Positions 1-64,000 of a stretch of 64,000 nt of DNA are shown piece by piece (the first letter of the stretch is position 1; each line of letters starts with the position of its first letter). This DNA comes from Solirubrobacterales bacterium. GTDB taxonomy: Bacteria; Actinomycetota; Thermoleophilia; Solirubrobacterales; 70-9. Below the pieces are notes generated by a model. It saw only the letters and a program-made list of their open reading frames with translations, was not told the origin of the DNA and searched no databases. The DNA is taken from assembly GCA_025450195.1 (NCBI GenBank), contig JANWHW010000021.1:1-64000 (forward strand), given 5' to 3'. The translations under genes were made by a program, and so were the position numbers.

Positions 1-36
1 AGTGGCGTCTGAGCCAATACCCTTTTGGCGAACCCC

Positions 37-126
37 GGAGAGGTGTCCGAGTGGCTTAAGGAGCGCGACTGGAAATCGCGTGGGCGGGGTTAACCCGCCT
101 CGTGGGTTCGAATCCCACCCTCTCCG
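37..126 (+). tRNA. tRNA-Ser(GGA)
   Basis: A class II tRNA can be folded. The acceptor GGAGAGG pairs with CCTCTCC, followed by discriminator G. The anticodon stem-loop carries GGA, there is a long variable arm typical of tRNA-Ser, and the T-arm reads GTGGGTTCGAATCCCAC. CCA is not encoded. Confidence 0.95.
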
Positions 127-160
127 TACTCCCACTGTCCTGATTCGTGCGTTCGCCCGA

Positions 161-757
161 TCAGGCGGTGATCGGAATGTGTCGCGGTTGCGAGGCGACC
201 CTCGCGAGCCACTGGGCCACCGCAGGATGCTTGGCTAGGTCGAAGCCAGCCTCATGTGCCACATGTGTGTAGGCGTAGAGGGCGATGTCGGCGATCGTGT
301 ATTGCTCGCCGACCAGGAAGCGACTGCTGCTGAGATGGCGTTCCATCGCCGCCAATGCGGCATAGCCGCCGGCGTGCTTGGCATCGAGCTCGCTCTTGGT
401 TGGCTGAGTGCGTGCGATCGCCAACCAGAATCGCGCCACCGCGATGTAGGGCTCGTGGCTGTACTGCTCGAAGCACAGCCACTGCAACACCTTTGCGCGA
501 GCGAATCCATCGTCGGGGAGGTAGTCGGTGCCGTCAGCCAGATACCAAATGATGGCGTTGGACTCCGCCAGCGCACGCCCGTCGTCAAGCACGAGCGTAG
601 GCACGCGCAACGCTGGATTGAGAGCTCCGAGAAGCTCGCCGCGATTGGAGCGGTCGATGACATCGACCTCATGTCGCTCGTACTGCCTGCCAAGCTGGGC
701 GAGTAGCAGCCTCACCTTGTAACAGTTGCCGGAGACCTGTGAGTCGTACAAAAGCAT
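161..757 (-). CDS. Glutathione S-transferase family protein
   Basis: This 198-residue protein has the two-domain GST layout. The N-terminal thioredoxin-like half (about residues 1-78) carries SGNCYKVRLLLAQLG near the glutathione site, then the cis-proline VPTLVL and the glutathione-binding ESNAIIWYLA signature. The C-terminal helical half contains FLVGEQYTIADIALYAY, the conserved N-capping/hydrophobic-staple region. Length and motif order match cytosolic bacterial GSTs of the YfcG/YghU-like type. Actinobacteria generally use mycothiol, so the natural thiol is uncertain. It is a single gene downstream of the methyltransferase on the same strand, 26 bp away, and the two may be co-transcribed. 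Substrate cannot be predicted. Confidence 0.9.
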   Translation of the reverse strand: MLLYDSQVSGNCYKVRLLLAQLGRQYERHEVDVIDRSNRGELLGALNPALRVPTLVLDDGRALAESNAIIWYLADGTDYLPDDGFARAKVLQWLCFEQYSHEPYIAVARFWLAIARTQPTKSELDAKHAGGYAALAAMERHLSSSRFLVGEQYTIADIALYAYTHVAHEAGFDLAKHPAVAQWLARVASQPRHIPITA

Positions 758-783
758 CGTGCTGTGGCCTACGCGTGCCGGGA

Positions 784-1701
784 TTAGCCTGGTGAGGTTT
801 CGATCCAGAAGGCGCAGCCGTAATGGTCCGCGCCGGCGAGGGCGGGCTCGTTCCAGAGCGGCTCAAGAACTCGGCGGAGGCGCGAATGCTTCTCGACGTA
901 GTCTGCGGGGAGCACGATCCGCAGCGTGCCGGGATCGACGAGGAGGGCGAGCGCCAGCAAGTACTGCTCGGAATAGAAGTCGTCCGCCTCCCAGGGGTCG
1001 TAGTCGTCAGGGAGGTAGATGTCATGTATGCCGACCAGCACTCCCGGCGGCAGGCTGAATAGGACATCCAAGAAGAAGACCACGGCATCAGAGTTCATGA
1101 AGACGCGGTGCGACCCGTCCATGAAGACGATGTCGCCTTGCTCGACCTTGTCGAAGACGCCCAGGTCGACCGTCTCGAGCGGGGCGCGAATCGTCGTGTC
1201 GCATAGCGTTTCCACCTCGGCACGCGGGTGTGGGTCGATGGAGATGATCTCGGTCGCGAGTCCACAGTCACGCTTCGCGCGAGCCACGAAACGGGTCGAG
1301 TTGCCCGAGCCGATCTCTACGTAGTGCGACGGACGGCGGTCACAGAGAAACGTGTAGAGAGCGGCTCCGTCCAGCGCCGGAAGGTAAGGGTTTCTCCAGG
1401 TAGGCTCGCGGTCGTCATCCAGTGACGATGGGATCCGGCTCAAGGCCTCGCGGCGGGAAAGGATCGCCTCGAGAACATTCTCGTAGGCGTCGTCGTTGCG
1501 GCTAATGAGTGCCTCCAGCCCCGGGTGGGTCGGGCGGCCATACCCGTAGCGGGGGTGGTTCTCCGCCGACGTCGGGTAGTCGAGCACGAGCGAGCTGCGG
1601 CCGTCGAGCCGGTCGGCGACCCGCCGCGCACGGCCGGCGATCGCCGTTCGCGCCCGAGCGACTTCGCGGCCGATTCGTACCCTGCTGCTCGGCGTTCTCA
1701 C
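784..1701 (-). CDS. Class I SAM-dependent methyltransferase
   Basis: A 305-residue protein with a Rossmann-type methyltransferase core from about residue 120. Motif I is YVEIGSGNSTRFVARA, motif II is IISIDPHPRAEV with an acidic residue closing beta 2, GDIVFMDGSHR is the motif IV strand, and GVLVGIHDIYLPDDYD is the following strand/loop. This arrangement resembles the Methyltransf_24 family of small-molecule or sugar methyltransferases. The basic N-terminal 50 residues are not conserved-looking. The gene reads towards the GST gene with 26 bp between them. The methyl acceptor is unknown. Confidence 0.85.
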   Translation of the reverse strand: MRTPSSRVRIGREVARARTAIAGRARRVADRLDGRSSLVLDYPTSAENHPRYGYGRPTHPGLEALISRNDDAYENVLEAILSRREALSRIPSSLDDDREPTWRNPYLPALDGAALYTFLCDRRPSHYVEIGSGNSTRFVARAKRDCGLATEIISIDPHPRAEVETLCDTTIRAPLETVDLGVFDKVEQGDIVFMDGSHRVFMNSDAVVFFLDVLFSLPPGVLVGIHDIYLPDDYDPWEADDFYSEQYLLALALLVDPGTLRIVLPADYVEKHSRLRRVLEPLWNEPALAGADHYGCAFWIETSPG

Positions 1702-1801
1702 GGACGCCAGCCTAGAAGACCCGGCGGCTCTTCTTGAGGCTTCAGATCGGGTTTCGTTCCCTCAGATTCGCCGTCGATAGGATTTGGCTCTGTACTGCCG
1801 C

Positions 1802-1889
1802 GGAGGGGTGCCGGAGTGGTTGAACGGGGCGGTCTCGAAAACCGTTGGCGTCCTTTGGGCGCTCGTGGGTTCGAATCCCACCCCCTCCG
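1802..1889 (+). tRNA. tRNA-Ser(CGA)
   Basis: Class II tRNA fold. The acceptor GGAGGGG pairs with CCCCTCC, followed by discriminator G. The anticodon loop CTCGAAA gives CGA. There is a long variable arm and a T-arm GTGGGTTCGAATCCCAC identical to that of the first tRNA-Ser in the window. Confidence 0.95.
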
Positions 1890-1985
1890 CTTTACCCATT
1901 GCGGCGTATGAGCTCTGTGCATTCGTCGCGGATTGCGATGCGTTGGATGGGATCGCCTCGACCCGCGGAGATCCAAGTCCGCCAG

Positions 1986-2058
1986 AGCCGACGCCCGGAT
2001 TTGAACCGGGGACCCCTTCATTACGAATGAAGTGCTCTACCAGCTGAGCTACGCCGGC
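1986..2058 (-). tRNA. tRNA-Thr(CGT)
   Basis: On the minus strand the acceptor GCCGGCG pairs with CGTCGGC. The anticodon arm CTTCA-TTCGTAA-TGAAG gives anticodon CGT, and the T-arm is CCCGG-TTCAAAT-CCGGG. It converges with tRNA-Ser(CGA), with under 100 bp between them. Confidence 0.95.
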
Positions 2059-2136
2059 GGGATTGCCCATTCTAAGAGCGGTTGTCCGTTCTGCGCTGCT
2101 GGCGCGCTTCATACTGGCGCCGCAGGCGAACGCCGC

Positions 2137-2565
2137 TCAGTCACGCGAGGCGACGAAGGAGACCGAGCGTCCTGGTTGGGCGCAGCTGAGCGCGAGGCCG
2201 CGTTCCGTGACAACCCCGAGGCATCGATAGCCGCGGACGGTGCAAGCGGAGCGAGATTCGCCTTCGCGTGTGCAGCTTGCACTCCGCGTCCAAGCGGTCG
2301 CCACCGCTCGCCCGGCCCCGCAGTCGATCCCGGTGACCCGCAGGGCTTCGAGGCCGGCGCTCTTGCTCTTGCAGCTCTGGGCCGTGGCGCCCGCCGGTGC
2401 GGTGGGTGTGGCCGATGACGTGGTCGCCTCCGGCGCGGTCGTGTTGGACGAATCGCCATCGGAGCCGCAGCCGGCGAGCAGGATGGCGATCAGCACCGCG
2501 AGCGACAAGCCCCCCAGTACATACCGGGGGCTGGAGTAGGTCTTGGGAAATCGGGTGGGCATCAT
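2137..2565 (-). CDS. Small secreted lipoprotein, function unknown
   Basis: A 142-residue protein with a basic N-terminus, a hydrophobic stretch (about residues 15-31) and a lipobox LLAGC, predicting signal peptidase II cleavage and lipidation. A Ser/Thr/Ala-rich linker follows, then a Cys-containing domain with five cysteines (SCKSK, IDCGAG, SCTRE, SACTV, YRCLG) that could form disulfides outside the membrane. No family is recognised. It starts about 10 bp after the uracil-DNA glycosylase stop, so the two genes are probably one transcript. There is no obvious functional link. Confidence 0.7.
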   Translation of the reverse strand: MMPTRFPKTYSSPRYVLGGLSLAVLIAILLAGCGSDGDSSNTTAPEATTSSATPTAPAGATAQSCKSKSAGLEALRVTGIDCGAGRAVATAWTRSASCTREGESRSACTVRGYRCLGVVTERGLALSCAQPGRSVSFVASRD

Positions 2566-2575
2566 TGGGCGCTGC

Positions 2576-3391
2576 CTAACCTACCTCGGTCAGCTCCCGG
2601 ACCCTGATCAAGATGTCGTCGAGCATCTGCTCTGTGAGCTTGCCGGTGAAGGTGTTCTGTTGGCTCGGGTGGTAGCAGCCGATCAACCGCCAATCTCCAG
2701 CTTGAGCCTCGCTGCCGTGTCCGAAGCGTGGCTTTGGTTGGGGTAGCCGGCACCCGAGGTCGCGTAGTGCGCGCAAGGCCCCATCCCAGGCAAACGCGCC
2801 GAGCGTGACGATCGTCTGGCAGCGCTCCAGCATCTCCAGCTCGCGCACCAGGTATGGAAGGCACTCATCTCGCTCAGTGGGGGACGGCTTGTTGGCCGGG
2901 GGCGCGCAGCGCACGACCGCCGTTATGTAGGCGTCGGAGAGGCGCAGCCCATCGTCGCGATGCAATGACTCCGGCTGGCTTGCGTAGCCGGCCCGATGCA
3001 AGGCGGCATAGAGCCAGTCGCCAGAGCGATCGCCGGTGAACATCCGTCCTGTGCGGTTGGCGCCGTGGGCGGCGGGGGCCAGGCCGACGATTGCCAGCCG
3101 CGCCGTTGGGTCGCCGAAGCCGGCCACGGGTCGCGCCCAGTAGCTCTCCCCTGCGAAGCGGCGCGGGGGGTCGGCGGCGCGAGCCTCTCTCCATTCGACC
3201 AACCGAGCGCAGCGCCGACAGGCGTGTACCTCTGTGGCCAGCCGGGACAGATCTTCGGCCTCGCTTCCCTGGGGCGGAGGGGCCTGTCTGGGCGCTGCCG
3301 GTGGCTTGGGGCTCACCGGAGAGCTGAGGGGTTGAGGCTCACGAAGGAACTGAATCACGGATCGTGGTTGCCCTGGACCCGAGTCAAACAC
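2576..3391 (-). CDS. udgB: Family 5 uracil-DNA glycosylase (UdgB type)
   Basis: A base-excision repair enzyme removing uracil (and, in family 5, hypoxanthine) from DNA. The 271-residue protein has a non-conserved Pro-rich first 45 residues, then HACRRCARL and later VRCAPP and LERC cysteines expected to hold the 4Fe-4S cluster. The family-5 motif A is GLAPAAHGANRTGRMFTGD; its alanine-rich form lacks the polar catalytic Asp/Asn of other UDGs, which is characteristic of UdgB. The C-terminal motif is HPSQQNTFTGKLT. A GTG start at 3391 is used; a later start is possible because the N-terminus is low-complexity. It is divergent from the HTH regulator at 3479. Confidence 0.9.
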   Translation of the reverse strand: MFDSGPGQPRSVIQFLREPQPLSSPVSPKPPAAPRQAPPPQGSEAEDLSRLATEVHACRRCARLVEWREARAADPPRRFAGESYWARPVAGFGDPTARLAIVGLAPAAHGANRTGRMFTGDRSGDWLYAALHRAGYASQPESLHRDDGLRLSDAYITAVVRCAPPANKPSPTERDECLPYLVRELEMLERCQTIVTLGAFAWDGALRALRDLGCRLPQPKPRFGHGSEAQAGDWRLIGCYHPSQQNTFTGKLTEQMLDDILIRVRELTEVG

Positions 3392-3418
3392 CGGGGGGGC
3401 AAAAACGCTCCAGATTTC

Positions 3419-3446
3419 TTATATATCTAGAAGATCTAGAGTTCTT
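3419..3446. promoter_or_regulatory. AT-rich inverted repeats between udgB and the HTH regulator
   Basis: The 87-bp divergent intergenic region contains TATATCTAGAAGATCTAGAG, which has two TCTAGA palindromes separated by three bases. It is markedly AT-rich for this genome. It could hold both promoters and an operator for the adjacent regulator. The binding assignment is inference. Confidence 0.35.
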
Positions 3447-3478
3447 AGGACTACAACTCAACAATCCGAGGAATTCTT

Positions 3479-4138
3479 TTGAAAGCAAAGCGCATTAGCG
3501 AAAAATCGAGGAAGAAGCAGAGGGGCGGTGCGATCGATCAGCGGCTTGTCAAGGCGCTGACTCATGAGCTGCGCGTGGAAATCCTCGGGATTCTCAACGA
3601 ACGAATCGCCAGCCCCAAGGAGCTGTCCGACGAGCTCGGCGAAGGCCTGAGCCAGGTTAGCTACCACGTTAAAGTCCTCCGCGACTACGAGTGCATCGAG
3701 CTGGTCAAAACTGAGCCGCGGCGGGGAGCCATTGAGCATTTCTACCGCGCCACCTCGCGAGCTTTCCTGACCGATCGGGCCTGGTACCGCCTTCCTGATT
3801 CGATTCGTCCCGGGCTGAGTGCCGACCTGATGGAACTGATCGTCAGCGATGCGGGTACCTCGCTCAAAGCAGGAGTCCTCGACGCCCGCAAGGACCGGCA
3901 CATGAGCCGCACCCCGGTGATCGTCGATGAGGCCGGCTGGGAAGATCTGATGAAGACGCTGGACGAGGCCCGGAAGCGGGTGGAGCAGATTCAAGGTGAG
4001 AGCTCCTCCCGGCTCCGCAAATCGGATGAGGATGGCCTCACGGCCTCGGTGGCGCTGCTTGGCTTCGAGCTTGTGGAGGGAGGCAAAGGGGCGTTGCGCC
4101 TGCGCGGCAAGAAAGCCGAGCCGAAAACCTCTAGCTGA
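3479..4138 (+). CDS. ArsR-like winged-helix transcriptional regulator
   Basis: A 219-residue protein with a TTG start at 3479 preceded by CGAGGA. A basic tail (residues 1-20) leads into a winged-helix domain: LVKALTHELRVEILGILNE, then PKELSDELGEGLSQVSYHVKVLRDYECI as helix-turn-helix, and the beta wing RGAIEHFYRAT. The C-terminal half (about 95-219) is helical and has no recognised ligand motif or metal-binding cysteines, so it is an ArsR-fold regulator rather than a metal sensor. It lies upstream of the lipoprotein/MMPL genes on the same strand and divergent from udgB; it may control either side. Confidence 0.8.
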   Translation: MKAKRISEKSRKKQRGGAIDQRLVKALTHELRVEILGILNERIASPKELSDELGEGLSQVSYHVKVLRDYECIELVKTEPRRGAIEHFYRATSRAFLTDRAWYRLPDSIRPGLSADLMELIVSDAGTSLKAGVLDARKDRHMSRTPVIVDEAGWEDLMKTLDEARKRVEQIQGESSSRLRKSDEDGLTASVALLGFELVEGGKGALRLRGKKAEPKTSS

Positions 4139-4259
4139 GACACGTCCATCGGGAAGGGCGCGTCGTAGAGGCAGGATCAAGTACCTGCAGAGGACAGGCA
4201 ACTCAGGCTGGTGCCACCAAGAGCCCATAGGCTTCTCGACTGACCATGAGGTTGAACCG

Positions 4260-4889
4260 ATGATGTATCGCAGCGCTGCGGGTCGCAGGAGCCGGCAAAG
4301 TGGTGCGAACCGCAGGCGGAGGCGTTGTACACGCACCGCTGCGATGGCTGCATTCATCTGCTTGGCCCTGATCGCAGTCAGTTGCGGTAGTAGCCCATCT
4401 GACAGCGAAAAGGACTTCGACCTCGAAAGCCTCAACGCCGCCCTCGCCCAGGAGCTGACCGCGGTCGATGCCTACACGCGAGGCCTACCGTTGCTGCGCG
4501 GCCGCCTCCGCGCGGTTGGGCGCGAGTTCCGCGCCCAAGAGCTCGAATACGTAGACGCCATCACCAAGGCCATCCGCGGCCTTGGCGGGGAAGCCGATGC
4601 CGAGCCAACCGAGCTCGACTTCTCCGAAGTCAAGGGCCAGGCTGACTTCCTTGCCCTCGCCTATGGGCTGGAGAACGCCGCGTTCAATTTCTACACCGAA
4701 GCATCACCGCAGCTGTACACCGTTGCCCCCCGCATTCTCGCCACGACGCTTGCCGCTGGGCATGCGCAGCACCTGGTTGTGCTGCGGCAAGGCCTGGGCG
4801 CGGCCCTGGTCGAGGCCGCCCCGGAAGCTTTCGAGTCCGGAGAAGCCCCCGCCCCCGGCGCCACGACGCCATCCGGTACGACGGGATAA
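4260..4889 (+). CDS. Ferritin-like-domain lipoprotein
   Basis: Start ATG 4260 (ATG 4263 equally possible) follows a GAGG box. The protein has about 209 residues. An Arg-rich N-terminus (RRRRRC) and hydrophobic stretch end in a lipobox IAVSCG, giving a lipid-anchored exported protein; the arginine cluster resembles, but does not match, a Tat motif. The mature part is a helical bundle with ALAQELTAVDAYTRGL, REFRAQELEYVDAI, LENAAFNFY and GHAQHLVVLRQGLG. These E/ExxH-like helices place it with DUF4439/ferritin-like proteins of Actinobacteria. Whether it binds metal is unknown. It sits 7 bp before the MMPL gene, suggesting one operon and an envelope role. Confidence 0.75.
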   Translation: MMYRSAAGRRSRQSGANRRRRRCTRTAAMAAFICLALIAVSCGSSPSDSEKDFDLESLNAALAQELTAVDAYTRGLPLLRGRLRAVGREFRAQELEYVDAITKAIRGLGGEADAEPTELDFSEVKGQADFLALAYGLENAAFNFYTEASPQLYTVAPRILATTLAAGHAQHLVVLRQGLGAALVEAAPEAFESGEAPAPGATTPSGTTG

Positions 4890-4896
4890 TTGAGCG

Positions 4897-7143
4897 ATGA
4901 CAGCTCCCCTCTACGCAATCGGCCGCTTCTGCTCGCGTCACCACTATCCGGTGATTGCGGTCTGGCTGGTCGTCGCCGTGGCACTGGTCGTCGTCAGCGC
5001 GACCGCCGGCAGCAAGACCAGCGAAAACCTCACCCTGCCGGGCACCGGTTCGACCATCGCGACCGAACTGCTGGAAGAGAACCTGCCCGAACAGGCCTAT
5101 GGCAGCAATCCCCTCGTCTTCGAGGTTTCCAGCGGCAAGCTGACCGAGCCCAAATACAGCACCGCGATCGCCGAATCGGTCAAGCGGCTGAACGAACTGG
5201 GTGACGTCAACTCGGCTGTCGATCCGCTCAGCCCGCAGGCGAAAGGCCTGCTCAGCAAGGACGGCACGATTGCCTACACGCCGGTCGTGCTCGGGATCGG
5301 CCCCGGCGAAATCACCGAGAGCCAGGCAAATGCGATCCTCGATGCCTCCAGACCAGCCGAAAAAGCTGGGATCGAGACCTCGGTCGGCGGCTACGTTGGC
5401 CAGCAGCTGTCCAAACCGGCAACCGAGCAGAGTGAGGCGATTGGGATCGCGGCGGCGATCGTAATCCTGCTCTTCGCATTCGGCACGGCGACGGCGATGA
5501 TGATGCCGATCTTCTCCGCGGTGATCGGGCTCGCCTGTGCGCTGTCGATCATCCGCCTCCTCGAGCACGTGATCGCCGTCCCGGGCGTCTCGCTGACCCT
5601 GGCGACGATGATCGGGCTTGGGGTCGGGATCGACTACGCGCTCTTCATCGTCACCCGTCACAAACTGCAGTTGAAAGACGGCATGGAGGTGCACGAGTCG
5701 ATCGCCCGCAGCACGGCGACCGCGGGGGGCGCCGTCGTCTTTGCCGGCTTTACCGTCGTGATCGCGCTCTGCTCGCTTGCCTTCGCCGGCATCCCGCTGG
5801 TCAGCACGCTTGGCTTCACCGCCGCGATCGCGGTCGTCGTCGCGGTCATCGCCGCAACCACGCTGCTGCCGGCGATGCTCGGAGCATTGGGGCCGCGGAT
5901 CGACTCGCTGCGGATCAAGCTCGGCAAGACGCATCCCGACGACAAGCAGCCGCACGGCTGGCGCCGCTGGGCAGAAGGTGTGTCGAAGCGGCCATGGCGC
6001 TCGGCGATTGCGGCCCTCGCGGTCCTGATTGTGCTCGCCATCCCGATCCTCGAGCTCGAACTTGGCCAGAACGACATCAGTGCGCTGCCCAAGTCGACCA
6101 CTTCGCGCCAGGCCTATGACGGCCTCAACGAGGGCTTCGGACCCGGAGTGATCGGGCCGCTCCTGATCGCCTCCGAATTCAAGACGCAAAAGGACGCCAA
6201 GGCAGGGCTGCCGCCGCTGCAGAAAGCTGTCGGCGCGACGCCCGACGTCGCCAAAGTCGGCCCGCCGACTCTCGACGAAAAGGGGACGGTTGCCGTCTTC
6301 ACGGTGATCTCGAAATCCGCGCCTTGGGAGAGCGAGACCGTCGACCTGGTCGAAGAACTGCGCGACGACGTCATTCCGAAGGCGATGAAGGGAAGCGGTG
6401 GCGCCGCCTACGTCGGCGGCCAGACCGCCGGCTACATCGACCTAGCCACCCAGATCAGCGAAAAGCTGCCGATGATGATCGCGATCGTGGTTGGGCTCAG
6501 CTTCATCGTCCTCCTGCTGGCCTTCCGTTCGCTGCTGGTGCCGGTAAAGGCGGCGGCGATGAACCTGCTCTCGGTCGCCGCCGCCTACGGGGTGGTGACC
6601 GCGGTCTTCCAGCTTGGCTGGGGTGCTTCGCTGATCGGCCTCGATCACTCGATCCCGATCGTCAGCTTCGTGCCGCTGCTGATGTTCGCGATCCTCTTCG
6701 GGCTCTCGATGGACTACGAGGTCTTCCTGCTGACCCAGATGCGAGAGCACTACAAGCAGCATGGCGACGCGCGCCAGGCAGTGGTCGAAGGGCTTGCCAA
6801 CACCGGCCGGGTGATCACCTCGGCGGCGGCGATCATGGTCTGCGTCTTCACCAGCTTCGTCCTCAACGGCGATCCGATCGTGAAGGAGTTTGGCGTCGGC
6901 CTGGCGGTCGCGATTGCGATCGATTCGACTCTGGTGCGGTGTCTGCTGGTACCCGCTGTGATGGTGCTGATGGGTCGTTGGGCCTGGTGGCTTCCCGGTC
7001 CGCTCGATCGCCTGCTCCCCCACATCAGCATCGAGGGCGAGGACTTCTTCGCTCGCCGCGACGCCGAGATGGCCGCCGAGGGGACGAAGAGCCAAGCCGG
7101 AGCCGATTCCTCCGCCCATCGACAGTCGGTGGGGGGAGAATGA
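4897..7143 (+). CDS. MMPL-family (RND) membrane transporter
   Basis: A 748-residue RND-type exporter with the internal duplication of MMPL proteins. TM1 is near residue 20, followed by a periplasmic-type loop, a block of TMs (about 170-320), a second TM near 370, a second loop and a second TM block (about 530-700). Characteristic core segments are GLGVGIDYALFIVTRH in the first half and LFGLSMDYEVFLLTQMREHY in the second, with the Asp-Tyr pairs that form the proton relay in MmpL3. Mycobacterial relatives export lipids; the substrate here is unknown. It is immediately preceded by the ferritin-like lipoprotein and followed after 6 bp by pgsA. Confidence 0.92.
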   Translation: MTAPLYAIGRFCSRHHYPVIAVWLVVAVALVVVSATAGSKTSENLTLPGTGSTIATELLEENLPEQAYGSNPLVFEVSSGKLTEPKYSTAIAESVKRLNELGDVNSAVDPLSPQAKGLLSKDGTIAYTPVVLGIGPGEITESQANAILDASRPAEKAGIETSVGGYVGQQLSKPATEQSEAIGIAAAIVILLFAFGTATAMMMPIFSAVIGLACALSIIRLLEHVIAVPGVSLTLATMIGLGVGIDYALFIVTRHKLQLKDGMEVHESIARSTATAGGAVVFAGFTVVIALCSLAFAGIPLVSTLGFTAAIAVVVAVIAATTLLPAMLGALGPRIDSLRIKLGKTHPDDKQPHGWRRWAEGVSKRPWRSAIAALAVLIVLAIPILELELGQNDISALPKSTTSRQAYDGLNEGFGPGVIGPLLIASEFKTQKDAKAGLPPLQKAVGATPDVAKVGPPTLDEKGTVAVFTVISKSAPWESETVDLVEELRDDVIPKAMKGSGGAAYVGGQTAGYIDLATQISEKLPMMIAIVVGLSFIVLLLAFRSLLVPVKAAAMNLLSVAAAYGVVTAVFQLGWGASLIGLDHSIPIVSFVPLLMFAILFGLSMDYEVFLLTQMREHYKQHGDARQAVVEGLANTGRVITSAAAIMVCVFTSFVLNGDPIVKEFGVGLAVAIAIDSTLVRCLLVPAVMVLMGRWAWWLPGPLDRLLPHISIEGEDFFARRDAEMAAEGTKSQAGADSSAHRQSVGGE

Positions 7144-7149
7144 GCGGCG

Positions 7150-7719
7150 ATGTTCCCGCTCAACCTGCCCAACTTCCTCACCCTGACCCGCATCCTTGCC
7201 GTGCCGGTTGTCGTTGTCGCGTTGCTCGGGGAGACGCCGAATGGCGATGCTCTGGCGGCTGCCGTCTTCGCCCTGGCGGCGCTGACCGACGGGCTCGACG
7301 GCTACTTTGCTCGCTCCCGCGACGCGGTCACCACCTTCGGCAAGCTGATGGACCCGATCGCCGACAAGCTGCTGATCGCCGCGGCGCTGGTCTCACTCGT
7401 TTCGCTCAACCGGCTGGCCGCCTGGGTGGCGATGGTGATCATCGCCCGCGAGTTCGCGGTAACGGTGATGCGGGCGATCGCTGTTGAGCGCGGCATCGTG
7501 ATCGCCGCAAGCTGGATGGGGAAGCTGAAGACGATCCTGCAGATCGCCGCCGTCTTCGCCCTGATCGCCGCCAACCCGGCACCGGCCTGGGTGGACGTCC
7601 TCGTCTACGCGGCGGTTGCGGTGACCGTGATCAGCGGCGCCGACTACTTCTTTGGCCTGCGCCGCCGAATCGAAGCTGAGCGCGAAGCGCGCGCGGCAAA
7701 GCCAAACCGAGCTAGGTAG
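7150..7719 (+). CDS. pgsA: CDP-diacylglycerol-glycerol-3-phosphate phosphatidyltransferase family
   Basis: A 189-residue integral membrane enzyme of the CDP-alcohol phosphatidyltransferase family. The signature D-x2-D-G-x2-A-R-x8-G-x3-D-x3-D is intact: it begins LTDGLDGYFARS and ends FGKLMDPIADKLL around residues 55-85. These Asp residues bind the catalytic divalent metals. About six TM helices are visible. Size and sequence fit PgsA, the phosphatidylglycerophosphate synthase, although another alcohol acceptor (for example inositol phosphate) cannot be excluded. It is co-oriented with and 6 bp after the MMPL gene, and its 3' end overlaps the convergent folE2 gene by about 8 bp. Confidence 0.88.
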   Translation: MFPLNLPNFLTLTRILAVPVVVVALLGETPNGDALAAAVFALAALTDGLDGYFARSRDAVTTFGKLMDPIADKLLIAAALVSLVSLNRLAAWVAMVIIAREFAVTVMRAIAVERGIVIAASWMGKLKTILQIAAVFALIAANPAPAWVDVLVYAAVAVTVISGADYFFGLRRRIEAEREARAAKPNRAR

Positions 7720-8710
7720 CGGGCGCCTCCAGCCACTCCCTGACCGTGGTGTGGTGGCGCTGGTGCTCGCCGCTCTCGAGCTCGACCCGAAGATCGTCGA
7801 GCTTTCCGTAGCGTTCGGCGGTCACGTTGTGGCGGTGGATCGTCTCCAGGTTCTCCTGGCGCGCCATGACGAACGCCTCGCCGGGCAGGTCGGGGTAGTC
7901 CTCTACGACTCTGCGCACCATCTCCCGCACGCAGTCCTCGACGAAGCGCGGTTGGGAATGCGCCTTGGCGACGACCGCCAACTCGTCGGGGCGCTTCATC
8001 AGCTCGTAGATCTCCGAGCTCATCGACTGCTCGACGATCTGCAGCAGCTCCGGCGCATCGATCCATGAGGACCTGCCCTCCGGGCAGCCGATGTGAAGGG
8101 TGCCGATGCCACGCTGGTTATGAGTTGCGATCGGTACGGCCTCGATCGCCTGCTCGATCTGCTCAGCGTCGAAGCCCTGCTCCGCGAGCCGTTCCCGGGC
8201 CAGTCCACCGACCATCTCCTGCGCGCAGGGGCAGGCGGTCATTCCCTGGGCCTGGACCCCGGTCAACGTTCGGATGCCTCGCACCGAGGAGACCGCGGTC
8301 CCAAACAGGACGTAGATCTCCTGGGTTTGCTGGCCGCTGGCGGGAGTGCTCACCGTCACCGGATAGCGCGCCGTCACCGAGACCTCGGCGCGCAGGCCGT
8401 CCTGTCGCTCGCGTATCCGTTCGGCGATGTGGGAGGCGAGGACCTCAGCGGCGAAGGCCTCGCCGAGCACGACCTCGTCGATCGCCTCGCCGACGACTTC
8501 CTCGAAGCGGGACATATGGACGCCCGCCTGGCGAGGGTTGAGGTCGACGAAGCACTCGAAATCGGCGTGATAGAGGTTCTCGTCGCCGTCCACTTTGACC
8601 CGGATCACCTTCTCGACTCCGGTGACTCCAACCCGTGACAGGCTGACATGCGTCGCCGGAACCGACGATTGAACGTCTAGGGATGGAGAGATGGTCACGC
8701 GCCCTGCCAT
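7712..8710 (-). CDS. folE2: GTP cyclohydrolase FolE2 (type IB)
   Basis: Catalyses GTP to 7,8-dihydroneopterin triphosphate, the first step of folate synthesis, with the metal-promiscuous type IB fold. The family signature [11 protein letters not shown] supplies the metal-binding Cys. [15 protein letters not shown] and [21 protein letters not shown]-type segments are also typical. ATG 8710 (MAGRVTIS) is chosen because the extra 12 codons back to a GTG at 8746 look non-conserved. The folate-linked pterin carbinolamine dehydratase at 30 kb is the only other pterin gene in the window. It is divergent from the sigma factor gene. Confidence 0.9.
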
Positions 8711-8849
8711 AGCCCTGAAGGGTAGACGTAAGCTCCCGGTGGACACCGCTCGGAGCGTCGATGCTTGTTCTCCCTATACTCCGCCCCGGTCGGAGCATTG
8801 GGGTCGGCCAGGGAATGAGGGGTTCAACGGAGGGACTGAGATAGAGCCG

Positions 8850-9971
8850 TTGGAAGTAGCCTCGCAGGGACTGGATCAGAGATCGGGCGCGCCGGCGCTC
8901 GCTGAGCCAGATGCGCTTGAGAGCCTGCTCGTACTTGGCCGCGAGCTCGGGTACCTGACCTTCGAGCAGATCGCCGCCACCCTAGAAGAGGTGGAGGTCA
9001 CCAAGGAGCAGGTCAGCGGCCTCCACGCGAGCTTGGTCGAACACGGCGTGGAAGTGATCGCCGAGGAAGGCGTCGACGCTTACAAGGAGCAGCGCGAAGA
9101 GTCGACCAACGGGTCGAAAAAAGCAGAACTCGACCTCACCGTTGAACCCAGCCTGGACTCGCTGCGGCTGTACCTCCGTTCGATCGGCAAGGTCGAGCTG
9201 TTGACCGCCGGGGAGGAGGTCGAGCTGGCCAAGCGGATCGAGCGCGGCGACATGCTTGCCAAGCGCCAGATGGTCGAGGCGAACCTGCGGCTGGTGGTCT
9301 CGATCGCCAAGGGCTACATGGGCCGCGGCCTCAGCTTCCTCGATCTCATCCAGGAGGGCTCGCTGGGGCTGATCCGGGCTGTTGAGAAGTTCGACTACCG
9401 GCGGGGCTACAAGTTCTCCACCTACGCGACATGGTGGATTCGACAGGCTGTGACGCGGGCGATTGCCGACAAGGCGCGAACGATTCGCATCCCCGTGCAT
9501 ATGGTCGAGAAGCTGAATCGGGTCACGTACGTAGAGCGGCAGCTCGTCCAGCGATACGGCCGCGAGCCGGAGCCGCCTGAGATTGCCGCGGAGTTGCGCT
9601 GGACGGTCAGCGAAGTACGGGAAATCCTGCGGGTGGCGCAAATGCCCGTTTCGCTGGAGAAGCCGGTTGGAGACGAGGACGAATCGGAGCTTGGCGATTT
9701 CGTCGCCGACGACGCCGTGCGCGAGCCCTTCGAGGAGGCGAGCGAACATCTGCAGAAGGAAGGCGTGCGGAAAGCCCTCAACGCGCTCCCGGAGCGTGAG
9801 CGCCAGGTGATCGAGCTTCGATATGGGCTTTCCGGGATGGAACCGCTCACCCTCGAGGAAGTGGGTCGTACCTTCGGGGTCACGCGGGAGCGGATCCGTC
9901 AAATCGAGAACAACACGTTGAAAAAGCTCCAGCGCCTGCCCGAGGCGCAGATGCTTCGCGGCACGGGATAG
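8850..9971 (+). CDS. sigA: Principal-type RNA polymerase sigma-70 factor (RpoD/SigA)
   Basis: The protein contains all primary-sigma regions. A region 1.1-like acidic N-terminus ([20 protein letters not shown]) leads to region 1.2 [20 protein letters not shown]. Region 2 has [20 protein letters not shown], which contains the -10 recognition helix. Region 3 is HMVEKLNRV, and region 4 has [20 protein letters not shown] for -35 contact. The frame is open from 8691, but that part overlaps folE2. A TTG at 8850 preceded by GGAGGG, with rather long spacing, gives about 373 residues; the exact start is uncertain. This is the chromosomal housekeeping-type sigma factor, unlike the ICE sigma factor at 39.9 kb. 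Confidence 0.9.
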
Positions 9972-10015
9972 CGGTTCGGCAGCATCTCGAGCGCTGATAG
10001 CGTCGAGACTCGACG

Positions 10016-11053
10016 ATGGCGGCGGAAGAGGCCAAGACTGTTCTCGTAACCGGCGGCTCGGGGTTTGTCGGCGGTTGGTGCTTGGTCGATCTACTGCGGC
10101 GCGGCTACCGGGTGCGCACCACGGTGCGGGACCTATCGCGCGAGCCCGAGGTTCGAGTTGGGGTGGAAGGCCAGGTAAGCGCCGATGACCGCCTTGAGTT
10201 CATTGCAGCCGATCTCGGCGCCGACGAGGGTTGGGGGGCGGCGGTTAAGGGTTGCGACTATGTCCTGCATGTGGCCTCGCCGTTCCCGGCGGTGCAGCCG
10301 AAGGACCCCGATGAGCTGATCGTCCCGGCTCGGGAGGGGACACTGCGGGTGCTGAGGGCGGCTCTCGACGCTGGGGCCAGCCGGGTAGTGATCACATCTT
10401 CCGTGGCGGCGGTGGGCGGCAGTACGAGCCACTCCTCGGTGCCGCTAACGGAGCAGAGCTGGACCGATGCGGACAATCCCAAGCTGACCCCGTACACGCG
10501 CTCGAAGACGATTGCCGAGCGGGCCGCTTGGGACTTGGTCAAGGAACGGGGCGAGATCGAGAAGCTGGCGGCGGTCAACCCCGGCGCAATCCTGGGCCCC
10601 GTGTTGAGTGACGCTCACTCCTTCTCCCTCGAGCTGATCGGGCGGCTGCTGAAGGGAATACCCGGCACGCCGCGACTCGGCTACAGCATCGTTGACGTGC
10701 GCGATGTCGCCGATCTGCAGATCCGGGTGATGACCGCTCCGGAGGCGGGCGGCGAGCGCTTTATCGCGGTGGGCGAGTTCAAGTGGATGGCAGAAGTCGC
10801 CGAGGTCCTGCGCAGGCGCCTCGGGGAGGCAGCGCCGAAGGTGCCAAAGCGAGCCGTGCCCGACTTCGTCGTCCGCGCGATGGGCCTCTTCGACCCCAGC
10901 GTCCGCTCGATCGTGGGCCAGCTCGGGCGGAGGGTCGAGATGTCGAGCGAGAAGGCCAGGGACCGACTTGGCTGGGAGCCCCGCGCGACGGAAGAGACGA
11001 TTGTCGATTGCGCGCAGAGCATGCTCGACGCTCGCTCTCCCGACGCCGGCTAG
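10016..11053 (+). CDS. NAD(P)-dependent epimerase/dehydratase (dihydroflavonol-reductase-like)
   Basis: A 345-residue extended short-chain dehydrogenase. The N-terminal Rossmann glycine motif is VLVTGGSGFVGGWCL. Cofactor and core segments include ADLGADEGW and CDYVLHVASPFP, catalytic Ser/Thr RVVITSSVAAVGG, and the YxxxK active site TPYTRSKTIAE with Tyr and Lys. Sequence style matches plant DFR-like/cinnamoyl-CoA-reductase-like bacterial SDRs that reduce aldehydes or ketones. No operon partner is evident, and the 3' end abuts a short tandem duplication. The substrate is unknown. Confidence 0.88.
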   Translation: MAAEEAKTVLVTGGSGFVGGWCLVDLLRRGYRVRTTVRDLSREPEVRVGVEGQVSADDRLEFIAADLGADEGWGAAVKGCDYVLHVASPFPAVQPKDPDELIVPAREGTLRVLRAALDAGASRVVITSSVAAVGGSTSHSSVPLTEQSWTDADNPKLTPYTRSKTIAERAAWDLVKERGEIEKLAAVNPGAILGPVLSDAHSFSLELIGRLLKGIPGTPRLGYSIVDVRDVADLQIRVMTAPEAGGERFIAVGEFKWMAEVAEVLRRRLGEAAPKVPKRAVPDFVVRAMGLFDPSVRSIVGQLGRRVEMSSEKARDRLGWEPRATEETIVDCAQSMLDARSPDAG

Positions 11054-11086
11054 TCAGCCTGAGAGAGCCGGCTAGTCAGCCGAGAG
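11043..11086. repeat. Short tandem duplication at the SDR stop codon
   Basis: GCCGGCTAGTCAGCC followed by (T)GAGAGA occurs twice in direct succession, beginning in the last codons of the upstream gene and including its TAG stop. It looks like a replication-slippage duplication of about 21 bp. Confidence 0.6.
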
Positions 11087-11092
11087 AGACCG

Positions 11093-11554
11093 CTAGCGGG
11101 GCTCTAGGACGAAGACCGAGATGTCGCGGTCGAGGCGCTCGGCGTAGTCGTCGAAGCCGGCGTACTGCTCGTTGTGCTTTCGCCAGAGCTCGACCCGCTC
11201 CTCGCCATCGGCGATCCGGGCGCGAACCGGCTGGTGCTCGCGCCCGACCTCGATCTCGGCGTCGGGGTTCGCCTTCAAGTTGAGCGACCAAGCCGGTGTG
11301 CGTTCGTTGCCGGCGTTGGTGTCGATGATGACCACCCGCTCGCCGTCGGCGAGGTAGACGACCGGCGCCGTTCGCCGCTGGCCCGATTTACGCCCGGTCG
11401 TGGTCAGCAGCAGCACCGGTGCGCGCCCGACCTTGCCGCCAAGACGCCCGCCGCTCATCCGGTACAGAGGTGTGTTCAGTTTCCCCACCCAGCGCAGGCC
11501 GGTGGTCGAGCTGACGAACATCGAGATGCGAGAGTAAAACCTGTCGCTCGGCAC
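11093..11554 (-). CDS. F420-type nitroreductase family deazaflavin-dependent oxidoreductase (Ddn-like)
   Basis: A 153-residue split-barrel protein of the Ddn/FDOR-A family, which uses reduced coenzyme F420 to reduce quinones or other substrates. The diagnostic segment is VLLLTTTGRKSGQRRTAPV (about residues 48-66), whose Lys/Ser/Arg residues bind F420. GERVVIIDTNAGNERTPAWSLNLKANPDAEIEVG is typical of the second half and corresponds to the deazaflavin pocket. The N-terminal amphipathic segment often attaches to membrane. Its presence implies F420 synthesis in the host, consistent with Actinobacteria. Convergent with the preceding SDR; the physiological substrate is not known. Confidence 0.88.
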   Translation of the reverse strand: MPSDRFYSRISMFVSSTTGLRWVGKLNTPLYRMSGGRLGGKVGRAPVLLLTTTGRKSGQRRTAPVVYLADGERVVIIDTNAGNERTPAWSLNLKANPDAEIEVGREHQPVRARIADGEERVELWRKHNEQYAGFDDYAERLDRDISVFVLEPR

Positions 11555-11599
11555 GCCGCGAGTATTTCAAGAGCGACACTCGATGCGTAAAGTGGGGGT

Positions 11600-11995
11600 A
11601 TGCCTACACCTCACCCGTTCCGCCTCGCCGCGGAGGCCAAGGACTTGGAGTTGCTCACCGAGGCTCTGCGGGAGGACGTGGTCCTTCACAGCCCGATTCT
11701 CTTTCGTGGCTTCGAGGGTCGCGAGATGGTCGCCGGTGTCCTGACCCACGTCGTTGCGACGCTCGAGGAGTTCGAATACACCGACGAGCTGGCCACCGAC
11801 CGCACGGTCGTCCTTCGTTTCAAAGCGAAGGTCGGGGATCGCGAGCTCGAGGGGATCGACTTTCTCGAGCTGGACGAGGAGGGCAGAGTCGCCGAGTTGA
11901 CCGTGTTCATGCGCCCGATGTCGGCCCTCACGGCCTTCAACGAGCAGATGGCCGCTCGGCTCGGCGTCGAGGTTGGCTCGAGCACCTCGCGGTAG
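11600..11995 (+). CDS. NTF2-like (SnoaL-type) domain protein
   Basis: A 131-residue protein filling a single NTF2-like cone fold. An N-terminal helix LRLAAEAKDLELLTEAL-type region is followed by DVVLHSPILFRGFEGREMVAGVL, central strands RTVVLRFKAKVGDRELEG and the terminal IDFLELDEEGRVAELTVFMRP strand pair. These are the common features of SnoaL-like isomerase/hydrolase folds. No specific catalytic residues can be assigned. It is divergent from the Ddn-like gene by about 45 bp and followed by tRNA-Tyr 15 bp after its stop. Confidence 0.7.
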   Translation: MPTPHPFRLAAEAKDLELLTEALREDVVLHSPILFRGFEGREMVAGVLTHVVATLEEFEYTDELATDRTVVLRFKAKVGDRELEGIDFLELDEEGRVAELTVFMRPMSALTAFNEQMAARLGVEVGSSTSR

Positions 11996-12010
11996 ACTCG
12001 GATGTCATCC

Positions 12011-12092
12011 GGGGGAGTGCCCGAGTGGTTAAAGGGGACTGGCTGTAAACCAGTTGGCTATGCCTACGCAGGTTCGAATCCTGCCTCCCCCA
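12011..12092 (+). tRNA. tRNA-Tyr(GTA)
   Basis: Class II tRNA. The acceptor GGGGGAG pairs with CTCCCCC, with discriminator A. The anticodon arm ACTGG-CTGTAAA-CCAGT gives GTA. There is a long variable arm and a T-arm GCAGGTTCGAATCCTGC. The next CDS begins 1 bp after the tRNA, so a processed transcript through both is likely. Confidence 0.95.
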
Positions 12093-12093
12093 T

Positions 12094-12807
12094 ATGAGCA
12101 GCCTCGAGGGCCGTGTGATTGCCATCGCCGGGATTGGCGGCGGGTTGGGCCCGGTCGTGGCCCAGCGATTGGCCGCTGCCGGGGCGACTATTGCGGGCTC
12201 TGACCGTGGGCAGACCCAGCTCGAGGAGGTAGGCGAAGGGTTGGACCTGCCGCAGGAGCGCTGGGATGGCCAGGCCATCGACCTGCTTGACGAGAGCGCT
12301 GCCGGTGGGTGGTGCGCGAGCCTGGTTGAGCGGTTTGGGCGAGTTGACGCGCTGCTGCACCTGGTGGGAGGCTGGCGTGGAGGAGAGCCGCTTCATCAGG
12401 CTCCGCTTACGGATTGGGACCTGCTCCACGACCTGCTGATTCGCACCGTCCAGTGCACGACCCGCGCATTCCACGATGCGCTGCTCGCCAGCGATCAGGG
12501 CCGCTTCGTACTCGTGTCCGCGAAGCAGGCACAGGACCCTTCCAACAGCAATGCCTCCTACGCGGCCGCCAAGGCTGCGGCAGAGGCCTGGACGCTGGCC
12601 CTCGCCGACGGGTTCACCGGTGCGCGGGCGACAGCGAACATCATCGTGGTCGACGCGATCCTCACCCCGCAAATGCGGGAGGAGAGCCCCGGTAAGGAGT
12701 TCCCCACCTTCACTCCAGCGGAGCACATCGCCGAGGCAATGGCTTTCCTCTGCTCAGAGGCCTCTGCCGAGATGAATGGCCAGCGCCTCCTGCTTACGAT
12801 GAGGTAG
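12094..12807 (+). CDS. Short-chain dehydrogenase/reductase
   Basis: A 237-residue classical SDR. The glycine-rich cofactor motif is VIAIAGIGGGLGPVVAQRLA, a variant of TGxxxGxG, then a VDALLHLVGGWRGG segment (NNAG-like), a Ser at GRFVLVSAKQA and the catalytic SYAAAKAAAEAW YxxxK motif. The C-terminal part (ILTPQMREE) matches the lid region. It starts directly after tRNA-Tyr. It is followed 4 bp downstream by the MerR regulator gene, which may therefore share its transcript. The substrate is unknown. Confidence 0.85.
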   Translation: MSSLEGRVIAIAGIGGGLGPVVAQRLAAAGATIAGSDRGQTQLEEVGEGLDLPQERWDGQAIDLLDESAAGGWCASLVERFGRVDALLHLVGGWRGGEPLHQAPLTDWDLLHDLLIRTVQCTTRAFHDALLASDQGRFVLVSAKQAQDPSNSNASYAAAKAAAEAWTLALADGFTGARATANIIVVDAILTPQMREESPGKEFPTFTPAEHIAEAMAFLCSEASAEMNGQRLLLTMR

Positions 12808-12811
12808 ACGA

Positions 12812-13591
12812 GTGAGTATGAGCGACAAGGGCGCCAAAGACGAAATGACGATCGGGCAGCTCGCGGAGCGAACCGGGATGACGGTGCGCAACATTCGCGC
12901 CCACCAGACGCGAGGGTTGCTGCCTCCGCCCGTGGTTCGCGGCCGCACCGGCTATTACAACGAGGACCATGTGGCGCGGATCGCGCTGACGCGCGAGATG
13001 CAGGCGGACGGCCTCAACCTGGAGGCAATCCGGCGAGTGCTCGACAGCGGCGACGGGTCGGCGTCTGCGATCTTCGACTTCACCCGCGCTCTGCGCGTCC
13101 CCTTTGAACACGAGGCGCCGGAGATCTTCGACGCGGGTGAGCTGGCGAAAGCCTCTGGAGTCAAAGCAGACCCTCGCCTACTGAGACGTGCGGAAAAGCT
13201 CGGCATCCTTCGCGCCCTGCCGGATGGCCAAATCGAGGTGATCAGCCCTCGATTGCAGCGGGTGGCCGCCGAGCTTGTTGAGCTGGGGATCGGCTCCGAA
13301 GGGACAATCGCCACTGCCGAGAAACTGCGTCGGCATGCCGATAGCACCGCACGCGCCTTCGTCGAGCTTTTTGTCAAGGAGGTCTGGGAGCCATTCGACG
13401 AAGCCGGTCGCCCCGAGCAGGACTGGCCAAAGATGAGCGAAGCCCTCGAACGCATGCGGCCGCTTGCCGCCGGCGCCCTTCTTGCGATGTTCCAGATCGC
13501 GATGAGCGAAGCGATTGAGAAGGAGAGCGAACGGATGCTGAGGCTTGCCGCTCGCAAGGGCAAGCCAAAAGGCAAGCGCCGCAAACGCTGA
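12812..13591 (+). CDS. MerR-family transcriptional regulator
   Basis: A 259-residue regulator with a GTG start at 12812 (ATG 12818 also possible). The winged HTH of MerR is clear: MTIGQLAERTGMTVRNIRAH, then GLLPPPVVRGRTGYYNEDHVARI, with the GY(Y) wing and LTREMQADGLNLEAIRRVLD as the second helical pair. The long C-terminal domain (about 95-259) is helical, with no cysteine cluster, so an organic or no ligand is more likely than metal. It ends in a very basic KGKPKGKRRKR tail. It lies 4 bp after the SDR gene and converges with a TetR gene. Confidence 0.82.
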   Translation: MSMSDKGAKDEMTIGQLAERTGMTVRNIRAHQTRGLLPPPVVRGRTGYYNEDHVARIALTREMQADGLNLEAIRRVLDSGDGSASAIFDFTRALRVPFEHEAPEIFDAGELAKASGVKADPRLLRRAEKLGILRALPDGQIEVISPRLQRVAAELVELGIGSEGTIATAEKLRRHADSTARAFVELFVKEVWEPFDEAGRPEQDWPKMSEALERMRPLAAGALLAMFQIAMSEAIEKESERMLRLAARKGKPKGKRRKR

Positions 13592-13656
13592 TCCGTGCAC
13601 GACCCGTCGGTCCCGCTCACCACTGTCGGGATTCGCAGCGCCCTTAGTTGCCAGGC

Positions 13657-14418
13657 TCAGCTTGAGGCGGTACCGCTCAGCTCTTCAGTGGCCGCTTCAT
13701 GGCCTCCGTAGGGCAGGACGGCGAAGTACATCAGCGAGGGGAGCAGCGACTCCAAATCGTCGAGTTCGCCTTTGCTGAGGCGTGCGTGCAGCAGCATCGC
13801 GATGCCACCGACGATGCCGTCGGCGGAGATGCTCGAAGAGGCATCGGGCAACTCCTCGCGGATCTGAGCATCGATGCAGCTGGAGAAGTGCTCAAGCAGA
13901 TCGTCGTAGCGCAGTACGCCAACGGGTCCGGCACCACGTGCCTCCACGATGAGCGCACGAGCCGCATCCGGCTCGTCGGCGATGAAGCGAAGCAACTCCT
14001 CCACGCCCATCCGCAGCCGGTCGCGCCAGTTAGCACCGCCTTCGACCGCCGCCGCCTCGACGCGCTCGCGAAGCCGTCGAGCGGCCGCATCGATGGCAAC
14101 GAGGAAGCAGTCTTCCTTGTTGTCGAACTGTTCGTAGAACGTGGGCCGAGATATCCCGGCCCGCTCGAGCACGTTCTGAACGCTGACGTCGTGGTAGCCG
14201 ACTTCGGATGTGGCTCGCAGCATTCCTGCCAGCATGCGCTCGCGCTGGACCGCTTTGATCAGTTCCGACGGGAGCTCCCGTAGCCGAGCCGTCGGCACGA
14301 ACTGACCGTTTGACTCTGCCAGAAGTTCGGCGGCAGCGGCGACATCGGAGGTCGACCAACGATCACCGATTGCCGCTGCCAACATCTCGCGGCTGAGAAG
14401 AACCCTGTCCGGTTGCAT
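13657..14418 (-). CDS. TetR-family regulator (long N-terminus)
   Basis: A 253-residue TetR protein. The DNA-binding HTH lies unusually far in, at about residues 58-105: MLAGMLRATSEVGYHDVSVQNVLERAGISRPTFYEQFDNKEDC can be read in pieces, with the recognition helix ISRPTFYEQF. About 50 residues precede it (LLSREMLAAAIGDRW onwards), which is atypical and may be an extra helical segment. The C-terminal ligand/dimer domain contains LLRFIADEPDAARALIVEA, shared with the two neighbouring TetR proteins. It is divergent from the next TetR gene across 108 bp. Confidence 0.85.
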   Translation of the reverse strand: MQPDRVLLSREMLAAAIGDRWSTSDVAAAAELLAESNGQFVPTARLRELPSELIKAVQRERMLAGMLRATSEVGYHDVSVQNVLERAGISRPTFYEQFDNKEDCFLVAIDAAARRLRERVEAAAVEGGANWRDRLRMGVEELLRFIADEPDAARALIVEARGAGPVGVLRYDDLLEHFSSCIDAQIREELPDASSSISADGIVGGIAMLLHARLSKGELDDLESLLPSLMYFAVLPYGGHEAATEELSGTASS

Positions 14419-14526
14419 CGAATACCACCCTGTTTCTGAGCCAAGGACCCAGGTAGTAACAACACGGTACTAGATCCTAGACATTATGCGTTGGAGATTT
14501 AGCCGAGCGGTGGATATATTGTCGCA

Positions 14527-15189
14527 ATGTCCCAAGAGGGACTGGGGACATCGCCGACCCAGACAGCCTTACGCCCAGAGCTTCCGCGCGAGTTCGTTGC
14601 GGCCTACAAGCGAAGGCGCATCATGGACGCCGCGGCGGAGCTGACCGCGGAACATGGCTACCGCGGGACTCGAATTACCGACATCGTCCGCCGCGCCGGC
14701 ATCGCTCGGAAAACGCTGTACGAGCACTTCGACGGGAAGGAGGCCATTTTCCTCGCTGTCTTCGACGAAGCGATCGAAGAGGTGATCAGGCGAGTCGAGG
14801 CTGCGTATGCGGAAGCTGGGGATGCCTGGGCGGATAGGGTCGAAGCCGGGCTGGGTGCCTTTCTAACCTATGTCGCCGAAGAGCCCGCCCTGGCGCGGTT
14901 GTGCCTGATCGAGGCTCCGTCGGCCACCCCTAGGACCACCAAGCGCTACGACGAGGCCATGCAGCTGTTCATCAAGCTGGCGCGACGTACGCTGCCCAGC
15001 GACGCGTCTTTGCCCGACACGATCGAGGAGTCCCTGGTCGGCAGCGTGATCTGGATCGTCTATCAGCGGGTTCGGCGCCGCGAAACCGAGCAGGTCGAGG
15101 ATCTGCTCGCAGAGCTTTCCGACTTCGTGTTGGCGCCCTTCGTTGGCTCAGGCGTGATCGACCGAACGAGGCGGGAAACGCGCCTGTGA
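14527..15189 (+). CDS. TetR-family regulator
   Basis: A 220-residue TetR protein. The HTH region AAELTAEHGYRGTRITDIVRR leads to AGIARKTLYEHFDGKEAIFL, the recognition helix, at about residues 37-75. The C-terminal domain contains FLTYVAEEPALARLCLIEAPSA, closely resembling the flanking TetR genes (FIADEPDAARALIVEA and HMAEEPAAASLVLVEG). The three genes are therefore likely paralogues from local duplication. It is followed by another TetR gene after 33 bp. Confidence 0.85.
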   Translation: MSQEGLGTSPTQTALRPELPREFVAAYKRRRIMDAAAELTAEHGYRGTRITDIVRRAGIARKTLYEHFDGKEAIFLAVFDEAIEEVIRRVEAAYAEAGDAWADRVEAGLGAFLTYVAEEPALARLCLIEAPSATPRTTKRYDEAMQLFIKLARRTLPSDASLPDTIEESLVGSVIWIVYQRVRRRETEQVEDLLAELSDFVLAPFVGSGVIDRTRRETRL

Positions 15190-15222
15190 CGCCGGGGGCG
15201 CTGCCACACTTCAGCGCCAGTT

Positions 15223-15861
15223 ATGGAAAAGCTGCCACGCGGTAGGCACGGGCTAACGCGCGAGTTCGTGGAGCAAAACCAGCGCGATCGATTGATCGCG
15301 GCGCTCACGAAGTGCCTCTACGAGGATGGCTATGGCAAGACGACCGTCGGTGGGATCGGCAAACAGGCCCACATCTCGAAGTCCGTCTTCTACGAACTCT
15401 TCGACGACAAGTACCAGTGCTTCATAGCTGCCTACGACAGTGCCGTCGAACGGATGCGCGAAGTGGTTCAGCTGGCTTGCGGGGGCAGCAAAGACTGGGC
15501 GTCTGGGGTCTGCGCGGGGCTCTCCGCGCTGCTCGCCCATATGGCCGAGGAGCCGGCCGCGGCAAGCCTGGTGCTTGTCGAGGGGCTGCATGCCGGGCGC
15601 GATCTTCATGAGCGCTTCCAAGCGGCGGTGGAGAGCTTTGTGCCCTACTTGCGGGAGGGGGCGCCCGTGGGGGTGGGCGGTGGCTCGCGGCCTGAGGCAA
15701 CCGATGAGGCCGTTGTCGGCGGCATTGCATCGATGCTCGGCAGGCACGTACTCGCCGGAGAGGTGGAGCGTCTCAATGAGTTCTTTCCCGAGATTGCGGA
15801 GTTCGCCCTCACTCCCTACCTCGGGGCAGATGAGGCGCGCCGCATAATCTCAACTGCATGA
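15223..15861 (+). CDS. TetR-family regulator
   Basis: A 212-residue TetR protein. The HTH segment is LTKCLYEDGYGKTTVGGIGK followed by HISKSVFYELFDDKYQCF. The ligand-binding half includes LLAHMAEEPAAASLVLVEG. Its stop overlaps the dCTP deaminase start by 4 bp (ATGA), so the two are translationally coupled. Control of nucleotide metabolism by this regulator is possible but unproven. Confidence 0.85.
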   Translation: MEKLPRGRHGLTREFVEQNQRDRLIAALTKCLYEDGYGKTTVGGIGKQAHISKSVFYELFDDKYQCFIAAYDSAVERMREVVQLACGGSKDWASGVCAGLSALLAHMAEEPAAASLVLVEGLHAGRDLHERFQAAVESFVPYLREGAPVGVGGGSRPEATDEAVVGGIASMLGRHVLAGEVERLNEFFPEIAEFALTPYLGADEARRIISTA

Positions 15862-17078
15862 GCGACGCGACGAGCGGAACGAGCGACGCAGCGGCAGGCG
15901 CCCCTGGGGGGGTGGCCGGGCAGGACGCACTCCCAGCGGTGACAGGGGTCCTGCCCTCCCAGGCTCTGGGCCAGGCAATCGAGTCCGAGTGGATCAGTTC
16001 TGGCGACTACCGGATTAGGCAGGAGGCGATCCAGCCCGCCAGCGTCGACCTCCGGCTCGGGGACTTCGCCTGGGCGTTGCGCTGCAGCTTTCTGCCGGAT
16101 GTCGGGTCGACGGTCGAAGAAAAGATCGAGGACCTCGCCTTTCAGAAAATCGACCTGCGCGACGGTGCCGTGCTGGAGCGCGACCGGCCCTACCTTGTGC
16201 CGCTGCTCGAGGAGCTGGCGCTGCCCGATGACGTGCGGGCGAAGGCGAACCCGAAGAGTTCGACCGGTCGCCTCGATGTCTTCACCCGCGTCCTCACCGA
16301 CCGCCACCATCGCTTCGACGAGGTCCGGCCGGGCTATCGGGGGAAGCTGTACCTCGAGATTGTGCCGCGCTCCTTCGCTATTCGGGTGCGGCAGGGGCTC
16401 TCGCTCAACCAGCTGCGCCTTGCGCGGGGGGATGTGCGGCTCGGCGATGAGGAGATCCGCGCTCTCCAGGACGAGTTTCCGCTCCTCTATCTGGACTCTC
16501 ACGCCCTGCGCGAGTCCGAGCTGGCGCTGGCCGAGGGGCTGTTTCTCAGCGTCGACCTCTCAGGGCCCAGCGACCGGATCGTCGGCTACCGAGCCAAGAA
16601 GAACAGCCTTCCGATCGACCTCTCCCGGGTCAGGGCCTATCGCTGGAGCGATTACTGGGAGCCGGTGTTCCCCGAGGCCGGAGGCCGGATCGTCTTGGAG
16701 CCGGAGATCTTCTACCTGCTGCTGTCGGCCGAGGGTGTCTGCATTCCGCCTCAAATCGCGGCGGAGATGATGGCTTACGACCCGACCGCGGGAGAGCTGC
16801 GGACCCACTATGCGGGCTTCTTCGACCCGGGCTTTGGCTATGACCCTGCCGGTGACCGCCACGGCAGTCGCGCGGCGCTGGAGGTGCGTGCCCGCGACGT
16901 CTCGTTCATGGTCGAGCACCGCCAGCCGGTCTGCAAGCTTGCCTTGGAGCGCACCAGCGCTCCGGCCGAGCGTCTCTATGGCGAGCAGTTGGGGTCGAAC
17001 TACCAGGGTCAGGTGACGATGCTGAGCAAGCACTTCGAGGAGCAGTCCGCGGGCGGCGCACCTACTAGCGACGGCTAG
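15858..17078 (+). CDS. dcd: 2'-deoxycytidine 5'-triphosphate deaminase, long form
   Basis: A 406-residue member of the dUTPase/dCTP-deaminase fold, about double the length of classical Dcd. This matches the long, tandem-domain deaminases seen in some proteobacteria and actinobacteria. First domain (about 35-200): GDYRIRQEAIQPASVDLRLG carries the first conserved block, KANPKSSTGRLDVFTRV is the substrate-binding SSxGR-type motif, and PGYRGKLYLEIVPRS follows. Second domain (about 205-395): EIFYLLLSAEGVCIPPQIAAEM, then HYAGFFDPGFGYD. It would supply dUTP for dTMP synthesis. Coupled to the preceding TetR gene. Confidence 0.85.
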   Translation: MSDATSGTSDAAAGAPGGVAGQDALPAVTGVLPSQALGQAIESEWISSGDYRIRQEAIQPASVDLRLGDFAWALRCSFLPDVGSTVEEKIEDLAFQKIDLRDGAVLERDRPYLVPLLEELALPDDVRAKANPKSSTGRLDVFTRVLTDRHHRFDEVRPGYRGKLYLEIVPRSFAIRVRQGLSLNQLRLARGDVRLGDEEIRALQDEFPLLYLDSHALRESELALAEGLFLSVDLSGPSDRIVGYRAKKNSLPIDLSRVRAYRWSDYWEPVFPEAGGRIVLEPEIFYLLLSAEGVCIPPQIAAEMMAYDPTAGELRTHYAGFFDPGFGYDPAGDRHGSRAALEVRARDVSFMVEHRQPVCKLALERTSAPAERLYGEQLGSNYQGQVTMLSKHFEEQSAGGAPTSDG

Positions 17079-17094
17079 CAGCTCCACCCTGACC

Positions 17095-17159
17095 CCGCCG
17101 AATGTGCAGTTGATGACCCTATGGGGTCATCAACTGCACATTCACTGCCCATTCGGCGG
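17095..17159. terminator. Long nested inverted repeat downstream of dcd
   Basis: Positions 17101-17119 and 17124-17142 are a perfect 19-bp inverted repeat (arm AATGTGCAGTTGATGACCC) with a 4-base loop TATG. A second pairing, CCGCCGAATG (17095-17104) with CATTCGGCGG (17150-17159), encloses it and competes for its outer four bases. There is no T-tract. It could act as a terminator for dcd or as a regulatory leader for the next gene. Confidence 0.6.
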
Positions 17160-17174
17160 TCTAGGATTCGGGCC

Positions 17175-17636
17175 ATGGCTGAGAAGACCTGGCAGGTCTA
17201 CCTCTCTGGGGAGATTCACTCCGATTGGCGCGAGCGGATCGAAGCCGGAGCGCGTGAGGCGCAGCTGCCGGTGTCGTTCTCGGCGCCGGTCACCGACCAT
17301 GCTGCCTCCGACGATGCCGGAGTGGGCACCCTCGGTGAGGAGACCACGCCGTTTTGGCGCGATCACATGGGCGCCGGCGTAAACGCGGTTCGCACCCAGA
17401 CGCTGATCCGCGCTGCCGACGTTGTCGTGGTTCGCTTCGGAGACAAGTACCGCCAGTGGAATGCCGCGTTCGATGCCGGCTATGCCACGGCTCTGGGGAA
17501 GCCGATCGTCACCCTGCACGACTCCGAGCTAGACCATGCGCTCAAGGAGGTCGACCGCGCTGCTCAGGCGACCGCCCGCACGGCCGAGCAGGTTGTCGAT
17601 GTCCTTCGGTATGTGATCACCGGCAAGCTGCCCTAA
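17175..17636 (+). CDS. YtoQ family protein
   Basis: A 153-residue protein starting at ATG 17175; the frame is open further upstream but overlaps the large hairpin. It matches the YtoQ family known from Bacillus: WQVYLSGEIHSDWRERI at the N-terminus, LPVSFSAPVTDHAASDDAGV, then RTQTLIRAADVVVVRFGDKYRQWNAAFDAGYA, with the GKPIVTLHDSEL strand. The fold resembles nucleoside 2-deoxyribosyltransferase-like/TIR-like Rossmann proteins (GEI, DAG patterns). Biochemical function is not established. Confidence 0.8.
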   Translation: MAEKTWQVYLSGEIHSDWRERIEAGAREAQLPVSFSAPVTDHAASDDAGVGTLGEETTPFWRDHMGAGVNAVRTQTLIRAADVVVVRFGDKYRQWNAAFDAGYATALGKPIVTLHDSELDHALKEVDRAAQATARTAEQVVDVLRYVITGKLP

Positions 17637-17755
17637 CCTCGGCTCGATTCCTCAGCGCCCCGCCCCACGAGTCAATTCCTTCGCGGAGTGGGCCTTTTGG
17701 GGTTCCCCTCCGTCTGGTGGTTAGCGGGGCGGTTCGCTCCTGCTAAATCCACCCA

Positions 17756-18970
17756 ATGGAGCCCACTCAGCAGGCAAATCCGGTAGCCCCTCTCGCGCAG
17801 GAGGCATGTCTGGAGTCAACCCCTCTCGATCTGGAGTCAACGGCTCTCGAGGAAGACGTCCAGCCGACCACCCCCGGTGGGGAGTTACGTCCGGACCCGA
17901 TGCGAACGTATGTTCGTGTGAGATGGAATGACCAACGGGTCAAGAACGACTTGCGATTGCCGGGGATAGGCGACGGGGCCGTGGTCCGCACATTCGATGC
18001 ACCTGAGGCAATGGGGATCAACTTCCACGAGGTCTATGCCCGATCGGCCCTCAACCACGTTTCCGGCGGTCGCTATGGCTTCAACTGGACGATCAACCCC
18101 TATCGGGGATGTACGCACGCCTGCGTCTTCTGTTTCGCTCGCCGAACCCACCGCTACCTCGATTTCAACGCCGGGCGGGATTTCGAGCGGGAGATCGTCG
18201 TCAAGGTGAACGTGCCGGAGCTGCTGCGAGGTGAGCTGGCGCGCCCCAGCTGGAAACGGGAGCTGGTCGCGCTCGGGACCAACACCGACCCGTACCAGTG
18301 GGTCGAGAGCCGCTACCGGATGATGCCCGAGATCCTGGCGGCGCTGGAGGAGGCGGATACGCCCGTCTCGGTGTTGACGAAGTCGCCGCTGGTTCTGCGC
18401 GACATCGACATCTTCGAGCGGATGGCGAAGCGATTGCGTGTCTCGGTCAACCTCTCGGTTCCAACTTTGGATGAGAAGGTTTGGCGAGCGACTGAGCCGC
18501 ACACTCCCAGCCCGGCGGCTCGGCTCGACGCCGTCGCCGAGCTGCGGCGTCGCGGCATCAGCTCGGGTGTCCTGATCGCCCCGATGATGCCGGGCATCAA
18601 CGACAGCCCGGAGCAGGTTGAGCCGATCGTCGAGCGTGCCCGAGAAGCCGATGCCACCTTCCTGGGGTCTGCGCCCCTTCACCTCCGCGATGAGGTTCGC
18701 GAGGTCTTCTTCGGCTGGCTCGAGGCAAAACGCCCCGATCTCTTGCCTCGGTATGAGCAGCTCTACTCCGGAGGCCGTGCCCACATGCGGCCTGCGCAGC
18801 GGTCTCGCATCACTCGGGTGGTCGAAGGCTGGGGGAGGCGAAGGGCGGCGCCAGCGACCGACAGCGCGGCGGCCGGGGACCCGCGAAGTGCAGAGGAGCG
18901 TCTCGCCCCAAGCCGAGTGAAGGTTGCGGCTGCCGCTGGGCCCGCCGCCCAGCAGCAGCAGCTCTTCTAA
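17756..18970 (+). CDS. Rv2578c-type radical SAM protein
   Basis: A 404-residue radical SAM enzyme. The 4Fe-4S cluster motif is YRGCTHACVFCFARRTHRYL, with the CxxxCxxC cysteines, at about residue 120. Downstream segments ELVALGTNTDPYQWVESRYR and TPVSVLTKSPLVLRDIDIFE are typical of the SplB-like/Rv2578c family. VSVNLSVPTLDEKVWRATEP and GVLIAPMMPGINDSPEQ complete the partial barrel. The N-terminal 50 residues and Ala/Gln-rich C-terminus are variable. Reaction unknown; the family has been compared with spore photoproduct lyase. Convergent with the DNA ligase gene. Confidence 0.88.
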   Translation: MEPTQQANPVAPLAQEACLESTPLDLESTALEEDVQPTTPGGELRPDPMRTYVRVRWNDQRVKNDLRLPGIGDGAVVRTFDAPEAMGINFHEVYARSALNHVSGGRYGFNWTINPYRGCTHACVFCFARRTHRYLDFNAGRDFEREIVVKVNVPELLRGELARPSWKRELVALGTNTDPYQWVESRYRMMPEILAALEEADTPVSVLTKSPLVLRDIDIFERMAKRLRVSVNLSVPTLDEKVWRATEPHTPSPAARLDAVAELRRRGISSGVLIAPMMPGINDSPEQVEPIVERAREADATFLGSAPLHLRDEVREVFFGWLEAKRPDLLPRYEQLYSGGRAHMRPAQRSRITRVVEGWGRRRAAPATDSAAAGDPRSAEERLAPSRVKVAAAAGPAAQQQQLF

Positions 18971-18978
18971 CCCTGGCT

Positions 18979-19926
18979 TCAGCCTTCGTCGAGGTCCTCG
19001 AACCGGCACTCCTCGGGGGCCTTGTCGTCGCGAAAGCGATGAAAGCGCGCACCGTGGCGAATGCGTCCCGCCGCTGCGTGGTCGTAGCCCACCTCGATCA
19101 CCAGCTCCGGCCGCAGCGCCACCCACTCGAGGTCACGCCCACCCGCCCAGCGGCTTGGCTCGGCGGTTCCACTCTCGCCGGTCTCCAGCGGCGCGAGCAG
19201 TGTGCGGAGGCCTCGTTTCGTCTCGGCGCTGAAGCCGGAGATGTGCCCAACCGAATGCAGCTTGCCGCCGTCATAGAGGCCGAGGATCAACGAGCCGACC
19301 GTTCCCTCCTCTTTGCCAGGCCTCCAGCCCATGACGACGCAGTCGATCGTTCGCTCCCGCTTCACCTTCGCCATCCCTTTGCGTTTGCCGGGCTCGTACT
19401 TGGCGTCGAGCTGCTTCGCCATCGTCCCCTCACTGGTTCGCAGCCAGTGCTCAGCGCGCTGTGGATCGGTCGTGAGCTCGCTCAGCTCAATGCCGGTTTG
19501 CGCTGCGAGCTTTTCCAGGCGAGCCCGCCGCTCGTGGAGCGGCTTCTCAAGTAGCGCCTCGCTCCCTTCGGCCAGCAAGTCGAAGGCGATGAACGAGACC
19601 GGGATCTCCTTCGAGAGCAGCGCGATCCTTGACTCCGCTGGATGGATGCGGCTCTGCATCGCATCGAACTCGATGTTGCCGTCTGCATCGCGGATTACCA
19701 GCTCTCCATCGAGTACGTAATGGCCGGCTGCGAATTTCAGCTCGGGGAAGTAGCGCCCCAGCGATTTGGCACCCCGCGATTGGATGTAGGTGTCGTCGCC
19801 GTCGACGAAGACGATCGCCCGGAAGCCGTCGAGCTTTTGCTCATACGCCCACTCCTCACCGAGCGGCAGCTCCTTGCGCGTGAGGGCCAGCTGTGGCTTG
19901 ATCGGCGGGGAGAGCGGCAGCGTCAC
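18979..19926 (-). CDS. ligC: ATP-dependent DNA ligase, LigC type
   Basis: A 315-residue DNA ligase with the nucleotidyltransferase domain and OB fold only, the compact layout of LigC. The adenylation motif I is YEQKLDGFRA with the nucleophilic Lys at about residue 30. Motif III is HYVLDGELVIRD, motif IV is SEGTMAKQ and motif V is MAKVKRERTIDCVVMG. The OB domain includes GSLILGLYDGGKLHSVGHISG and ends near the GARFHRFRDDK motif VI-like region. LigC proteins act in base-excision or backup end-joining repair. It starts 27 bp after the ABC ATPase gene stop and could be read from that operon. Confidence 0.9.
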   Translation of the reverse strand: MTLPLSPPIKPQLALTRKELPLGEEWAYEQKLDGFRAIVFVDGDDTYIQSRGAKSLGRYFPELKFAAGHYVLDGELVIRDADGNIEFDAMQSRIHPAESRIALLSKEIPVSFIAFDLLAEGSEALLEKPLHERRARLEKLAAQTGIELSELTTDPQRAEHWLRTSEGTMAKQLDAKYEPGKRKGMAKVKRERTIDCVVMGWRPGKEEGTVGSLILGLYDGGKLHSVGHISGFSAETKRGLRTLLAPLETGESGTAEPSRWAGGRDLEWVALRPELVIEVGYDHAAAGRIRHGARFHRFRDDKAPEECRFEDLDEG

Positions 19927-19953
19927 GGTTGGAACAGTGTGCCTCCTGGGCGG

Positions 19954-20835
19954 CTATTCGCGAGCGGCCGCTGCGCGGCGAGTGCGGTTCTCTCGGGGGT
20001 CCGGGATGGGCACCGCCGAGAGCAGCTGCTGGGTATAGGGATCCCGGGGCTGCTCGCAGATTCGGTCAGCGGCACCCTCCTCGACGATCTTGCCGTCCTT
20101 CATGACCGCAATCCGCTGGGAGATGTGGCGAACGATGCCGATGTCGTGGGCGACGAATACGTACGCAAGCCCGAGGTCCTTTTGGAGGTCGACGAGCAAA
20201 TTGACGATTTGGGCCTGTATTGAGACATCGAGTTTTGAGACGGGCTCGTCGGCGAAGATCAACTTCGGCCGCGTTGCCAAAGCGCGGGCAATCCCGATCC
20301 GCTGTTGCTGGCCGCCCGAGAACTCGTGGGGGTAGCGGTTGTAGTGCTCGGGTGAGAGGCCGACCCGGTCCAGCAGCTCCTGCACCTTTGGCTTCAGCTC
20401 CGAGCCCGACGCGAGGCCGTGGAGCTTCAGCGGGCTGCCGACGATCTCACCCACTCGCTTGCGCGGGTTCAGCGACGCCTGGGGGTTCTGGAAGACCATC
20501 TGCATCTCGCGGCGCAGCGGCTGCATCTGCCGGTCGCCAAGCCCGACGATCTCGTGGCCCTCAAAGAGGACGGAGCCGGCGGTTGGCTTGATCAGTTGCA
20601 GGACGGCGCGGCAGAGCGTCGACTTCCCACACCCGGACTCCCCAACCAAGCCGAGCGTTTCCCCAGATGAGATCGCGAAGTCGACCCCGTCGACGGCGCG
20701 CACGCTCTCCACCTCGCGGTCGATCAGCAGCCCCGACTTGATCGGGAAGTGCTTGGAGAGGCCCTTGACCTCGAGCAGCCGCCCGCTCACGTGCCCCTCC
20801 TCATCACGTGCCATCGCCGACCTCGCGCCGCTCAC
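19954..20835 (-). CDS. Dipeptide/oligopeptide ABC transporter ATP-binding protein (DppF/OppF-like)
   Basis: A 293-residue ATPase. Walker A is GLVGESGCGKSTLCR, the Q-loop MVFQNPQASLNPR, signature HEFSGGQQQRIGIARAL, Walker B KLIFADEPVSKLDVS and the H-loop VFVAHDIG. The D-loop reads SKLD where SALD is usual. The C-terminal extension EEGAADRICEQPRDPYTQQLLSAVP is the oligopeptide-family motif. The gene overlaps the preceding dppD-like gene by about 30 bp and is the last transporter gene of the operon. Confidence 0.92.
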   Translation of the reverse strand: MSGARSAMARDEEGHVSGRLLEVKGLSKHFPIKSGLLIDREVESVRAVDGVDFAISSGETLGLVGESGCGKSTLCRAVLQLIKPTAGSVLFEGHEIVGLGDRQMQPLRREMQMVFQNPQASLNPRKRVGEIVGSPLKLHGLASGSELKPKVQELLDRVGLSPEHYNRYPHEFSGGQQQRIGIARALATRPKLIFADEPVSKLDVSIQAQIVNLLVDLQKDLGLAYVFVAHDIGIVRHISQRIAVMKDGKIVEEGAADRICEQPRDPYTQQLLSAVPIPDPRENRTRRAAAARE

Positions 20836-21832
20836 GCTTCTGCTCTGGTGAGAGGAAGCAGCGATCGAAGTGGGCCGGTGCCTCCGGCAGTCGGGTGTTC
20901 AGGTCCGGGACGCTCTGGCAGCGGTCGAATGCGTGTGGGCATCGTGGCCTGAAGTGACAGCCGACCGGCGGTTCGAGAAGAGAGGGGGGCATGCCGGGGA
21001 TCTGAGGCAGGCGGTCCGGCCTCGGGCGGTCGATGCGGGTCAGCGACCCGAGCAATCCCCACGTATAGGGATGCTGGGGGTCATAGAAGACCTCATCGAG
21101 GGTTCCCTGCTCGACGATGCGCCCGGCGTACATCACCGCCACCCGGTCGGCGATCTCGGCCACGACCCCGATGTCATGGGTGATCAACACGATCGAGAGG
21201 TCGCGCTCCTCGTTCAGCTTTCGCAGCAGCTCGATGAGCTGCGCCTGGATCGTCACGTCGAGCGCCGTTGTCGGCTCGTCGGCGATCAGCAGCGAGGGGT
21301 CGAGCGAGAGAGCCATCGCGATCATCGCGCGCTGGCGCATGCCGCCCGATAGCTCGTGTGGGTAGGCGTCGACTCTTATGCCCGGATCGGGGATCCCGAC
21401 CGCGTCGAGCAACTCAACCGCGCGCTGGCGGGCCTCGGTCGCTGAAACGTCGCGGTGGGCGCGGATCTGCTCGACGATCTGAGCGCCAACCCGGTAGACG
21501 GGGTTCAGCGAGCTCATCGGGTCCTGGAAGATCATCGACATCCGGTTGCCGCGCACTCTGCGCAGCTCCTCATCCGAGGCGCCGATCAGCTCGGTGCCCT
21601 CGAAGTGGGCAGTGCCGGAGATCGATGCATTGGGCCCTCGCGTCAGGCCCATCATCGTCAGCGCCGTTACCGACTTGCCGCTGCCGGACTCGCCAACCAC
21701 GGCGAGCACCTCATCGGACTTGAGCTCTAGGCCAACTCCATCCACTGCCCGGACGACGCCGTCCTCGGTATTGAAAGAGACCTCGAGGTCGTGCACCTCG
21801 AGCAGCGTGGGCACCCGGCCGGCCTCGCTCAT
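20804..21832 (-). CDS. Dipeptide/oligopeptide ABC transporter ATP-binding protein (DppD/OppD-like)
   Basis: A 342-residue ATPase. Walker A is [20 protein letters not shown], the Q-loop [14 protein letters not shown], signature [16 protein letters not shown], Walker [15 protein letters not shown] and the H-loop [16 protein letters not shown]. The C-terminal segment with [12 protein letters not shown] and [15 protein letters not shown] carries the four Cys that bind an Fe-S cluster in Opp/Dpp ATPases. It pairs with the downstream ATPase to power the permease. Its start overlaps the permease stop (4 bp). Confidence 0.93.
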
Positions 21833-22803
21833 GCCTTCGACCCTCCTTCGAGCCGGATGCGTGGGTCGAGCGCTGCGTAGGCGATGTCAACCACGGTGTT
21901 GAAGATGACGATGAAGAAGGCGCCGAACATGGTCACCGCCATGATCGGCGGCAGGTCGAGCTGGCCGATCGCATCGGCGAAGTACTGGCCGACCCCCTGG
22001 AGGTTGAAGACCGTTTCGGTGAGGATCGCGCCGCCTCCGAGCACCGCACCGAAGTCGAGCCCCCAGAGTGTGATGATTGGGATCAGCGAGTTGCGCAGGA
22101 CGTGCTTAAGCATCACGCGCCGCTCAGAGAGCCCCTTGGCGCGGGCGGTACGGACGTAGTCCTCACCCATCGTTTCCAGGATGTCGGAGCGCAGCACGCG
22201 CGAGTAAAAGCCGATGAAGAGGATTGAGAGGGTGAACCAGGGCAGGATCAGGTGCCAGAGCCATTCAGTTGGGCTGACGAGGAATTCGACGTAGCCGCCG
22301 TTGGGGAAGATCCCCGCCTTGTAGCCCAGGTAGTAGCTGAGGATCGCCCCGAGCCAGAAGGCTGGCATGGAGATGCCGATCAGCGCAAGCACGGTCAGCA
22401 CGCGGTCCGAGATTCGCCCGGCGCGCAGGGCGCTGTAAACGCCCAGGGCGATCGCGAACGCCATCCAGATGATCGCCGCACCGATCGCCAGCGCGAAGGT
22501 TCGCGGCGCGCCCTTCCTGATTTCTTCGGTGACGCTGACTTCGGTGAAGTAGGAGATCATGTCTCCGGTGAAGAGCTTCTTCATCATCGTCCCGTACTGG
22601 ACGTAGAGGGGCTCATCGAATCCCCACTCCTCCCGGATCGCCTCGACCTGAGTTTCGGTGTGGGCCTTGCCCGCCATCCGCACGGCGGGGTCGCCGCCCG
22701 GCAGCACGTTGAAGATCAGGAAGACGAGCACCGAGACGGCGAAGAGCACGAAGACCATCGAGAGCACTCGCCGGACCGCGAACCTGGCCAGCTGGGAGCG
22801 CAT
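21829..22803 (-). CDS. Peptide ABC transporter permease (DppB-like)
   Basis: A 324-residue inner-membrane permease with about six TM helices. N-terminal FAVRRVLSMVFVLFAVSVLVF is the first TM, and RMAGKAHTETQVEAIREEWG is the following extracytoplasmic segment typical of DppB/OppB. The EAA loop, contacting the ATPases, is around RTARAKGLSERRVMLKHVLR. The C-terminal GADPRIRLE-like end (AALDPRIRLEGG) is also family-typical. It overlaps the DppC-like start by 1 bp. Confidence 0.92.
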   Translation of the reverse strand: MRSQLARFAVRRVLSMVFVLFAVSVLVFLIFNVLPGGDPAVRMAGKAHTETQVEAIREEWGFDEPLYVQYGTMMKKLFTGDMISYFTEVSVTEEIRKGAPRTFALAIGAAIIWMAFAIALGVYSALRAGRISDRVLTVLALIGISMPAFWLGAILSYYLGYKAGIFPNGGYVEFLVSPTEWLWHLILPWFTLSILFIGFYSRVLRSDILETMGEDYVRTARAKGLSERRVMLKHVLRNSLIPIITLWGLDFGAVLGGGAILTETVFNLQGVGQYFADAIGQLDLPPIMAVTMFGAFFIVIFNTVVDIAYAALDPRIRLEGGSKA

Positions 22804-23861
22804 CAGTGCTCGATCCTGACCCTGGCACGGGGGTCGAGTGCGTCGCGCACGCCCTCGCCGAAGACGTTGAGCGAGAGGACCGTGAGCACGAGCATCGCGC
22901 CGGGGACGATCGCCAGGTGGGGGGCCGAGATGATCCGTTCGACGCCTTCGGCGATCATCGTCCCCCAGGACGGGTTGGGCGGCTGGATGCCCGCGCCAAG
23001 GAAGGAGAGAGCCGCCTCGAGCAGGATCGCGTTGGCGATCATCAGCGGCAGGAACACCACCAGGGTGGAGGCAACGTTGGGCAGAACCTCGGTGAACACG
23101 ATTCGTGCCGAGCCCATGCCCTGGGCGCGGGCTGCCTCGATGAATTCCCGCTCGCGAATCGCCAGGACCTGCCCCCGTACCGGCCGCGCCAGGTAGGGGA
23201 TGTAGATCACCGAGATGATCAGGATCGGGATTAGGAGCGAGTCGCTTTCCAGGGTCAGCGGCCCGAGCTCGAGCCCCTGCACGGCGAGCACGGTCCCGAT
23301 CGCAACGCCCAGCAGGATCACCGGGAATGCCCAGAGGACGTCCATCGCTCTCGAGATCACGCTGTCGACCGGGCCGCGGGAGTAGCCGGCGAGCAGGCCG
23401 AGCACCAGCCCCATCAGGATCGTCCCGAGCGCCGCGCTGATCCCGACCAGCAGCGAGTTGCGCCCGCCGTAGAGAAGGCGAACCATGATGTCGCGGCCGT
23501 TGCCGTCGGCGCCGAGGAAGAATTCGCCGCCCCAGGTTGGGCCGATCGGCTTGCCGAGGAGATCGACGACGTTGGTCGTCTTGCCGTCAAGGACGATCGT
23601 GTCGGATAGGTGGTTTTCCTCAGCGCTCGTGTGGGCCACGTTGTCCGCCCACAGCGGCGCGGCCAGGCAGGCGGCGACCAGGGCGATGAAGACGACGCCG
23701 AAGGCGAGCGCCATCTTGTTGCGCCGCAGACGACGCGCGGTCAGCCGCCAAGGCCCGAGGCCGGGCCGCTCAGCGGGATCGTGGGCGAGCTCGGCTGGGG
23801 CGTCGAGAGAGAACTCGGTCCCAGGCGAACCGAGGATCTCCTCATCGCGACTGGCGGTCAC
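22803..23861 (-). CDS. Peptide ABC transporter permease (DppC-like)
   Basis: A 352-residue permease of the DppC/OppC group. A cytoplasmic N-terminal segment with PWRLTARRLRRNKMAL precedes TM1. The extracytoplasmic loop contains FFLGADGNGRDIMVRLLYGG, the LGTDxxGRD signature of DppC. The EAA loop is EFIEAARAQGMGSARIVFTE, and the end is FGEGVRDALDPRARV. It is the first gene after the hairpin that separates it from the substrate-binding protein gene. Confidence 0.93.
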   Translation of the reverse strand: MTASRDEEILGSPGTEFSLDAPAELAHDPAERPGLGPWRLTARRLRRNKMALAFGVVFIALVAACLAAPLWADNVAHTSAEENHLSDTIVLDGKTTNVVDLLGKPIGPTWGGEFFLGADGNGRDIMVRLLYGGRNSLLVGISAALGTILMGLVLGLLAGYSRGPVDSVISRAMDVLWAFPVILLGVAIGTVLAVQGLELGPLTLESDSLLIPILIISVIYIPYLARPVRGQVLAIREREFIEAARAQGMGSARIVFTEVLPNVASTLVVFLPLMIANAILLEAALSFLGAGIQPPNPSWGTMIAEGVERIISAPHLAIVPGAMLVLTVLSLNVFGEGVRDALDPRARVRIEH

Positions 23862-23896
23862 AGCCGCTCATTATCGGGTCCAGGTATGCGGCAAAA

Positions 23897-23926
23897 CGAA
23901 GGGGGCGCTCTGGAGCGCCCCCTTCG
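23897..23926 (-). terminator. Intercistronic terminator hairpin after the peptide-binding protein gene
   Basis: A 13-bp perfect stem (CGAAGGGGGCGCT / AGCGCCCCCTTCG) with a 4-base loop. On the minus strand it is followed by TTTTG. It lies between the substrate-binding protein gene and the permease genes. This is where ABC operons often place a partial terminator to keep binding-protein mRNA in excess. Confidence 0.75.
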
Positions 23927-23949
23927 CTAGCGATTGAGAAGAATGAGGC

Positions 23950-25632
23950 TTACTCGGCGCTCTTAAGGCAGAAGCTCGAGTAGTCGTTCTGATACACCGG
24001 GCTCACCACCGTGCATTCGTCGAAATTGATCTCGTCCGAGACGAATGTCGCGAGCTTTCTATGTCCGAAGGGGAGCATGTAGGCGCCGTCGACGATGTAG
24101 TCGTTCAGCTCTTCCCAGCGGCCCGTCACTTCCGTGAGGTTTGGCTCTTCGCTGAGCGCCGCCAGTTCATCGTTGATGTGTTTGTCATCGATGTAACCGA
24201 GGTTCGTGTTGTTGGTGGGCCCGATCGTTGCTCCATCCACGAGGATGGAAAAGCCGAGTGGGTGGGGAAAGTCCGTGTACCAGCTTGCGAAGCCCGTCTG
24301 TGCTTCCGTCTTCTGGTTGCCGACCGTCGGGAAATAGACGGCGCCGTCGATGATCTTCGGCTCTGCATTGAAGCCAAGCTGGTTGAGCTGGTCGGCGTAG
24401 GCCTGAGTGATCTTTGGCGTCGGATCGACGGTATCGCCCCAGACCGTCACCTCGGCGCCCTCGGCGCCGGCTTCGCGGATCAGCTGCTTGGCGCGCTCGA
24501 CGTCGGGCTGCTGGTTCGGGTCTCCCCACGGGCAGTCCTCGATGTCGATGGCTTCGCTGTAGCCCGGCATACCCGGCGGCAGGAACGAACATCCGGGGGC
24601 TAGGCCGCCGGCATAGAGCCGGGCGAGAGCGGTCTTGTCGAGGCCGATGTTGACGGCTTCGCGAACCTTCGGATCGTCAAACGGCGGGATCTCGTTGTTG
24701 AGGAAGAAGAAATAGGTGGACGCTGTAGAGAATTCTTCGTAGCGCTGCTCTTCGGTGCCGTCGGGCCCAAAGCGCTCGATCACCTCCGCCTTCAGGTCGG
24801 CCGCTGGGGGGTCCTGCATGTAGTCGAGGCGGTTGTCGATCACGTCCTCGGTCTGCTGGATGAGGTTGGGCGTGATCTTGGTCGTGATCGTTTTGATCTT
24901 TGCCTCGGGGACATCGGGGATTTCCGCCGCGGCGAAGCGGGGGTTCTTCTCGAGCACGAATTCACGGTTCGGCACCGACTTGGTGATCATGTAGGCGCCG
25001 ACACCGGGCGGCGGGTCCTGGGTCATGTTCTCGAACGGTGTGTCACCGGGCACCAGGCCAGCGAAGGTCATCGCGAGGACGTTGGTGAATGAGGCATCTG
25101 GCGCGGTGAGGTTGATGGTGATCTCGCCGGTTTTGTCGTTGGTCTGGATGCCGGGAATGTCGGCGTCCGGATCGCCGCCGGAGAGATAGGCGCTCGCCCC
25201 CTTGATGCCTTCGAAGTAGAAGCTGCCGGGCGACTCGAGGTTGAGCACTCGCTTGATCGAGTGCTCGAAGTCGCTTGCCTTGACGGGCGTGCCGTCGGAG
25301 TATTTGAGGCCCTTGCGCAGGGTCAGCGTGTAAGTCTTGTCCCCGTTGCTGATCCGCGGCAGGTCGGTGGCGAGGCCTGGGATCACTTCGGAGCCGGCGG
25401 CGCCTTCGGCGTGGCGGTAGGTGAGAAGTGGCGTGTAGACGACCCAGATCGGTTCCAGCGCTTCGACCACGTAAGACAGAGCTGGGTCGAGAGCATCGGG
25501 CTGACTGGTCTGGGAGATCGTGATCGATCCGCCTTTGGCCTGGCCGCCGTTACTGGATCCGCAGGCAGCAACGCCAAGCGCCAAAACGAGCGCCATGACC
25601 ATCACCGACGGGACTCCCAAAGCCTTCCTCAC
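23950..25632 (-). CDS. Peptide-binding lipoprotein of ABC transporter (SBP family 5)
   Basis: A 560-residue extracytoplasmic solute-binding protein. The signal peptide ends in a lipobox GVAACGSS, so it is lipid-anchored. The family-5 features are TSQPDALDPALSYVVEALEP near the N-terminus, LTLRKGLKYSDGTPVKASDF (the conserved W/L-SDGxPxTAxD-like segment), DPKVREAVNIGLDKTALARL and a C-terminal lobe. It delivers peptides (or another ligand such as nickel or opines) to the DppBCDF system encoded downstream. The MFS gene ends 55 bp upstream. Confidence 0.92.
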   Translation of the reverse strand: MRKALGVPSVMVMALVLALGVAACGSSNGGQAKGGSITISQTSQPDALDPALSYVVEALEPIWVVYTPLLTYRHAEGAAGSEVIPGLATDLPRISNGDKTYTLTLRKGLKYSDGTPVKASDFEHSIKRVLNLESPGSFYFEGIKGASAYLSGGDPDADIPGIQTNDKTGEITINLTAPDASFTNVLAMTFAGLVPGDTPFENMTQDPPPGVGAYMITKSVPNREFVLEKNPRFAAAEIPDVPEAKIKTITTKITPNLIQQTEDVIDNRLDYMQDPPAADLKAEVIERFGPDGTEEQRYEEFSTASTYFFFLNNEIPPFDDPKVREAVNIGLDKTALARLYAGGLAPGCSFLPPGMPGYSEAIDIEDCPWGDPNQQPDVERAKQLIREAGAEGAEVTVWGDTVDPTPKITQAYADQLNQLGFNAEPKIIDGAVYFPTVGNQKTEAQTGFASWYTDFPHPLGFSILVDGATIGPTNNTNLGYIDDKHINDELAALSEEPNLTEVTGRWEELNDYIVDGAYMLPFGHRKLATFVSDEINFDECTVVSPVYQNDYSSFCLKSAE

Positions 25633-25687
25633 CGCACGACCTCCTCGGATTGTCGTGTATCCGGATCACCCTCCGGTGTTCCGGATT

Positions 25688-27004
25688 TCACCTTTCCGGG
25701 TCGGCGGCCAAGTCCCTTCCTCGGCTGGAGGCAAACCCCATTGCATACAACTCCACCACAATCTCATTGGTCGTGTCAATCGTGGCTCGACGTTTGATTG
25801 AGCCCCCCGACCATTGCCTGCCCACCAGCGGCGCGGTGATCGCGACGATCGCAAGCACGCCCAACCCGGCGACCAGAAAGGTCGCCCGCGGGCCGTAGAC
25901 AGTGGCGATCAGCCCCCCGACGACAAACCCGACGCCGGGCATCGCTGCGCCGATCGCCTCGAGCGCGCCAATCACTCGAGCCTGCATCTTCTGTGCAGTC
26001 AGCTCCTGGACCGCGCTCATCACCGACACCCATTGCACCCCGTTCCCAATTCCACCGACGAATGAGGCAGCGCAGGCGATGGCGAGCGTCTGTGCCGCCG
26101 CCATGCCCAGGTATCCGGCGCCGATCGTCAGCGTGCTGAAGAACAGCAGCAGCGGGAGGGATGCGCGCCGTAGTGCGGCGAAGACAATGCTGCCCACGAA
26201 CATGCCGCTTCCCCAACTGCCGAGCAGCAGTCCGTAGCCGGTGTTGCCGCCCCCCAGCGTCTGCTTGGCGTAGATCACCTCGACCGGGACCACCGCCGAG
26301 AAGAAGACGAACGCCGCGGCTTGCCCGGCCAGGAGGCGACGCAGTGTCACATGGCGACGGATGTAGCTGAGGCCCGCCCGCACCTGTTCGCGCAGCTGGC
26401 CCGGTTCGGGCTCCAACTGCGGCAGCCGTCCTGCCGTGAACAGGATCCAGCCGATCGCATAGAAGGAGATGGCATCCAGCAGCAACGCCGTCTGGACGCC
26501 CAGAGCGGCTACCACGGCGCCGCCGATCGGGGGGCCGACCGCCGCGCCACCGGTGAAGGCGAAGTTGAGGACGGAGTTCCCGGCTCGCAGTTCGCCCTCG
26601 GGCTCGAGCATCGCTGCTGACACGGCACGGGTCAGGGTGCGGGCCGTGAGGGCGAGGGCGCCATCGATCATGGCCACGGCGACGATGGCCGCCAGCGAGA
26701 AGTGCCCCGCGAGCAACGCCAAGGCTCCAAAGGCCGCGGCCTCTCCGGCGTAGAGGGTCGGCAGCGCAAAGCGAGGGGGGGGACGCTCCATCCGCGCGAC
26801 GAGGAACGGGGTTAGAAGTGCTGGCAGAACACCGGTTCCAAGGAACAGGAGCGCCGTTGCCATGGCGCTGTCGGTGTGCTCGAAGACGAGGACCGAGAGG
26901 GCGACGATGCCCAGCCAGTCGCCCATCTCGTTGACGGCATAGGAGATGGCCAGGCGCCTAAAGGCTGGTCTGCGAAGGGGACCTCTCACGGCTGCTTTAC
27001 GCAC
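25688..27004 (-). CDS. MFS transporter
   Basis: A 438-residue major facilitator protein with about 12 TM helices. FRRLAISYAVNEMGDWLGIV opens TM1, LTPFLVARMERPPPRFALPT is the conserved loop 2-3 region, and YIRRHVTLRRLLAGQAAAFV marks the central loop and TM7. The sequence resembles MFS_3/enterobactin-exporter-like proteins. The N-terminal Asn-Glu-x-Gly-Asp pattern is typical of this group. It lies directly upstream of the peptide transporter operon in the same orientation. Substrate unknown. Confidence 0.85.
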   Translation of the reverse strand: MRKAAVRGPLRRPAFRRLAISYAVNEMGDWLGIVALSVLVFEHTDSAMATALLFLGTGVLPALLTPFLVARMERPPPRFALPTLYAGEAAAFGALALLAGHFSLAAIVAVAMIDGALALTARTLTRAVSAAMLEPEGELRAGNSVLNFAFTGGAAVGPPIGGAVVAALGVQTALLLDAISFYAIGWILFTAGRLPQLEPEPGQLREQVRAGLSYIRRHVTLRRLLAGQAAAFVFFSAVVPVEVIYAKQTLGGGNTGYGLLLGSWGSGMFVGSIVFAALRRASLPLLLFFSTLTIGAGYLGMAAAQTLAIACAASFVGGIGNGVQWVSVMSAVQELTAQKMQARVIGALEAIGAAMPGVGFVVGGLIATVYGPRATFLVAGLGVLAIVAITAPLVGRQWSGGSIKRRATIDTTNEIVVELYAMGFASSRGRDLAADPER

Positions 27005-27354
27005 GTCTGTCCATGCCTTCTAGGTAGTTCTCCGTAGTCCTGTGCCTATTTCTGCACAAGATTTCCTGCAAGTGCACAAGTTTTGGATAAGCTGTGCTAC
27101 AAAGTTCCCAGTGATTGAGAAGTTCTTGACAGCAACTCACGCTTTTTTGGGCTTCAACGGAGAAAGGAACGGGTCAATGGGCTGGCGCCACTAAGTCTTT
27201 GAGCAGTCGATACGAGAGCGAACGTTAGTTGCGATTTTCGCTTTTGGGCAGGGGGGCGTCTTTCGCAAGGCGCCCCTCATGCGTTTTGGGAAAGTCTTTT
27301 TCCGCAATTTGCAAGGTCTTGGCCAGTTGATCTAGACGAGTTGCCGAGCCTGCA
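27005..27354. other. 350-bp non-coding region with a possible short transcript
   Basis: There is no convincing gene here. It contains TTGACA at 27125-27130, a strong ribosome-binding-like GGAGAAAGGAACGG before a five-codon ORF at 27177 (Met-Gly-Trp-Arg-His-stop), and a hairpin at 27253-27276 (GGGGCGTC/GGCGCCCC, one G-U pair) with T-runs further on. It may be the leader of the downstream HD-GYP gene or a small RNA; no known riboswitch consensus was recognised. Confidence 0.35.
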
Positions 27355-28887
27355 GTGACCCTCTACCGTGTTCTGCAGCAAGCGTTTGCCGCAGTGCCCA
27401 GTAGCCAGGCCCGGGGGCATGCCTTCCGCCATGCGTGGAGGTTCCTGGGGTCAGTCGGTTGGGCCCGATCGGCCGCAGAGACAATGCCCGCAGAGCGACC
27501 GACACCGCTGATCATCATCGCCGAGTTGGTGATGTTTTGCGCTGTCGCGGTTGCCGCCGTCCTGACCGCTTCAGAGGCAAACTGGGACCTCGCGCTGTTC
27601 GGCATCCTGCTTGGATTCACTGCCTTCAGCGATTTGACGGCGATCGAAACGAGATCGCGCTTGAAGACCTCCGGCAGCTTCTTGGCGCTCGTCCTGGCAA
27701 TGGTCCTTCTCGGCGGCGCGCCGGCCGCGGTGATCGGGGTGCTGACGATCCTCGCCGGCTGGCCGCGTTGGCGTGACGCGCCGCATTATCTGCTCAACAA
27801 TCTCCTCACCTACGCGACCTTCCCGCTGGTCGGTGGCATTTTCTTCCACGGGGTGACGAGTGCTTTCGAGATCTCCTCGGCCGATCTCTTCTATTACACG
27901 CTCGTCTTCGCCACCTTCCTGGTGGCCCTGGCGACCAACTTCTCGATGATCGGTGCCTACAAGTGCTACCTGGAGCGCAGCTCCTTTATCGTCAACGTAC
28001 GCACGGTTCTGGTCCCAGTTCTCCCCTCGGAGCTGGCGGCCGCCCTGATGACAGTTGGCGTCGCATTCGTCTACACCGAAATCGGCCTGGCGGGCTTCAC
28101 GCTTTTCGGAATCGTCCTGATCATCTTCTTCTACCTGATCGGAGCACTGCTCCTGTCGCAGGAGCGAGCGGAGGACCTCGAGCAGCGCACCAAGCAACTG
28201 GCCAGCTTCCAGGTCGGGATGTTGAGCGCCCTGCTGCGCACGCTCGACCTGCGAGACCAGATGACGGCTCGACATTCCGCCGCTGTGGCCCGTTACTCGC
28301 GGGCGATCGCCCAGCGGGCCGGCTTCTCGCGCGAGCAGGAGGAGCTCGTGCATATCGCTGCTCTCCTGCACGACATCGGCAAGTTCATCCTTCCCGACCG
28401 AATCCTCAAGGCGAACGTGCCGCTAACGGATGAGGACTGGATGCTGATTCGCCGTCACCCCCAGCAGGGCGCGCGGGTCGTTGCCTCGGTGGACGGCTAC
28501 GGGCCGATCGCCGAGATCATCCTCGCCCATCACGAGCGCATCGACGGCAAAGGCTATCCGCGCGGTCTGGAAGGCGACGCCATTCCCGAGCTGGCGCGGA
28601 TCATCTCAGTTGCCGACACCTATGACGTGATGACCGCCCGCGACTCCTACCGCACGCCGGTCTCCACCTACGACGCGATGCAAGAGCTCCGCCGCGTCGC
28701 CGGCGCCCAGCTCGACGCTCGCTTTGTGGACATCTTCATCGAGTTGCTCGAAGGCAAGGACATCAACTTCCAGCACGACGAGGCCGCCGACTTCGAGAAG
28801 GAGCTCGCTCTGGAGTCGCGAATCGCCGAGACGGCGAAGCCCGTCATGCAGCTCGGCCGCTTCCAGTCCCCGGTCGGCGTCGGCTAG
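27355..28887 (+). CDS. Membrane-bound HD-GYP domain protein
   Basis: A 510-residue protein starting at GTG 27355. The first 270 residues hold about six TM helices. After a short helical linker (QERAEDLEQRTKQLASF), an HD-GYP domain follows: RHSAAVARYSRAIA, the metal-binding HD in AALLHDIGKFILPD, RRHPQQGARV, LAHHERIDGKGYPRGL (the GYP motif) and IISVADTYDVMTARDSY. HD-GYP proteins commonly hydrolyse cyclic di-GMP or other cyclic dinucleotides; the catalytic residues look intact. The N-terminal membrane part resembles a sensory domain whose signal is unknown. Confidence 0.9.
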   Translation: MTLYRVLQQAFAAVPSSQARGHAFRHAWRFLGSVGWARSAAETMPAERPTPLIIIAELVMFCAVAVAAVLTASEANWDLALFGILLGFTAFSDLTAIETRSRLKTSGSFLALVLAMVLLGGAPAAVIGVLTILAGWPRWRDAPHYLLNNLLTYATFPLVGGIFFHGVTSAFEISSADLFYYTLVFATFLVALATNFSMIGAYKCYLERSSFIVNVRTVLVPVLPSELAAALMTVGVAFVYTEIGLAGFTLFGIVLIIFFYLIGALLLSQERAEDLEQRTKQLASFQVGMLSALLRTLDLRDQMTARHSAAVARYSRAIAQRAGFSREQEELVHIAALLHDIGKFILPDRILKANVPLTDEDWMLIRRHPQQGARVVASVDGYGPIAEIILAHHERIDGKGYPRGLEGDAIPELARIISVADTYDVMTARDSYRTPVSTYDAMQELRRVAGAQLDARFVDIFIELLEGKDINFQHDEAADFEKELALESRIAETAKPVMQLGRFQSPVGVG

Positions 28888-28917
28888 CAGCGGCGGGGGC
28901 GATACGGTTCGCGCCCG

Positions 28918-29952
28918 ATGCGCGCCGTCACGTTTCAGGCTCCGGGCGAGATCCGGATTGAGGAGAAGCCCGATCCCGAGGTGGTGGCGGTCGACGACGC
29001 TGTGGTGCGGGTCGAGGCAAGCGGGATCTGCGGCTCCGATCTCCACATCTTCCACGGCAGGGTCCCGGTCGAGCCCGGCTTCACGATCGGCCACGAGTTC
29101 GTCGGCACGGTGCTTGCGGCTGGGCCCAGCGTCGAGCGCGTTTCGGCGGGCGACCGTGTGCTCGGCTGCTTTCACACCGCCTGCGCAACCTGCGCAACCT
29201 GCCTGCGCAGCGAGTACCACCGCTGCGAGAACGGCCGCACCTTTGGCCACGGGGCGAACCTGGGTGACCTGCAGGGTGCCCAGGCCGAGCAGCTGCTCGT
29301 GCCGCACGCCAACCTGACGCTACGTCGGGTTCCCGAGGGGATGTCGGATGAGGTGGCGCTCTTCGCCGGAGACGTGATGGGCACCGGCTATCACGCAGTC
29401 GAGCACGCGGGGATGCGGGCTGGCGACACGATTGCCGTCTTGGGGCTCGGGCCGGTCGGCTTGTGTGCGGTGCAGGCGTCGCTGGCCGGGGGAGCCGCCA
29501 AGGTCTTCGCAATCGACTCGGTCGAGCAGCGGCTCGAGATGGCGAGACAGTTCGGCGCCACTCCGGTCCATCTCACCGAGGAGGACCCGAAGCGTGCCGT
29601 GCGCACTGCCACCGAAGGCCGCGGGGTCGACATCGTCGTGGACGCCGTCGGCGACCCAGCGCCGCTGGCGATGGCGATCAGCCTGGCGCGCGATGCCGGC
29701 ACCGTGTCGGGGATCGGCGCCTATGCCGGCCGCGGCGAGGTGCCGATGGGGCTCGCCTGGCTGAAGGGGTTGACCTTGCGGCTGGGGCTCGCCAACGTGA
29801 TCGCCCATGTCGACCGCGTGTTGGGCCTGCTCGAGGCCGGCAAGCTGGATCCCGCACCGCTCGTCACCCATCACATGGCTTTGGACGAGGTAGCCGACGC
29901 CTACACGCTCTACGACCAGCGCGAAGCCCTGAAGATCGTCCTCACTCCCTAA
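28918..29952 (+). CDS. Zinc-dependent alcohol dehydrogenase (MDR family)
   Basis: A 344-residue medium-chain dehydrogenase. Catalytic zinc ligands are at GICGSDLHIFHGR and TIGHEFVGTVLAAG. A second, structural zinc lobe has Cys residues in CATCATCLRSEYHRCENG. The Rossmann motif is IAVLGLGPVGLCAVQASLAGG with Asp in VFAIDSVEQRLEMA, favouring NAD. C-terminal ITHHMALDEVADAY-type sequence is family-typical. It would oxidise an alcohol or polyol; the substrate is unclear. It stands alone, downstream of the HD-GYP gene by about 30 bp. Confidence 0.92.
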   Translation: MRAVTFQAPGEIRIEEKPDPEVVAVDDAVVRVEASGICGSDLHIFHGRVPVEPGFTIGHEFVGTVLAAGPSVERVSAGDRVLGCFHTACATCATCLRSEYHRCENGRTFGHGANLGDLQGAQAEQLLVPHANLTLRRVPEGMSDEVALFAGDVMGTGYHAVEHAGMRAGDTIAVLGLGPVGLCAVQASLAGGAAKVFAIDSVEQRLEMARQFGATPVHLTEEDPKRAVRTATEGRGVDIVVDAVGDPAPLAMAISLARDAGTVSGIGAYAGRGEVPMGLAWLKGLTLRLGLANVIAHVDRVLGLLEAGKLDPAPLVTHHMALDEVADAYTLYDQREALKIVLTP

Positions 29953-30070
29953 GAATCAGAACCTGTTTCAAATGAGTGCGGCCGGATGAGGCCGTTTGCC
30001 TACCCGACGGGCCCGGTAGGGGGAAAGCCACCTGTTGCATGGCCGTAGCCGTCGTGGGAGCATTGCCCCG

Positions 30071-30358
30071 ATGGCGCTGTTGAGCGATGCGGAGATCGAG
30101 GAGCGGCTCGGAGGGCTGCCCGAATGGGAGCGCGCGGGGGCGGCGATCCGCAGGACGTTCGAGTGTGGCGACTTCGTCGGCTCGGTGAACTTCGTCTCCG
30201 ACATGGTCGAACCGGCGGAGTCGATGGGGCACCACCCGGACCTGGAGATCTCTTGGGACAAGGTGACGGTGACCATCTCCACCCACTCGGAGGGCGGCTT
30301 GACCAAGGCCGACTTCGAGCTGGCAGCGGAAATCGACGCCCAATATCCGAACGACTGA
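30071..30358 (+). CDS. 4a-hydroxytetrahydrobiopterin dehydratase (pterin-4a-carbinolamine dehydratase)
   Basis: A 95-residue protein starting at ATG 30071. The PCD fold is filled: LSDAEIEERLGGLPEWERAG, FVGSVNFVSDMVEPAESM, the active-site GHHPDLEISWDKVTVTISTH with tandem His, and EGGLTKADFELA. The reaction dehydrates 4a-hydroxytetrahydropterin formed by aromatic amino acid hydroxylases; in bacteria without such hydroxylases it may support molybdopterin or folate chemistry. Its TGA stop overlaps the likely CTG start of the next gene by 3 bp. Confidence 0.9.
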   Translation: MALLSDAEIEERLGGLPEWERAGAAIRRTFECGDFVGSVNFVSDMVEPAESMGHHPDLEISWDKVTVTISTHSEGGLTKADFELAAEIDAQYPND

Positions 30359-30756
30359 GAATCGACGGCCGGCTCTCGATCCCGCTCGCTGAGGTCGAGC
30401 TGCGGGCGAGCCGCTCATCCGGGCCCGGGGGCCAGCACGCGAACGTGACCGCCTCGCGGGTGGAAGCGGTCTTCGACGTCGAAGCCTCTGCTGCGCTCGA
30501 TGAGGCGCAGCGAACGCGGCTGCTGGGGAAGGTCGGGCCGGTGGTGACCGCGGTGGCTCAGGACGCCCGAAGCCAGGCGCGGAATCGAGAGCTGGCGCTG
30601 GAACGGTTGGCCGAGAAGATCGCCGCCGGATTACGCGTCCCGAGGCGGCGTCGACCCACCAAGCCAACCCGCGCCGCCCGCGAGCGACGCCTCAAGCAAA
30701 AGCGCCTCGCATCCGAACGCAAGCAGACCCGCCGCCGCCCTGCAACGGAAGACTGA
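30355..30756 (+). CDS. arfB: ArfB (YaeJ/ICT1)-like alternative ribosome-rescue factor
   Basis: About 133 residues. The GGQ-containing release-factor domain is at the very N-terminus: LSIPLAEVELRASRSSGPGG then QHANVTASRV, aligned with the IP..E......SGPGGQHVNK pattern of ArfB. Here NK is replaced by NV. The C-terminal third is strongly basic (RRRRPTKPTRAARERRLKQK), the tail that occupies the mRNA channel of stalled ribosomes. No ATG, GTG or TTG fits the expected N-terminus. CTG 30355, overlapping the upstream TGA, gives the best match, which implies translational coupling; the start is inference. Confidence 0.8.
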   Translation: MRIDGRLSIPLAEVELRASRSSGPGGQHANVTASRVEAVFDVEASAALDEAQRTRLLGKVGPVVTAVAQDARSQARNRELALERLAEKIAAGLRVPRRRRPTKPTRAARERRLKQKRLASERKQTRRRPATED

Positions 30757-30810
30757 GGCGTCCCAGTCACGCGCGGCCGTGGATCAACCATCTGGGTGTG
30801 ACCCGGCTAT

Positions 30811-31707
30811 CTAGCTTCGCCCTGACGCCATCGCCGCCTCGAGGGTCTGGACGAGTGCCCTTCCGCAGGCCAGCCCGTCGTCCTTCTCGGGGTTGTAGCA
30901 GGCAAGCGAGGCGCCGATCAGCGCCGGCGAGGAGGTAAGAGGACGCAGCACCCCGAGCAACTCCTCCAGCGTCATTCCGTTCGGCATCAGGTAGTCGGTG
31001 GCGGGAAAGACCCCCTCGTCGAGCACATCGACGTCGAAGTGGAGCCAGAACGGCGCCTGCGCTGCCAGCGATGCCGCGATGCGCCGGGCGGCCTCCGACG
31101 GCCCCTCGGCCCGGACCCCCTCCACCGAGGTGTGCGAAAGCTCCGGGCCGACCTCCTCCGGCTGGGCCATTCCGTAGCGGAGCGACTCCTCCCTGTCGCG
31201 GTAGCCGACGATCGCCGTGCGCTCTGGCGCGGTCGATGCGCCCCCGGCTGCCTCCACCCACTGCCGGGGACCGCGCCCGAGGACGACGGACACAGGCATG
31301 TCCGCCGCCTCGCCGGTCGGCGAGGTCGTCCCGTCATAGAGGTCGAGATGGCCGTCGAGGTGGACGAGCCCGACCTCGCCCAGTGCGTCACGCGCCCCGG
31401 CCAAAGCCCCCGGCAGCTCTGCACAGCAGCCGCCGAGAAGGAGCGGCCGCGAGCCTTCGGAGATGACCTCTGCCACCGAGGCCCGAATCGTTGCGGTCGC
31501 CGCGAGCACGTCTGGGCTGGCGACGATTCCCGTCTCCACGTCGCGCTCGTCGCCGCGGATGCTGACGTCGAGGTCGCCCCGATCCTCCGCGCCAATCGCC
31601 TCAGTAAGGCCAAGGTCGCGCAGCACCGTCGGCGAAAGCTCGGCCCCACCGCTCCGACCCACCGAGTCGATTGGAACCCCGACGAGAGCGAACGCGCTCA
31701 TGCTCAA
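30811..31707 (-). CDS. Arginase/agmatinase-fold protein with altered metal motif
   Basis: A 298-residue ureohydrolase-fold protein. Metal-binding segments are recognisable: GLVHLDGHLDLYDG corresponds to the DAHxD block (keeping Asp-His-Asp) and LHFDVDVLDEGVFPATDYLM corresponds to the SxDxDxxDP block (keeping Asp-x-Asp). The first block, normally GGDHS with a manganese-ligand His, reads LLGGCCAELPGAL, so the His is replaced by Cys. PNGMTLEELLGVLRPL matches the usual GG(L)T(x)E segment. It may be a divergent hydrolase or a non-canonical family member; activity on arginine should not be assumed. Confidence 0.75.
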   Translation of the reverse strand: MSMSAFALVGVPIDSVGRSGGAELSPTVLRDLGLTEAIGAEDRGDLDVSIRGDERDVETGIVASPDVLAATATIRASVAEVISEGSRPLLLGGCCAELPGALAGARDALGEVGLVHLDGHLDLYDGTTSPTGEAADMPVSVVLGRGPRQWVEAAGGASTAPERTAIVGYRDREESLRYGMAQPEEVGPELSHTSVEGVRAEGPSEAARRIAASLAAQAPFWLHFDVDVLDEGVFPATDYLMPNGMTLEELLGVLRPLTSSPALIGASLACYNPEKDDGLACGRALVQTLEAAMASGRS

Positions 31708-31724
31708 AGCCTAGGCCCCTACTT

Positions 31725-31753
31725 GGATGGGCGCGGCTGGGCTCGAACCAGCG
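31725..31753. repeat. tRNA-Val 3'-end fragment (outer left attachment remnant)
   Basis: GGATGGGCGCGGCTGG followed by GCTCGAACCAGCG reproduces the T-arm and 3' acceptor strand of the tRNA-Val at 63.67 kb, in the same orientation and lacking the rest of the tRNA. It marks the chromosome/island junction, just after the arginase-fold gene start. Confidence 0.8.
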
Positions 31754-32040
31754 GTTTCAGCCGTATCGCGAACCGAATGAAGCAGGCCCGCTCATGGGAG
31801 TCAATCTACCTCATGACCAGGCGGGCTTCCCGCGACGGGAACCGCACCCGGAGGGATGGGTGAAGAGTGCCCCGGCCTCGCCGACCGGAGATCCTGGGCG
31901 AGATCACCGTCGAAGAGCTACGGACCGCCCTCGGAGCCCGCGTTGCGCTCTATAATGGGGTTTGACACGGTCGCCATTTTCCGCCCGCACCCCTGACTAT
32001 CCTGTTTTGTTTTGCCAAATCGTGGTAGATTGAATATCGA
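31754..32040. other. Non-coding stretch at the left end of the islet
   Basis: No convincing gene was found. A TATAAT (31952-31957) and a TTGACA (31965-31970) occur but are not in a -35/-10 arrangement with each other. Towards the right, TGTTTT and TAGATT about 17 bp apart could form a weak promoter reading into the hairpin repeats. Confidence 0.3.
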
Positions 32041-32172
32041 AGCAGGCGTCGACCGTAGGGTTCATGGCCTGCTTCATTACTTCTTGCGGTCCAGGTCAGC
32101 AATTCGTCTGAGGTCGCATATAGCTTTCCGCACCGCGTAGGCGTCGACCGCAGGGTCCATGGCCTACGTGGT
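32041..32172. repeat. Pair of covarying hairpin repeats
   Basis: Two copies of a 35-41-bp element. Copy 1, 32041-32075: stem AAGCAGGC/GCCTGCTT. Copy 2, 32132-32172: 11-bp stem ending GTAGGC/GCCTAC. Each encloses a 19-base loop GTCGACCGYAGGGTYCATG. The stems differ at positions that change in pairs (C-G to T-A, A-T to C-G, A-T to G-T), so base pairing is preserved. Copy 2 ends 1 bp before the DUF3800 stop codon. Confidence 0.75.
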
Positions 32173-32173
32173 T

Positions 32174-32926
32174 TCAGTTGTGGTAGTCGGCGACGTTGAT
32201 CTTCTCGTCGCGGTAGCCGCCGACGAAGCTATCCACGCCGGCTTTGGTCTTGATGTGGTTGAGCAGCTGGGTCTTCGGTTTGTAGTCGGCCAGCCCGACG
32301 ATGCCGCACTCGGCCTTGTACTCGTAGACGATCGCCCCGAGGATCAGATCGATCAGTTGCAGCAGGTCGACTCCGGTCGAGCGCATCCGGCACACCCCCG
32401 CCACCGCCCGGCGGCGGAGCTTCGCGTTGACGTAGTCGCGCACGTTCTCCTCGAAGGTCACCTGCGGCGGCGTGCTGTACTCATCGGCAATCAAAAACAT
32501 CGTCTCCCCGCGCCGGATCGATGCGTGCACCAGCTGGCGGGCCAGCGCCTCATAGGCACCGAACTGACCGTCAAAGCGCCCGATCACGTCGTGCTTGCGC
32601 TTGTCGGTGACGAACACGGTCAGCGACGCGTCCGCGCTGAAGAAGACGTCGGTGAGGATCTTCAGGATCGGCAGCTTCTTGCTCGAGACCTTGCCCCACT
32701 TGATCTCGTCGTAGAAGTGCTTCCTGTCGCGGATCCGCTGCATCGGTCGCTGCAGCTCATAGGGGTCCCGGCAGCGCAGTAGACCGACGGCGAAGAACGG
32801 ATCGCGCGGACTGGCCAGCGTCCCGGTCTCGTCCAGAAATCCGAATGCATACATCGGATCGCGGCGCGGGAGGGCCTTCGACTTCGGCCTAGCTTTACTC
32901 TTGGCCATCTGCTCAGAATATGTCAA
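32174..32926 (-). CDS. DUF3800 domain protein
   Basis: A 250-residue protein. The DUF3800 hallmarks are the N-terminal acidic motif FGFLDETGTLASPRDPFFAVG, an internal KHFYDEIKWGKVSS (E-x-K/H region), MFLIADEYSTPP, and the C-terminal GVDLLQLIDLILGAIVYEYK, in which Asp and the LxxxDL/G pattern are conserved. The family is thought to have an RNase H-like fold and is frequent in mobile elements and defence islands. A nuclease role is inferred from fold only. A basic N-terminus (KSKARPKSKALPRRD) precedes the domain. It lies in the 2.3-kb islet between tRNA-Val fragments, with paired hairpins at its 3' end. Confidence 0.8.
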   Translation of the reverse strand: MTYSEQMAKSKARPKSKALPRRDPMYAFGFLDETGTLASPRDPFFAVGLLRCRDPYELQRPMQRIRDRKHFYDEIKWGKVSSKKLPILKILTDVFFSADASLTVFVTDKRKHDVIGRFDGQFGAYEALARQLVHASIRRGETMFLIADEYSTPPQVTFEENVRDYVNAKLRRRAVAGVCRMRSTGVDLLQLIDLILGAIVYEYKAECGIVGLADYKPKTQLLNHIKTKAGVDSFVGGYRDEKINVADYHN

Positions 32927-33085
32927 CGTCTCTAACGGTCTTTGCGCTAACCCCCGGTTTGCGATATCCGCCTGCTGCTCTGAGCACAGTTAACAGTTGG
33001 TGGGGAGGCTCAGCTCTCCACCTTTCGCACATACCCCCGCCCATCTGCCAGACCCCATCGAGCGCTCGCGCACTACGCTCATCCC

Positions 33086-33900
33086 TTGTCCGATAATCCC
33101 GAGGAGAACCTGAGTCGAAAGGGTCGCGCCCTGACGATCGCCGCCCGCGTCGCGGCAGCCGGCAGTGGCGGTTTCTGACGACGCTTCTGGGTCCGGCCGG
33201 CGGCGCGGCCGCGGCCCAGGTTCTCGCCGAGCTCGGCGAAGGTCTCGTCGGCGCCCTCATCGATTGGGAATGGCGCCGCATCCAACGCACGCTCATCGGA
33301 TTCAAGGATCAGGTCACCGAGCGCGTCGCCGCCGGTGAGTCGGTCCGCCCGGAGATCGCTGACCCCGAGAGCCCTGGGGCTCTGCCGGTCTTCGAGTCGG
33401 TAATCGAAGCCGCCGCTCGCAGTGTCGAAGAGCGCAAGTGCGATCTGATCGCCAATTTCTACGCCTCAGTCGCCTTCGACCCTTCAGTCTCCCCCGATGA
33501 CGCTCTCCTCTACCTGCGTCGCATCCGTGCCTCTTCTTGGCGAGCGCTCGTCGCCTTGCGCTACTTCGAAGATCAGTCCCGCCAGTCCGAGCGAGAAATG
33601 ATTGCCGTCGCCGGCGATGAGGGAGAAGCGCGGATTCACCCTGCGCTCGAGGCTGAGCTCTCCGAGGCCGCCCGCACGCTTGAGTTGATCGGCATCGGCC
33701 AGGACGGCGGATCCGTCGCCAATCCATCTAACTCGATGGGTGGGGGACAGATCGTCAGCTCCTCCGCGCGGCGTGTCCGCGCCACCGGCCTCGGCCAAAC
33801 GATCAGCCGCCTCGGCCGCCTCGCGGATCTCGTCAGCGAAGAGGAACTCGACTCGATCGCCGCCGACCTGCGCTCCGATCAGCGTCCCACATCTCAATAG
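33086..33900 (+). pseudogene. Frameshifted hypothetical gene (possible Abi-like protein)
   Basis: A TTG at 33086 opens a reading frame starting SDNPEENLSRKGRALTIAAR that stops at TGA 33176-33178. The coding pattern continues without interruption in the -1 frame to the stop at 33900. The joined product would be about 270 residues. It has an Ala/Gly-rich, possibly membrane-associated segment (LLGPAGGAAAAQVLAELGEG), then helical ARSVEERKCDLIANFYASVA and LLYLRRIRASSWRALVALRY, and a charged C-terminus. The layout loosely recalls DUF4393/Abi-alpha proteins, but this is weak. It may be a pseudogene, a programmed frameshift or a sequencing error. Confidence 0.55.
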
Positions 33901-34024
33901 CCACTCTTCTCAACCCCACCCGACCTACCGATCACCAAGGTCGTGCATGAAATGGCCGGTGGCAGCAAGGACCTGATCGAAATTCGAGCTGCCGCCCAAG
34001 TTCCTTGGTACGGGGCTGGCTATA

Positions 34025-34113
34025 GAGCCAATTCGCGACTGGTTTTAAACCACCTTCCGATTTTTGGCTCTACCAAAGGGAGTCGGATGGGCGCGGCTGG
34101 GTTCGAACCAGCG
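34025..34113. repeat. attL-type direct repeat of the ICE
   Basis: An 89-bp sequence matching 63608-63697 over its whole length with scattered mismatches. Shared blocks include TTGGCTCT, CGGATGGG and TTCGAACCAGCG. Its right end (34087-34113) is the tRNA-Val T-arm and acceptor 3' strand without the rest of the gene. The integrase gene begins about 170 bp downstream. Confidence 0.85.
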
Positions 34114-34284
34114 TTCTAACGCCCAGCTCGAACCAAAAGAACCGTAGCGGCTCGGAAGATCGAGGAACGGGCTATCCGTTGTTTTCGACGCTGCGAAGCC
34201 AGATAGAAGCGCCAGCATCCCGAGCTGCGGGCATGGCGGGAATTAGGCGGGGGCGATCATGCCCTGTCGTCGGACGTTTCCCCT
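34114..34284. other. Upstream region of the integrase gene
   Basis: With 33901-34024 this makes a 384-bp gene-free interval, of which the middle is the attL repeat. 34240-34257 (AATTAGGCGGGGGCGATC) weakly resembles the CGGGGGCG box found upstream of other ICE genes. Nothing else is recognisable. Confidence 0.3.
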
Positions 34285-35406
34285 ATGACCAACGCTCAGA
34301 AGCAGGACGGCGCGCAGCTCGATTCAGCTCCCGCCCGGTTCCTCGACCAATTCGAGGAGCTACGCATGGACCTCTCCAACGAGCAGTTGATCGCCGAGGC
34401 GATCGAAATCAACCACGCCGGGATCGGCAAGGACGCGACGCTTGAGCGCTACCGCGATCACCTTGTTCACTTCGACCACTACCTAGCGAGCGTCCACGGC
34501 GCGACCTTCTACACGGCGCGCTCGAAGCATGTCCGGCTTTTCATGGGGCACCTTGAAAAGCCCGGCGGCGCGAAGCCGCACGACGCCCGGCTGCGTTGTG
34601 AGTGGTGCAAGAGCCGGGGCTACCCGGACGGGCGCTCGGGGCCGGGCTGGTCGGCTTCCTATCGCAAGAGCTACCTATCGGCGATCAAGTTCCTGTATCG
34701 CCACTTCTTCGCCGACGAGGAATTGCCGGACCTCAATCCGGCGGCCTTGGAGTCGTCGCCGAAGATCATCCACAAACGCGGATACACGCCGAGCAGGGAC
34801 GACATTAAAAAGCTGCTCGACGCGCCGGGAACGCCGAGGGCGCGACTACTCGCCTACTGGATGTTCTACGCGCCATCACGGCGCAAGACCTTCTCCGATG
34901 CCCGCTGGCCCGACCTCGATCTAGAACAGGGGACTTGGGAAGTTGTCGGCAAGGGCGATGTGGTGGACGTGTTCGCACTTGCCCCGCCTCTCCTGCGCCA
35001 GTTGCGGTTGTACCGCCGTTGGCAGCTCTCCGAGGCTGAGCAGAACCCGGCGATGCGGGACGCGCTGAGCGACCCGGAAACCGCCTACGTATTGCTGACG
35101 AAAAACGGCAAGAAGACGAACCCACAATGCGTCACCAAGATTATGAACTGGCACGGGATTCGAGCTGGCGTCGGCCTGAGAAAAGCAACGGTAGGCGGCG
35201 ATGCCGTCAACGGACAGACCTCGCGTGTCTCACCCCATGCCTTCCGGCGAGCTTGGGCGACGATCGCGCTCAACGACGAGGAACTTCCCATCGACGTTGT
35301 TTCAGAGGTCTTGAAGCACAAGGACATTGCGACGACGCGGCGGCACTACGCGCCCACGAAGTCGGATCGAGCGACGGCCGCGCTAGTTGGGATGCGGGTG
35401 TCCTGA
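34285..35406 (+). CDS. int: Tyrosine recombinase (ICE integrase)
   Basis: A 373-residue site-specific recombinase. The N-terminal SAM-like core-binding domain (about 30-160) contains a CEWCKSRGYPDG insert with a Cys pair. In the catalytic domain, the first arginine lies in YAPSRRKTFSDARW (about 199-200), the Lys region is VVGKGDVVDVFAL, the H-x-x-R box is SPHAFRRAW (His318, Arg321), and the second His and the nucleophile are in LKHKDIATTRRHYA (His345, Tyr355). All catalytic residues appear present. It lies next to attL and should catalyse integration and excision at the tRNA-Val 3' end. No excisionase-like gene is obvious beside it. Confidence 0.92.
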   Translation: MTNAQKQDGAQLDSAPARFLDQFEELRMDLSNEQLIAEAIEINHAGIGKDATLERYRDHLVHFDHYLASVHGATFYTARSKHVRLFMGHLEKPGGAKPHDARLRCEWCKSRGYPDGRSGPGWSASYRKSYLSAIKFLYRHFFADEELPDLNPAALESSPKIIHKRGYTPSRDDIKKLLDAPGTPRARLLAYWMFYAPSRRKTFSDARWPDLDLEQGTWEVVGKGDVVDVFALAPPLLRQLRLYRRWQLSEAEQNPAMRDALSDPETAYVLLTKNGKKTNPQCVTKIMNWHGIRAGVGLRKATVGGDAVNGQTSRVSPHAFRRAWATIALNDEELPIDVVSEVLKHKDIATTRRHYAPTKSDRATAALVGMRVS

Positions 35407-35447
35407 AAGGGGCCAGCGGCTAGGCCCTTGCGGGTGGCGCAGCTCCA

Positions 35448-36230
35448 TCAGTCGTGATGGACGTGGCCGCGCACGGTGCGCCAGGAGTCCCAGGTGATCT
35501 TGAGAATGACTGCCGTGATCGCCAGGCCGATCAGAGGGTCAGCGACCGGCAGACCGAGCGCAACGACGACGGCGGTGGCGACGACTGCCAGGCTGACGTA
35601 GGAGTCGGCGCGGGCGTGGTTGCCATCGGCGATCAGGGCCGGACTGTTGAGGCGGTTCCCGGCGCGAGTACGGATGAGCGCCGCGATCCAGTTACCGACG
35701 AATCCGATCAGCCCGGCGGCAGCCAGTGCGAGAAGGTGGGTGGGCGTCTGAGGATGGATCAGCCGCGAGATGGCCTCGATCCCGGCAACGCAGGCGGAGA
35801 CAAAGATCGTGGCGACGACGAATAGCCCGGCCCAACGCTCGGCGCGAGCCGAGCGCAGGAGAAAGGCAGCGCCCAGAGGAATCGCGGTGCTGGCATCGCC
35901 GAAGTTGTGGATCAGGTCGGCGAGCAGCGCGACGCTGCCGCTGGCGATGAAGATGGCGAGCTGAGCGCCAGCGGCCAGCGCGAGGACGGCCAGGGAGAGG
36001 CCGACCGCGCGCACTCCCTCGCGCGAGCGTTTGATGCTCTCGTCAACCAGGCCGTGCGAGTGGCCGTGTCCGCCGTGGTGGTGATCGTGGTCCGCGTCGT
36101 GGCTATGGGAATGTGGCACCGGATCGTGGGTGTGCGGGCCGTGGTGGTGATGGGAGTGACTGAGCCCGTTTCCGTGGCGATGGCGGTCACCGCCCAGGTG
36201 TTCGTAGGCCAAGGCTGGGCGTGCCATCAC
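35448..36230 (-). CDS. Cation diffusion facilitator with His-rich N-terminus
   Basis: A 260-residue CDF metal/proton antiporter. Residues about 15-60 are packed with His (HSHHHHGPHTH, HDADHDHHHGGHGHSHG), a metal-buffering cytoplasmic arm. TM2 and TM5 carry the transport-site HxxxD motifs LIHNFGDAS and GNHARADSYVSL. The C-terminal cytoplasmic dimer domain is almost absent, ending after ILKITWDSWRTVRGHVHHD, which makes it short for the family. It likely exports zinc, cobalt or cadmium. Its 5' end follows the methyltransferase gene with a 4-bp overlap (ATGA), in the ICE metal-resistance cargo. Confidence 0.9.
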   Translation of the reverse strand: MMARPALAYEHLGGDRHRHGNGLSHSHHHHGPHTHDPVPHSHSHDADHDHHHGGHGHSHGLVDESIKRSREGVRAVGLSLAVLALAAGAQLAIFIASGSVALLADLIHNFGDASTAIPLGAAFLLRSARAERWAGLFVVATIFVSACVAGIEAISRLIHPQTPTHLLALAAAGLIGFVGNWIAALIRTRAGNRLNSPALIADGNHARADSYVSLAVVATAVVVALGLPVADPLIGLAITAVILKITWDSWRTVRGHVHHD

Positions 36231-36880
36231 GAACTCCCCTCATCTAACAAGCGCAGATGGGCGTAGAGAAATTGCTGGATGCGACCTGACGGAGTTCGAT
36301 GCTCCGTCAGATGTGAGGAAACAAGCTCGAAATCGGCACCGACAGTTTGCGAGAGCGCATCTGCGTCGTAGCGGCGCACCGGCAGACCGCTGCATTCTGA
36401 GGGGCCGTCAGGACCGAAGGTGGCAAGGATCAGGTGTCCGCCGGGACGCAACGCTTTCCCCAGCGAATCCAGGTAGCGCTTTCGGTCTTCGGCTTCAACC
36501 ATGAAGTGAAAGACGGCTCGGTCATGCCAGAGGTCGAATCGGCGGTTGAAATCGTGATCGCGCATGTCGGCCACTATCCACGTCACCCGACCGCTGGAAC
36601 CTCCAAGGTCGGCTTTGGCTCTCTCCAATGCCTCGGCAGATATGTCGGCGACCGTCAGGTCGGTGTGTCCGCTTCGCGATAGCTCCGAAGCGAGCCGCGA
36701 TGCCCCACCCCCAACGTCGAGGATTGCGGCGTTCAAGGGCAGGGCCGACTCTTGGATTAAAGCCAGCGATCGAGCTGGGACCGGCTCAGTCCAGCTCAGC
36801 TCCTCGGTCCTACGCTCAGCGTAGGCCCGCTGCCAGTGCGCGGCGCTGTCGTCCGGCTTCGCTGTCGATCGGGCAGGCAA
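36227..36880 (-). CDS. Class I SAM-dependent methyltransferase
   Basis: A 217-residue methyltransferase. Motif I AILDVGGGASRLASELSRSG, motif II LTVADISAEALERAKADL, motif III/IV VTWIVADMRDHDF and DLWHDRAVFHFMVEAEDRKR, followed by LRPGGHLILATFG. This resembles the tellurite-resistance/thiopurine-methyltransferase-like group often found beside metal transporters. Translationally coupled to the His-rich CDF gene, it may modify a metal or metalloid; that role is inferred from context only. Confidence 0.85.
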   Translation of the reverse strand: MPARSTAKPDDSAAHWQRAYAERRTEELSWTEPVPARSLALIQESALPLNAAILDVGGGASRLASELSRSGHTDLTVADISAEALERAKADLGGSSGRVTWIVADMRDHDFNRRFDLWHDRAVFHFMVEAEDRKRYLDSLGKALRPGGHLILATFGPDGPSECSGLPVRRYDADALSQTVGADFELVSSHLTEHRTPSGRIQQFLYAHLRLLDEGSS

Positions 36881-36889
36881 GAGATGGGC

Positions 36890-37318
36890 CTAAGTTCGCG
36901 CAAGTTCAAGGAGAAATCGCCACTCGGTGGCGAGCATCACCAGCGTCCGCCACGCTCCGAGTTGACGGGCAAGCTCGATGGTGTCGGTCGATCCCCAGTC
37001 CTCGGCGATTAGGCCGTCCTCAAAACGGCTGAGCGTGTTGCCGGTCAGCGTGACCGCTCTGCCCCGATTGGTCCCGGTCAAGGTCCAATGCGTCGCCACG
37101 TAATCGCCCTCAGACACCGTTTTGTTGACGACAAATTTCAGGTCTGCGAACAGCCGCCTATAGAGGGCGACCGATTCTCTGGCGCCGTCGTAGCCGTGGA
37201 ACTCCATCGCGTTGACGTGATCGTGAAAGTCCGGGCGATAGAACTCCTCCATCCGGTCGAGTCCACCGGGGCAGACAACTTCGATCGCCTCTTTCGCCCG
37301 TTCGGCATTAGATGGCAT
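36890..37318 (-). CDS. NTF2/SnoaL-like ester cyclase family protein
   Basis: A 142-residue NTF2-fold protein of the SnoaL-like polyketide/ester cyclase family. It has RMEEFYRPDFHDHVNAMEFH near the N-terminus, GARESVALYRRLFADLKFVV, EGDYVATHWTLTGTNRG, and FEDGLIAEDWGSTDTIELAR near the C-terminus, the usual IxExW ending. It is co-oriented with and 9 bp upstream of the methyltransferase/CDF pair. Substrate unknown. Confidence 0.75.
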   Translation of the reverse strand: MPSNAERAKEAIEVVCPGGLDRMEEFYRPDFHDHVNAMEFHGYDGARESVALYRRLFADLKFVVNKTVSEGDYVATHWTLTGTNRGRAVTLTGNTLSRFEDGLIAEDWGSTDTIELARQLGAWRTLVMLATEWRFLLELART

Positions 37319-37408
37319 CGAGAAAGCCTAGAGCGCCTTCCTAAGTCTCAACCGCTCACCGGGTCGGGGCGCTCCTAAAAGCAGGACTGCGCCCGTCAGA
37401 CTGATGGG

Positions 37409-37627
37409 ATGCTGACTGTCTACGGCGCTGCGGCTGTGACTTTCATGATGGTGATGTACGCGCTGGAGCGGCGCGGCCCGCGCTATGTCCTCGGTTTCGC
37501 CTTTGGCTGTCTGCTCTCCAGCATCTACGGCTTCCTCGCCGGGGCTTGGCCGTTCGGGGTTGTTGAGGTGATCTGGGCGGGCGTGGCCGTTAACCGCTAC
37601 CGCAGCCTCCAACAGCCCGAAACCTAG
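37409..37627 (+). CDS. Small conserved membrane protein
   Basis: A 72-residue protein with two predicted TM segments: MLTVYGAAAVTFMMVMYALE and the GFAFGCLLSSIYGFLAGAWP region. It ends in a short basic tail (NRYRSLQQPET). The pattern YALERRGP..VLGFA.GC..SS.YGFLAGAWPFG.VE recalls small conserved actinobacterial membrane proteins of unknown function. It converges with the CDF gene at 37629, leaving almost no space between the stops. Confidence 0.65.
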   Translation: MLTVYGAAAVTFMMVMYALERRGPRYVLGFAFGCLLSSIYGFLAGAWPFGVVEVIWAGVAVNRYRSLQQPET

Positions 37628-37628
37628 A

Positions 37629-38297
37629 TCAGCAGGCATCGCAACAGGCGTTCCCGCGCCAGGCTTCGCGGCCCTCATAGAGAGCGACCCCGGCGATGGC
37701 GAGGGCGGTGACCGGATCGGCCCACCACCAGCCAAGCAGGGCGTTGGCCCCGAGGCCGACAAGCAGCCCGGCCGAGAGATAGGCGCAGAGAAGGTTTTGG
37801 CGTCCCTCGCTGACGGTGGCCGAGGAATGCAGCTCGTCGCCGACACGCGCCTTGGCTTTGGCAAGCAGCGGCATCGTGGCGAGAGTGACTGCCGCCAACC
37901 CGATTCCCACCCAGCTCGCGTCGGGGTGGGTGCCGACCGCCAGCGCACGGATGGCCTCGACCCCGACGTAGGCGCCGATCACGGCGAAGCTGGCGCCGAT
38001 CAAGCGCTGGGCGCGGCGCTCGGCCGCCTCGGAATCCTTTTGTCGCTCGGCAAAGCGCCAAACCACGATCAGGCCCGCCATCGTCTCGATCAGGCTGTCG
38101 GCGCCGAAGCCGATCAGGGCAATGGAGGTCGCGGCGAGCCCGGCCGCGATTGCGATCGCTGCCTCGGCGACGTGCCAGCCGATCCCGAGCCAGGCGAGCA
38201 TCCGGGCGCGGCGAACGAGCTGCCCGTGGCGCTCGGACGACGGTGCAGATTGAGCCGCCGGGGCGTGGACGATTACGGGCAACTCGACGGGGCTCAT
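37629..38297 (-). CDS. CDF-like cation transporter (heavy-metal resistance)
   Basis: A 222-residue membrane protein with six TM helices. It has a divergent CDF core: IALIGFGADSLIETMAGLIV for the first metal site (GxDSxxE in place of HxxxD) and a second set of acidic residues near WWWADPVTALAIAGVALYEG. It lacks the cytoplasmic C-terminal domain and instead ends GNACCDAC, a Cys cluster able to bind soft metals. It is coupled to the upstream CadC-like regulator (4-bp overlap), suggesting cadmium, lead or zinc efflux. Confidence 0.82.
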   Translation of the reverse strand: MSPVELPVIVHAPAAQSAPSSERHGQLVRRARMLAWLGIGWHVAEAAIAIAAGLAATSIALIGFGADSLIETMAGLIVVWRFAERQKDSEAAERRAQRLIGASFAVIGAYVGVEAIRALAVGTHPDASWVGIGLAAVTLATMPLLAKAKARVGDELHSSATVSEGRQNLLCAYLSAGLLVGLGANALLGWWWADPVTALAIAGVALYEGREAWRGNACCDAC

Positions 38298-38626
38298 GCC
38301 GTCACGCCCGGCGTCGCCACCGCCGCCAACAGCTCCCGGCCACGCTCGGTCAGCTCGTACATCACCATCTTGCCGTCGCGCTGTGAGCGGGCGATGCCAG
38401 AAGCCTTGAGCTGGCGGGCGTGGTGGGAGACAAGGCGCTCGTCGCGCCCAACAATCCAGGCGAGGTCACAGACACATGCCGAGTCGCCTGCGTCGATCGC
38501 CAGAGCAACGGCGAGCCGAGTCGGATCGCCGAGTGCCTTGGCCCCGGCTGCCCACCGCTCTAGCTGCTCATCGGACGCAAGTTGCTTTCGGATTCGCTCG
38601 GCCTTCGGCAGATCGAGGCAGAGCAA
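38294..38626 (-). CDS. ArsR/SmtB-family metal sensor (CadC/CmtR-like)
   Basis: A 110-residue winged-helix repressor. ALGDPTRLAVALAI opens the domain, DSACVCDLAWIVGRDERLVSHH is the helix carrying the metal-sensing CVC pair, and HARQLKASGIARSQRDGKMV is the recognition helix and wing. The CVCDLA motif plus an N-terminal Cys (MLCLDL) corresponds to the alpha-3N site of CadC, which senses Cd/Pb/Zn. It represses the coupled efflux gene by inference. An inverted repeat lies upstream at 38673-38684. Confidence 0.88.
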   Translation of the reverse strand: MLCLDLPKAERIRKQLASDEQLERWAAGAKALGDPTRLAVALAIDAGDSACVCDLAWIVGRDERLVSHHARQLKASGIARSQRDGKMVMYELTERGRELLAAVATPGVTA

Positions 38627-38672
38627 GTCGCAAGTGTCGGGATTTCGAGCGATGGCAACATGATACGAACAT

Positions 38673-38684
38673 ACGTAGATACGT
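38673..38684. promoter_or_regulatory. Candidate operator of the CadC-like repressor
   Basis: ACGTAGATACGT is a perfect 5-2-5 inverted repeat about 47 bp upstream of the repressor start, in an AT-richer patch (GATACGAACATACGTAGATA). Its position and symmetry fit an ArsR-type operator; binding is not demonstrated. Confidence 0.45.
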
Positions 38685-38720
38685 GCGAATGTCGGTGCCT
38701 ACCGCGCTTAGGGGCGATCG

Positions 38721-39728
38721 TTAAAAGCCTGGCGGGTGGCGCAGCTCGAAGCGTGCGAGATAGCCCGCGTCGAAGGTGCTTTCGGGAATCCAGCCGGGGC
38801 CGTGTCCGGGTTCCACAAAACCCGACGTGCCCCAATAGCGTTTGTTCGGCGGCGTCACGCCGGGCATGAACTTGAGAACCGTGTGCGCTTCGGGTTCGTA
38901 GGGCTTGACGAGAATCGTCACCCACTGGCCCGGTCCCGGTTCGCCCCAGGTGGAGAGGGCGACGGTATCCATCGTCGGGTTCTTGAAGCCCCCGACCTGA
39001 AGTAGATGGCTGACTGCCGAGCTGCAATCGAAGGGGCCGTTGGGCGGCGTGGGGGTGAGCCCGTGCGAACCGCCCCAGACATATTCGGTCGTCGGCCGAA
39101 GCTGGCTGAGCCGTTCGGCCTCGGCGACCATCTTGGCGACCCGTTCGTTCGGGGCCGACACTTCGCAGCTCGCCATCGCCGCTTCGGTCGAGCCGATCCC
39201 CGACCATTTCTCGGCGTCGGCTAGTACGTCTTCGACGTACCAGTCGGCATGGTTGTAGGCGAAGATCGCGCCGTGCCAGTCACCCGGCGCCCCGCTGTAG
39301 CGGAGCAGGCGGGCGGCGGCAAAGATCGCATCCCAAGGGTTGTTCGTGTCCTTGATCCCGTCGCCGTTGCCATCGACGCCGAACGCTTCCCAGCTCGACG
39401 GTAGGAATTGCATCCACCCTTCTGCTTCCGCGCTCGACACGCCGAGGTCGGCTCCGAACCTCGTCTCCTCCCAATTGATTCCCGCCAGGATCGACGGCCC
39501 TTTCGGGCCAAGCCGGTATTTCGCGGCGGCCTGCTGGTAAATCGGGATCAGCTTCGCCGGGACTCCCTGCACGTCGCCGGTCGCCGCGCTGGCGCCGCCG
39601 CAGGCGCTCGCGCTGCCGCCGAATACGGCGGCCAGGGCGACGGCGCCGCAGATCAGCGCCAAGAGGGCCGCGAAGGGAACGGCGAGCAGGAGGGTCGAGA
39701 GGCTGCGGCGGTCAGTCTGCGCGGGCAT
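38721..39728 (-). CDS. VirB1-like transglycosylase with C-terminal NlpC/P60-like domain
   Basis: A 335-residue exported cell-wall hydrolase. A TM/signal segment (residues about 10-36) is followed by an SLT-type muramidase domain: SILAGINWEETRFGADLG with the catalytic Glu, SAEAEGWMQFLPSSWEAFGV and DTNNPWDAIFAAARLLR. The C-terminal half contains PFDCSSAVSHLLQVGG, the DCS box with nucleophilic Cys of NlpC/P60 endopeptidases, but the later His is less clear. Conjugative elements of Gram-positive bacteria use such bifunctional enzymes to open peptidoglycan for the mating channel. It is divergent from the sigma/T4SS operon. Confidence 0.85.
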   Translation of the reverse strand: MPAQTDRRSLSTLLLAVPFAALLALICGAVALAAVFGGSASACGGASAATGDVQGVPAKLIPIYQQAAAKYRLGPKGPSILAGINWEETRFGADLGVSSAEAEGWMQFLPSSWEAFGVDGNGDGIKDTNNPWDAIFAAARLLRYSGAPGDWHGAIFAYNHADWYVEDVLADAEKWSGIGSTEAAMASCEVSAPNERVAKMVAEAERLSQLRPTTEYVWGGSHGLTPTPPNGPFDCSSAVSHLLQVGGFKNPTMDTVALSTWGEPGPGQWVTILVKPYEPEAHTVLKFMPGVTPPNKRYWGTSGFVEPGHGPGWIPESTFDAGYLARFELRHPPGF

Positions 39729-39806
39729 CGCACAGTGACCGTCAAGAGCTAGGGGTCAGCGCCCCTGGAAATACCTTTAGCGCTGAGGCTTCAACTCAAC
39801 AGATAT

Positions 39807-39865
39807 ATGAGAAGTTCTCGGGGGCACTTTGCGAATCCCCCGCTAAAACGGGGTTTCTCATTTTT
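39807..39865 (+). promoter_or_regulatory. Structured leader with mutually exclusive hairpins before the ICE sigma gene
   Basis: CGGGGG (39819-39824) can pair with CCCCCG (39837-39842). The same C-tract can instead pair with CGGGG (39849-39853) across a CTAAAA loop, and the latter hairpin is followed by TTTCTCATTTTT. TGAGAA (39808-39813) can also pair with TTCTCA (39855-39860). This is the form of an attenuator. The segment also contains a copy of the CGGGGGC box. Confidence 0.45.
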
Positions 39866-39878
39866 AGGGAAACTTGCG

Positions 39879-41039
39879 ATGAAGGCCACGGCTGCCAACG
39901 CGAAGCAAGGGGTAACGGGCGCCCAGATGCGCGAGGCCGAACGCGGCCTGAAACTAATGCTCCGTGCCAAGTTTCCGAGGGTCTGGATCAACGAACACGC
40001 GGCCGAAGTTCTCGGGCAAGCGAACGTCGAGTATCAGGAATGGCTGGAAGACAACCCGCCAGCCCGGAACCCGGTTGGCTGGCTGCTGACCTGCGCCTAC
40101 CGGCGGGCTCTGAACCTCCGCGACTCCGAAAGCCGGAAGCCGACCCCGGCGTCCCTTGACAGCGTGTTTCACGTCGCGGACGAAGCGACGCCGACCCCCG
40201 AACAACAAGCGCTCGATCACGACCGCCAGAATCGTCTTCGAGAGGCGCTGAGCCACCTTCCTGACAAGGAGGTCAAGCTGCTGTCGCTCGTCTACTTCGA
40301 GGACAACTCGATCAGGGAGGCGGGCCGAAAGTTGGGGTGGCAGAAGTCGGCCGCCGATCGGCATCACGGCACCGCCCTGGAAAAACTCCGGGCGCTGGTC
40401 GGGGACGATCGAAGCCTTTTCAGCCCGGCGACGCTCGGCCTCGCCGCCTACCTCGCTTCGAGGGGTCGAGTCTCGCGCTTCATCGACGCCGTGCGCCGAT
40501 CCGTGGTGGAACTGGCGCGCACGCTCTCGCCGTTCTCCGACGCTGGTACGGCGGCGGCGAACAGCGGCGTAGGCCGAGCCGTTGGCGTCTGCGGTGCGGG
40601 CATTGTGGCGGCTGTGTGCGTCGGCGCCGCGACGATCGTGGCGCCCGGCCTGAACGGCGCCCCTCACGCGAAGCCGTCGCCTGCGCGCCAGATCAAGGGA
40701 CCGATCCGCCAGGGGGCCACCGCCCCGACCGGCGCGCTGGCCCCGGAACTGCCGACGCTGCCCAGCTCCAAAACGACCGAAGTGGCGGGGCCGTCCAAGC
40801 CGACGAGGGCCGAACAGCAACGGTCTTCCCAAAAGCAAGCGAAGGCGTCCCGCACCCCGCGAGCCACGCATAAGCAAGTCGAAGAAAACTTCGGGCTCGA
40901 CAGTGGCTCGGGCTCCTCCGAAGCGACGCCCGAACAGGAACCCGAATCGACGCCGGAAGCCGCGCCGTCGTCGCCAACCTCCTCGCCGGAATCGTCGCCC
41001 AAGGCTCCGACCTCGCCCAGCAAGGAGTTCGGTCTGTAG
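39879..41039 (+). CDS. Membrane-anchored sigma-70 family factor of the ICE
   Basis: ATG 39879 follows AGGGAAAC; the frame opens earlier (39807) but within the structured leader. The product has 386 residues. Residues 20-85 form a region-2-like helical domain (PVGWLLTCAYRRALNLRDSE). Residues about 115-176 form region 4 (LREALSHLPDKEVKLLSLVY, SIREAGRKLGWQKSAADRHH). One TM segment follows at about 234-256 (VGVCGAGIVAAVCVGAATIV), then a 130-residue Pro/Ser/Glu-rich tail ending SKEFGL. The topology puts sigma domains inside and the tail outside. It heads the T4SS gene run and probably controls transfer genes; release by proteolysis is a hypothesis. Confidence 0.8.
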   Translation: MKATAANAKQGVTGAQMREAERGLKLMLRAKFPRVWINEHAAEVLGQANVEYQEWLEDNPPARNPVGWLLTCAYRRALNLRDSESRKPTPASLDSVFHVADEATPTPEQQALDHDRQNRLREALSHLPDKEVKLLSLVYFEDNSIREAGRKLGWQKSAADRHHGTALEKLRALVGDDRSLFSPATLGLAAYLASRGRVSRFIDAVRRSVVELARTLSPFSDAGTAAANSGVGRAVGVCGAGIVAAVCVGAATIVAPGLNGAPHAKPSPARQIKGPIRQGATAPTGALAPELPTLPSSKTTEVAGPSKPTRAEQQRSSQKQAKASRTPRATHKQVEENFGLDSGSGSSEATPEQEPESTPEAAPSSPTSSPESSPKAPTSPSKEFGL

Positions 41040-41076
41040 TCCGATCATCAGTCATTCATCGCGTCCGATAGTCGGC

Positions 41077-41244
41077 ATGGCGATGACTTCCCTACTTCTC
41101 GAACACGCAGCCCTACTCGGCTTGGCGGCGGCGGTGCTGCGACTCGTCGGCCAGGGCGTCGAACTCGGCGCCCGCCTAATCGACCTCGCCCACAGGGTGC
41201 TTGACCTCCTGCGCGACCTTCGCGATTTCCGTTCCGGCCTCTAG
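41077..41244 (+). CDS. Small helical protein of 55 residues
   Basis: An ORF in the gap between the sigma gene and the pilin-like gene: an N-terminal hydrophobic helix (MAMTSLLLEHAALLGLAAAV), then an amphipathic helix with regularly spaced charges (RLIDLAHRVLDLLRDLRDFR). It has no clear ribosome-binding site. A 6-bp hairpin AGCCGG/CCGGCT follows its stop. It could be a small membrane or coiled-coil protein of the transfer operon, or a chance ORF. Confidence 0.45.
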   Translation: MAMTSLLLEHAALLGLAAAVLRLVGQGVELGARLIDLAHRVLDLLRDLRDFRSGL

Positions 41245-41262
41245 CCGGATTGCCCGGCTCTG

Positions 41263-41283
41263 AAATCTCCGGGGGCGTTTGCC
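41263..41283 (+). promoter_or_regulatory. CGGGGGCG box upstream of the T4SS operon
   Basis: AAATCTCCGGGGGCGTTTGC lies about 65 bp before the pilin-like gene. The same block, with one change, is at 53871-53891 (minus strand, before the relaxase gene), and a close variant is at 63311-63330 (minus strand, before the large secreted protein). Confidence 0.6.
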
Positions 41284-41343
41284 GTCCCCGTCTGCCGTTC
41301 CCCGCATGGCCCACATGCAGGCAACGGACAAGGAGACGGGAAC

Positions 41344-41664
41344 GTGTCACTTCTACAGCTAGGCAAACTGCAATTGCTCGAAGTCGTTGCGGCGGTCAAC
41401 GTCGCCCCGAACCCCAGCGGGATACCGGGCGGGGACGCGGCTCAGAAACTCATCAACGGCGGCGCTGCCTTCGGGCTCCTCGCCTGCGTCGCCACGGTGA
41501 TCCTCGGGGCGGCTCAGTGGGGGTTCGGCAGTCGCTCTAGTAACTACTCGCAGGCCGACGATGGGAAGACCCGGATGCTCAAGGGCGTCGGGGGCGCCTT
41601 CGGGATCGGTGCCGCTGCGGCGGTCATCAACTTCTTCTTCAACGCCGGTTCGGGAGTCCACTAG
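41344..41664 (+). CDS. Small two-TM protein, VirB2/pilin-like
   Basis: A 106-residue protein starting at GTG 41344 after AAGGAGACGGGAAC. Two hydrophobic helices, AAFGLLACVATVILGAAQWG and GGAFGIGAAAAVINFFFNAG, are separated by a polar loop (SRSSNYSQADDGKTRMLKGV). A preceding segment could be cleaved. Size, topology and first position in the T4SS run fit a VirB2/TrbC-like pilin subunit; sequence similarity alone would not prove this. It is followed after 2 bp by the VirB8-like gene. Confidence 0.65.
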   Translation: MSLLQLGKLQLLEVVAAVNVAPNPSGIPGGDAAQKLINGGAAFGLLACVATVILGAAQWGFGSRSSNYSQADDGKTRMLKGVGGAFGIGAAAAVINFFFNAGSGVH

Positions 41665-41666
41665 CG

Positions 41667-42320
41667 ATGCGCCTCGCGCTCGCGGTCCTCCTCGCGGTGG
41701 TGGTTGGCCTGGTCGTCGGGCGCGTCAGCGCGCCCACGGCTGTTGCTGTTTCTCCCCAAGCCGTTTCCCCCTCACCCGGCCCTACCAGCAAGTCGGTCGG
41801 TGTGGGGGTCGGCTTCTCTCGCACCCGACAGGGGGCGATTCTTGCCTCGGGCAGCTACCAGCAAGCGTTCGCCGACGCGGCGATCCTGCGGCCTGGCGTC
41901 CTCCGTCGCCGAGTCGAAGTGGTGGCGACGCCGACCTTCGCGCCGACGATGTTGGCGGCGAACGAACCGGGGACGGCCCAGCTCGCGCAGGGAGCGTTCG
42001 GCGAAGGTGTCAGGGCGGAAGTCCAAAGCGCTTTCTTCGGCGTCCCGGTGTCCTACCGGGTTCTCTCCTACTCGCCGAGCCGGGCGGTCATTCGGACCTG
42101 GGGCTTCACGCTCTTGGGGAACGTCGATGCGGTCGAACCGACGGCCTTTTTCGGGCTCGCTCGAACCGTCTTGGTCTGGATGGACGGCGACTGGAAGATC
42201 GCCGACACGCGGGCGTCCTTCGGGCCGACTCCGCGCCTTGGCACGCCGCGCCCCGGCGGCGAAGGGCTCGGCCTGGTCGAACTGACGAAGGAGCTGCATC
42301 GCTATGGCGTGGCTCCGTAG
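41667..42320 (+). CDS. VirB8/TcpC-like T4SS protein (NTF2 fold)
   Basis: A 217-residue protein with one N-terminal TM (LALAVLLAVVVGLVVGRVSA), a Ser/Pro linker and an extracytoplasmic domain of about 150 residues. The end of that domain, ARTVLVWMDGDWKIADTRAS, matches the last strand pair of NTF2-like VirB8/TcpC proteins. VirB8-type proteins assemble the inner-membrane platform of the conjugation channel. The gene overlaps the next by 17 bp. Confidence 0.72.
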   Translation: MRLALAVLLAVVVGLVVGRVSAPTAVAVSPQAVSPSPGPTSKSVGVGVGFSRTRQGAILASGSYQQAFADAAILRPGVLRRRVEVVATPTFAPTMLAANEPGTAQLAQGAFGEGVRAEVQSAFFGVPVSYRVLSYSPSRAVIRTWGFTLLGNVDAVEPTAFFGLARTVLVWMDGDWKIADTRASFGPTPRLGTPRPGGEGLGLVELTKELHRYGVAP

Positions 42321-44025
42321 GGCGGCCGTTGTCGCCGTGGCCGCCGCCGTCCTCGCGGCGGCGCTCACCCTCGCCGATCCGGCGCCGCCGGAAGCGAAGG
42401 CGAACGTCGTCTGTGAAGTCGGCATCTCGCCCGCTGCCACGGTGGCCGGGGCGATCGGGATCGGCAATCCGGTCGGCGATGCCTGCGACGCGCTGACCGA
42501 AGGCGTCCTCGGCGTTGCGGGCAAGGCCCTCGATCCGCTCAAAGAAGCGGCGGCGTCGCTCAGCAAGGGGGTGTTCAACCAGATCACGACGTGGGCGACG
42601 GACGGCGCGGTGTGGTTGCTCGGCGAAGTGGTCGAACTCACCGAGAAGACCACTTCGCCGGACCTGCTCAGCAAAGGCTTCCTGCGCCAGTACAAAGCGA
42701 TGGCGGCGATAGCCGTCGTGCTGGCGCTCCTGATGGTGCTGTTCGCCGTGTTGGAGAGCCTGGGGCGCGGCGACGCCGGGATGCTCTGGCGCGTCTTCCT
42801 CATCAACGTGCCCGTCGCGGCGATCGCGACGAGTGCTGCCTACGTCGTCGTCCAGCTCTTGATCGCGACGACCGATGGCTTCTCGGAAGCCATCGCGCAT
42901 TCGACGGCGAACGACACGCACGCCTTCTTCAAGGGCGCGGTCGAAGCGCTGGCGGAAGCTGGCGGGGACGCCGGGGCGGCTGCCGGGACCGCGACCGGCG
43001 GGCCGGTTCAGGGGGCCGCGACGGGTGCGGCGGCGTCAGTGGAGGTGCCGTTGTTCGTCGGCTTCATCGCCGCGATCGTCGCCGCCTTCGCGGCGTTCTT
43101 GGTGTGGATCGAGCTGTTGATGCGCGACGCGGCGATCTACGTCGTCGCGCTCTTTATGCCGATGGCGATTGCGGCCTCGATCTGGCCGCGATGGATTTCG
43201 GCGCTGCGCCGCACCGCCGAGCTGACGATCGTGATCGTCTTCTCGAAGTTCGTCATCGTCGCGATCATCGCCCTCGCGGCGAGCCTTCTGGCTCACAACG
43301 AAGGCAAGGTCGAGCAAGTCCTAGCGGCCGGGGCGCTGCTCCTGCTGGCGTCGTTCTCGCCGTTTGTGCTGTTCAAGCTGGTGCCGTTCGCCGAGGGTGC
43401 GGTCAGCTCTGCCTACAACCGTCAGAGCGCGGGGGGCGCCTCCGTCCAAGCGATCCATACCGCGTCGTCAATCCAGATGATGCGGGGATCGGCGCGCGCC
43501 AATTGGGCCGGTGCCGCCAAGGGCGGCGGCGGCGCAGCTGGCGCGAAGGGCGGCGGCGGTAGTCAGGGCAGCGGGGGCGCCTCGAACGGGCGCCCCGGCG
43601 GCTCGGGCGGGGGCGGCGGCGCTGGTGAGGCTGCCGGGGCGAGCGGCGGCGCTGCGGGCGTCGCCGCGCTCCCGGTGGCGGCCGGGGTCGGCGCCGCGAA
43701 GGGAAGCAAGGCGGCGGGCGAGCGCTTGGCCGGGTCCGGCACGGGCCAGGCCAGCGCCGAGGCTGGCAGCGGCTCGGCTAGCGCGGGCAGCGGCACCGCG
43801 ACCGGCGCCGCCGAGCCCGCGCCGCGTCCGGCTGTCGAGCAGAAGGCATCCGGCGGACAGGGCGGCGGGGGCCAGCAAGCGACCCCACGGCCGGGCTCGA
43901 CGAGCCCCGTCGAGCCTGCCGACGCGGCAGGCGGCGAGGCGCCGGGCGCGGGCTCAAAACCCCCGCGCCCGACCGGCGCCGCCAGCTCGCCGAGTAAATC
44001 GACGCCGACGAAAGGCAAGTCGTGA
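42304..44025 (+). CDS. VirB6/TrbL-like polytopic T4SS protein
   Basis: A 573-residue protein with a signal-like N-terminus. About six TM helices lie between residues 135 and 370 (AMAAIAVVLALLMVLFAVLE, FVGFIAAIVAAFAAFLVWIE and others). A long cytoplasmic-type low-complexity tail follows, rich in Gly/Ala/Ser/Pro (about 390-573). VPLFVGFIAAI and AIYVVALFMPMAIAASIWP resemble VirB6/TrbL/SCO6881-type proteins that form the translocation pore. The tail is probably disordered. The stop overlaps the next GTG start (GTGA). Confidence 0.82.
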   Translation: MAWLRRAAVVAVAAAVLAAALTLADPAPPEAKANVVCEVGISPAATVAGAIGIGNPVGDACDALTEGVLGVAGKALDPLKEAAASLSKGVFNQITTWATDGAVWLLGEVVELTEKTTSPDLLSKGFLRQYKAMAAIAVVLALLMVLFAVLESLGRGDAGMLWRVFLINVPVAAIATSAAYVVVQLLIATTDGFSEAIAHSTANDTHAFFKGAVEALAEAGGDAGAAAGTATGGPVQGAATGAAASVEVPLFVGFIAAIVAAFAAFLVWIELLMRDAAIYVVALFMPMAIAASIWPRWISALRRTAELTIVIVFSKFVIVAIIALAASLLAHNEGKVEQVLAAGALLLLASFSPFVLFKLVPFAEGAVSSAYNRQSAGGASVQAIHTASSIQMMRGSARANWAGAAKGGGGAAGAKGGGGSQGSGGASNGRPGGSGGGGGAGEAAGASGGAAGVAALPVAAGVGAAKGSKAAGERLAGSGTGQASAEAGSGSASAGSGTATGAAEPAPRPAVEQKASGGQGGGGQQATPRPGSTSPVEPADAAGGEAPGAGSKPPRPTGAASSPSKSTPTKGKS

Positions 44026-45521
44026 GTGGCGGGCGGCGCTACCGCTTCGGGCCGCTAGAGCAGCGGGGCGTAGTCGGCCCGTTGCGGCTCGGCCAGGTGG
44101 CGGTTCTCGCGCTATCGGCGGCGATCGGCCTGGGGGCGCTCTATGCGCTCCGAAGTTGGCTCGGCCTAGCCGTCGCGATGTTGATCGTCGGCGGTGCGGC
44201 TGCCGTCGTCGTCCTGCCCTTCGAGGGCCGGACGTTGGAGGCGTGGGCGCCGCTCGGGATTCGCTGGCTCTTGCGATCCCGCGAGGAAAAGCGCGGCTAC
44301 CGATCGCGGGCGCCGAGGGCCGGGGTCCGGCCCGGCGCCGAGGGGCCGGTCGTCTGCGAGGCATCCTTGCCCGACGAGCTGGCGGGTCTTCGGATGCTCG
44401 AAGTGCCCTATGGCGCCGATCAGGTCGGCGTCATTCGCGATCGGGCGGCGGGCACCTACACCGTCGCCATCGCGGTCAGGGCGGGCGCCTTCGGTCTGCT
44501 CGACGCCGCCGAGCAGGAGCGGAAGCTAGACGCCTGGGGGTCGGTCCTCGCGAGCCTCGCGAGGGACGGGAGCCCGGTGCGTCGGCTCCAATGGATCGAG
44601 CGCACCTTGCCAGCTCAGGGCGACGAGCTGGCGGGCTACCTCCAAGGGGAGCGCGACCGAGCGGTGCCGATGGACTCGGGCCTGGTCGCGTCCTATATCG
44701 AGCTGGTCGAGTCGGCGGCCCCGGCGACTCAAGACCATGAGATTTTGCTGGCGCTACAGATTGACGAGCGCCAGGGCGCTCGCGAGCTGCGCCGCATGGG
44801 GGGCGGGGAGGGGGCCGCCTGCGAGCTGGCGCTGCGCGAGGCCGAGAACCTTGCGGAGCGCCTGTCGATCGCCGAGGTAACGGTCTTCGGGCTCCTGCGC
44901 CCGCGCCGTTACGCCGAGGCGATCCGCGACGCCTTCGATCCCTTCGGGCGCCAGGGCCGGGCGCGGGCCGCGCTCGGCGATCCCGACCGCGAAGGCGTCG
45001 ATCCGGCTCTCATGGGGCCGGTCGCCGATGCGACGAGTTGGAGTGCCTACCGAACCGACTCAGCGCACCACGCGACGTTCTGGATCGCGAGCTGGCCGCG
45101 CAACGACGTCGGCCCCGCCTTCCTCACGCCGCTGCTGATGCAGACCACCGCGCTCCGCACGGTGTCGGTCTGCATCGAGCCGATCGGGCACTCGATCGCG
45201 ATCCGCAAAGCCGAGGCGGCGCGCACCGCCGAGGTCGCCGACGAGCTGCAACGCGAACGGCAGGGCTTTATGACGACGGCGCGCATCCGTCGCCAGCAAC
45301 AAGCCGCCGCCCGCCGCGAGGAGGAGTTGGCAGACGGGCACGCGGAGATGCGCTTCGCGGGTTATGTCACGGTGTCGGCGTCGAGCGCGCCTGAGTTGGA
45401 GCGGATCGCTACCGAGGTCGAACACGCGGCGGCGCTCTCGCGGCTAGAGCTGCAACGGCTCTACGGCGAGCAGGATGCGGGCTTCACCTTCACGCTGCCG
45501 CTCGGGCGGGGGCTGCGGTGA
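44022..45521 (+). CDS. SCO6880-family T4SS protein
   Basis: A 499-residue protein. YRFGPLEQRGVVGPLRLGQV at the N-terminus and two adjacent TM helices (residues about 28-70) are the signature of SCO6880-like proteins, which combine a VirB3/PrgI-like membrane anchor with a region equivalent to the N-terminal domain of VirB4. Further matching segments are VGVIRDRAAGTYTVAIAVRA and HHATFWIASWPRNDVGPAFL. It is expected to work with the ATPase encoded next; the two overlap by 4 bp. Confidence 0.82.
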   Translation: MSGGRRYRFGPLEQRGVVGPLRLGQVAVLALSAAIGLGALYALRSWLGLAVAMLIVGGAAAVVVLPFEGRTLEAWAPLGIRWLLRSREEKRGYRSRAPRAGVRPGAEGPVVCEASLPDELAGLRMLEVPYGADQVGVIRDRAAGTYTVAIAVRAGAFGLLDAAEQERKLDAWGSVLASLARDGSPVRRLQWIERTLPAQGDELAGYLQGERDRAVPMDSGLVASYIELVESAAPATQDHEILLALQIDERQGARELRRMGGGEGAACELALREAENLAERLSIAEVTVFGLLRPRRYAEAIRDAFDPFGRQGRARAALGDPDREGVDPALMGPVADATSWSAYRTDSAHHATFWIASWPRNDVGPAFLTPLLMQTTALRTVSVCIEPIGHSIAIRKAEAARTAEVADELQRERQGFMTTARIRRQQQAAARREEELADGHAEMRFAGYVTVSASSAPELERIATEVEHAAALSRLELQRLYGEQDAGFTFTLPLGRGLR

Positions 45522-46819
45522 AGCTGCTGAGGCGCCACGGCTACCGGGGGGAGCGCCCCGGCCACGCGGCGACGACGGCGCACTTCCAGGCGGCCTATCC
45601 GTTTCTGGCCGAGGGCGGACTAGGCGCCCCCGGCGCCTACGTCGGCCGCGATGCCTGCGGCGGCGCTTGGGTCTTCGACCCCTGGGCGGCATACGAGGCG
45701 GGAATCCTCTCGGGGCCGAACATGATCGTCGTCGGCCAGCTCGGCCGGGGCAAGTCGGCATTCCTCAAGACTTACATCGCCCGCCAGCACGTATTCGGAC
45801 GCCAGGCGTGGGTACTCGATCCAAAGGGCGAGTACGCGCCGCTGGGGACCGCGCTCGGGTGGCCGCCGATCGCTCTCGTTCCGGGCGGATCGGTTCGGCT
45901 GAATCCGATCAGTTCGCGGCTCGGACGTGAGGGGCAACTGAGCCTCTTGCGCTCCGTCGCGGCGGCAGCGCTGCGCCGCGAACTGACCCCGGAGGAGGAC
46001 GCCGGGGTGCGGGTGGCGCTCAAGGTCGTTAGCGCCGCTGAGCCCGACGAGCCGACGCTGCCCGAAGTCGTAGAGGCGTTGCTGCATCCGGTCGATGCGA
46101 TGGTGGCCGAGTTGGTGATGAGCGTCGGCGATTTCTCCGACGCGACGCGGCAAGTGGCGCTCGCGCTGCAACGACTCTGCGAGGGCGATCTGCGCGGCAT
46201 GTTCGACGGGCCGACGAGCGCCGGGCTTGATCTCGACGCGCCGTTTGTCGTCCTCGACCTGAGCGCCGTCCAAGAGTCGGCGGCGCTTGGAATCCTGATG
46301 ACCTGCGCCGCCGCTTGGCTGCAAGGCGTCGTCATGGAGCGCAAGCGCTCCGCTGAGGCGGGAGAAGGCGCCGGGGCGAAGGTGATCGTCGCCGTTGACG
46401 AGGCATGGCGGATCACCGCCGATCTGGGCGTCGCCGAATGGCTGCAACGCTCCTTCAAGCTCTCCCGCGCCCACGGCGTGCAGAACATCATCGCCCTGCA
46501 TCGCCTCTCGGACCTGGGCGCCGCCGGGGCGCAGGGCTCACGCGAGGCGAGGATCGCCGAGGGCCTGATCGCCGACGCGGATACGAAGGTGATCCTGGCG
46601 CAGCCGCCCGATCAGATTGAGGGGCTGCGGAACTTGCTCGGGCTGAGCGCGACTGAGGCTGAATTGGTGCCGACCCTGCGGCGCGGCGAGGCCCTGTGGC
46701 TCGTCGGTCGCCGCTCGTTCCTCGTCCAACACCGCCTTAGCTCGATCGAGCTGGGGCTAGTGGACACGGACGCTCGGATGGTCAGCCACCCGGAGCTGAT
46801 CGGCGGGGCCGCCGAGTGA
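45518..46819 (+). CDS. VirB4-like T4SS ATPase
   Basis: A 433-residue ATPase starting at GTG 45518. Walker A is MIVVGQLGRGKSAFLKTYIA (about 70-85), followed by WVLDPKGEYAPLG, typical of VirB4/TraC-type ATPases. Walker B is AKVIVAVDEAWRI and the later HGVQNIIALHRLSDL is also conserved. The N-terminal VirB4 domain is carried by the preceding SCO6880-like gene, so this is the catalytic half of a split VirB4. The stop overlaps the next GTG start by 4 bp. Confidence 0.9.
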   Translation: MKLLRRHGYRGERPGHAATTAHFQAAYPFLAEGGLGAPGAYVGRDACGGAWVFDPWAAYEAGILSGPNMIVVGQLGRGKSAFLKTYIARQHVFGRQAWVLDPKGEYAPLGTALGWPPIALVPGGSVRLNPISSRLGREGQLSLLRSVAAAALRRELTPEEDAGVRVALKVVSAAEPDEPTLPEVVEALLHPVDAMVAELVMSVGDFSDATRQVALALQRLCEGDLRGMFDGPTSAGLDLDAPFVVLDLSAVQESAALGILMTCAAAWLQGVVMERKRSAEAGEGAGAKVIVAVDEAWRITADLGVAEWLQRSFKLSRAHGVQNIIALHRLSDLGAAGAQGSREARIAEGLIADADTKVILAQPPDQIEGLRNLLGLSATEAELVPTLRRGEALWLVGRRSFLVQHRLSSIELGLVDTDARMVSHPELIGGAAE

Positions 46820-48267
46820 GCGGGGCAGCGGTCGTCGTCGCGATCGGGCTCGGGGGCGTCGCCCTGGTCGTGCATTTGCTCGATCGGCATGTGCGCGAAG
46901 GGGGCAGCGCGAAGCGCCGCCGCGTGCAAGGCGCCCAATGGGCGAGGAAGCGCGACCTGCGCCCGCTGCGGGTTGGGGCGCCAACGCCGGGGCGACTGAT
47001 TCTCGGTCGCCAAGGTCGGCACCTTCTCGCCGCCGAGGACCGCGCATCGGTCGTCGTCGTCGGACCAAGCACGATCAGTCTCAAGACGACCGGCTTCACG
47101 ATCCCGGCGACGCTGGAATGGGATGGGCCGGTCGTCGTCACGTCAGTCAAGAGCGATCTGCTGCTGACGACGATCGAGCGCCGACGCGAACTCGGCAAGA
47201 CGATGGTCTTCGATCCGACCGGCGCGACCGGGATCGAATCCGTCAAGGCGACCCCGCTTTCGGGTTGCGGGAGCTGGCGGGGGGCGATGCGGGTCGCGCA
47301 TTGGCTCGCCAGCTCGGCCCGGTCGGGCGGGTCGAGTGGCCTGGAGGACAGTGATTTCTGGTTCGCGGCGGCGGAGAAGCTGTTGGCGCCGATGCTCTTT
47401 GCCGCCGCCGTCAGCGGCGGCGAGATGGCCGACGTGATCCGCTGGCTGAACGACGGCGCCGAGGCTGAGCAAGAGGTCACGGGGCGACTGAGCGAGGCTG
47501 GATCGGATGACGCGCTGAGTGCGTGGAACGCGAACTGGAACCGCGAGGAACGTCAGCGCAGCTCGATCTACACGACTGCGGAGACGATCATCGGCGCCTT
47601 CGCCGACCCTCGCGTCCTCGACGCGAGCTCGGGCGCCGACTACACGCCCGCCGAGCTGCTGGACGGCCGCTCGAACACGCTCTACCTCTGTGCGCCCGCC
47701 CATGAGCAGGAGCGGTTGCGGACGGTCTTCGCGGCGATGATTTCCGAGCTGGTTTCGGTCGTCTACGAGATTTCGGCGCAGACCGGGAAGCCGATCGACC
47801 CGCCGCTCTTGATCGTCTTGGACGAGGCGGCCAACACGGCGCCGACGCCGGACCTCGACGTGATCGCCTCGACCGGGGCCGGACAGGGAATCCAGCTCGT
47901 CACGGTCTTTCAGGATTTGGCGCAGATCGAATCCCGGTACGGGAAGCGGGCGCCGACGATCCTCAACAACCATCGCGCCAGGGTCTTCGCGTCGGGCATT
48001 GGTGACCCCGACACCCTCAACTACATAAGGCAGGTGACTGGCGACGGCGAGTTTCGCCAGCGGAGCGAGACTGCCGGGGACAAGGGCCACGGCTCGGCGA
48101 CGGAGGGCAGCACCTATCGCGACCTTGCGCCCGCCAACGTCGTCCGCGAGGCGGCGCCGGGAACGGCGCTGCTCGTCTACGGGCACTTGCCAGCGGCACG
48201 GCTCTCGTTGCGTCCTTGGTTTGCGGATCGCGACCTGAGAGAACTTGTCGAGGGCGGCCCGGCGTGA
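46816..48267 (+). CDS. TraG/VirD4-like coupling ATPase with a degenerate P-loop
   Basis: A 483-residue membrane protein with one N-terminal TM. The TraG/VirD4 landmarks are FTIPATLEWDGPVVVTSVKS and SDLLLTTIERRRELGKTMVF, DFWFAAAEKLLAPMLFAAA, Walker B DPPLLIVLDEAANTAPTPDL, and VTVFQDLAQIESRYGKRAPT. The Walker A region (about residues 83-92) reads GPSTISLKTTG, where GPxxSGKTTG is expected: the Gly before Lys is Leu and there is one extra residue. It would link the relaxase-DNA complex to the channel. Coupled to neighbours by GTGA overlaps on both sides. Confidence 0.85.
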   Translation: MSGAAVVVAIGLGGVALVVHLLDRHVREGGSAKRRRVQGAQWARKRDLRPLRVGAPTPGRLILGRQGRHLLAAEDRASVVVVGPSTISLKTTGFTIPATLEWDGPVVVTSVKSDLLLTTIERRRELGKTMVFDPTGATGIESVKATPLSGCGSWRGAMRVAHWLASSARSGGSSGLEDSDFWFAAAEKLLAPMLFAAAVSGGEMADVIRWLNDGAEAEQEVTGRLSEAGSDDALSAWNANWNREERQRSSIYTTAETIIGAFADPRVLDASSGADYTPAELLDGRSNTLYLCAPAHEQERLRTVFAAMISELVSVVYEISAQTGKPIDPPLLIVLDEAANTAPTPDLDVIASTGAGQGIQLVTVFQDLAQIESRYGKRAPTILNNHRARVFASGIGDPDTLNYIRQVTGDGEFRQRSETAGDKGHGSATEGSTYRDLAPANVVREAAPGTALLVYGHLPAARLSLRPWFADRDLRELVEGGPA

Positions 48268-48794
48268 GTGCGGAGCAATCCTGGGGCGCGGATACGGTCG
48301 CCTTCGGGCGCCCACGGGAGGCGGCCCCGGTGGAGGAACCGCCGCGGCGACGGCCGCCACGGGGGCCGCGGCCTAGACGACGCCCCCCAACGACTCGAAC
48401 CCTCGCCCTGGTGGCGGGGGCGATCGGCGTCGGGGTGCTGTTGGTCGCGATCGTCGGTGGGGGGTCGGGATCGCCATCGCCAGCGGCGCCGATCCGCGAA
48501 GTTGCGGATCCAGCGCCGCGAGTCGTCGTGAAGGCGACGCCGACGCATCGGCGTCGACGCGCTCTTGGCGAGCATCGGAAACCCGCCCTCAAGCGCCAGC
48601 CGAAAGGCCAGCTCGAGGAAGGGGAGCGCGAGCCCAAGAAGGCGAGCGCGAAGCCTCACGAGCAGGCCGCACCCGAACCGGCGCCGGTCGCGGAAGCCGA
48701 ACCGGAACCGATCGTGGAACCAACCCCCGAACCGCCGCCGGTTGTAGAACCGCCGCCGGCGCCAACGCCGCCGGCGGCCGAGTTCGGCATGTAG
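48264..48794 (+). CDS. Single-TM protein with Pro/Glu-rich tail
   Basis: About 176 residues from GTG 48264, overlapping the coupling-protein stop. A basic Pro-rich cytoplasmic arm (RRRPPRGPRPRRRPPTTRT) is followed by one TM (LALVAGAIGVGVLLVAIVGG) and a charged, then Pro/Glu-rich extracytoplasmic tail (EPEPIVEPTPEPPPVVEPPP) ending AAEFGM. The architecture recalls TonB/VirB10-like spanning proteins, but no conserved domain is visible. The C-terminal Glu-Phe-Gly-hydrophobic ending is shared with the ICE sigma factor and the next gene. Confidence 0.65.
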   Translation: MSAEQSWGADTVAFGRPREAAPVEEPPRRRPPRGPRPRRRPPTTRTLALVAGAIGVGVLLVAIVGGGSGSPSPAAPIREVADPAPRVVVKATPTHRRRRALGEHRKPALKRQPKGQLEEGEREPKKASAKPHEQAAPEPAPVAEAEPEPIVEPTPEPPPVVEPPPAPTPPAAEFGM

Positions 48795-48845
48795 CTCGCG
48801 GGAGGAGACTGCGGGAGGCGCTGAGGGTCGCGGTAGGCTGCCGCC

Positions 48846-49406
48846 GTGTTCAAGCGGAGGCGCCACGTCACGGAGTGGTCGGCCGGTCAGATCGCCGAGC
48901 AGACTGTCGCCTGCTTCACGACTGATCCGGATGAGTACGAGGTACGAGCTGCGGTGGTCTTGCGCCTCGACCCCGCGCTACTGCCGAAAGATGTGGAGTC
49001 GGTTGCCTACAACGTCCTCGGCTTCGCCTTCAACGAGGACGATCGGGTCGGCCTTTATGTGGAGGTTGACCCAACCATCCTCGTCAAGATGCAGGAGGGT
49101 GCCGAAACCCTCGATGCTGCGAAGCAGCTTGCCCTCGGCTGGTGCGGTGACGGTGCATCTGAGCGGTCGCTGCGGAATATCCCTGGCGTCTATCAGGTCG
49201 CCTACATGCAGCGAATCACCGGCAATCGTGATCTTGGTGGGTCTGGGGAGTTCGGCTGGGCGATTGAGACGGGCAAGAAGGGCTATGACGTAGTTCGAGA
49301 GTTCCCGCCGAAACTGACGGAGGAGGGACACGGGCCGAAACCGCCAGAGTTCGTCGTCTTGCCGACTGCCGTAGTCGATGGATTTCAACGGGAGTTCGGC
49401 TGGTAG
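48846..49406 (+). CDS. Hypothetical ICE protein ending EFGW
   Basis: A 186-residue protein from GTG 48846. No domain is recognised. It is acidic, without TM or signal segments, with a mixed alpha/beta look: EVRAAVVLRLDPALLPKDVE, VGLYVEVDPTILVKMQEGAE, RSLRNIPGVYQVAYMQRITG. It ends VDGFQREFGW. It is bracketed by direct repeats, one of which contains the 3' end of the preceding gene, suggesting it was added or duplicated as a unit. Confidence 0.6.
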   Translation: MFKRRRHVTEWSAGQIAEQTVACFTTDPDEYEVRAAVVLRLDPALLPKDVESVAYNVLGFAFNEDDRVGLYVEVDPTILVKMQEGAETLDAAKQLALGWCGDGASERSLRNIPGVYQVAYMQRITGNRDLGGSGEFGWAIETGKKGYDVVREFPPKLTEEGHGPKPPEFVVLPTAVVDGFQREFGW

Positions 49407-49453
49407 GAGCGGCCCGAACTCTGCAAGTGGCCGAGTTCGGTATGTAGCCCGCG

Positions 49454-49672
49454 TCATTCGAGCGTGTAGGCGATCCACTCGAACTCGCCGTTGACGATCG
49501 GCAGCTCGTCGGGATAGCGGGCGTACCACGTCGCCACGTCGGCGGCGTCAAGGTCGCCGTCCCTGTAGGCGGCGAGTCGCCCGGCCTGGCCGAGCGAGTC
49601 AAGGCGAGCTGCGCGGGGCGAGGGATTCGACGGCGGGAGACTGCGGGGTGAGCTGATGGTCGCGGTAGGCAT
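49454..49672 (-). CDS. Small acidic hypothetical protein
   Basis: A 72-residue protein from ATG 49672. SLGQAGRLAAYRDGDLDAAD is followed by WYARYPDELPIVNGEFEWIA at the C-terminus, with the recurrent actinobacterial pattern W..RYPDE.P.VNGE..WIA seen in small proteins of mobile elements. No membrane segment is present. Function unknown. It is antisense to the surrounding transfer genes and co-oriented with the relaxase gene. Confidence 0.55.
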   Translation of the reverse strand: MPTATISSPRSLPPSNPSPRAARLDSLGQAGRLAAYRDGDLDAADVATWYARYPDELPIVNGEFEWIAYTLE

Positions 49673-50005
49673 TGCCGCTCCTTCTTGGGAAGGCACCCAC
49701 CCGATGCGGGAGCCGGGAGCCTCAAGACGCGCGCACGAAGGGCGCGCAAAAATCAGGCTGAGGACTCCGCTCCCGCATCGGTGGGTGAATCAACGTGGGG
49801 ACCGTGGCCGTCCACGCCACGCCTTGCCGCAGTCCGGGTAAGGAGCCTGGACCGATTTCGAGGAAAGGCGCTCATGCCCGAAACGTCAGGTCGCCGACCG
49901 AATCGCCCCCGGCAATTTGGTGTCTGAGGAGAAGCCGGGTAGAAAAGACTGCGACGGTCGGCGTCCCGGCATCGACCGAATTGCCCGACGAAAAGGAGCT
50001 GCCCT
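49673..50005. other. Intergenic region with weak CGGGGGCG box
   Basis: No gene was found. On the minus strand 49901-49919 reads CAAATTGCCGGGGGCGATT, a weak relative of the box at 41263 and 53871, oriented towards the small minus-strand gene. AAAAGGAG just before 50006 is the ribosome-binding site of the next gene. The rest has no recognisable feature. Confidence 0.35.
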
Positions 50006-50620
50006 GTGCGATCAATCCGCAAGCGCCTCACCTACGCCAACGTGATTTCTTCGCTGTGCCTCTTTCTGCTGCTGGGTGGCGGCGCCGCCTTCGCTGCGAC
50101 CAACCTTTCTAAGAACAGCGTTGGGCGCAACCAGCTAAAGCAAGGCTCGGTAACCAGCGCGAAGATCGCCAAGAATGCGGTTACCGCCGCCAAGATCAAG
50201 AGCAACGCGGTCACGGGCTCCAAGCTCGCCAGTGGATCGGTGACGGCATCGAAGCTGGCGCCCTCGGCGATCGGCAATTCCGCGCTCGGCGATGGGTCCG
50301 TAAGCGCAGCCAAGCTCGGCAACGGATCGGTCGTGGCCTCGAAGCTCGGGCGACTTACCGAAGCGGTGGTTACGGCAACCGTCGTCGCGGGCGAGCGGGG
50401 TCAGCTCGAAGCGAAATGCCCGAACGGCGCCACCCTCGTCAGCGGTGGCGGCGGCTGGGGCAATCTGAGCGGCAACAAAGAAGTCGCCGAAAAAGTCAGG
50501 CTCACTAACTCGACTCCGATCCAGACCGGCGGCGTCGTCAGCGGGTGGAGCGTCGAAGGCTTCAACGGGACGGCCACCACGCAGGAACTCTTTGCACGGG
50601 CTATCTGCCTGCCGAGCTGA
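50006..50620 (+). CDS. Secreted repeat protein (collagen-like/adhesin-like)
   Basis: A 204-residue protein from GTG 50006 with a signal peptide (ISSLCLFLLLGGGAAFAA). Residues about 32-115 consist of roughly 10-residue repeats of the form NSVG..QLK.GSVTSAKIAKN, GSVTASKLAPSAIGNSALGD and so on, predicting an elongated beta or coiled structure. The C-terminal part (120-204) contains CPNGATLVSGGGGWGN and two Cys. Such proteins are common on the surface of Solirubrobacterales. Within the ICE it may aid cell contact; that is inference. Convergent with the relaxase gene, with 3 bp between stops. Confidence 0.7.
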   Translation: MRSIRKRLTYANVISSLCLFLLLGGGAAFAATNLSKNSVGRNQLKQGSVTSAKIAKNAVTAAKIKSNAVTGSKLASGSVTASKLAPSAIGNSALGDGSVSAAKLGNGSVVASKLGRLTEAVVTATVVAGERGQLEAKCPNGATLVSGGGGWGNLSGNKEVAEKVRLTNSTPIQTGGVVSGWSVEGFNGTATTQELFARAICLPS

Positions 50621-50623
50621 GCG

Positions 50624-53600
50624 TTAGCGGCCGATCGTCGGGGCGTTGCTGACTGCCCGTTGCGCGCCGTGATCGGCAGCGCGTCCTAGACGACGCTGCG
50701 CGTTCTCGATCCGGCGTTGGGCGCGGGCCCGCTCGGCTCGCGCCGCAGCGCCGCGAGGTTGTTGGCCGAGCGGGTGAGACTCGTCGTGTACGTCGTAGCG
50801 ATGGCGGTAGGTGGCGATCGTGTTGGCGGCGTCGCCCCACGCGAAAGCCTTGGCCGGATCGCTGGCCGGGAACGGGCCGAGGGTGTCGTAGATGATCTGG
50901 GTGGGATCGAGCTGAGAGGCACGTACCTCGCGCCGCGCATTCCGCTCGATCGTCGCCTCGACCAATACTGCCTCAAGCCGGGTGATCGGATCGAGGGATG
51001 AATTGGGCTCGGTCGTCGGGGTCGGCTCGGGTAGTCGCGCCAGCTCCGCGAGGTCGCGGCGCAACTGCTCGGCCTGCGCGGCTTCGCCTGTCCTCACTCG
51101 CGCTAACTCGTCCGCTGGCGGGTGCTTCATCGCTTCGATCGCCTCGCGCTCGCGGGCGAGGCGGCTGACCCATTCCTCGCCGTCTTTGATCGCCCGCTCA
51201 AGGCGATCACGGCGGCTCAACTGAGGGTCGGCAGCGCGGGCGGCGACAATCAGCTCGGCGCGACGTTCGGCCAGCACCTTCGAGCTGAGGTTCTCGATCC
51301 GCTTCCGCATCGGGGCCTCGGCGGCGGCGTACTCGTTGCCCTCGCGCTCGATCGCGGCGCGTATGTCGTGCAGCTCGTCGCTGACCTCGCGCCGACCGGG
51401 GCCAAGGTCGGCGTCGGTCAGCTCTGAGGATGCGACGGTGTAGACGTTCGCGACCTCCCGGCCCCGGCTGAGCGCGACTAGCTCCTGCTCAAGACTGGCG
51501 CCAGAGTCGAGCAGAGGATAGGCGCGGTCAACGGTTTTGCCCTGTGCCCCGAACTTGGTCAGCGCATAGGCGTATTCGAGGGCCGGGCCGCCGTTGTCGG
51601 TGCGCCGGTCAAGATAGGCGGCGCCGAGCGTGACCGTCCGCTCGTCGCCGCCTACGCGGCGCAGGGTGATCGTCCGGGCGGCGGCGTCGGCCCCGGTCAC
51701 GTCCCAGCGCTCGCGGTTGGTGACGCCTTCTCTGTTGAGCCGGGTTTGGACTCGATCGCCAGCGGCGAAGGCGCGCTCGCCGACGATGACCTCGACGACG
51801 CCGAGCGCGCCTTGCTCGCGGCGAAGTTCGCGAGCCTGGTGGTTGAGGTCGTCAACGTCATGGTTACGCCGGGCGATCATCACGGCATCGGCGCCGGTTG
51901 CGAAGTCGTGATGCCAGTCGGCGAGCATCCCGTCGAGCGCGGCAGGCAGATCGTCGGCGACGATCAACTGCCCTCGCGTCCGCAGAAGGTCAAGCGCCTC
52001 CGAGCCGCGACCTTCGTAGACGAGAGCGATGAGTTGGCGATCCTCCTCGCGCCGCTGGCGGTGGATGATCGTTAGCGTCGTCGCCTTCACCGCTCGGGTC
52101 AGGTAGCCGTAGAGGCCGCCGGGGCCGACGGCGCCGATCTGCTTCGGGTCGCCGATCACGACGAGCTTGCCTTCGCACTCGACGGCGAGGAAGCGCAGCG
52201 CCTCAAGGTCGGGCGTCGAAGTCGTACTCGCCTCGTCCACGATGATGACCGTGCCCCGCGCCAGCGGCATGACCCCTTCCTCGCGCAGCTTGTCGGTGCG
52301 GTTCAGCAGCGCCCGGATCGAGGTCGCATTGCTGATCCCGGCGTCGATCAGCTCGCCGCTCGCGGTGCGGGCGGTGGCGCAGCCGATGACCGGGAACCCG
52401 TCCGCGTCCCATGACTCCTTCGCCGCCTTCAGCGAAGTGGTCTTGCCGGTCCCCGGCCATGCCGCGACCGGCACGACCTGCTCGCCGCTCGTCGTCAGCC
52501 GGACGACCATTTGGCGCTGATCGGCGTCTAGGTAGGGGTGGCGTTCAAGGGCGGCGGCGAGGGTCGCGGGGGAGACTTCCGCGACTCCGGCATCGGTGCC
52601 ACCAAGCGCGCCGTCGATGAAGTGGCGCTCAAGCTCGGCGATGCGCGGCGTCGTGTAGTAGTCGAAGTCGAGCGGGTCGTCAGATGCGTAAACGCAGATG
52701 ATCCGATCGGTTGCGAGTAGCCGATCGACGGCCGCCGTGATCGCCGGGAGGTCTGCGCCCTCGGGGAGCTGATCGCCGATCGCCCACAAGAGGGCGCGGC
52801 GGTCGAAGTGGGAGGACGTGTCCTCCAACTTCGCGAGCGCCGCGTCAAGCGCGGCGTCGCCGACCTGGCGCGGCTCGCGGGGGCGAGCATTGGCGACCAT
52901 CCCGGCGACGCTCTCGGGGGTGATTCCGAAGGGCGCGGTCTGCTCGATCCACTCGCCCCGGCGGTCGTCTTCATCGACGCCGTAGTCCTTCTTGTCGCGG
53001 GTCCGGTAAGCGGCGGTCTGCTTGGCCGCGATGGTGTCTACGCCGTGCTGCTCAGTCCACGCGGCAATCTCCCGCGAGCGCGTGCTGAGGGCTTCGATCA
53101 CGTCGCGGCCGAACCCTTTGAGGTCGGCGTAGCCGTTCGTGACCGCCTCGAACTCCAAGCCGAACTCCCGCAGGAACTCGCTCCGAAGTGCGGCCTGGAA
53201 GACGACGCCCGCAGACTTGCCGTGAGGCCAGAGCGGGGAGCGTCCTTTCGGGCTTGCAAGGCTCAACCATTTGCCGTCACTGACGGCGCGGGTGAGGTTG
53301 GAGATAACGACGTGGACGTGAAGGGCGGGGTCGCCAGCGCGGCTCATCCGGTGGCGGAAGGCCATCCCAGTGAAGCCTTCGCCGCGCTCCAACCGTTCGC
53401 CGCCCTTGCCTCGCTGGACAAAGCAGGCTTCATGCTCAAGGTGAGAGAGGCCCTGGCGCACCGCCTCGTTCATCACGGCCAACACGCGCTCCCGCGTCGC
53501 CTCGTCGCCGAGCGCGTAGAGGATCGAGACAGACTTCGGCGCCGAGAATCGAACGTCGAATCCCAAGACGGGCTCGACGCGCTTTTCGGTCCCATCGGCA

Positions 53601-53845
53601 CGCTTGCGATAGCGGGTGTCAGGGCGCTTGACGAGCTGGTCGCCGCTCGTCGGATTGCGGCCCTCAAGGATGGCGCTGTAGCCCTCGGCGTCTACCTGGC
53701 CGGACAGGCCGAGGTCGGCGGCCAGCTCGCCGATCCACTCGCCCGGCGCCTCGCCGGGCTTGTTGTAGTAATCGTCGCCGCCTTCGGCGACGGCGGCAAG
53801 CCAGTAACCGGCGTTGCCGCGCTGAATCTTCGTGACCCCGACCAT
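50624..53845 (-). CDS. MobF-family relaxase-helicase (TrwC/TraA-like)
   Basis: A 1073-residue conjugative relaxase. Relaxase domain: catalytic tyrosines in GGDDYYNKPGEAPGEWIG (Tyr26-Tyr27), GFDVRFSAPKSVSILYAL, and the metal-binding histidines in FRHRMSRAGDPALHVHVV (about 165, 176, 178). Helicase domain: Walker A VAAWPGTGKTTSLKA (about 461-475), Walker B VIIVDEAST (about 533-541), IGDPKQIGAVGPGG, and C-terminal YAYALTKFGAQGKTVDRAYP. The end (850-1073) is a charged coiled region. It nicks oriT, stays bound to the 5' end and unwinds the transferred strand. The likely oriT lies just upstream. Confidence 0.93.
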   Translation of the reverse strand: MVGVTKIQRGNAGYWLAAVAEGGDDYYNKPGEAPGEWIGELAADLGLSGQVDAEGYSAILEGRNPTSGDQLVKRPDTRYRKRADGTEKRVEPVLGFDVRFSAPKSVSILYALGDEATRERVLAVMNEAVRQGLSHLEHEACFVQRGKGGERLERGEGFTGMAFRHRMSRAGDPALHVHVVISNLTRAVSDGKWLSLASPKGRSPLWPHGKSAGVVFQAALRSEFLREFGLEFEAVTNGYADLKGFGRDVIEALSTRSREIAAWTEQHGVDTIAAKQTAAYRTRDKKDYGVDEDDRRGEWIEQTAPFGITPESVAGMVANARPREPRQVGDAALDAALAKLEDTSSHFDRRALLWAIGDQLPEGADLPAITAAVDRLLATDRIICVYASDDPLDFDYYTTPRIAELERHFIDGALGGTDAGVAEVSPATLAAALERHPYLDADQRQMVVRLTTSGEQVVPVAAWPGTGKTTSLKAAKESWDADGFPVIGCATARTASGELIDAGISNATSIRALLNRTDKLREEGVMPLARGTVIIVDEASTTSTPDLEALRFLAVECEGKLVVIGDPKQIGAVGPGGLYGYLTRAVKATTLTIIHRQRREEDRQLIALVYEGRGSEALDLLRTRGQLIVADDLPAALDGMLADWHHDFATGADAVMIARRNHDVDDLNHQARELRREQGALGVVEVIVGERAFAAGDRVQTRLNREGVTNRERWDVTGADAAARTITLRRVGGDERTVTLGAAYLDRRTDNGGPALEYAYALTKFGAQGKTVDRAYPLLDSGASLEQELVALSRGREVANVYTVASSELTDADLGPGRREVSDELHDIRAAIEREGNEYAAAEAPMRKRIENLSSKVLAERRAELIVAARAADPQLSRRDRLERAIKDGEEWVSRLAREREAIEAMKHPPADELARVRTGEAAQAEQLRRDLAELARLPEPTPTTEPNSSLDPITRLEAVLVEATIERNARREVRASQLDPTQIIYDTLGPFPASDPAKAFAWGDAANTIATYRHRYDVHDESHPLGQQPRGAAARAERARAQRRIENAQRRLGRAADHGAQRAVSNAPTIGR

Positions 53846-53870
53846 CGTGGGGGAGTCGTCAGGACGGCAG

Positions 53871-53891
53871 GGCGAACGCCCCCGGAGATTT
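53871..53891 (-). promoter_or_regulatory. CGGGGGCG box upstream of the relaxase gene
   Basis: On the minus strand this reads AAATCTCCGGGGGCGTTCGC, differing in one base from the box at 41263-41283, and lies about 25 bp before the relaxase start codon. It also overlaps the edge of the oriT candidate. Confidence 0.6.
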
Positions 53892-53895
53892 GGGA

Positions 53896-54123
53896 ACCCA
53901 TGTTCGGGTTCATAATGTGTCGGCTGTCGGGGGTGGGGGTTCGGGCGTCGCTTCGCGCTTGGCCTACGGCCAAGCTCTCAGCGCGGAAAGCTCGCTCAGG
54001 AATGCCAAAGGGCATTCGAGCTGATGGTCACGGTCGCGGTCAGCTACTTCGGTTGGTCTGCCTCTGCGTCGGCGAGCTGATCTAACAAAACCGGCGCCGG
54101 TTTACCCCCACCCCCGACAGCCG
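53896..54123. other. oriT: Candidate origin of transfer (oriT)
   Basis: This is a palindrome-dense intergenic region upstream of the relaxase gene. A 20-bp perfect inverted repeat, CGGCTGTCGGGGGTGGGGGT (53921-53940) with its complement at 54104-54123, brackets three palindromes. They are GCTTGGCC-TAC-GGCCAAGC (53957-53975), GAATGCC-AAAG-GGCATTC (54000-54017) and the 16-bp AAACCGGCGCCGGTTT (54088-54103). GAACCC/GGGTTC forms a further small hairpin near 53900. Location and structure fit an oriT; no known nic sequence is recognised. Confidence 0.6.
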
Positions 54124-54251
54124 CCGCGCCCGCCGTCCGGCTCGATGCCGGGTGGCGGGCGCGGCGGCTGTTGCTGTTCCTGCGTCCCTGGAAGGGGGCC
54201 ACTCGCGCGCCAAATCCGGCCACGTCTCACCCGATCTTCCCGCCCAGTCAG

Positions 54252-55388
54252 CTAGTCCTCTGAGGACCGATAGGTCACTTCCTCCGTGTAGTGCCGGAGG
54301 TCGCGCATGTAGCCACGGAGGTAGCTGACAAAGAGCATGAAGACTGCCCCCGATGGCCTCGTGTATTCGTGCCAGGGCGGCTCCTCGTCATCCGATTCGT
54401 CCAGGTTCAGGAGGTAAGCCTGCTGAATGACCATCGACGTGTAGCGCGTGAACGCCATGAAGTCCCGCTCGGTCGCGTCCTTGGAGGCAAAGCCGCTGGC
54501 GGCCGTCTGAGTCAAATACGCGATCTGATCTTCAGGAAGGTCCCAGGCGTCACAGAGGGACTGGAAGACCTCGGCGTGAAGCGAACGATCGAGCCCGCGC
54601 CACTCCTCGATGCCATATCCCTCCCAGCGCTCCTCTCCCAGCTCATACAACTGAGCGCTCACCACCGGGAATGAAGCCGCGAGAAATCGGGCCGCCTTGT
54701 CCGTAGCGAACGGGTCCGCTACTAGGCGGGACATCTCGGGAAAGAGCGGCTGACCGGGCTCCTCGCCTTCGTAGGTCAGAGCCTCCATATCCCGAAAAGA
54801 CCGAACACCGAAGTCGATGAGAGTCGTGCCGATCCAATAGATCCAAGACTGATCCTCGCCGCCTCCGACAGCTAGGCCCAAAAGCGCCGACAGATTCTCA
54901 GCAACGGGATCGAGTGAATCAGTTGGCGTCTCCTCTCCGTCTGCCGAGTCGTCGGCCAGATCAAGCTGAGCTGCCCATGTGGGCTCGTTGCCCACAGTGA
55001 TCCACTCGGTCAATTCAGCAGCGGTCACGTCCGGCATATCGAAGGGGTCTATTCCGTCACGGCGGAACTGCTTCCCGAGCTTCCGGCGGGCCTTCTTAGC
55101 GTGCTTCCGCCAGACAACCGCAGTCTTCTCGTCCTCGCGGTCGGCAAGCTCGCCAGCGTGCATCGCATCGCGAAGTTCGAGCCATAGGTGCTGGCCGCGC
55201 TCGATGTTGTCCGCGAGGTCTCCCCCCGAGAGGTCGAGACCCGTTCTCGACGCGAATATCTCCAGCTTGGTCCACTCCGCCAGCTCGTCGCTCAGCTCCC
55301 AGCCGTTGGTATTCGTCACGACGAGACGCGGATTCAAGACCCGACTCCCACAGCCACAGAAGCACTGAGTTGCTTTGGCTTCTTCCAT
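54252..55388 (-). CDS. Hypothetical protein with N-terminal Cys motif
   Basis: A 378-residue protein with no recognised family. It begins MEEAKATQCFCGCGSRVLNP, where CxCxC may bind zinc. The rest is acidic and helical (ELSDELAEWTKLEIFASRTG, RKHAKKARRKLGKQFRRDGI, GVRSFRDMEALTYEGEEPGQ) and ends in an aromatic/charged C-terminus (SYLRGYMRDLRHYTEEVTYR). No TM segments. It is divergent-flanked by the oriT region and co-oriented with the relaxase. Probably ICE accessory cargo. Confidence 0.6.
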   Translation of the reverse strand: MEEAKATQCFCGCGSRVLNPRLVVTNTNGWELSDELAEWTKLEIFASRTGLDLSGGDLADNIERGQHLWLELRDAMHAGELADREDEKTAVVWRKHAKKARRKLGKQFRRDGIDPFDMPDVTAAELTEWITVGNEPTWAAQLDLADDSADGEETPTDSLDPVAENLSALLGLAVGGGEDQSWIYWIGTTLIDFGVRSFRDMEALTYEGEEPGQPLFPEMSRLVADPFATDKAARFLAASFPVVSAQLYELGEERWEGYGIEEWRGLDRSLHAEVFQSLCDAWDLPEDQIAYLTQTAASGFASKDATERDFMAFTRYTSMVIQQAYLLNLDESDDEEPPWHEYTRPSGAVFMLFVSYLRGYMRDLRHYTEEVTYRSSED

Positions 55389-55447
55389 TCCGCAGCAGCC
55401 TTTCAGATGGACGACCCATCAGCAGCATCAGACGGCCGCGTTCTCGG

Positions 55448-56026
55448 TCATTCGGGGAAGCACGGCAGGAAGATTTCCCCGATGAGCTTTTCTTGCTTCT
55501 TTGGCGAGGCGTTGGAGAGTTCGATGACTTCTTCGTCCGAAAGCTGTTCGATTGCTCGGCCCGCGCAGACGGCTTCGGCGTGGGTTGCCTTCGGTTCGTT
55601 TTCGAAAGCCGAGCGGAACGCAATGGCGGTTTGCGCCCGAATGGGAGCCAATTCAGAGGGCTTCGCGTTCGGATTGATCGCGTCTCGACCGGGCTGAACG
55701 CAGCTTTCAGAGGCTTCCTCGAACAACGCGAATTCGCGTTCTTTTGACTTCGCCGTTTTGTCCTTCACCAGTTCCTGAGCTTCGGAGGGCGTCAGGGCCT
55801 TTTCCATTTGCCCCAAGACGCAATGCGCGTACCACGGTTCGTAGCCGGTTTTGGCGAACAGCGCACGAGTAACGGCAAATGCGCCCGTCACGGTATCGCT
55901 CGGGATTTCGACTTCTTCGGTGCCGACCTGGACGACTTTCTTGGTCGTTGTTTCCGAAGATGAGCCGCAGCCAGCGGCGACAAATGCACAAACCGCTGCC
56001 AGCAGGAAAAATCGGACGAGGCGCAT
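55448..56026 (-). CDS. ICE-encoded lipoprotein
   Basis: A 192-residue lipoprotein. The signal peptide MRLVRFFLLAAVCAFVAAGC has lipobox VAAGC. The mature part is mostly helical with four or five Cys (AHCVLG, ESCVQP, EAVCAG, LPCFPE) likely forming disulfides. The overall design (lipobox, Ser/Thr linker, helical domain with paired Cys) is shared with the lipoprotein at 57503-58075, suggesting related envelope roles. Function unknown; it could act in entry exclusion, as small ICE lipoproteins sometimes do. Confidence 0.65.
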   Translation of the reverse strand: MRLVRFFLLAAVCAFVAAGCGSSSETTTKKVVQVGTEEVEIPSDTVTGAFAVTRALFAKTGYEPWYAHCVLGQMEKALTPSEAQELVKDKTAKSKEREFALFEEASESCVQPGRDAINPNAKPSELAPIRAQTAIAFRSAFENEPKATHAEAVCAGRAIEQLSDEEVIELSNASPKKQEKLIGEIFLPCFPE

Positions 56027-56175
56027 TTCGGTGCCAGCCTATCGCCACCGCCGTGGCGCTCCGCCAGCGCAATAGTCAATTCGGCATCGATAGAGACAGC
56101 GGTACAACCGATCGCCGCTCCTCAGCGGCCCCCGGTAGGAGGAATCAATACCCCCTTTTCTGGCTTCGGCGGCGC

Positions 56176-56955
56176 TTAGCTTGACTGCCTACCTTCAAGC
56201 CGGGCGAGCCTCTGACGGTCGCGGCTGATGCAGCCGCCGAGATTTGCAAGCTCCCAACGCGGGTGCGGCACGGCCTGTTCTCTGCCGTAGGCCGTGAGGG
56301 CTCTTAGCTCGGCGCGGTGGGCCTTGCGGTAGTCGGCGTTACGGGCCTTCATCTCGTCCCGCTTTTCTTCCCGCTTCTCGATCCGCTCGCGTAGCTGTTC
56401 GATCGCGTCCGGGTCGTCGTCGTAGATGGATCGGTCTAGCTGGGCCTCGATCGTCCTCGCGGCCTGGCTGTGCCGCTCGGCCATATCTCGATGCTCGGTG
56501 GATTTGGACGCTTGGCGCTGGCCCCGCTCGACGGCCTGGCGGTGCCGCCGCTCGGAGTGGTGGCCGACGAGGATCGGTTGCCCGAAGGGAATCCCCGCCG
56601 TGGCATCGTGGGAAGCCTGGCTAGCTGCGTCGGCCTTCGCTGCTCGACCCTCGGCCCAATCACGCCGCCGCTCGGCTCGGCGTTCTCTCCGCTCGCGGTA
56701 GGTCGTGCGAGCCGGGCCGCTGGACTCCTCGACCACGACGCGGAACCGTCCAACCTCCTGCGGCTCCCCGACCTGTCCGGCCTGCTCGATGATCCGGGCG
56801 GCGTGTTCGGTGGCGGTCTTCCCGTCGAGCCGGACTGACTTCGGATCACCCTCGCCGATGCGGGTCGCCAAGGCGCGGATAGCCTGGGTCCGGTCGGTCA
56901 GCTTGTCGGTGCTGTTGAAACTGTCGGCCTGGTCGAAGACTTGATACGTGGTCAT
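56176..56955 (-). CDS. DUF3560 domain protein
   Basis: About 259 residues from ATG 56955; the open frame extends further to a TTG. The DUF3560 core is visible: RERRERRAERRRDWAEGRAA, then AGIPFGQPILVGHHSERRHR, the diagnostic GQPI-GHHSE motif. A coiled-coil part follows (AIEQLRERIEKREEKRDEMK). The N-terminal MTTYQVFDQADSFNSTDKLT is also typical. DUF3560 proteins are frequent in plasmids and conjugative elements, and their biochemical role is not established. Confidence 0.78.
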   Translation of the reverse strand: MTTYQVFDQADSFNSTDKLTDRTQAIRALATRIGEGDPKSVRLDGKTATEHAARIIEQAGQVGEPQEVGRFRVVVEESSGPARTTYRERRERRAERRRDWAEGRAAKADAASQASHDATAGIPFGQPILVGHHSERRHRQAVERGQRQASKSTEHRDMAERHSQAARTIEAQLDRSIYDDDPDAIEQLRERIEKREEKRDEMKARNADYRKAHRAELRALTAYGREQAVPHPRWELANLGGCISRDRQRLARLEGRQSS

Positions 56956-57161
56956 GGCTGCTCGCTTTCTGTCGCGCATCTGGCAGGCGCTTACCTGCCC
57001 TGTTAAGCGCAATCAGTCCGAGGACGACGACGGGGGCACCGCAGCGAAGCGGAGGGGAAGGGAGCGCAGCGACCTTGCGCCCGGAGGAGCCGAAGGCACA
57101 ATGAAGCGCACAGGCAGGAGGCGGTACTACAAACCTTGAAGCCCCTGTCCCTCTAAAAGCA

Positions 57162-57506
57162 CTAGCGGCGGCGGCTCCCCAACTGGTCTTCGATGTGGTC
57201 GCTGACCTGTTCTTCGGGACTCGGCAAATGCCAAATCCCAACGGCATTAAGTCCTTCGCGAAGCGGGGAGTTGCGAACGCACCGACCGGCCGGATCTACG
57301 TTGGCGAAAAAAAACGGCGGCCAGAGAATGTAGGTCCAACTGGATTCAACCTGAACCGAGTTGGTCGCTCTCGACGCCTGTTCATCCAAGCAGTACTCAT
57401 GTACGACGCCAAGGCTGGTTCCTCCCCAGAAAATGATCTGGGCGAAAAGAAAGAGGAACCCGAGCGTAGTTCCAAGTACGGCGAGAGCCGAGCGTCCCTC
57501 GCTCAT
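57162..57506 (-). CDS. Small membrane protein
   Basis: A 114-residue protein with an N-terminal hydrophobic segment (ALAVLGTTLGFLFLFAQIIF), a second moderately hydrophobic segment (SWTYILWPPFFFANVDPAGR) and a polar C-terminus (SPEEQVSDHIEDQLGSRRR). Two Cys (EYCLDE, GRCVRN) flank the second segment. The start overlaps the lipoprotein stop by 4 bp, so the two genes are coupled. Function unknown. Confidence 0.6.
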   Translation of the reverse strand: MSEGRSALAVLGTTLGFLFLFAQIIFWGGTSLGVVHEYCLDEQASRATNSVQVESSWTYILWPPFFFANVDPAGRCVRNSPLREGLNAVGIWHLPSPEEQVSDHIEDQLGSRRR

Positions 57507-58075
57507 TCGGCGTCCTTACATTTTGTGTAAATCGAGTATCCGATCTTCTCCCCTTCGGAGTTGTTGCTCGTCATCAACTTCAACTCTGACATCGAGAGTG
57601 CTTCGATTTCCTGTTCGGAGCATTCAATCTCAGCCAGTGGGGCGCCTTTTTCTTCGAGGCCCCTCGCTATCCCGGTTTTCAGAAGTTTGCGAGTCCTTTC
57701 GATCTGCGCGGCAGATCGGTTTACCTTTGCCGCCGAGGTGCCCGCAGGAATGCAAAGTGCTTCAAGTCCCCTGCCAAAGCTAGCTTCCCGTTTCGGGGAA
57801 ACCTTGTGGGCCTCAAGTTCGTTCAGGAAGGAAGGAGATAGCTTTTCAACATGGCGCTTGTAACAGCGTGCCACGCTTACCTTCGTGCCGGTCGCCAGTA
57901 GACCCCGGTAGTACTGCTTGAAGAACTTCGCCCGTTCTTGGTGGGTTGTTTCGGTCTTTCCGGGGAGCGGGACACCGGAACTCGTGGTTGCGTCCGAGGA
58001 AGTGCTGACGCCACACCCGCTGGACACGACCATGGCGATTGCTGCCATTGCGATCAGCGTCAGGACCAGTCGCAT
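57503..58075 (-). CDS. ICE-encoded lipoprotein
   Basis: A 190-residue lipoprotein. The signal peptide MRLVLTLIAMAAIAMVVSSGC has lipobox VSSGC, followed by a Ser/Thr linker and a helical domain with Cys at VARCYKRH, EALCIPAG, IECSEQE and TKCKDAE. It has the same design as the lipoprotein at 55448. Coupled to the downstream small membrane protein (ATGA overlap), so the pair may form an envelope complex. No family recognised. Confidence 0.65.
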   Translation of the reverse strand: MRLVLTLIAMAAIAMVVSSGCGVSTSSDATTSSGVPLPGKTETTHQERAKFFKQYYRGLLATGTKVSVARCYKRHVEKLSPSFLNELEAHKVSPKREASFGRGLEALCIPAGTSAAKVNRSAAQIERTRKLLKTGIARGLEEKGAPLAEIECSEQEIEALSMSELKLMTSNNSEGEKIGYSIYTKCKDAE

Positions 58076-58359
58076 TATTTTCCCCCCAATACCGGCTCGA
58101 TTGCGCCGGAATATACATCGTTGAGCGGGATGACCGATGAGGCTCAGACTTTTAAAGCTTTATGCCCAATGAGCTGAGCAGCAAGAGGGTCCGGGCTCTA
58201 CGCGGTCCGGCGGAGCGCCTGCTGTACCCCCCCCTTGACACGTCGAGTGACCCTTCCAGGCGTAGCCCCTGGTACCGGCGGCCTCAACCAGCCAGCGAAG
58301 TGCGGGCACTAGCAGCCTGCCGAGCGCATCGAGCCATTTCCTCGATCTTGGAGGACGGG

Positions 58360-58575
58360 TCAACCACCGTCAGCAGGTTTCCCCCACAAGGTCACGTAGG
58401 CAAGTAGGCCAACCGCAATGGAGAGCAGAATGCCCCCGCCAGAAGCCCACGCGATGACTTTGGCTGGACCGTACGCGTAGGGATGGCCGCTTACGTAGTT
58501 CAACTCAGTCAAGCCAACGCCGACGAATACGAGCGCTGCCGTCGAGGCCAGCGCGATGACCACTTTTCCCAACAT
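58360..58575 (-). CDS. Small two-TM membrane protein
   Basis: About 71 residues from ATG 58575 (an upstream TTG at 58632 would add 19). There are two TM segments: KVVIALASTAALVFVGVGLT and GGGILLSIAVGLLAYVTLWG, with an aromatic loop (NYVSGHPYAYGPAKVIAW). No SD sequence is evident and no family is recognised. Possibly part of the same transcript as the preceding lipoprotein region, although 284 bp without clear features separate them. Confidence 0.45.
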   Translation of the reverse strand: MLGKVVIALASTAALVFVGVGLTELNYVSGHPYAYGPAKVIAWASGGGILLSIAVGLLAYVTLWGKPADGG

Positions 58576-58734
58576 GCGCCCCACGACGCGCCAGATTGTA
58601 GCCACGCGGAGCAGGGCTTGTCGTCCTCGCAATGCACGCTCGCACGGCTCGTCTACTCCCGGCCCCGCTTGGACACGAAGGCCGGGATCACATCGGCTTC
58701 GACGGCCTGGCTTGATGGGGACTGCGACGGCCGC

Positions 58735-59130
58735 CTAAGTGGCTCGTAGGTCTACGACGCCGCAGGGCAGCTCGTCGGCTCGATCAAGAATCTCTGGGTC
58801 GCCGGTCAGGAGCTGCGCGCCCTCGGCGGCTGCGAGCGCGATGGCAAAGCAATCGGCCAACGCGATCGGATGCGCTGCCTTGAGGGCGGCAACCGCCCGC
58901 ATCGCCGACACGCCGGGTAGATCCTCCGTGACTTGCGGGCGCAGCTCCGAAAGCACCTGATCGGCCTCCTGGGGGCCATGCTCGCGAATCGTCCGGTAGT
59001 GGACCTCGACCAAGTTCATCCAGCTCATCGGCGGTCGTTCGCGATCGAGCACTTTGGCGACGATGCTCGCGGCGGGTTCGTCGCCGTCGAGCCATGCCAG
59101 CACGGCCCAGGAATCGAGGCAGGACTTCAC
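58735..59130 (-). CDS. vapC: VapC-like PIN-domain toxin
   Basis: A 131-residue PIN ribonuclease. The acidic active-site residues are in MKSCLDSWAVLAWLDGDEPA (first Asp), SWMNLVEVHYRTI (Glu), HPIALADCFAIALAAAEGA (Asp) and QLLTGDPEILDR (Asp). PIN toxins of VapBC modules cleave tRNA or rRNA when the antitoxin is lost. It lies 4 bp downstream of the AbrB-type antitoxin gene, a standard arrangement, and would help stabilise the ICE. Confidence 0.9.
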   Translation of the reverse strand: MKSCLDSWAVLAWLDGDEPAASIVAKVLDRERPPMSWMNLVEVHYRTIREHGPQEADQVLSELRPQVTEDLPGVSAMRAVAALKAAHPIALADCFAIALAAAEGAQLLTGDPEILDRADELPCGVVDLRAT

Positions 59131-59134
59131 GCCG

Positions 59135-59350
59135 CTATCGAGGCTCGCTGCGGCGGTCTTCTAGCAGCCGCTCGGCCATCCCACTTCCGGCGAAGCGGCC
59201 CCGCAGGGTCGAGCGCTGATCCGCCCGACGGACGACGATCCCATCGTCAACAGGCTCGAACGACACGTCGGCACCGGGGCCGAGGCCGACCTGATCGCGC
59301 ATGTCTTTGGGGATCACGACTTGACCCTTCGCACCCATCTTCTGCGTCAT
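59135..59350 (-). CDS. vapB: AbrB-type antitoxin of a VapBC module
   Basis: A 71-residue protein from ATG 59350. The SpoVT-AbrB swapped-hairpin domain is MGAKGQVVIPKDMRDQVGLG followed by ADVSFEPVDDGIVVRR. The C-terminal arm (RGRFAGSGMAERLLEDRRSE) should wrap around the PIN toxin. The start codon lies inside an inverted repeat CTTCTGC(8)GCAGAAG (59342-59363) with a TTATAC -10-like sequence just upstream, so the transcript is nearly leaderless and probably autoregulated. Confidence 0.88.
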   Translation of the reverse strand: MTQKMGAKGQVVIPKDMRDQVGLGPGADVSFEPVDDGIVVRRADQRSTLRGRFAGSGMAERLLEDRRSEPR

Positions 59351-59462
59351 ACGGCAGAAGTATAACGTGCTAGTCTCCGACCGACATAAGTGGGGCCGCG
59401 TGCTGTGAACACCGGCCCCGTGGCGATCGGCATAGCTATCACCAGGCCGACCGCAGCGGGAA

Positions 59463-59530
59463 CGGTAGCGGGCTACCGGCTCCAAAGAAGCGGCCCCCGG
59501 TCGGCGGTGGAACGCCAACCGAGGGCCTGA
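59463..59530 (+). promoter_or_regulatory. Structured leader before the XRE gene cluster
   Basis: Two hairpins: CGGTAGC-GG-GCTACCG (59463-59478), and a longer one in which GGCCC pairs with GGGCC around an inner stem CGGT.GGCG/CGCC.ACCG with loop GTGGAA (about 59491-59527). An AAGGAGAG ribosome-binding site follows before 59554. Confidence 0.45.
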
Positions 59531-59553
59531 CCACAAGGAGAGACATCCTCCCT

Positions 59554-59916
59554 ATGGCTAACCCCAACCCTACGGACGGCAGCAAAGTTGTTCCGCTCGA
59601 CCTGTCGGACGCGCAGGTCGCGATCCTGCGGGCCGACCTCACGATGTGTCTGGAAGGAGTGCAGGGCGACCTCAAGACGGCCGACGAGGGGGTCGATCTG
59701 GAAAAGGCCCGCCAGGATGCCGAGGCTTACGAACGGCTCCTGCGGAGTCTCGATTGGGGCGAGGTTGTTGTCCCCGACGAGGCGGCACGGTCGGCTATCG
59801 AAGCGATGGCCCTCTCGGCCGACAAAGCGCATAACTACGCCGAGGTAATCGCCACGCACGACGCCCTCTTTGGTCTGCTCGCACAGCTTGGCGGCGTGAA
59901 GATGGAGGGCCGCTAA
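59554..59916 (+). CDS. Hypothetical helical protein heading the XRE cluster
   Basis: A 120-residue acidic helical protein without TM segments: LDLSDAQVAILRADLTMCLE, GVDLEKARQDAEAYERLLRS, DEAARSAIEAMALSADKAHN. No family is recognised. It has a good AAGGAGAG ribosome-binding site. Its TAA shares one base with the ATG of the first XRE regulator, so it is probably co-translated with the three regulators. It might be a partner or antirepressor; that is inference. Confidence 0.6.
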   Translation: MANPNPTDGSKVVPLDLSDAQVAILRADLTMCLEGVQGDLKTADEGVDLEKARQDAEAYERLLRSLDWGEVVVPDEAARSAIEAMALSADKAHNYAEVIATHDALFGLLAQLGGVKMEGR

Positions 59917-60221
59917 TGGTCGGCGATGCTCGGGTGATCGCCGACCACTTCGGCGAGAACTTGAGGATTCACCGCCGACGCGCTCTAATGTCTCAGGAAG
60001 AACTCGCTTTCCGTGCGGAGCTGCATCGAACGGAGATTGGGATGCTTGAGCGGGGAATCCGCTTGCCGCGCCTCGACACGATCGTAAAACTCGTCGGGGG
60101 GCTCGAAATCGACGCCGGGCTTTTATTCGATGGGCTTGTTTGGACCGGGGGATCACCCCGTAGCGGCAGCTTTAGCGTGCCCAATCGCCTGACGCCGCAG
60201 CGCCGGGGGGCTGAGTCGTGA
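59916..60221 (+). CDS. XRE-family regulator 1
   Basis: A 101-residue HTH_3 protein. FGENLRIHRRRALMSQEELA and FRAELHRTEIGMLERGIRLP form the five-helix Cro/C1-type DNA-binding domain, followed by RLDTIVKLVGGLEIDAGLLF. The C-terminal part (GLVWTGGSPRSGSFSV) is short. It shares pattern and length with the next two genes. The stop overlaps the next GTG by 4 bp. Confidence 0.85.
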   Translation: MVGDARVIADHFGENLRIHRRRALMSQEELAFRAELHRTEIGMLERGIRLPRLDTIVKLVGGLEIDAGLLFDGLVWTGGSPRSGSFSVPNRLTPQRRGAES

Positions 60222-60502
60222 GGCATTCACACGTCGATGTGGCGGCGACCTTCGGCGACAACCTCATTCGTTGCCGCAGGGGCGCTGACCTTTCGCAAGA
60301 TGAGGTCGCTTTCCGTGCCTCGATTCACCGCACGGAGGTAAGTCAACTTGAGCGCGGTCTTCGGATTCCCCGGATCGACACCCTCGCCAAACTCTGCGGA
60401 GCGCTCGAAGTCGAGTTTGACGAGTTGATGAAGGGGCTCAACTGGCAATCCGGATCACAGGTAAGGGGCAGTTTCAGGGCGTCCGAGAATGTGGGGGGCT
60501 GA
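60218..60502 (+). CDS. XRE-family regulator 2
   Basis: A 94-residue HTH_3 protein from GTG 60218. FGDNLIRCRRGADLSQDEVA, FRASIHRTEVSQLERGLRIP and RIDTLAKLCGALEVEFDELM correspond segment by segment to regulators 1 and 3. GLNWQSGSQVRGSFR matches the GL.W....GSF ending of regulator 1. It overlaps the next gene by about 14 bp. Confidence 0.85.
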   Translation: MRHSHVDVAATFGDNLIRCRRGADLSQDEVAFRASIHRTEVSQLERGLRIPRIDTLAKLCGALEVEFDELMKGLNWQSGSQVRGSFRASENVGG

Positions 60503-60806
60503 GGAAGTGCAACCGTCGCCCTCGACCCATTACACCTTCGCCCAGCGCTTCGGCGGAAATCTCGCCCGTCAACGTCGGGCAGCGGGCATCAGCCAGGAAT
60601 TGCTTGCTGAGCTTGCCGCGCTCCATCGCACCGCAGTAGGACAAATTGAGCGAGGGGAACGAGTCGCCCGAACGGACACGCTGGTAAAGCTCTGCTCCTC
60701 TCTAGAGGTCGATCCGAACGTCCTGCTGTCGGGCCTCCTTTGGGTGCCGCCAACAATCAGCACGGGGCGATTCGAGTACCCGGCTGGGCCGGACGGGACG
60801 ACGTAG
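60489..60806 (+). CDS. XRE-family regulator 3
   Basis: A 105-residue HTH_3 protein. FGGNLARQRRAAGISQELLA, LAALHRTAVGQIERGERVAR and TDTLVKLCSSLEVDPNVLLS form the DNA-binding domain, followed by the shared GLLW motif. ATG 60489 overlaps regulator 2; a GTG at 60507 is an alternative. It is the last gene of the plus-strand cluster and ends before a convergent hairpin. Confidence 0.85.
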   Translation: MWGAEEVQPSPSTHYTFAQRFGGNLARQRRAAGISQELLAELAALHRTAVGQIERGERVARTDTLVKLCSSLEVDPNVLLSGLLWVPPTISTGRFEYPAGPDGTT

Positions 60807-60831
60807 CGAGGGCGATCCGTGGGACGCGGCA

Positions 60832-60864
60832 CGAGCTGCGGCGACGCGCAGCCGCCGCAGCTCG
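60832..60864. terminator. Bidirectional terminator-like hairpin
   Basis: A 12-bp perfect inverted repeat CGAGCTGCGGCG / CGCCGCAGCTCG with a 9-base loop, between the convergent XRE cluster and the large secreted-protein gene. There is no U-tract. Confidence 0.6.
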
Positions 60865-60881
60865 AGCGTGTCCCGGGGTGG

Positions 60882-63146
60882 CTAGGGCAATACTCGCAAA
60901 GGCAGCGAGCGCGAGTTGCCGCCTTCGTAGGGGTAGCCGCTCTGAGCGCGAACCTGCGCCCGCATGATGTACGTCGTCGGCGTCGTCGTCTGCGTGAAGC
61001 GGTAGCGCATTGAGTAGTGCCCGCCCGACTTGGTGCGGTAGGCCCGGAAGACCCGCCAGCTCTTGCCGTCCTTGACTTGGAGGACGATCACGACCTTGGC
61101 GTTGTCGGGGCCGGGGACGGTGCCAGTGAACACCGCGAACCCCATGTTGTGAACGACCTTGCTCCGCAGCTTGAAGGTCGGCCGGACCTTCGTGCGGAGC
61201 ATGGCGTCGGCCGCCAGCTCCCGTTGATCGGGGCGATAGACGACGGTGACTTCTCGCGACGGCCCGGCACCGATCGCGAACTGGTAATCGCCGCCGTCGC
61301 CGGTCATGGCGACGCCAAGGAACTTCCGTTCCAGATCCGTCACCACCTTGCTGAACACGCAAAGGGGCGCGTTGGAGAGCTGACCGGCGCCTTTCAGCGT
61401 GCCGCTCAGGGTTGATCCCTGACCGTCGTGGACGACGACGGAGCTGTCGGCCTTCTTGCCGAGGCCAGCACTCAGGGTCAGGCCACCCGTCACGTCTGAG
61501 CGCACGCAGTCGTAGGAGAGCGGCGCTTTGACCGGCGCCCCTACGTTGCCCTCCTCGTCCGACAGCCAAAGCCGCAGCGTGTAGGAGCCGCGTTCACGCG
61601 GACCTTCGAGATTCTGGATCGTCTGCGGGTTGGTGCCGCTGATGTTCTGCGTCGGCACAACCACGTCGCCAGCACCGTTCAGCACTTGGTAGTGGACGGC
61701 GCTGATCGGCGAACCCGTATCGGGAATGTTGCGCCAGCGAACATCGAAGCCCTGGTCGGAGCGGGCAGTCGTCGGGGTCGTGACCGAGAGGTCTTGGGGC
61801 GCCGCTGGCGGGGTGGTGTCGTGAGGGATCGCCGCCGTCGTCGCGGGGCCGGTAAAGCCGACTTCATCCTCTAGCCAAACCCTGAGCTGGTAGGCGCCGG
61901 GGACTTTCGGCCCTTCGATTTTCGCGAGTTCGGTCGGGTTGACGCCGGACACGACTTTCTCCGGCACGACGACTTTGCCCGCCGCGTCGAGAACGTCGTA
62001 GTGGACCTTGGTGATTGGCGATCCGGCGTTCGGCGGCAGCGAGAATTGTGCGCCGAAGTGATCGAGGTAGCGGGCCGGATTTTCGCTCGTCACCCGTAGA
62101 CCGCTGGGCGCCCCCGGCGGGGTGTTGTCCGTGTGGATAGCTCGCTGATCGCACGATTCCGAGCCGGTCCCGTTGAGGCCGATGTACTGGCCGTAGTCCT
62201 GGGTGCAGGCTTGGAGGGTGTGCGCGCCGTCCGCAAGGCTCGCGGTGTTGAACGTGTAGGCACGGTTGATGCCGTCCGCGTTTGGACACGGCTGAAAGGC
62301 GCGAGCGAACGGCCCGTTGGATGCCGAGGCATCGGTGTTGCATTCGCCGGTCGCCTGGTGGTCGATGTTCCAGCGTTCCGCGCCGTCGATGCGGATTCGC
62401 TCGAAGCGAATGCCCGACCCATGCTCGTTCCACACGAACGTCGCCGTCTGATTTCCCCGGACCCAGCCGCCGGTCATAAGCGGCGAGCCGTTGGTCAATG
62501 CGACCTGCGAGTTCTGATCGTCTTCCAAGGTGAAGACGAACGTGTTGGCGTCGGTGGAGTTAAAGTTGCTCCGGTCGCAACCGGACGGCCGGACGCACTC
62601 CAATTCGAAGGCGAAGCGCCAGAAGTCAGCGTTGCCGCCGGGCCAAAGGTGGGGCGAGAACGTCGGGGTCATTCCGATGCCGAGGCCCTGATTGGAAATC
62701 TCGAAGCCCTGGTTGGCGAAGTTGATGCCCCAGAAGCGGGATCGCCAGCCTTCGTTGAAGGCATATGCCTCTCGCTGCCAGCCGCCCGCCGTCTTGTAGT
62801 GGACGTAGGCCGGGGTGTCCCAGTAGATGAATCCGCTTGCGCCTACCCCGGCATTGCCGCTGGGCTGGTTCTCGCTGATCCGAAAGAAGGCGCTATCGCC
62901 CGCCGGATCGGGAGCTGGCCCGCAGTAATTTTCAAAATTGAAAATCCCTCCGGGGTTCTGCGGACTCGTCGTGTTCGTGTAGGTGCCGTAGGCATTCGAG
63001 CCGTTGTTGCCCGCGCACAGGACCATCTTGTATTGAGCTGCGTGTGCGGTTGCCGCGAAGACGACCGCAACGGCCATGCACAGCAGGATTCCGAATAGCG
63101 CTATCGCGGCCGGGTTTCGCCCCGGCCCGCTCGATCGAGAGGACAT
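60882..63146 (-). CDS. Large secreted protein with Fn3/Ig-like repeats
   Basis: A 754-residue exported protein. The signal peptide (IALFGILLCMAVAVVFAATA) ends at about AHA-AQ. The N-terminal 300 residues form a Cys-containing beta domain (CGPAPDPAGDSAFFRISENQ, ASGFIYWDTPAYVHYKTAGG, FAFELECVRPSGCDRSNFNS). Next come two Fn3/Ig-like modules introduced by DNTPPGAPSGLRVT and DTTPPAAPQDLSVT, each with SPI(T/S)(K/A)VHY and V(S/P)G-type strands, and a C-terminal beta domain. Such proteins are typical of Solirubrobacterales surfaces. In the ICE it may act as an adhesin during mating. A CGGGGGCG box lies upstream. Confidence 0.75.
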   Translation of the reverse strand: MSSRSSGPGRNPAAIALFGILLCMAVAVVFAATAHAAQYKMVLCAGNNGSNAYGTYTNTTSPQNPGGIFNFENYCGPAPDPAGDSAFFRISENQPSGNAGVGASGFIYWDTPAYVHYKTAGGWQREAYAFNEGWRSRFWGINFANQGFEISNQGLGIGMTPTFSPHLWPGGNADFWRFAFELECVRPSGCDRSNFNSTDANTFVFTLEDDQNSQVALTNGSPLMTGGWVRGNQTATFVWNEHGSGIRFERIRIDGAERWNIDHQATGECNTDASASNGPFARAFQPCPNADGINRAYTFNTASLADGAHTLQACTQDYGQYIGLNGTGSESCDQRAIHTDNTPPGAPSGLRVTSENPARYLDHFGAQFSLPPNAGSPITKVHYDVLDAAGKVVVPEKVVSGVNPTELAKIEGPKVPGAYQLRVWLEDEVGFTGPATTAAIPHDTTPPAAPQDLSVTTPTTARSDQGFDVRWRNIPDTGSPISAVHYQVLNGAGDVVVPTQNISGTNPQTIQNLEGPRERGSYTLRLWLSDEEGNVGAPVKAPLSYDCVRSDVTGGLTLSAGLGKKADSSVVVHDGQGSTLSGTLKGAGQLSNAPLCVFSKVVTDLERKFLGVAMTGDGGDYQFAIGAGPSREVTVVYRPDQRELAADAMLRTKVRPTFKLRSKVVHNMGFAVFTGTVPGPDNAKVVIVLQVKDGKSWRVFRAYRTKSGGHYSMRYRFTQTTTPTTYIMRAQVRAQSGYPYEGGNSRSLPLRVLP

Positions 63147-63607
63147 ATCTCTTGTCTCCTTCTTCGTGCCGATCGGGCTCAGGGACGGCGCGATGGCCGC
63201 CCCTCCTCACCGCCGGGGGCTCGCAACCTGCGATGCCGCCGAGGGGAGTGGGCGTTCCGACGATCTGGCTATCTGTGACCACTATCACCGGAATCCGTCA
63301 AAAGATGCGAGGGAACGCCCCCGGATATCTGTTTAGTTAGGAACGGTGGAGGATTTGGGGTGCTTTTGGAGGGATTTGCACCGATTGCACAGGGTCCGTG
63401 CGAGGGCTAATGCCTGCACCCGGCCCCTTTTCGCTCCGCTCGGACCTGAGCTTGGAGCCGCCGCCGGGGCTGTGGTGGCCGACATTTGCAACCCCGGCGG
63501 CGGCTCGAAGCCCGGCTCTCCGGGGCGGCGGGGGCGACTGATTCCGCCGGTTCGAGAGGTACGCTTCTAGAAGAAGCGAGTCGTGAGGTTCAGCGATTCG
63601 AGCTGTG
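63147..63607. other. Right-end intergenic region of the ICE with palindromes
   Basis: There is no gene. It contains the ribosome-binding site AAGGAG of the secreted-protein gene; the box at 63311-63330 (minus: AGATATCCGGGGGCGTTCCC); a 15-bp perfect inverted repeat GAGCCGCCGCCGGGG (63455-63469) with 63492-63506; a GCCCGG/CCGGGGC hairpin next to it; and CGCTTCT-AGA-AGAAGCG (63562-63578). These lie just inside the right attachment repeat. Confidence 0.6.
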
Positions 63608-63697
63608 GAGCCAGATTCGGAACGGGTTTAGAACCACTCCCGATTTCTTGGCTCTGCAAAGGGGAACCGGATGGGCACGGCTGGTTTCGAACCAGCG
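63608..63697. repeat. attR-type direct repeat of the ICE
   Basis: A 90-bp counterpart of 34025-34113. The part from 63672 on is the T-arm/acceptor end of the intact tRNA-Val; the part before it lies outside the tRNA gene. The repeats agree over their full length, with roughly one mismatch in five outside the tRNA portion. The strongest shared block at the tRNA end is TTCGAACCAGCG. Confidence 0.85.
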
Positions 63698-63743
63698 ACC
63701 TCTCCCGTGTGAGGGGAGCGCTCTCCCACTGAGCTACGCGCCC
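63672..63743 (-). tRNA. tRNA-Val(CAC), ICE integration target
   Basis: On the minus strand the acceptor GGGCGCG pairs with CGTGCCC (one G-U pair), with discriminator A. The D-arm is GCTC-AGTGGGA-GAGC. The anticodon arm CTCCC-CTCACAC-GGGAG gives CAC, and the T-arm is GCTGG-TTCGAAA-CCAGC. Its 3' end faces the ICE; truncated copies of this end are at 34087 and 31725. Confidence 0.95.
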
Positions 63744-63874
63744 GGGACGGCTGGATTCTACGACGCCTGAACCTCGTGCATCTGTCCAGGTTTCGTCCGG
63801 GCTCGCTGGGGGCTGGGTAGTAGGCCCGCTGCCCGCAGGGTCTTGGCGCGGGGAGCGATCGAAAGGAACAACTG

Positions 63875-64000
63875 ATGCGAACCACGAGAGGACGACTGGG
63901 TTTTGCGCCGGCCGTTTGCTGTGTCGCGGTCGCGGCTGTCTGCTTGGTCGCTGGTCCCGCTCAGGCTGCGAGCAGCGTGTATCCGGCCACGGGTGGGACA
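63875..64000 (+). CDS. Secreted protein, N-terminal part only (runs off the window)
   Basis: ATG 63875 follows AAAGGAAC and opens a frame to the window end (42 codons). The product begins MRTTRGRLGF and continues with a hydrophobic stretch (APAVCCVAVAAVCLVAGPAQ) and a likely cleavage site AQA-AS, so it is an exported protein. Nothing more can be said from this fragment. It marks the return of chromosomal sequence after the tRNA-Val. Confidence 0.65.
   Translation, partial: MRTTRGRLGFAPAVCCVAVAAVCLVAGPAQAASSVYPATGGT

What the first reader, a model, noticed from the sequence alone, without database searches (positions are those of the whole stretch)
39879..41039. Sigma factor fused to a membrane anchor and exported tail heads the conjugation operon
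The gene encodes sigma region 2- and 4-like domains, one TM helix (residues about 234-256) and a 130-residue Pro/Ser/Glu-rich tail ending EFGL. With the sigma domains inside, the tail would be outside. It directly precedes the T4SS genes and is divergent from the cell-wall hydrolase. Inference: an element-encoded, membrane-held sigma factor, released by proteolysis or kept at the membrane, could switch on transfer genes in response to an envelope or mating-partner signal, without a separate anti-sigma factor.
Basis: partly seen in the sequence, partly recalled or inferred. Interest (0 to 1): 0.75.

Follow-up and report, generated by a model that had tools for sequence, protein, structure and literature searches.

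The report
Membrane-anchored sigma factor controlling conjugation genes
A mobile DNA element in a Solirubrobacterales bacterium carries a gene-switch protein that appears to be fixed in the cell membrane with a long tail outside, and the same element-specific switch sequence stands in front of the element's own DNA-transfer genes and nowhere else in the genome, which suggests that the element senses something outside the cell before it starts to transfer.

Summary
Window 39879-41039 (+) encodes an ECF-type sigma factor (regions 2 and 4), one marginally hydrophobic membrane segment (about 236-258) and a disordered tail ending EFGL. Eleven family members, all in one Solirubrobacterales family, keep this architecture. 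All eleven end in FG plus 1-3 residues, although the tails are otherwise unalignable. They sit beside two unrelated T4SS classes.

The central new result is regulatory. Elements carry their own promoter type (element-specific -35, about 15-17 nt, GACnAn -10), found before the divergent gene, usually before the sigma gene itself, and before the T4SS operon or a secreted-protein gene. In this window TCC[A/G]GGGGCG-N14-[C/T]TG[A/C]CG precedes the wall hydrolase, T4SS operon, relaxase and a secreted Ig-like protein; those four are the only exact matches in the 2.18 Mb genome.

FG-tailed membrane proteins also go with that secreted protein family; a prediction that it follows the post-TraG FG protein in another genome was confirmed. 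A chromosomal sigma with an anti-sigma zinc finger and a GEFGP end shows that the tail is a wider host feature.

Topology, release by proteolysis and the FG-secreted-protein contact are inferred. Membrane-fused ECF sigmas are known (IutY, ECF52); this is a new, T4SS-dedicated variant without the zinc finger.

The parts
39879..41039 (+). Gene for the membrane-anchored ECF-type sigma factor (386 aa)
39915..40400 (+). Sigma region 2- and region 4-like domains (residues about 13-174)
   Evidence: TIGR02937 and PF04545 hits; AlphaFold/Foldseek
40587..40643 (+). Membrane segment (residues 237-255) with a Cys pair found in all family members
40653..41036 (+). P/S/A/T/E-rich tail ending EFGL; a second FG motif (ENFGLDS) lies inside it
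38721..39728 (-). Divergent lytic transglycosylase (cell-wall hydrolase)
   Evidence: PF13406/PF01464; conserved in L052, L053, L060, L061
39740..39769 (-). Element promoter TCCAGGGGCG-N14-TTGACG before the hydrolase gene
41268..41297 (+). Element promoter TCCGGGGGCG-N14-CTGCCG before the T4SS operon
41344..48794 (+). T4SS operon: DUF6112 pilin-like 41344-41664, 217 aa 41667-42320, TrbL-like 42304-44025, SCO6880 family 44022-45521, VirB4-like 45518-46819, VirD4/TraG 46816-48267, post-TraG protein 48264-48794
48264..48794 (+). Post-TraG single-TM protein with a P/E-rich tail ending AAEFGM
49884..49913 (-). Element promoter with one mismatch (GCCGGGGGCG-N14-CTGACG), ahead of a small minus-strand ORF region
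50624..53845 (-). MobF-type relaxase
   Evidence: PF08751 and NF041492
53857..53886 (-). Element promoter TCCGGGGGCG-N14-CTGACG before the relaxase gene
60882..63146 (-). Secreted, all-beta Ig-like protein (754 aa); family found next to FG-tailed proteins
63296..63325 (-). Element promoter TCCGGGGGCG-N14-TTGACG ahead of the secreted-protein gene

Best explanation
The gene encodes a dedicated ECF-type sigma factor of a conjugative element, held at the cytoplasmic membrane by one TM helix with a disordered tail outside. It recognises a promoter type specific to its own element and so switches on the wall hydrolase, the T4SS operon, the relaxase and a secreted surface protein together. Shown by sequence: the sigma domains, the conserved segment and FG ending, linkage to two T4SS classes, and element-specific promoter-like sites before transfer genes. 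Inferred: that this sigma reads those sites; that it is inactive or restrained while anchored; that an outside event (most simply a change at the FG tail, perhaps through the co-encoded secreted Ig-like protein) leads to trimming of the tail and intramembrane cleavage, which frees the sigma domain, as shown for IutY.
For: Sigma fold and profiles. Eleven members with the same order sigma - Cys-pair membrane segment - tail - FG. Synteny with the SCO6880-type T4SS, and in four loci with a TcpC/TcpF-type T4SS. Promoters: element-specific half-sites with the same -10 at the same distance, 3 sites in 6 of 7 loci tested and 2 in the seventh, against about 0.01 for permuted -35 sequences. Whole-genome exclusivity: G067, 6 exact sites, 3 at each of its two sigma loci; G085, 3 exact sites at its Tcp-type locus; own genome, 4 exact and 1 one-mismatch site, all in the element, control 0. 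The gap between divergent half-sites varies from 0 to 25 nt, which fits two independent promoters better than one dimer operator. Precedents: IutY activated by Prc and RseP (PMC5411451); ECF52/SCO4117 (PMC5826349).
Against: No experiment. The window motif was read from the sites it then finds, so only its exclusivity is independent evidence. In the window the sigma gene itself lacks a recognisable copy, unlike eight relatives. The membrane segment is only marginally hydrophobic and flanking charges do not favour either orientation. One prediction stays open: G073, whose recognition helix nearly matches the window's, shows no exact site, though its element is cut by a contig end. L058, the most divergent member, gave no recognisable promoter. 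No protease partner was identified.
Confidence: 0.65

Rival explanations
1. The sigma factor is constitutively active at the membrane: anchoring keeps transcription of transfer genes near the site of T4SS assembly and no proteolytic release occurs.
For: No anti-sigma domain was found in the window protein, unlike the chromosomal zinc-finger sigma.
Against: A conserved FG terminus at the far end of a long tail, and pairing with a secreted protein, make little sense for a plain tether.
Confidence: 0.15
2. The hydrophobic segment is not a TM helix; the protein is cytoplasmic and the tail binds a cytoplasmic partner.
For: Segment rich in Ala/Gly with borderline insertion energy; AlphaFold confidence is low there; charge bias is absent or reversed in the window.
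Against: All eleven members keep the segment with its Cys pair; the post-TraG protein with the same ending has a clear TM segment, and the candidate secreted partner starts with a signal-peptide-like stretch.
Confidence: 0.15
3. The promoter motifs belong to another regulator (another sigma factor, or an operator for a dimeric repressor), and the membrane sigma has a different regulon.
For: The G082 element also holds a soluble second sigma (L297:4931-5497); half-sites form inverted repeats as operators do.
Against: Half-site spacing varies from 0 to 25 nt while the half-site to -10 distance is fixed; no second sigma of that kind among window ORFs; motifs cluster at each sigma locus.
Confidence: 0.15

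Closest known systems
IutY of Pseudomonas putida (ECF243)
   Same: One polypeptide joins a cytosolic ECF sigma domain, one TM segment and an extracytoplasmic part; activation by Prc and RseP is shown there (PMC5411451, PMC8999054).
   Different: IutY has a folded periplasmic anti-sigma domain and a TonB-dependent receptor and controls iron uptake; here the outside part is a disordered tail with an FG end and the genes are conjugation genes.
ECF52 sigma factors (SCO4117, Streptomyces coelicolor), with ECF48 and ECF53
   Same: Actinobacterial sigma - TM - Pro-rich tail; autoregulation and proteolytic release proposed (PMC5826349, PMC8999054). The chromosomal sigma L289 of this genome (sigma - zf-HC2 - TM - Pro-rich - GEFGP) resembles them.
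   Different: The element family lacks the zinc finger and the fused carbohydrate-binding module, ends in a short FG motif, and is linked to T4SS genes.
Chromosomal FG-tailed sigma factors in the same family of bacteria (L289/L296 in G000; L226/L295 in G003)
   Same: Sigma domains, Cys-pair hydrophobic segment, P/E-rich tail, EFGP end, and a directly following gene of the same secreted protein family.
   Different: L289 has a zinc-finger anti-sigma domain; no SCO6880-type T4SS was seen beside either.

Membership tests
ECF (group 4) sigma factors | Sigma region 2 and region 4 without region 3 | tested here: met
   TIGR02937 and Sigma70_r4 above cut-off; AlphaFold helices and PDB matches to ECF sigmas. 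Region 2 falls below Pfam detection on its own.
ECF (group 4) sigma factors | Two-part promoter with about 16-17 nt spacing, often also before the sigma gene itself | tested here: met
   Promoter-like sites; own-gene copy not recognised in the window itself; use by this sigma not shown
ECF52-type (also ECF48/53) membrane sigma factors | Zinc-finger (ZAS-type) domain between sigma-4 and the TM | tested here: not met
   No zf-HC2 hit in P0001; no Cys or His in that linker of the window protein
ECF52-type (also ECF48/53) membrane sigma factors | TM segment followed by a Pro-rich extracytoplasmic extension | tested here: inconclusive
   Segment and tail conserved; topology not decided by sequence
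IutY-type sigma/anti-sigma hybrids | Release of the sigma domain by C-terminal processing and site-2 proteases | not testable with these tools
   Needs protease mutants and immunoblots
IutY-type sigma/anti-sigma hybrids | Folded extracytoplasmic anti-sigma domain | tested here: not met
   Residues 196-386 have pLDDT below 50 and no domain hit; the alignment behind the model is shallow

The most novel reading that the evidence does not exclude
A split surface sensor for conjugation: the FG motif at the end of the exported sigma tail docks on the co-encoded secreted Ig-like protein, which meets the mating partner or surface; a change in that contact exposes the tail to proteolysis and frees the sigma factor to switch on the T4SS, relaxase and hydrolase. 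The second FG-tailed protein in the T4SS operon would compete for the same partner and give feedback. The same tail-plus-secreted-protein module is used by chromosomal sigma factors of these bacteria.
Probability: 0.3. Interest if true: 0.85.

Novelty: new variant of a known kind. Interest (0 to 1): 0.72.

Why it matters
How conjugative elements of actinobacteria sense the outside before transfer is largely open (own knowledge). Here one protein would link the outside to transcription of the whole transfer programme, and element-specific promoters give a ready readout. The FG tail and the secreted protein define a module that can be tested directly and that chromosomal sigma factors share. Searches of the held paper library found no description of a membrane-anchored sigma factor controlling a conjugative element; that library is not complete.

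Tried and rejected
Close relatives by peptide pattern with the single protein in genome contigs, and with the alignment in viral contigs: none. Plasmid records: only short sigma matches. Rfam on the upstream region: nothing. The first promoter pattern in G067/G085 was off by one base and found nothing; corrected. The window motif with one mismatch is not informative across genomes (about 3 hits per genome), so only exact matches carry that claim. 'Same recognition helix, same promoter' for G073 was not confirmed. Dimer-operator reading of the inverted repeats: set aside because the gap varies from 0 to 25 nt. PDZ-type recognition of a free C-terminal hydrophobic residue: unlikely as the sole mode, because 1-3 variable residues follow FG. 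Element ends: no direct repeat found between the integrase side and the tRNA-Val side. Foldseek of the secreted protein gives unspecific Ig/FnIII-type matches.

Full report
What was checked. The ORF at 39879-41039 (+) translates to 386 aa ending SKEFGL. TIGR02937 and Pfam Sigma70_r4 exceed their cut-offs. An AlphaFold model built from the window protein and five homologues has confident helices for sigma-2 (14-85) and sigma-4 (107-174) and low confidence beyond residue 196; the best PDB matches are ECF sigma factors. The hydrophobic segment 237-255 is clear by Kyte-Doolittle (2.31) but borderline on an insertion-energy scale. Charges on the two sides do not decide the orientation, so 'tail outside' rests on the sigma domain having to be inside.

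The family. Profile searches of order, class and family found eleven full-length members, all in the window's own family of Solirubrobacterales: the window, two in G001, one each in G082, G128, G073 and G058, two in G067 and two in G085. Identity to the window protein is 22-42%. All share the order sigma - linker - Cys-pair hydrophobic segment - low-complexity tail, and all end in FG plus 1-3 residues: EFGL, QQFGGP, QQFGAFK (twice), EFGFEK (twice), QFGL, QQFGLP (twice), EQFGLP, AFGPLP. Several tails hold a second internal copy (for example SQFGVESS). In 685 predicted proteins from 762 kb of the window's genome, only six end this way: three in this element, two acyl-CoA-dehydrogenase-like proteins without such tails, and one chromosomal sigma factor.

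Neighbourhood. In the window, L052, L053, L060 and L061 the order is hydrolase (divergent; in G001 behind a small lipoprotein-like ORF), sigma, DUF6112, 217-aa protein, with the further T4SS genes where the contig reaches. In L055, L056, L057 and L059 the divergent genes are instead of the TcpC/TcpF type. The sigma family is thus tied to two unrelated T4SS classes. SCO6880-type T4SS loci from other families of the order lack the sigma family and the FG tails; one of them, L197, has a different HTH-like protein with a TM, a P/S-rich tail ending NDEFDYLGG and the same secreted protein next to it.

Promoters. The region between the sigma gene and its divergent neighbour holds inverted half-sites in eight loci, and at the same distance outward from each half-site stands a GAC-type hexamer. 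The half-site differs between elements (CCCATACA, CCGGATAC, TGACGCAA, GTTGGCGG, TGACGCA, CGACGGATTG) but is the same within one. The gap between half-sites ranges from 0 to 25 nt, which fits two back-to-back promoters. A third copy stands before DUF6112 in L052, L053 and L060 and before the secreted-protein gene in L055, L056 and L057; L061 has a diverged third copy, read by eye. In G001 a further copy lies on another contig of the same genome before a small gene (L199). Permuted -35 sequences give about 0.01 hits per locus. Over 29 collected sites in nine elements the -10 reads G-A-C-n-A-n. In the whole genome of G067 the exact motif occurs six times, three at each of its two sigma loci; in G085 three times, all at its Tcp-type locus.

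The window's own promoter. Comparing upstream regions gave TCC[A/G]GGGGCG-N14-[C/T]TG[A/C]CG at 39769 (-, hydrolase), 41268 (+, T4SS operon), 53886 (-, relaxase) and 63325 (-, secreted protein), with a one-mismatch copy at 49913 (-). In the 2.18 Mb genome there are no other matches with up to one mismatch, and the reversed control gives none. In other genomes of the family exact matches are rare (four among those listed), while one-mismatch matches are common, so the exact sites carry the weight. The sigma gene itself has no clear copy in the window.

FG tail and secreted protein. The gene after TraG in the window encodes a second single-TM protein with a tail ending AAEFGM; its counterparts end SEFGFER (L052), DAFGPGP (L198) and EEFGFEH (L199). 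In three of four elements the ending resembles that of the element's sigma factor. A secreted protein family (window 60882-63146) lies beside, or under the same promoter as, the FG-tailed genes in L054, L055, L056, L057, L059, L198, L199, L295, L296 and the window. I predicted that in G082 it would follow the post-TraG gene (note); it does (L297:1322-2944, E = 2.4e-119), against two matches in 979 kb of control sequence, one of them the L197 case above. The protein is all-beta with Ig-like and CarboxypepD_reg-like similarity below cut-offs.

Wider host feature. The window's genome has a chromosomal sigma with a zinc-finger anti-sigma domain (zf-HC2, 40.6 bits), a Cys-pair hydrophobic segment and a GEFGP end, followed by the secreted protein gene. 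G003 has a further sigma with the same C-terminal module and no zinc finger. The TM-tail-FG module is therefore shared beyond the element, and a partner of the FG motif may be host-encoded.

Mechanism. Shown: sigma domains, conserved C-terminal module, linkage, and element-specific promoter-like sites before transfer genes. Inferred: the sigma factor reads them; the anchored form is restrained; an outside event leads to proteolytic release as for IutY (PMC5411451); the secreted protein contacts the FG end. The last point rests on gene pairing alone.

Novelty. Membrane-fused ECF sigma factors are known (IutY; ECF48, ECF52, ECF53; PMC8999054, PMC5826349). New here are the lack of the zinc-finger domain, dedication to T4SS loci with element-specific promoters, and the FG-tail/secreted-protein pairing.

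Noticed in passing
window 39820-39865 (+): Upstream of the sigma start, CCCCCG-CTAAAA-CGGGG followed by TTTCTCATTTTT looks like an attenuator, with an upstream GGGGG that could pair alternatively. No Rfam match.
   Followed up: partly
L052, L053, L060, L061, just upstream of the sigma start codon: Shared 5' leader motif GG[A/G]A[A/G/T]-N12-CGCTA (GGGAG in L053) enclosing a short hairpin whose arms differ between elements but stay complementary.
   Followed up: partly
window 40587-40643 and homologues: Two cysteines 7-10 residues apart inside the hydrophobic segment in all eleven members and in two chromosomal sigma factors; role unknown.
   Followed up: no
window 48846-49406: 186-aa protein ending REFGW without a disordered tail; no homologue found in the related loci, so the ending may be chance.
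   Followed up: partly
L297:4931-5497 (-): Second, soluble sigma-like protein in the G082 element near the relaxase, related to the chromosomal zinc-finger sigma.
   Followed up: partly
L197:2634-3911 (-): In a T4SS locus of another family, an HTH-like protein with a TM and a P/S-rich tail ending NDEFDYLGG next to the same secreted protein family.
   Followed up: partly
window 50006-50620 (+): Probably secreted protein of about 10-residue repeats (direct repeats spaced 30 nt), with relatives near the secreted Ig-like gene in several loci.
   Followed up: partly
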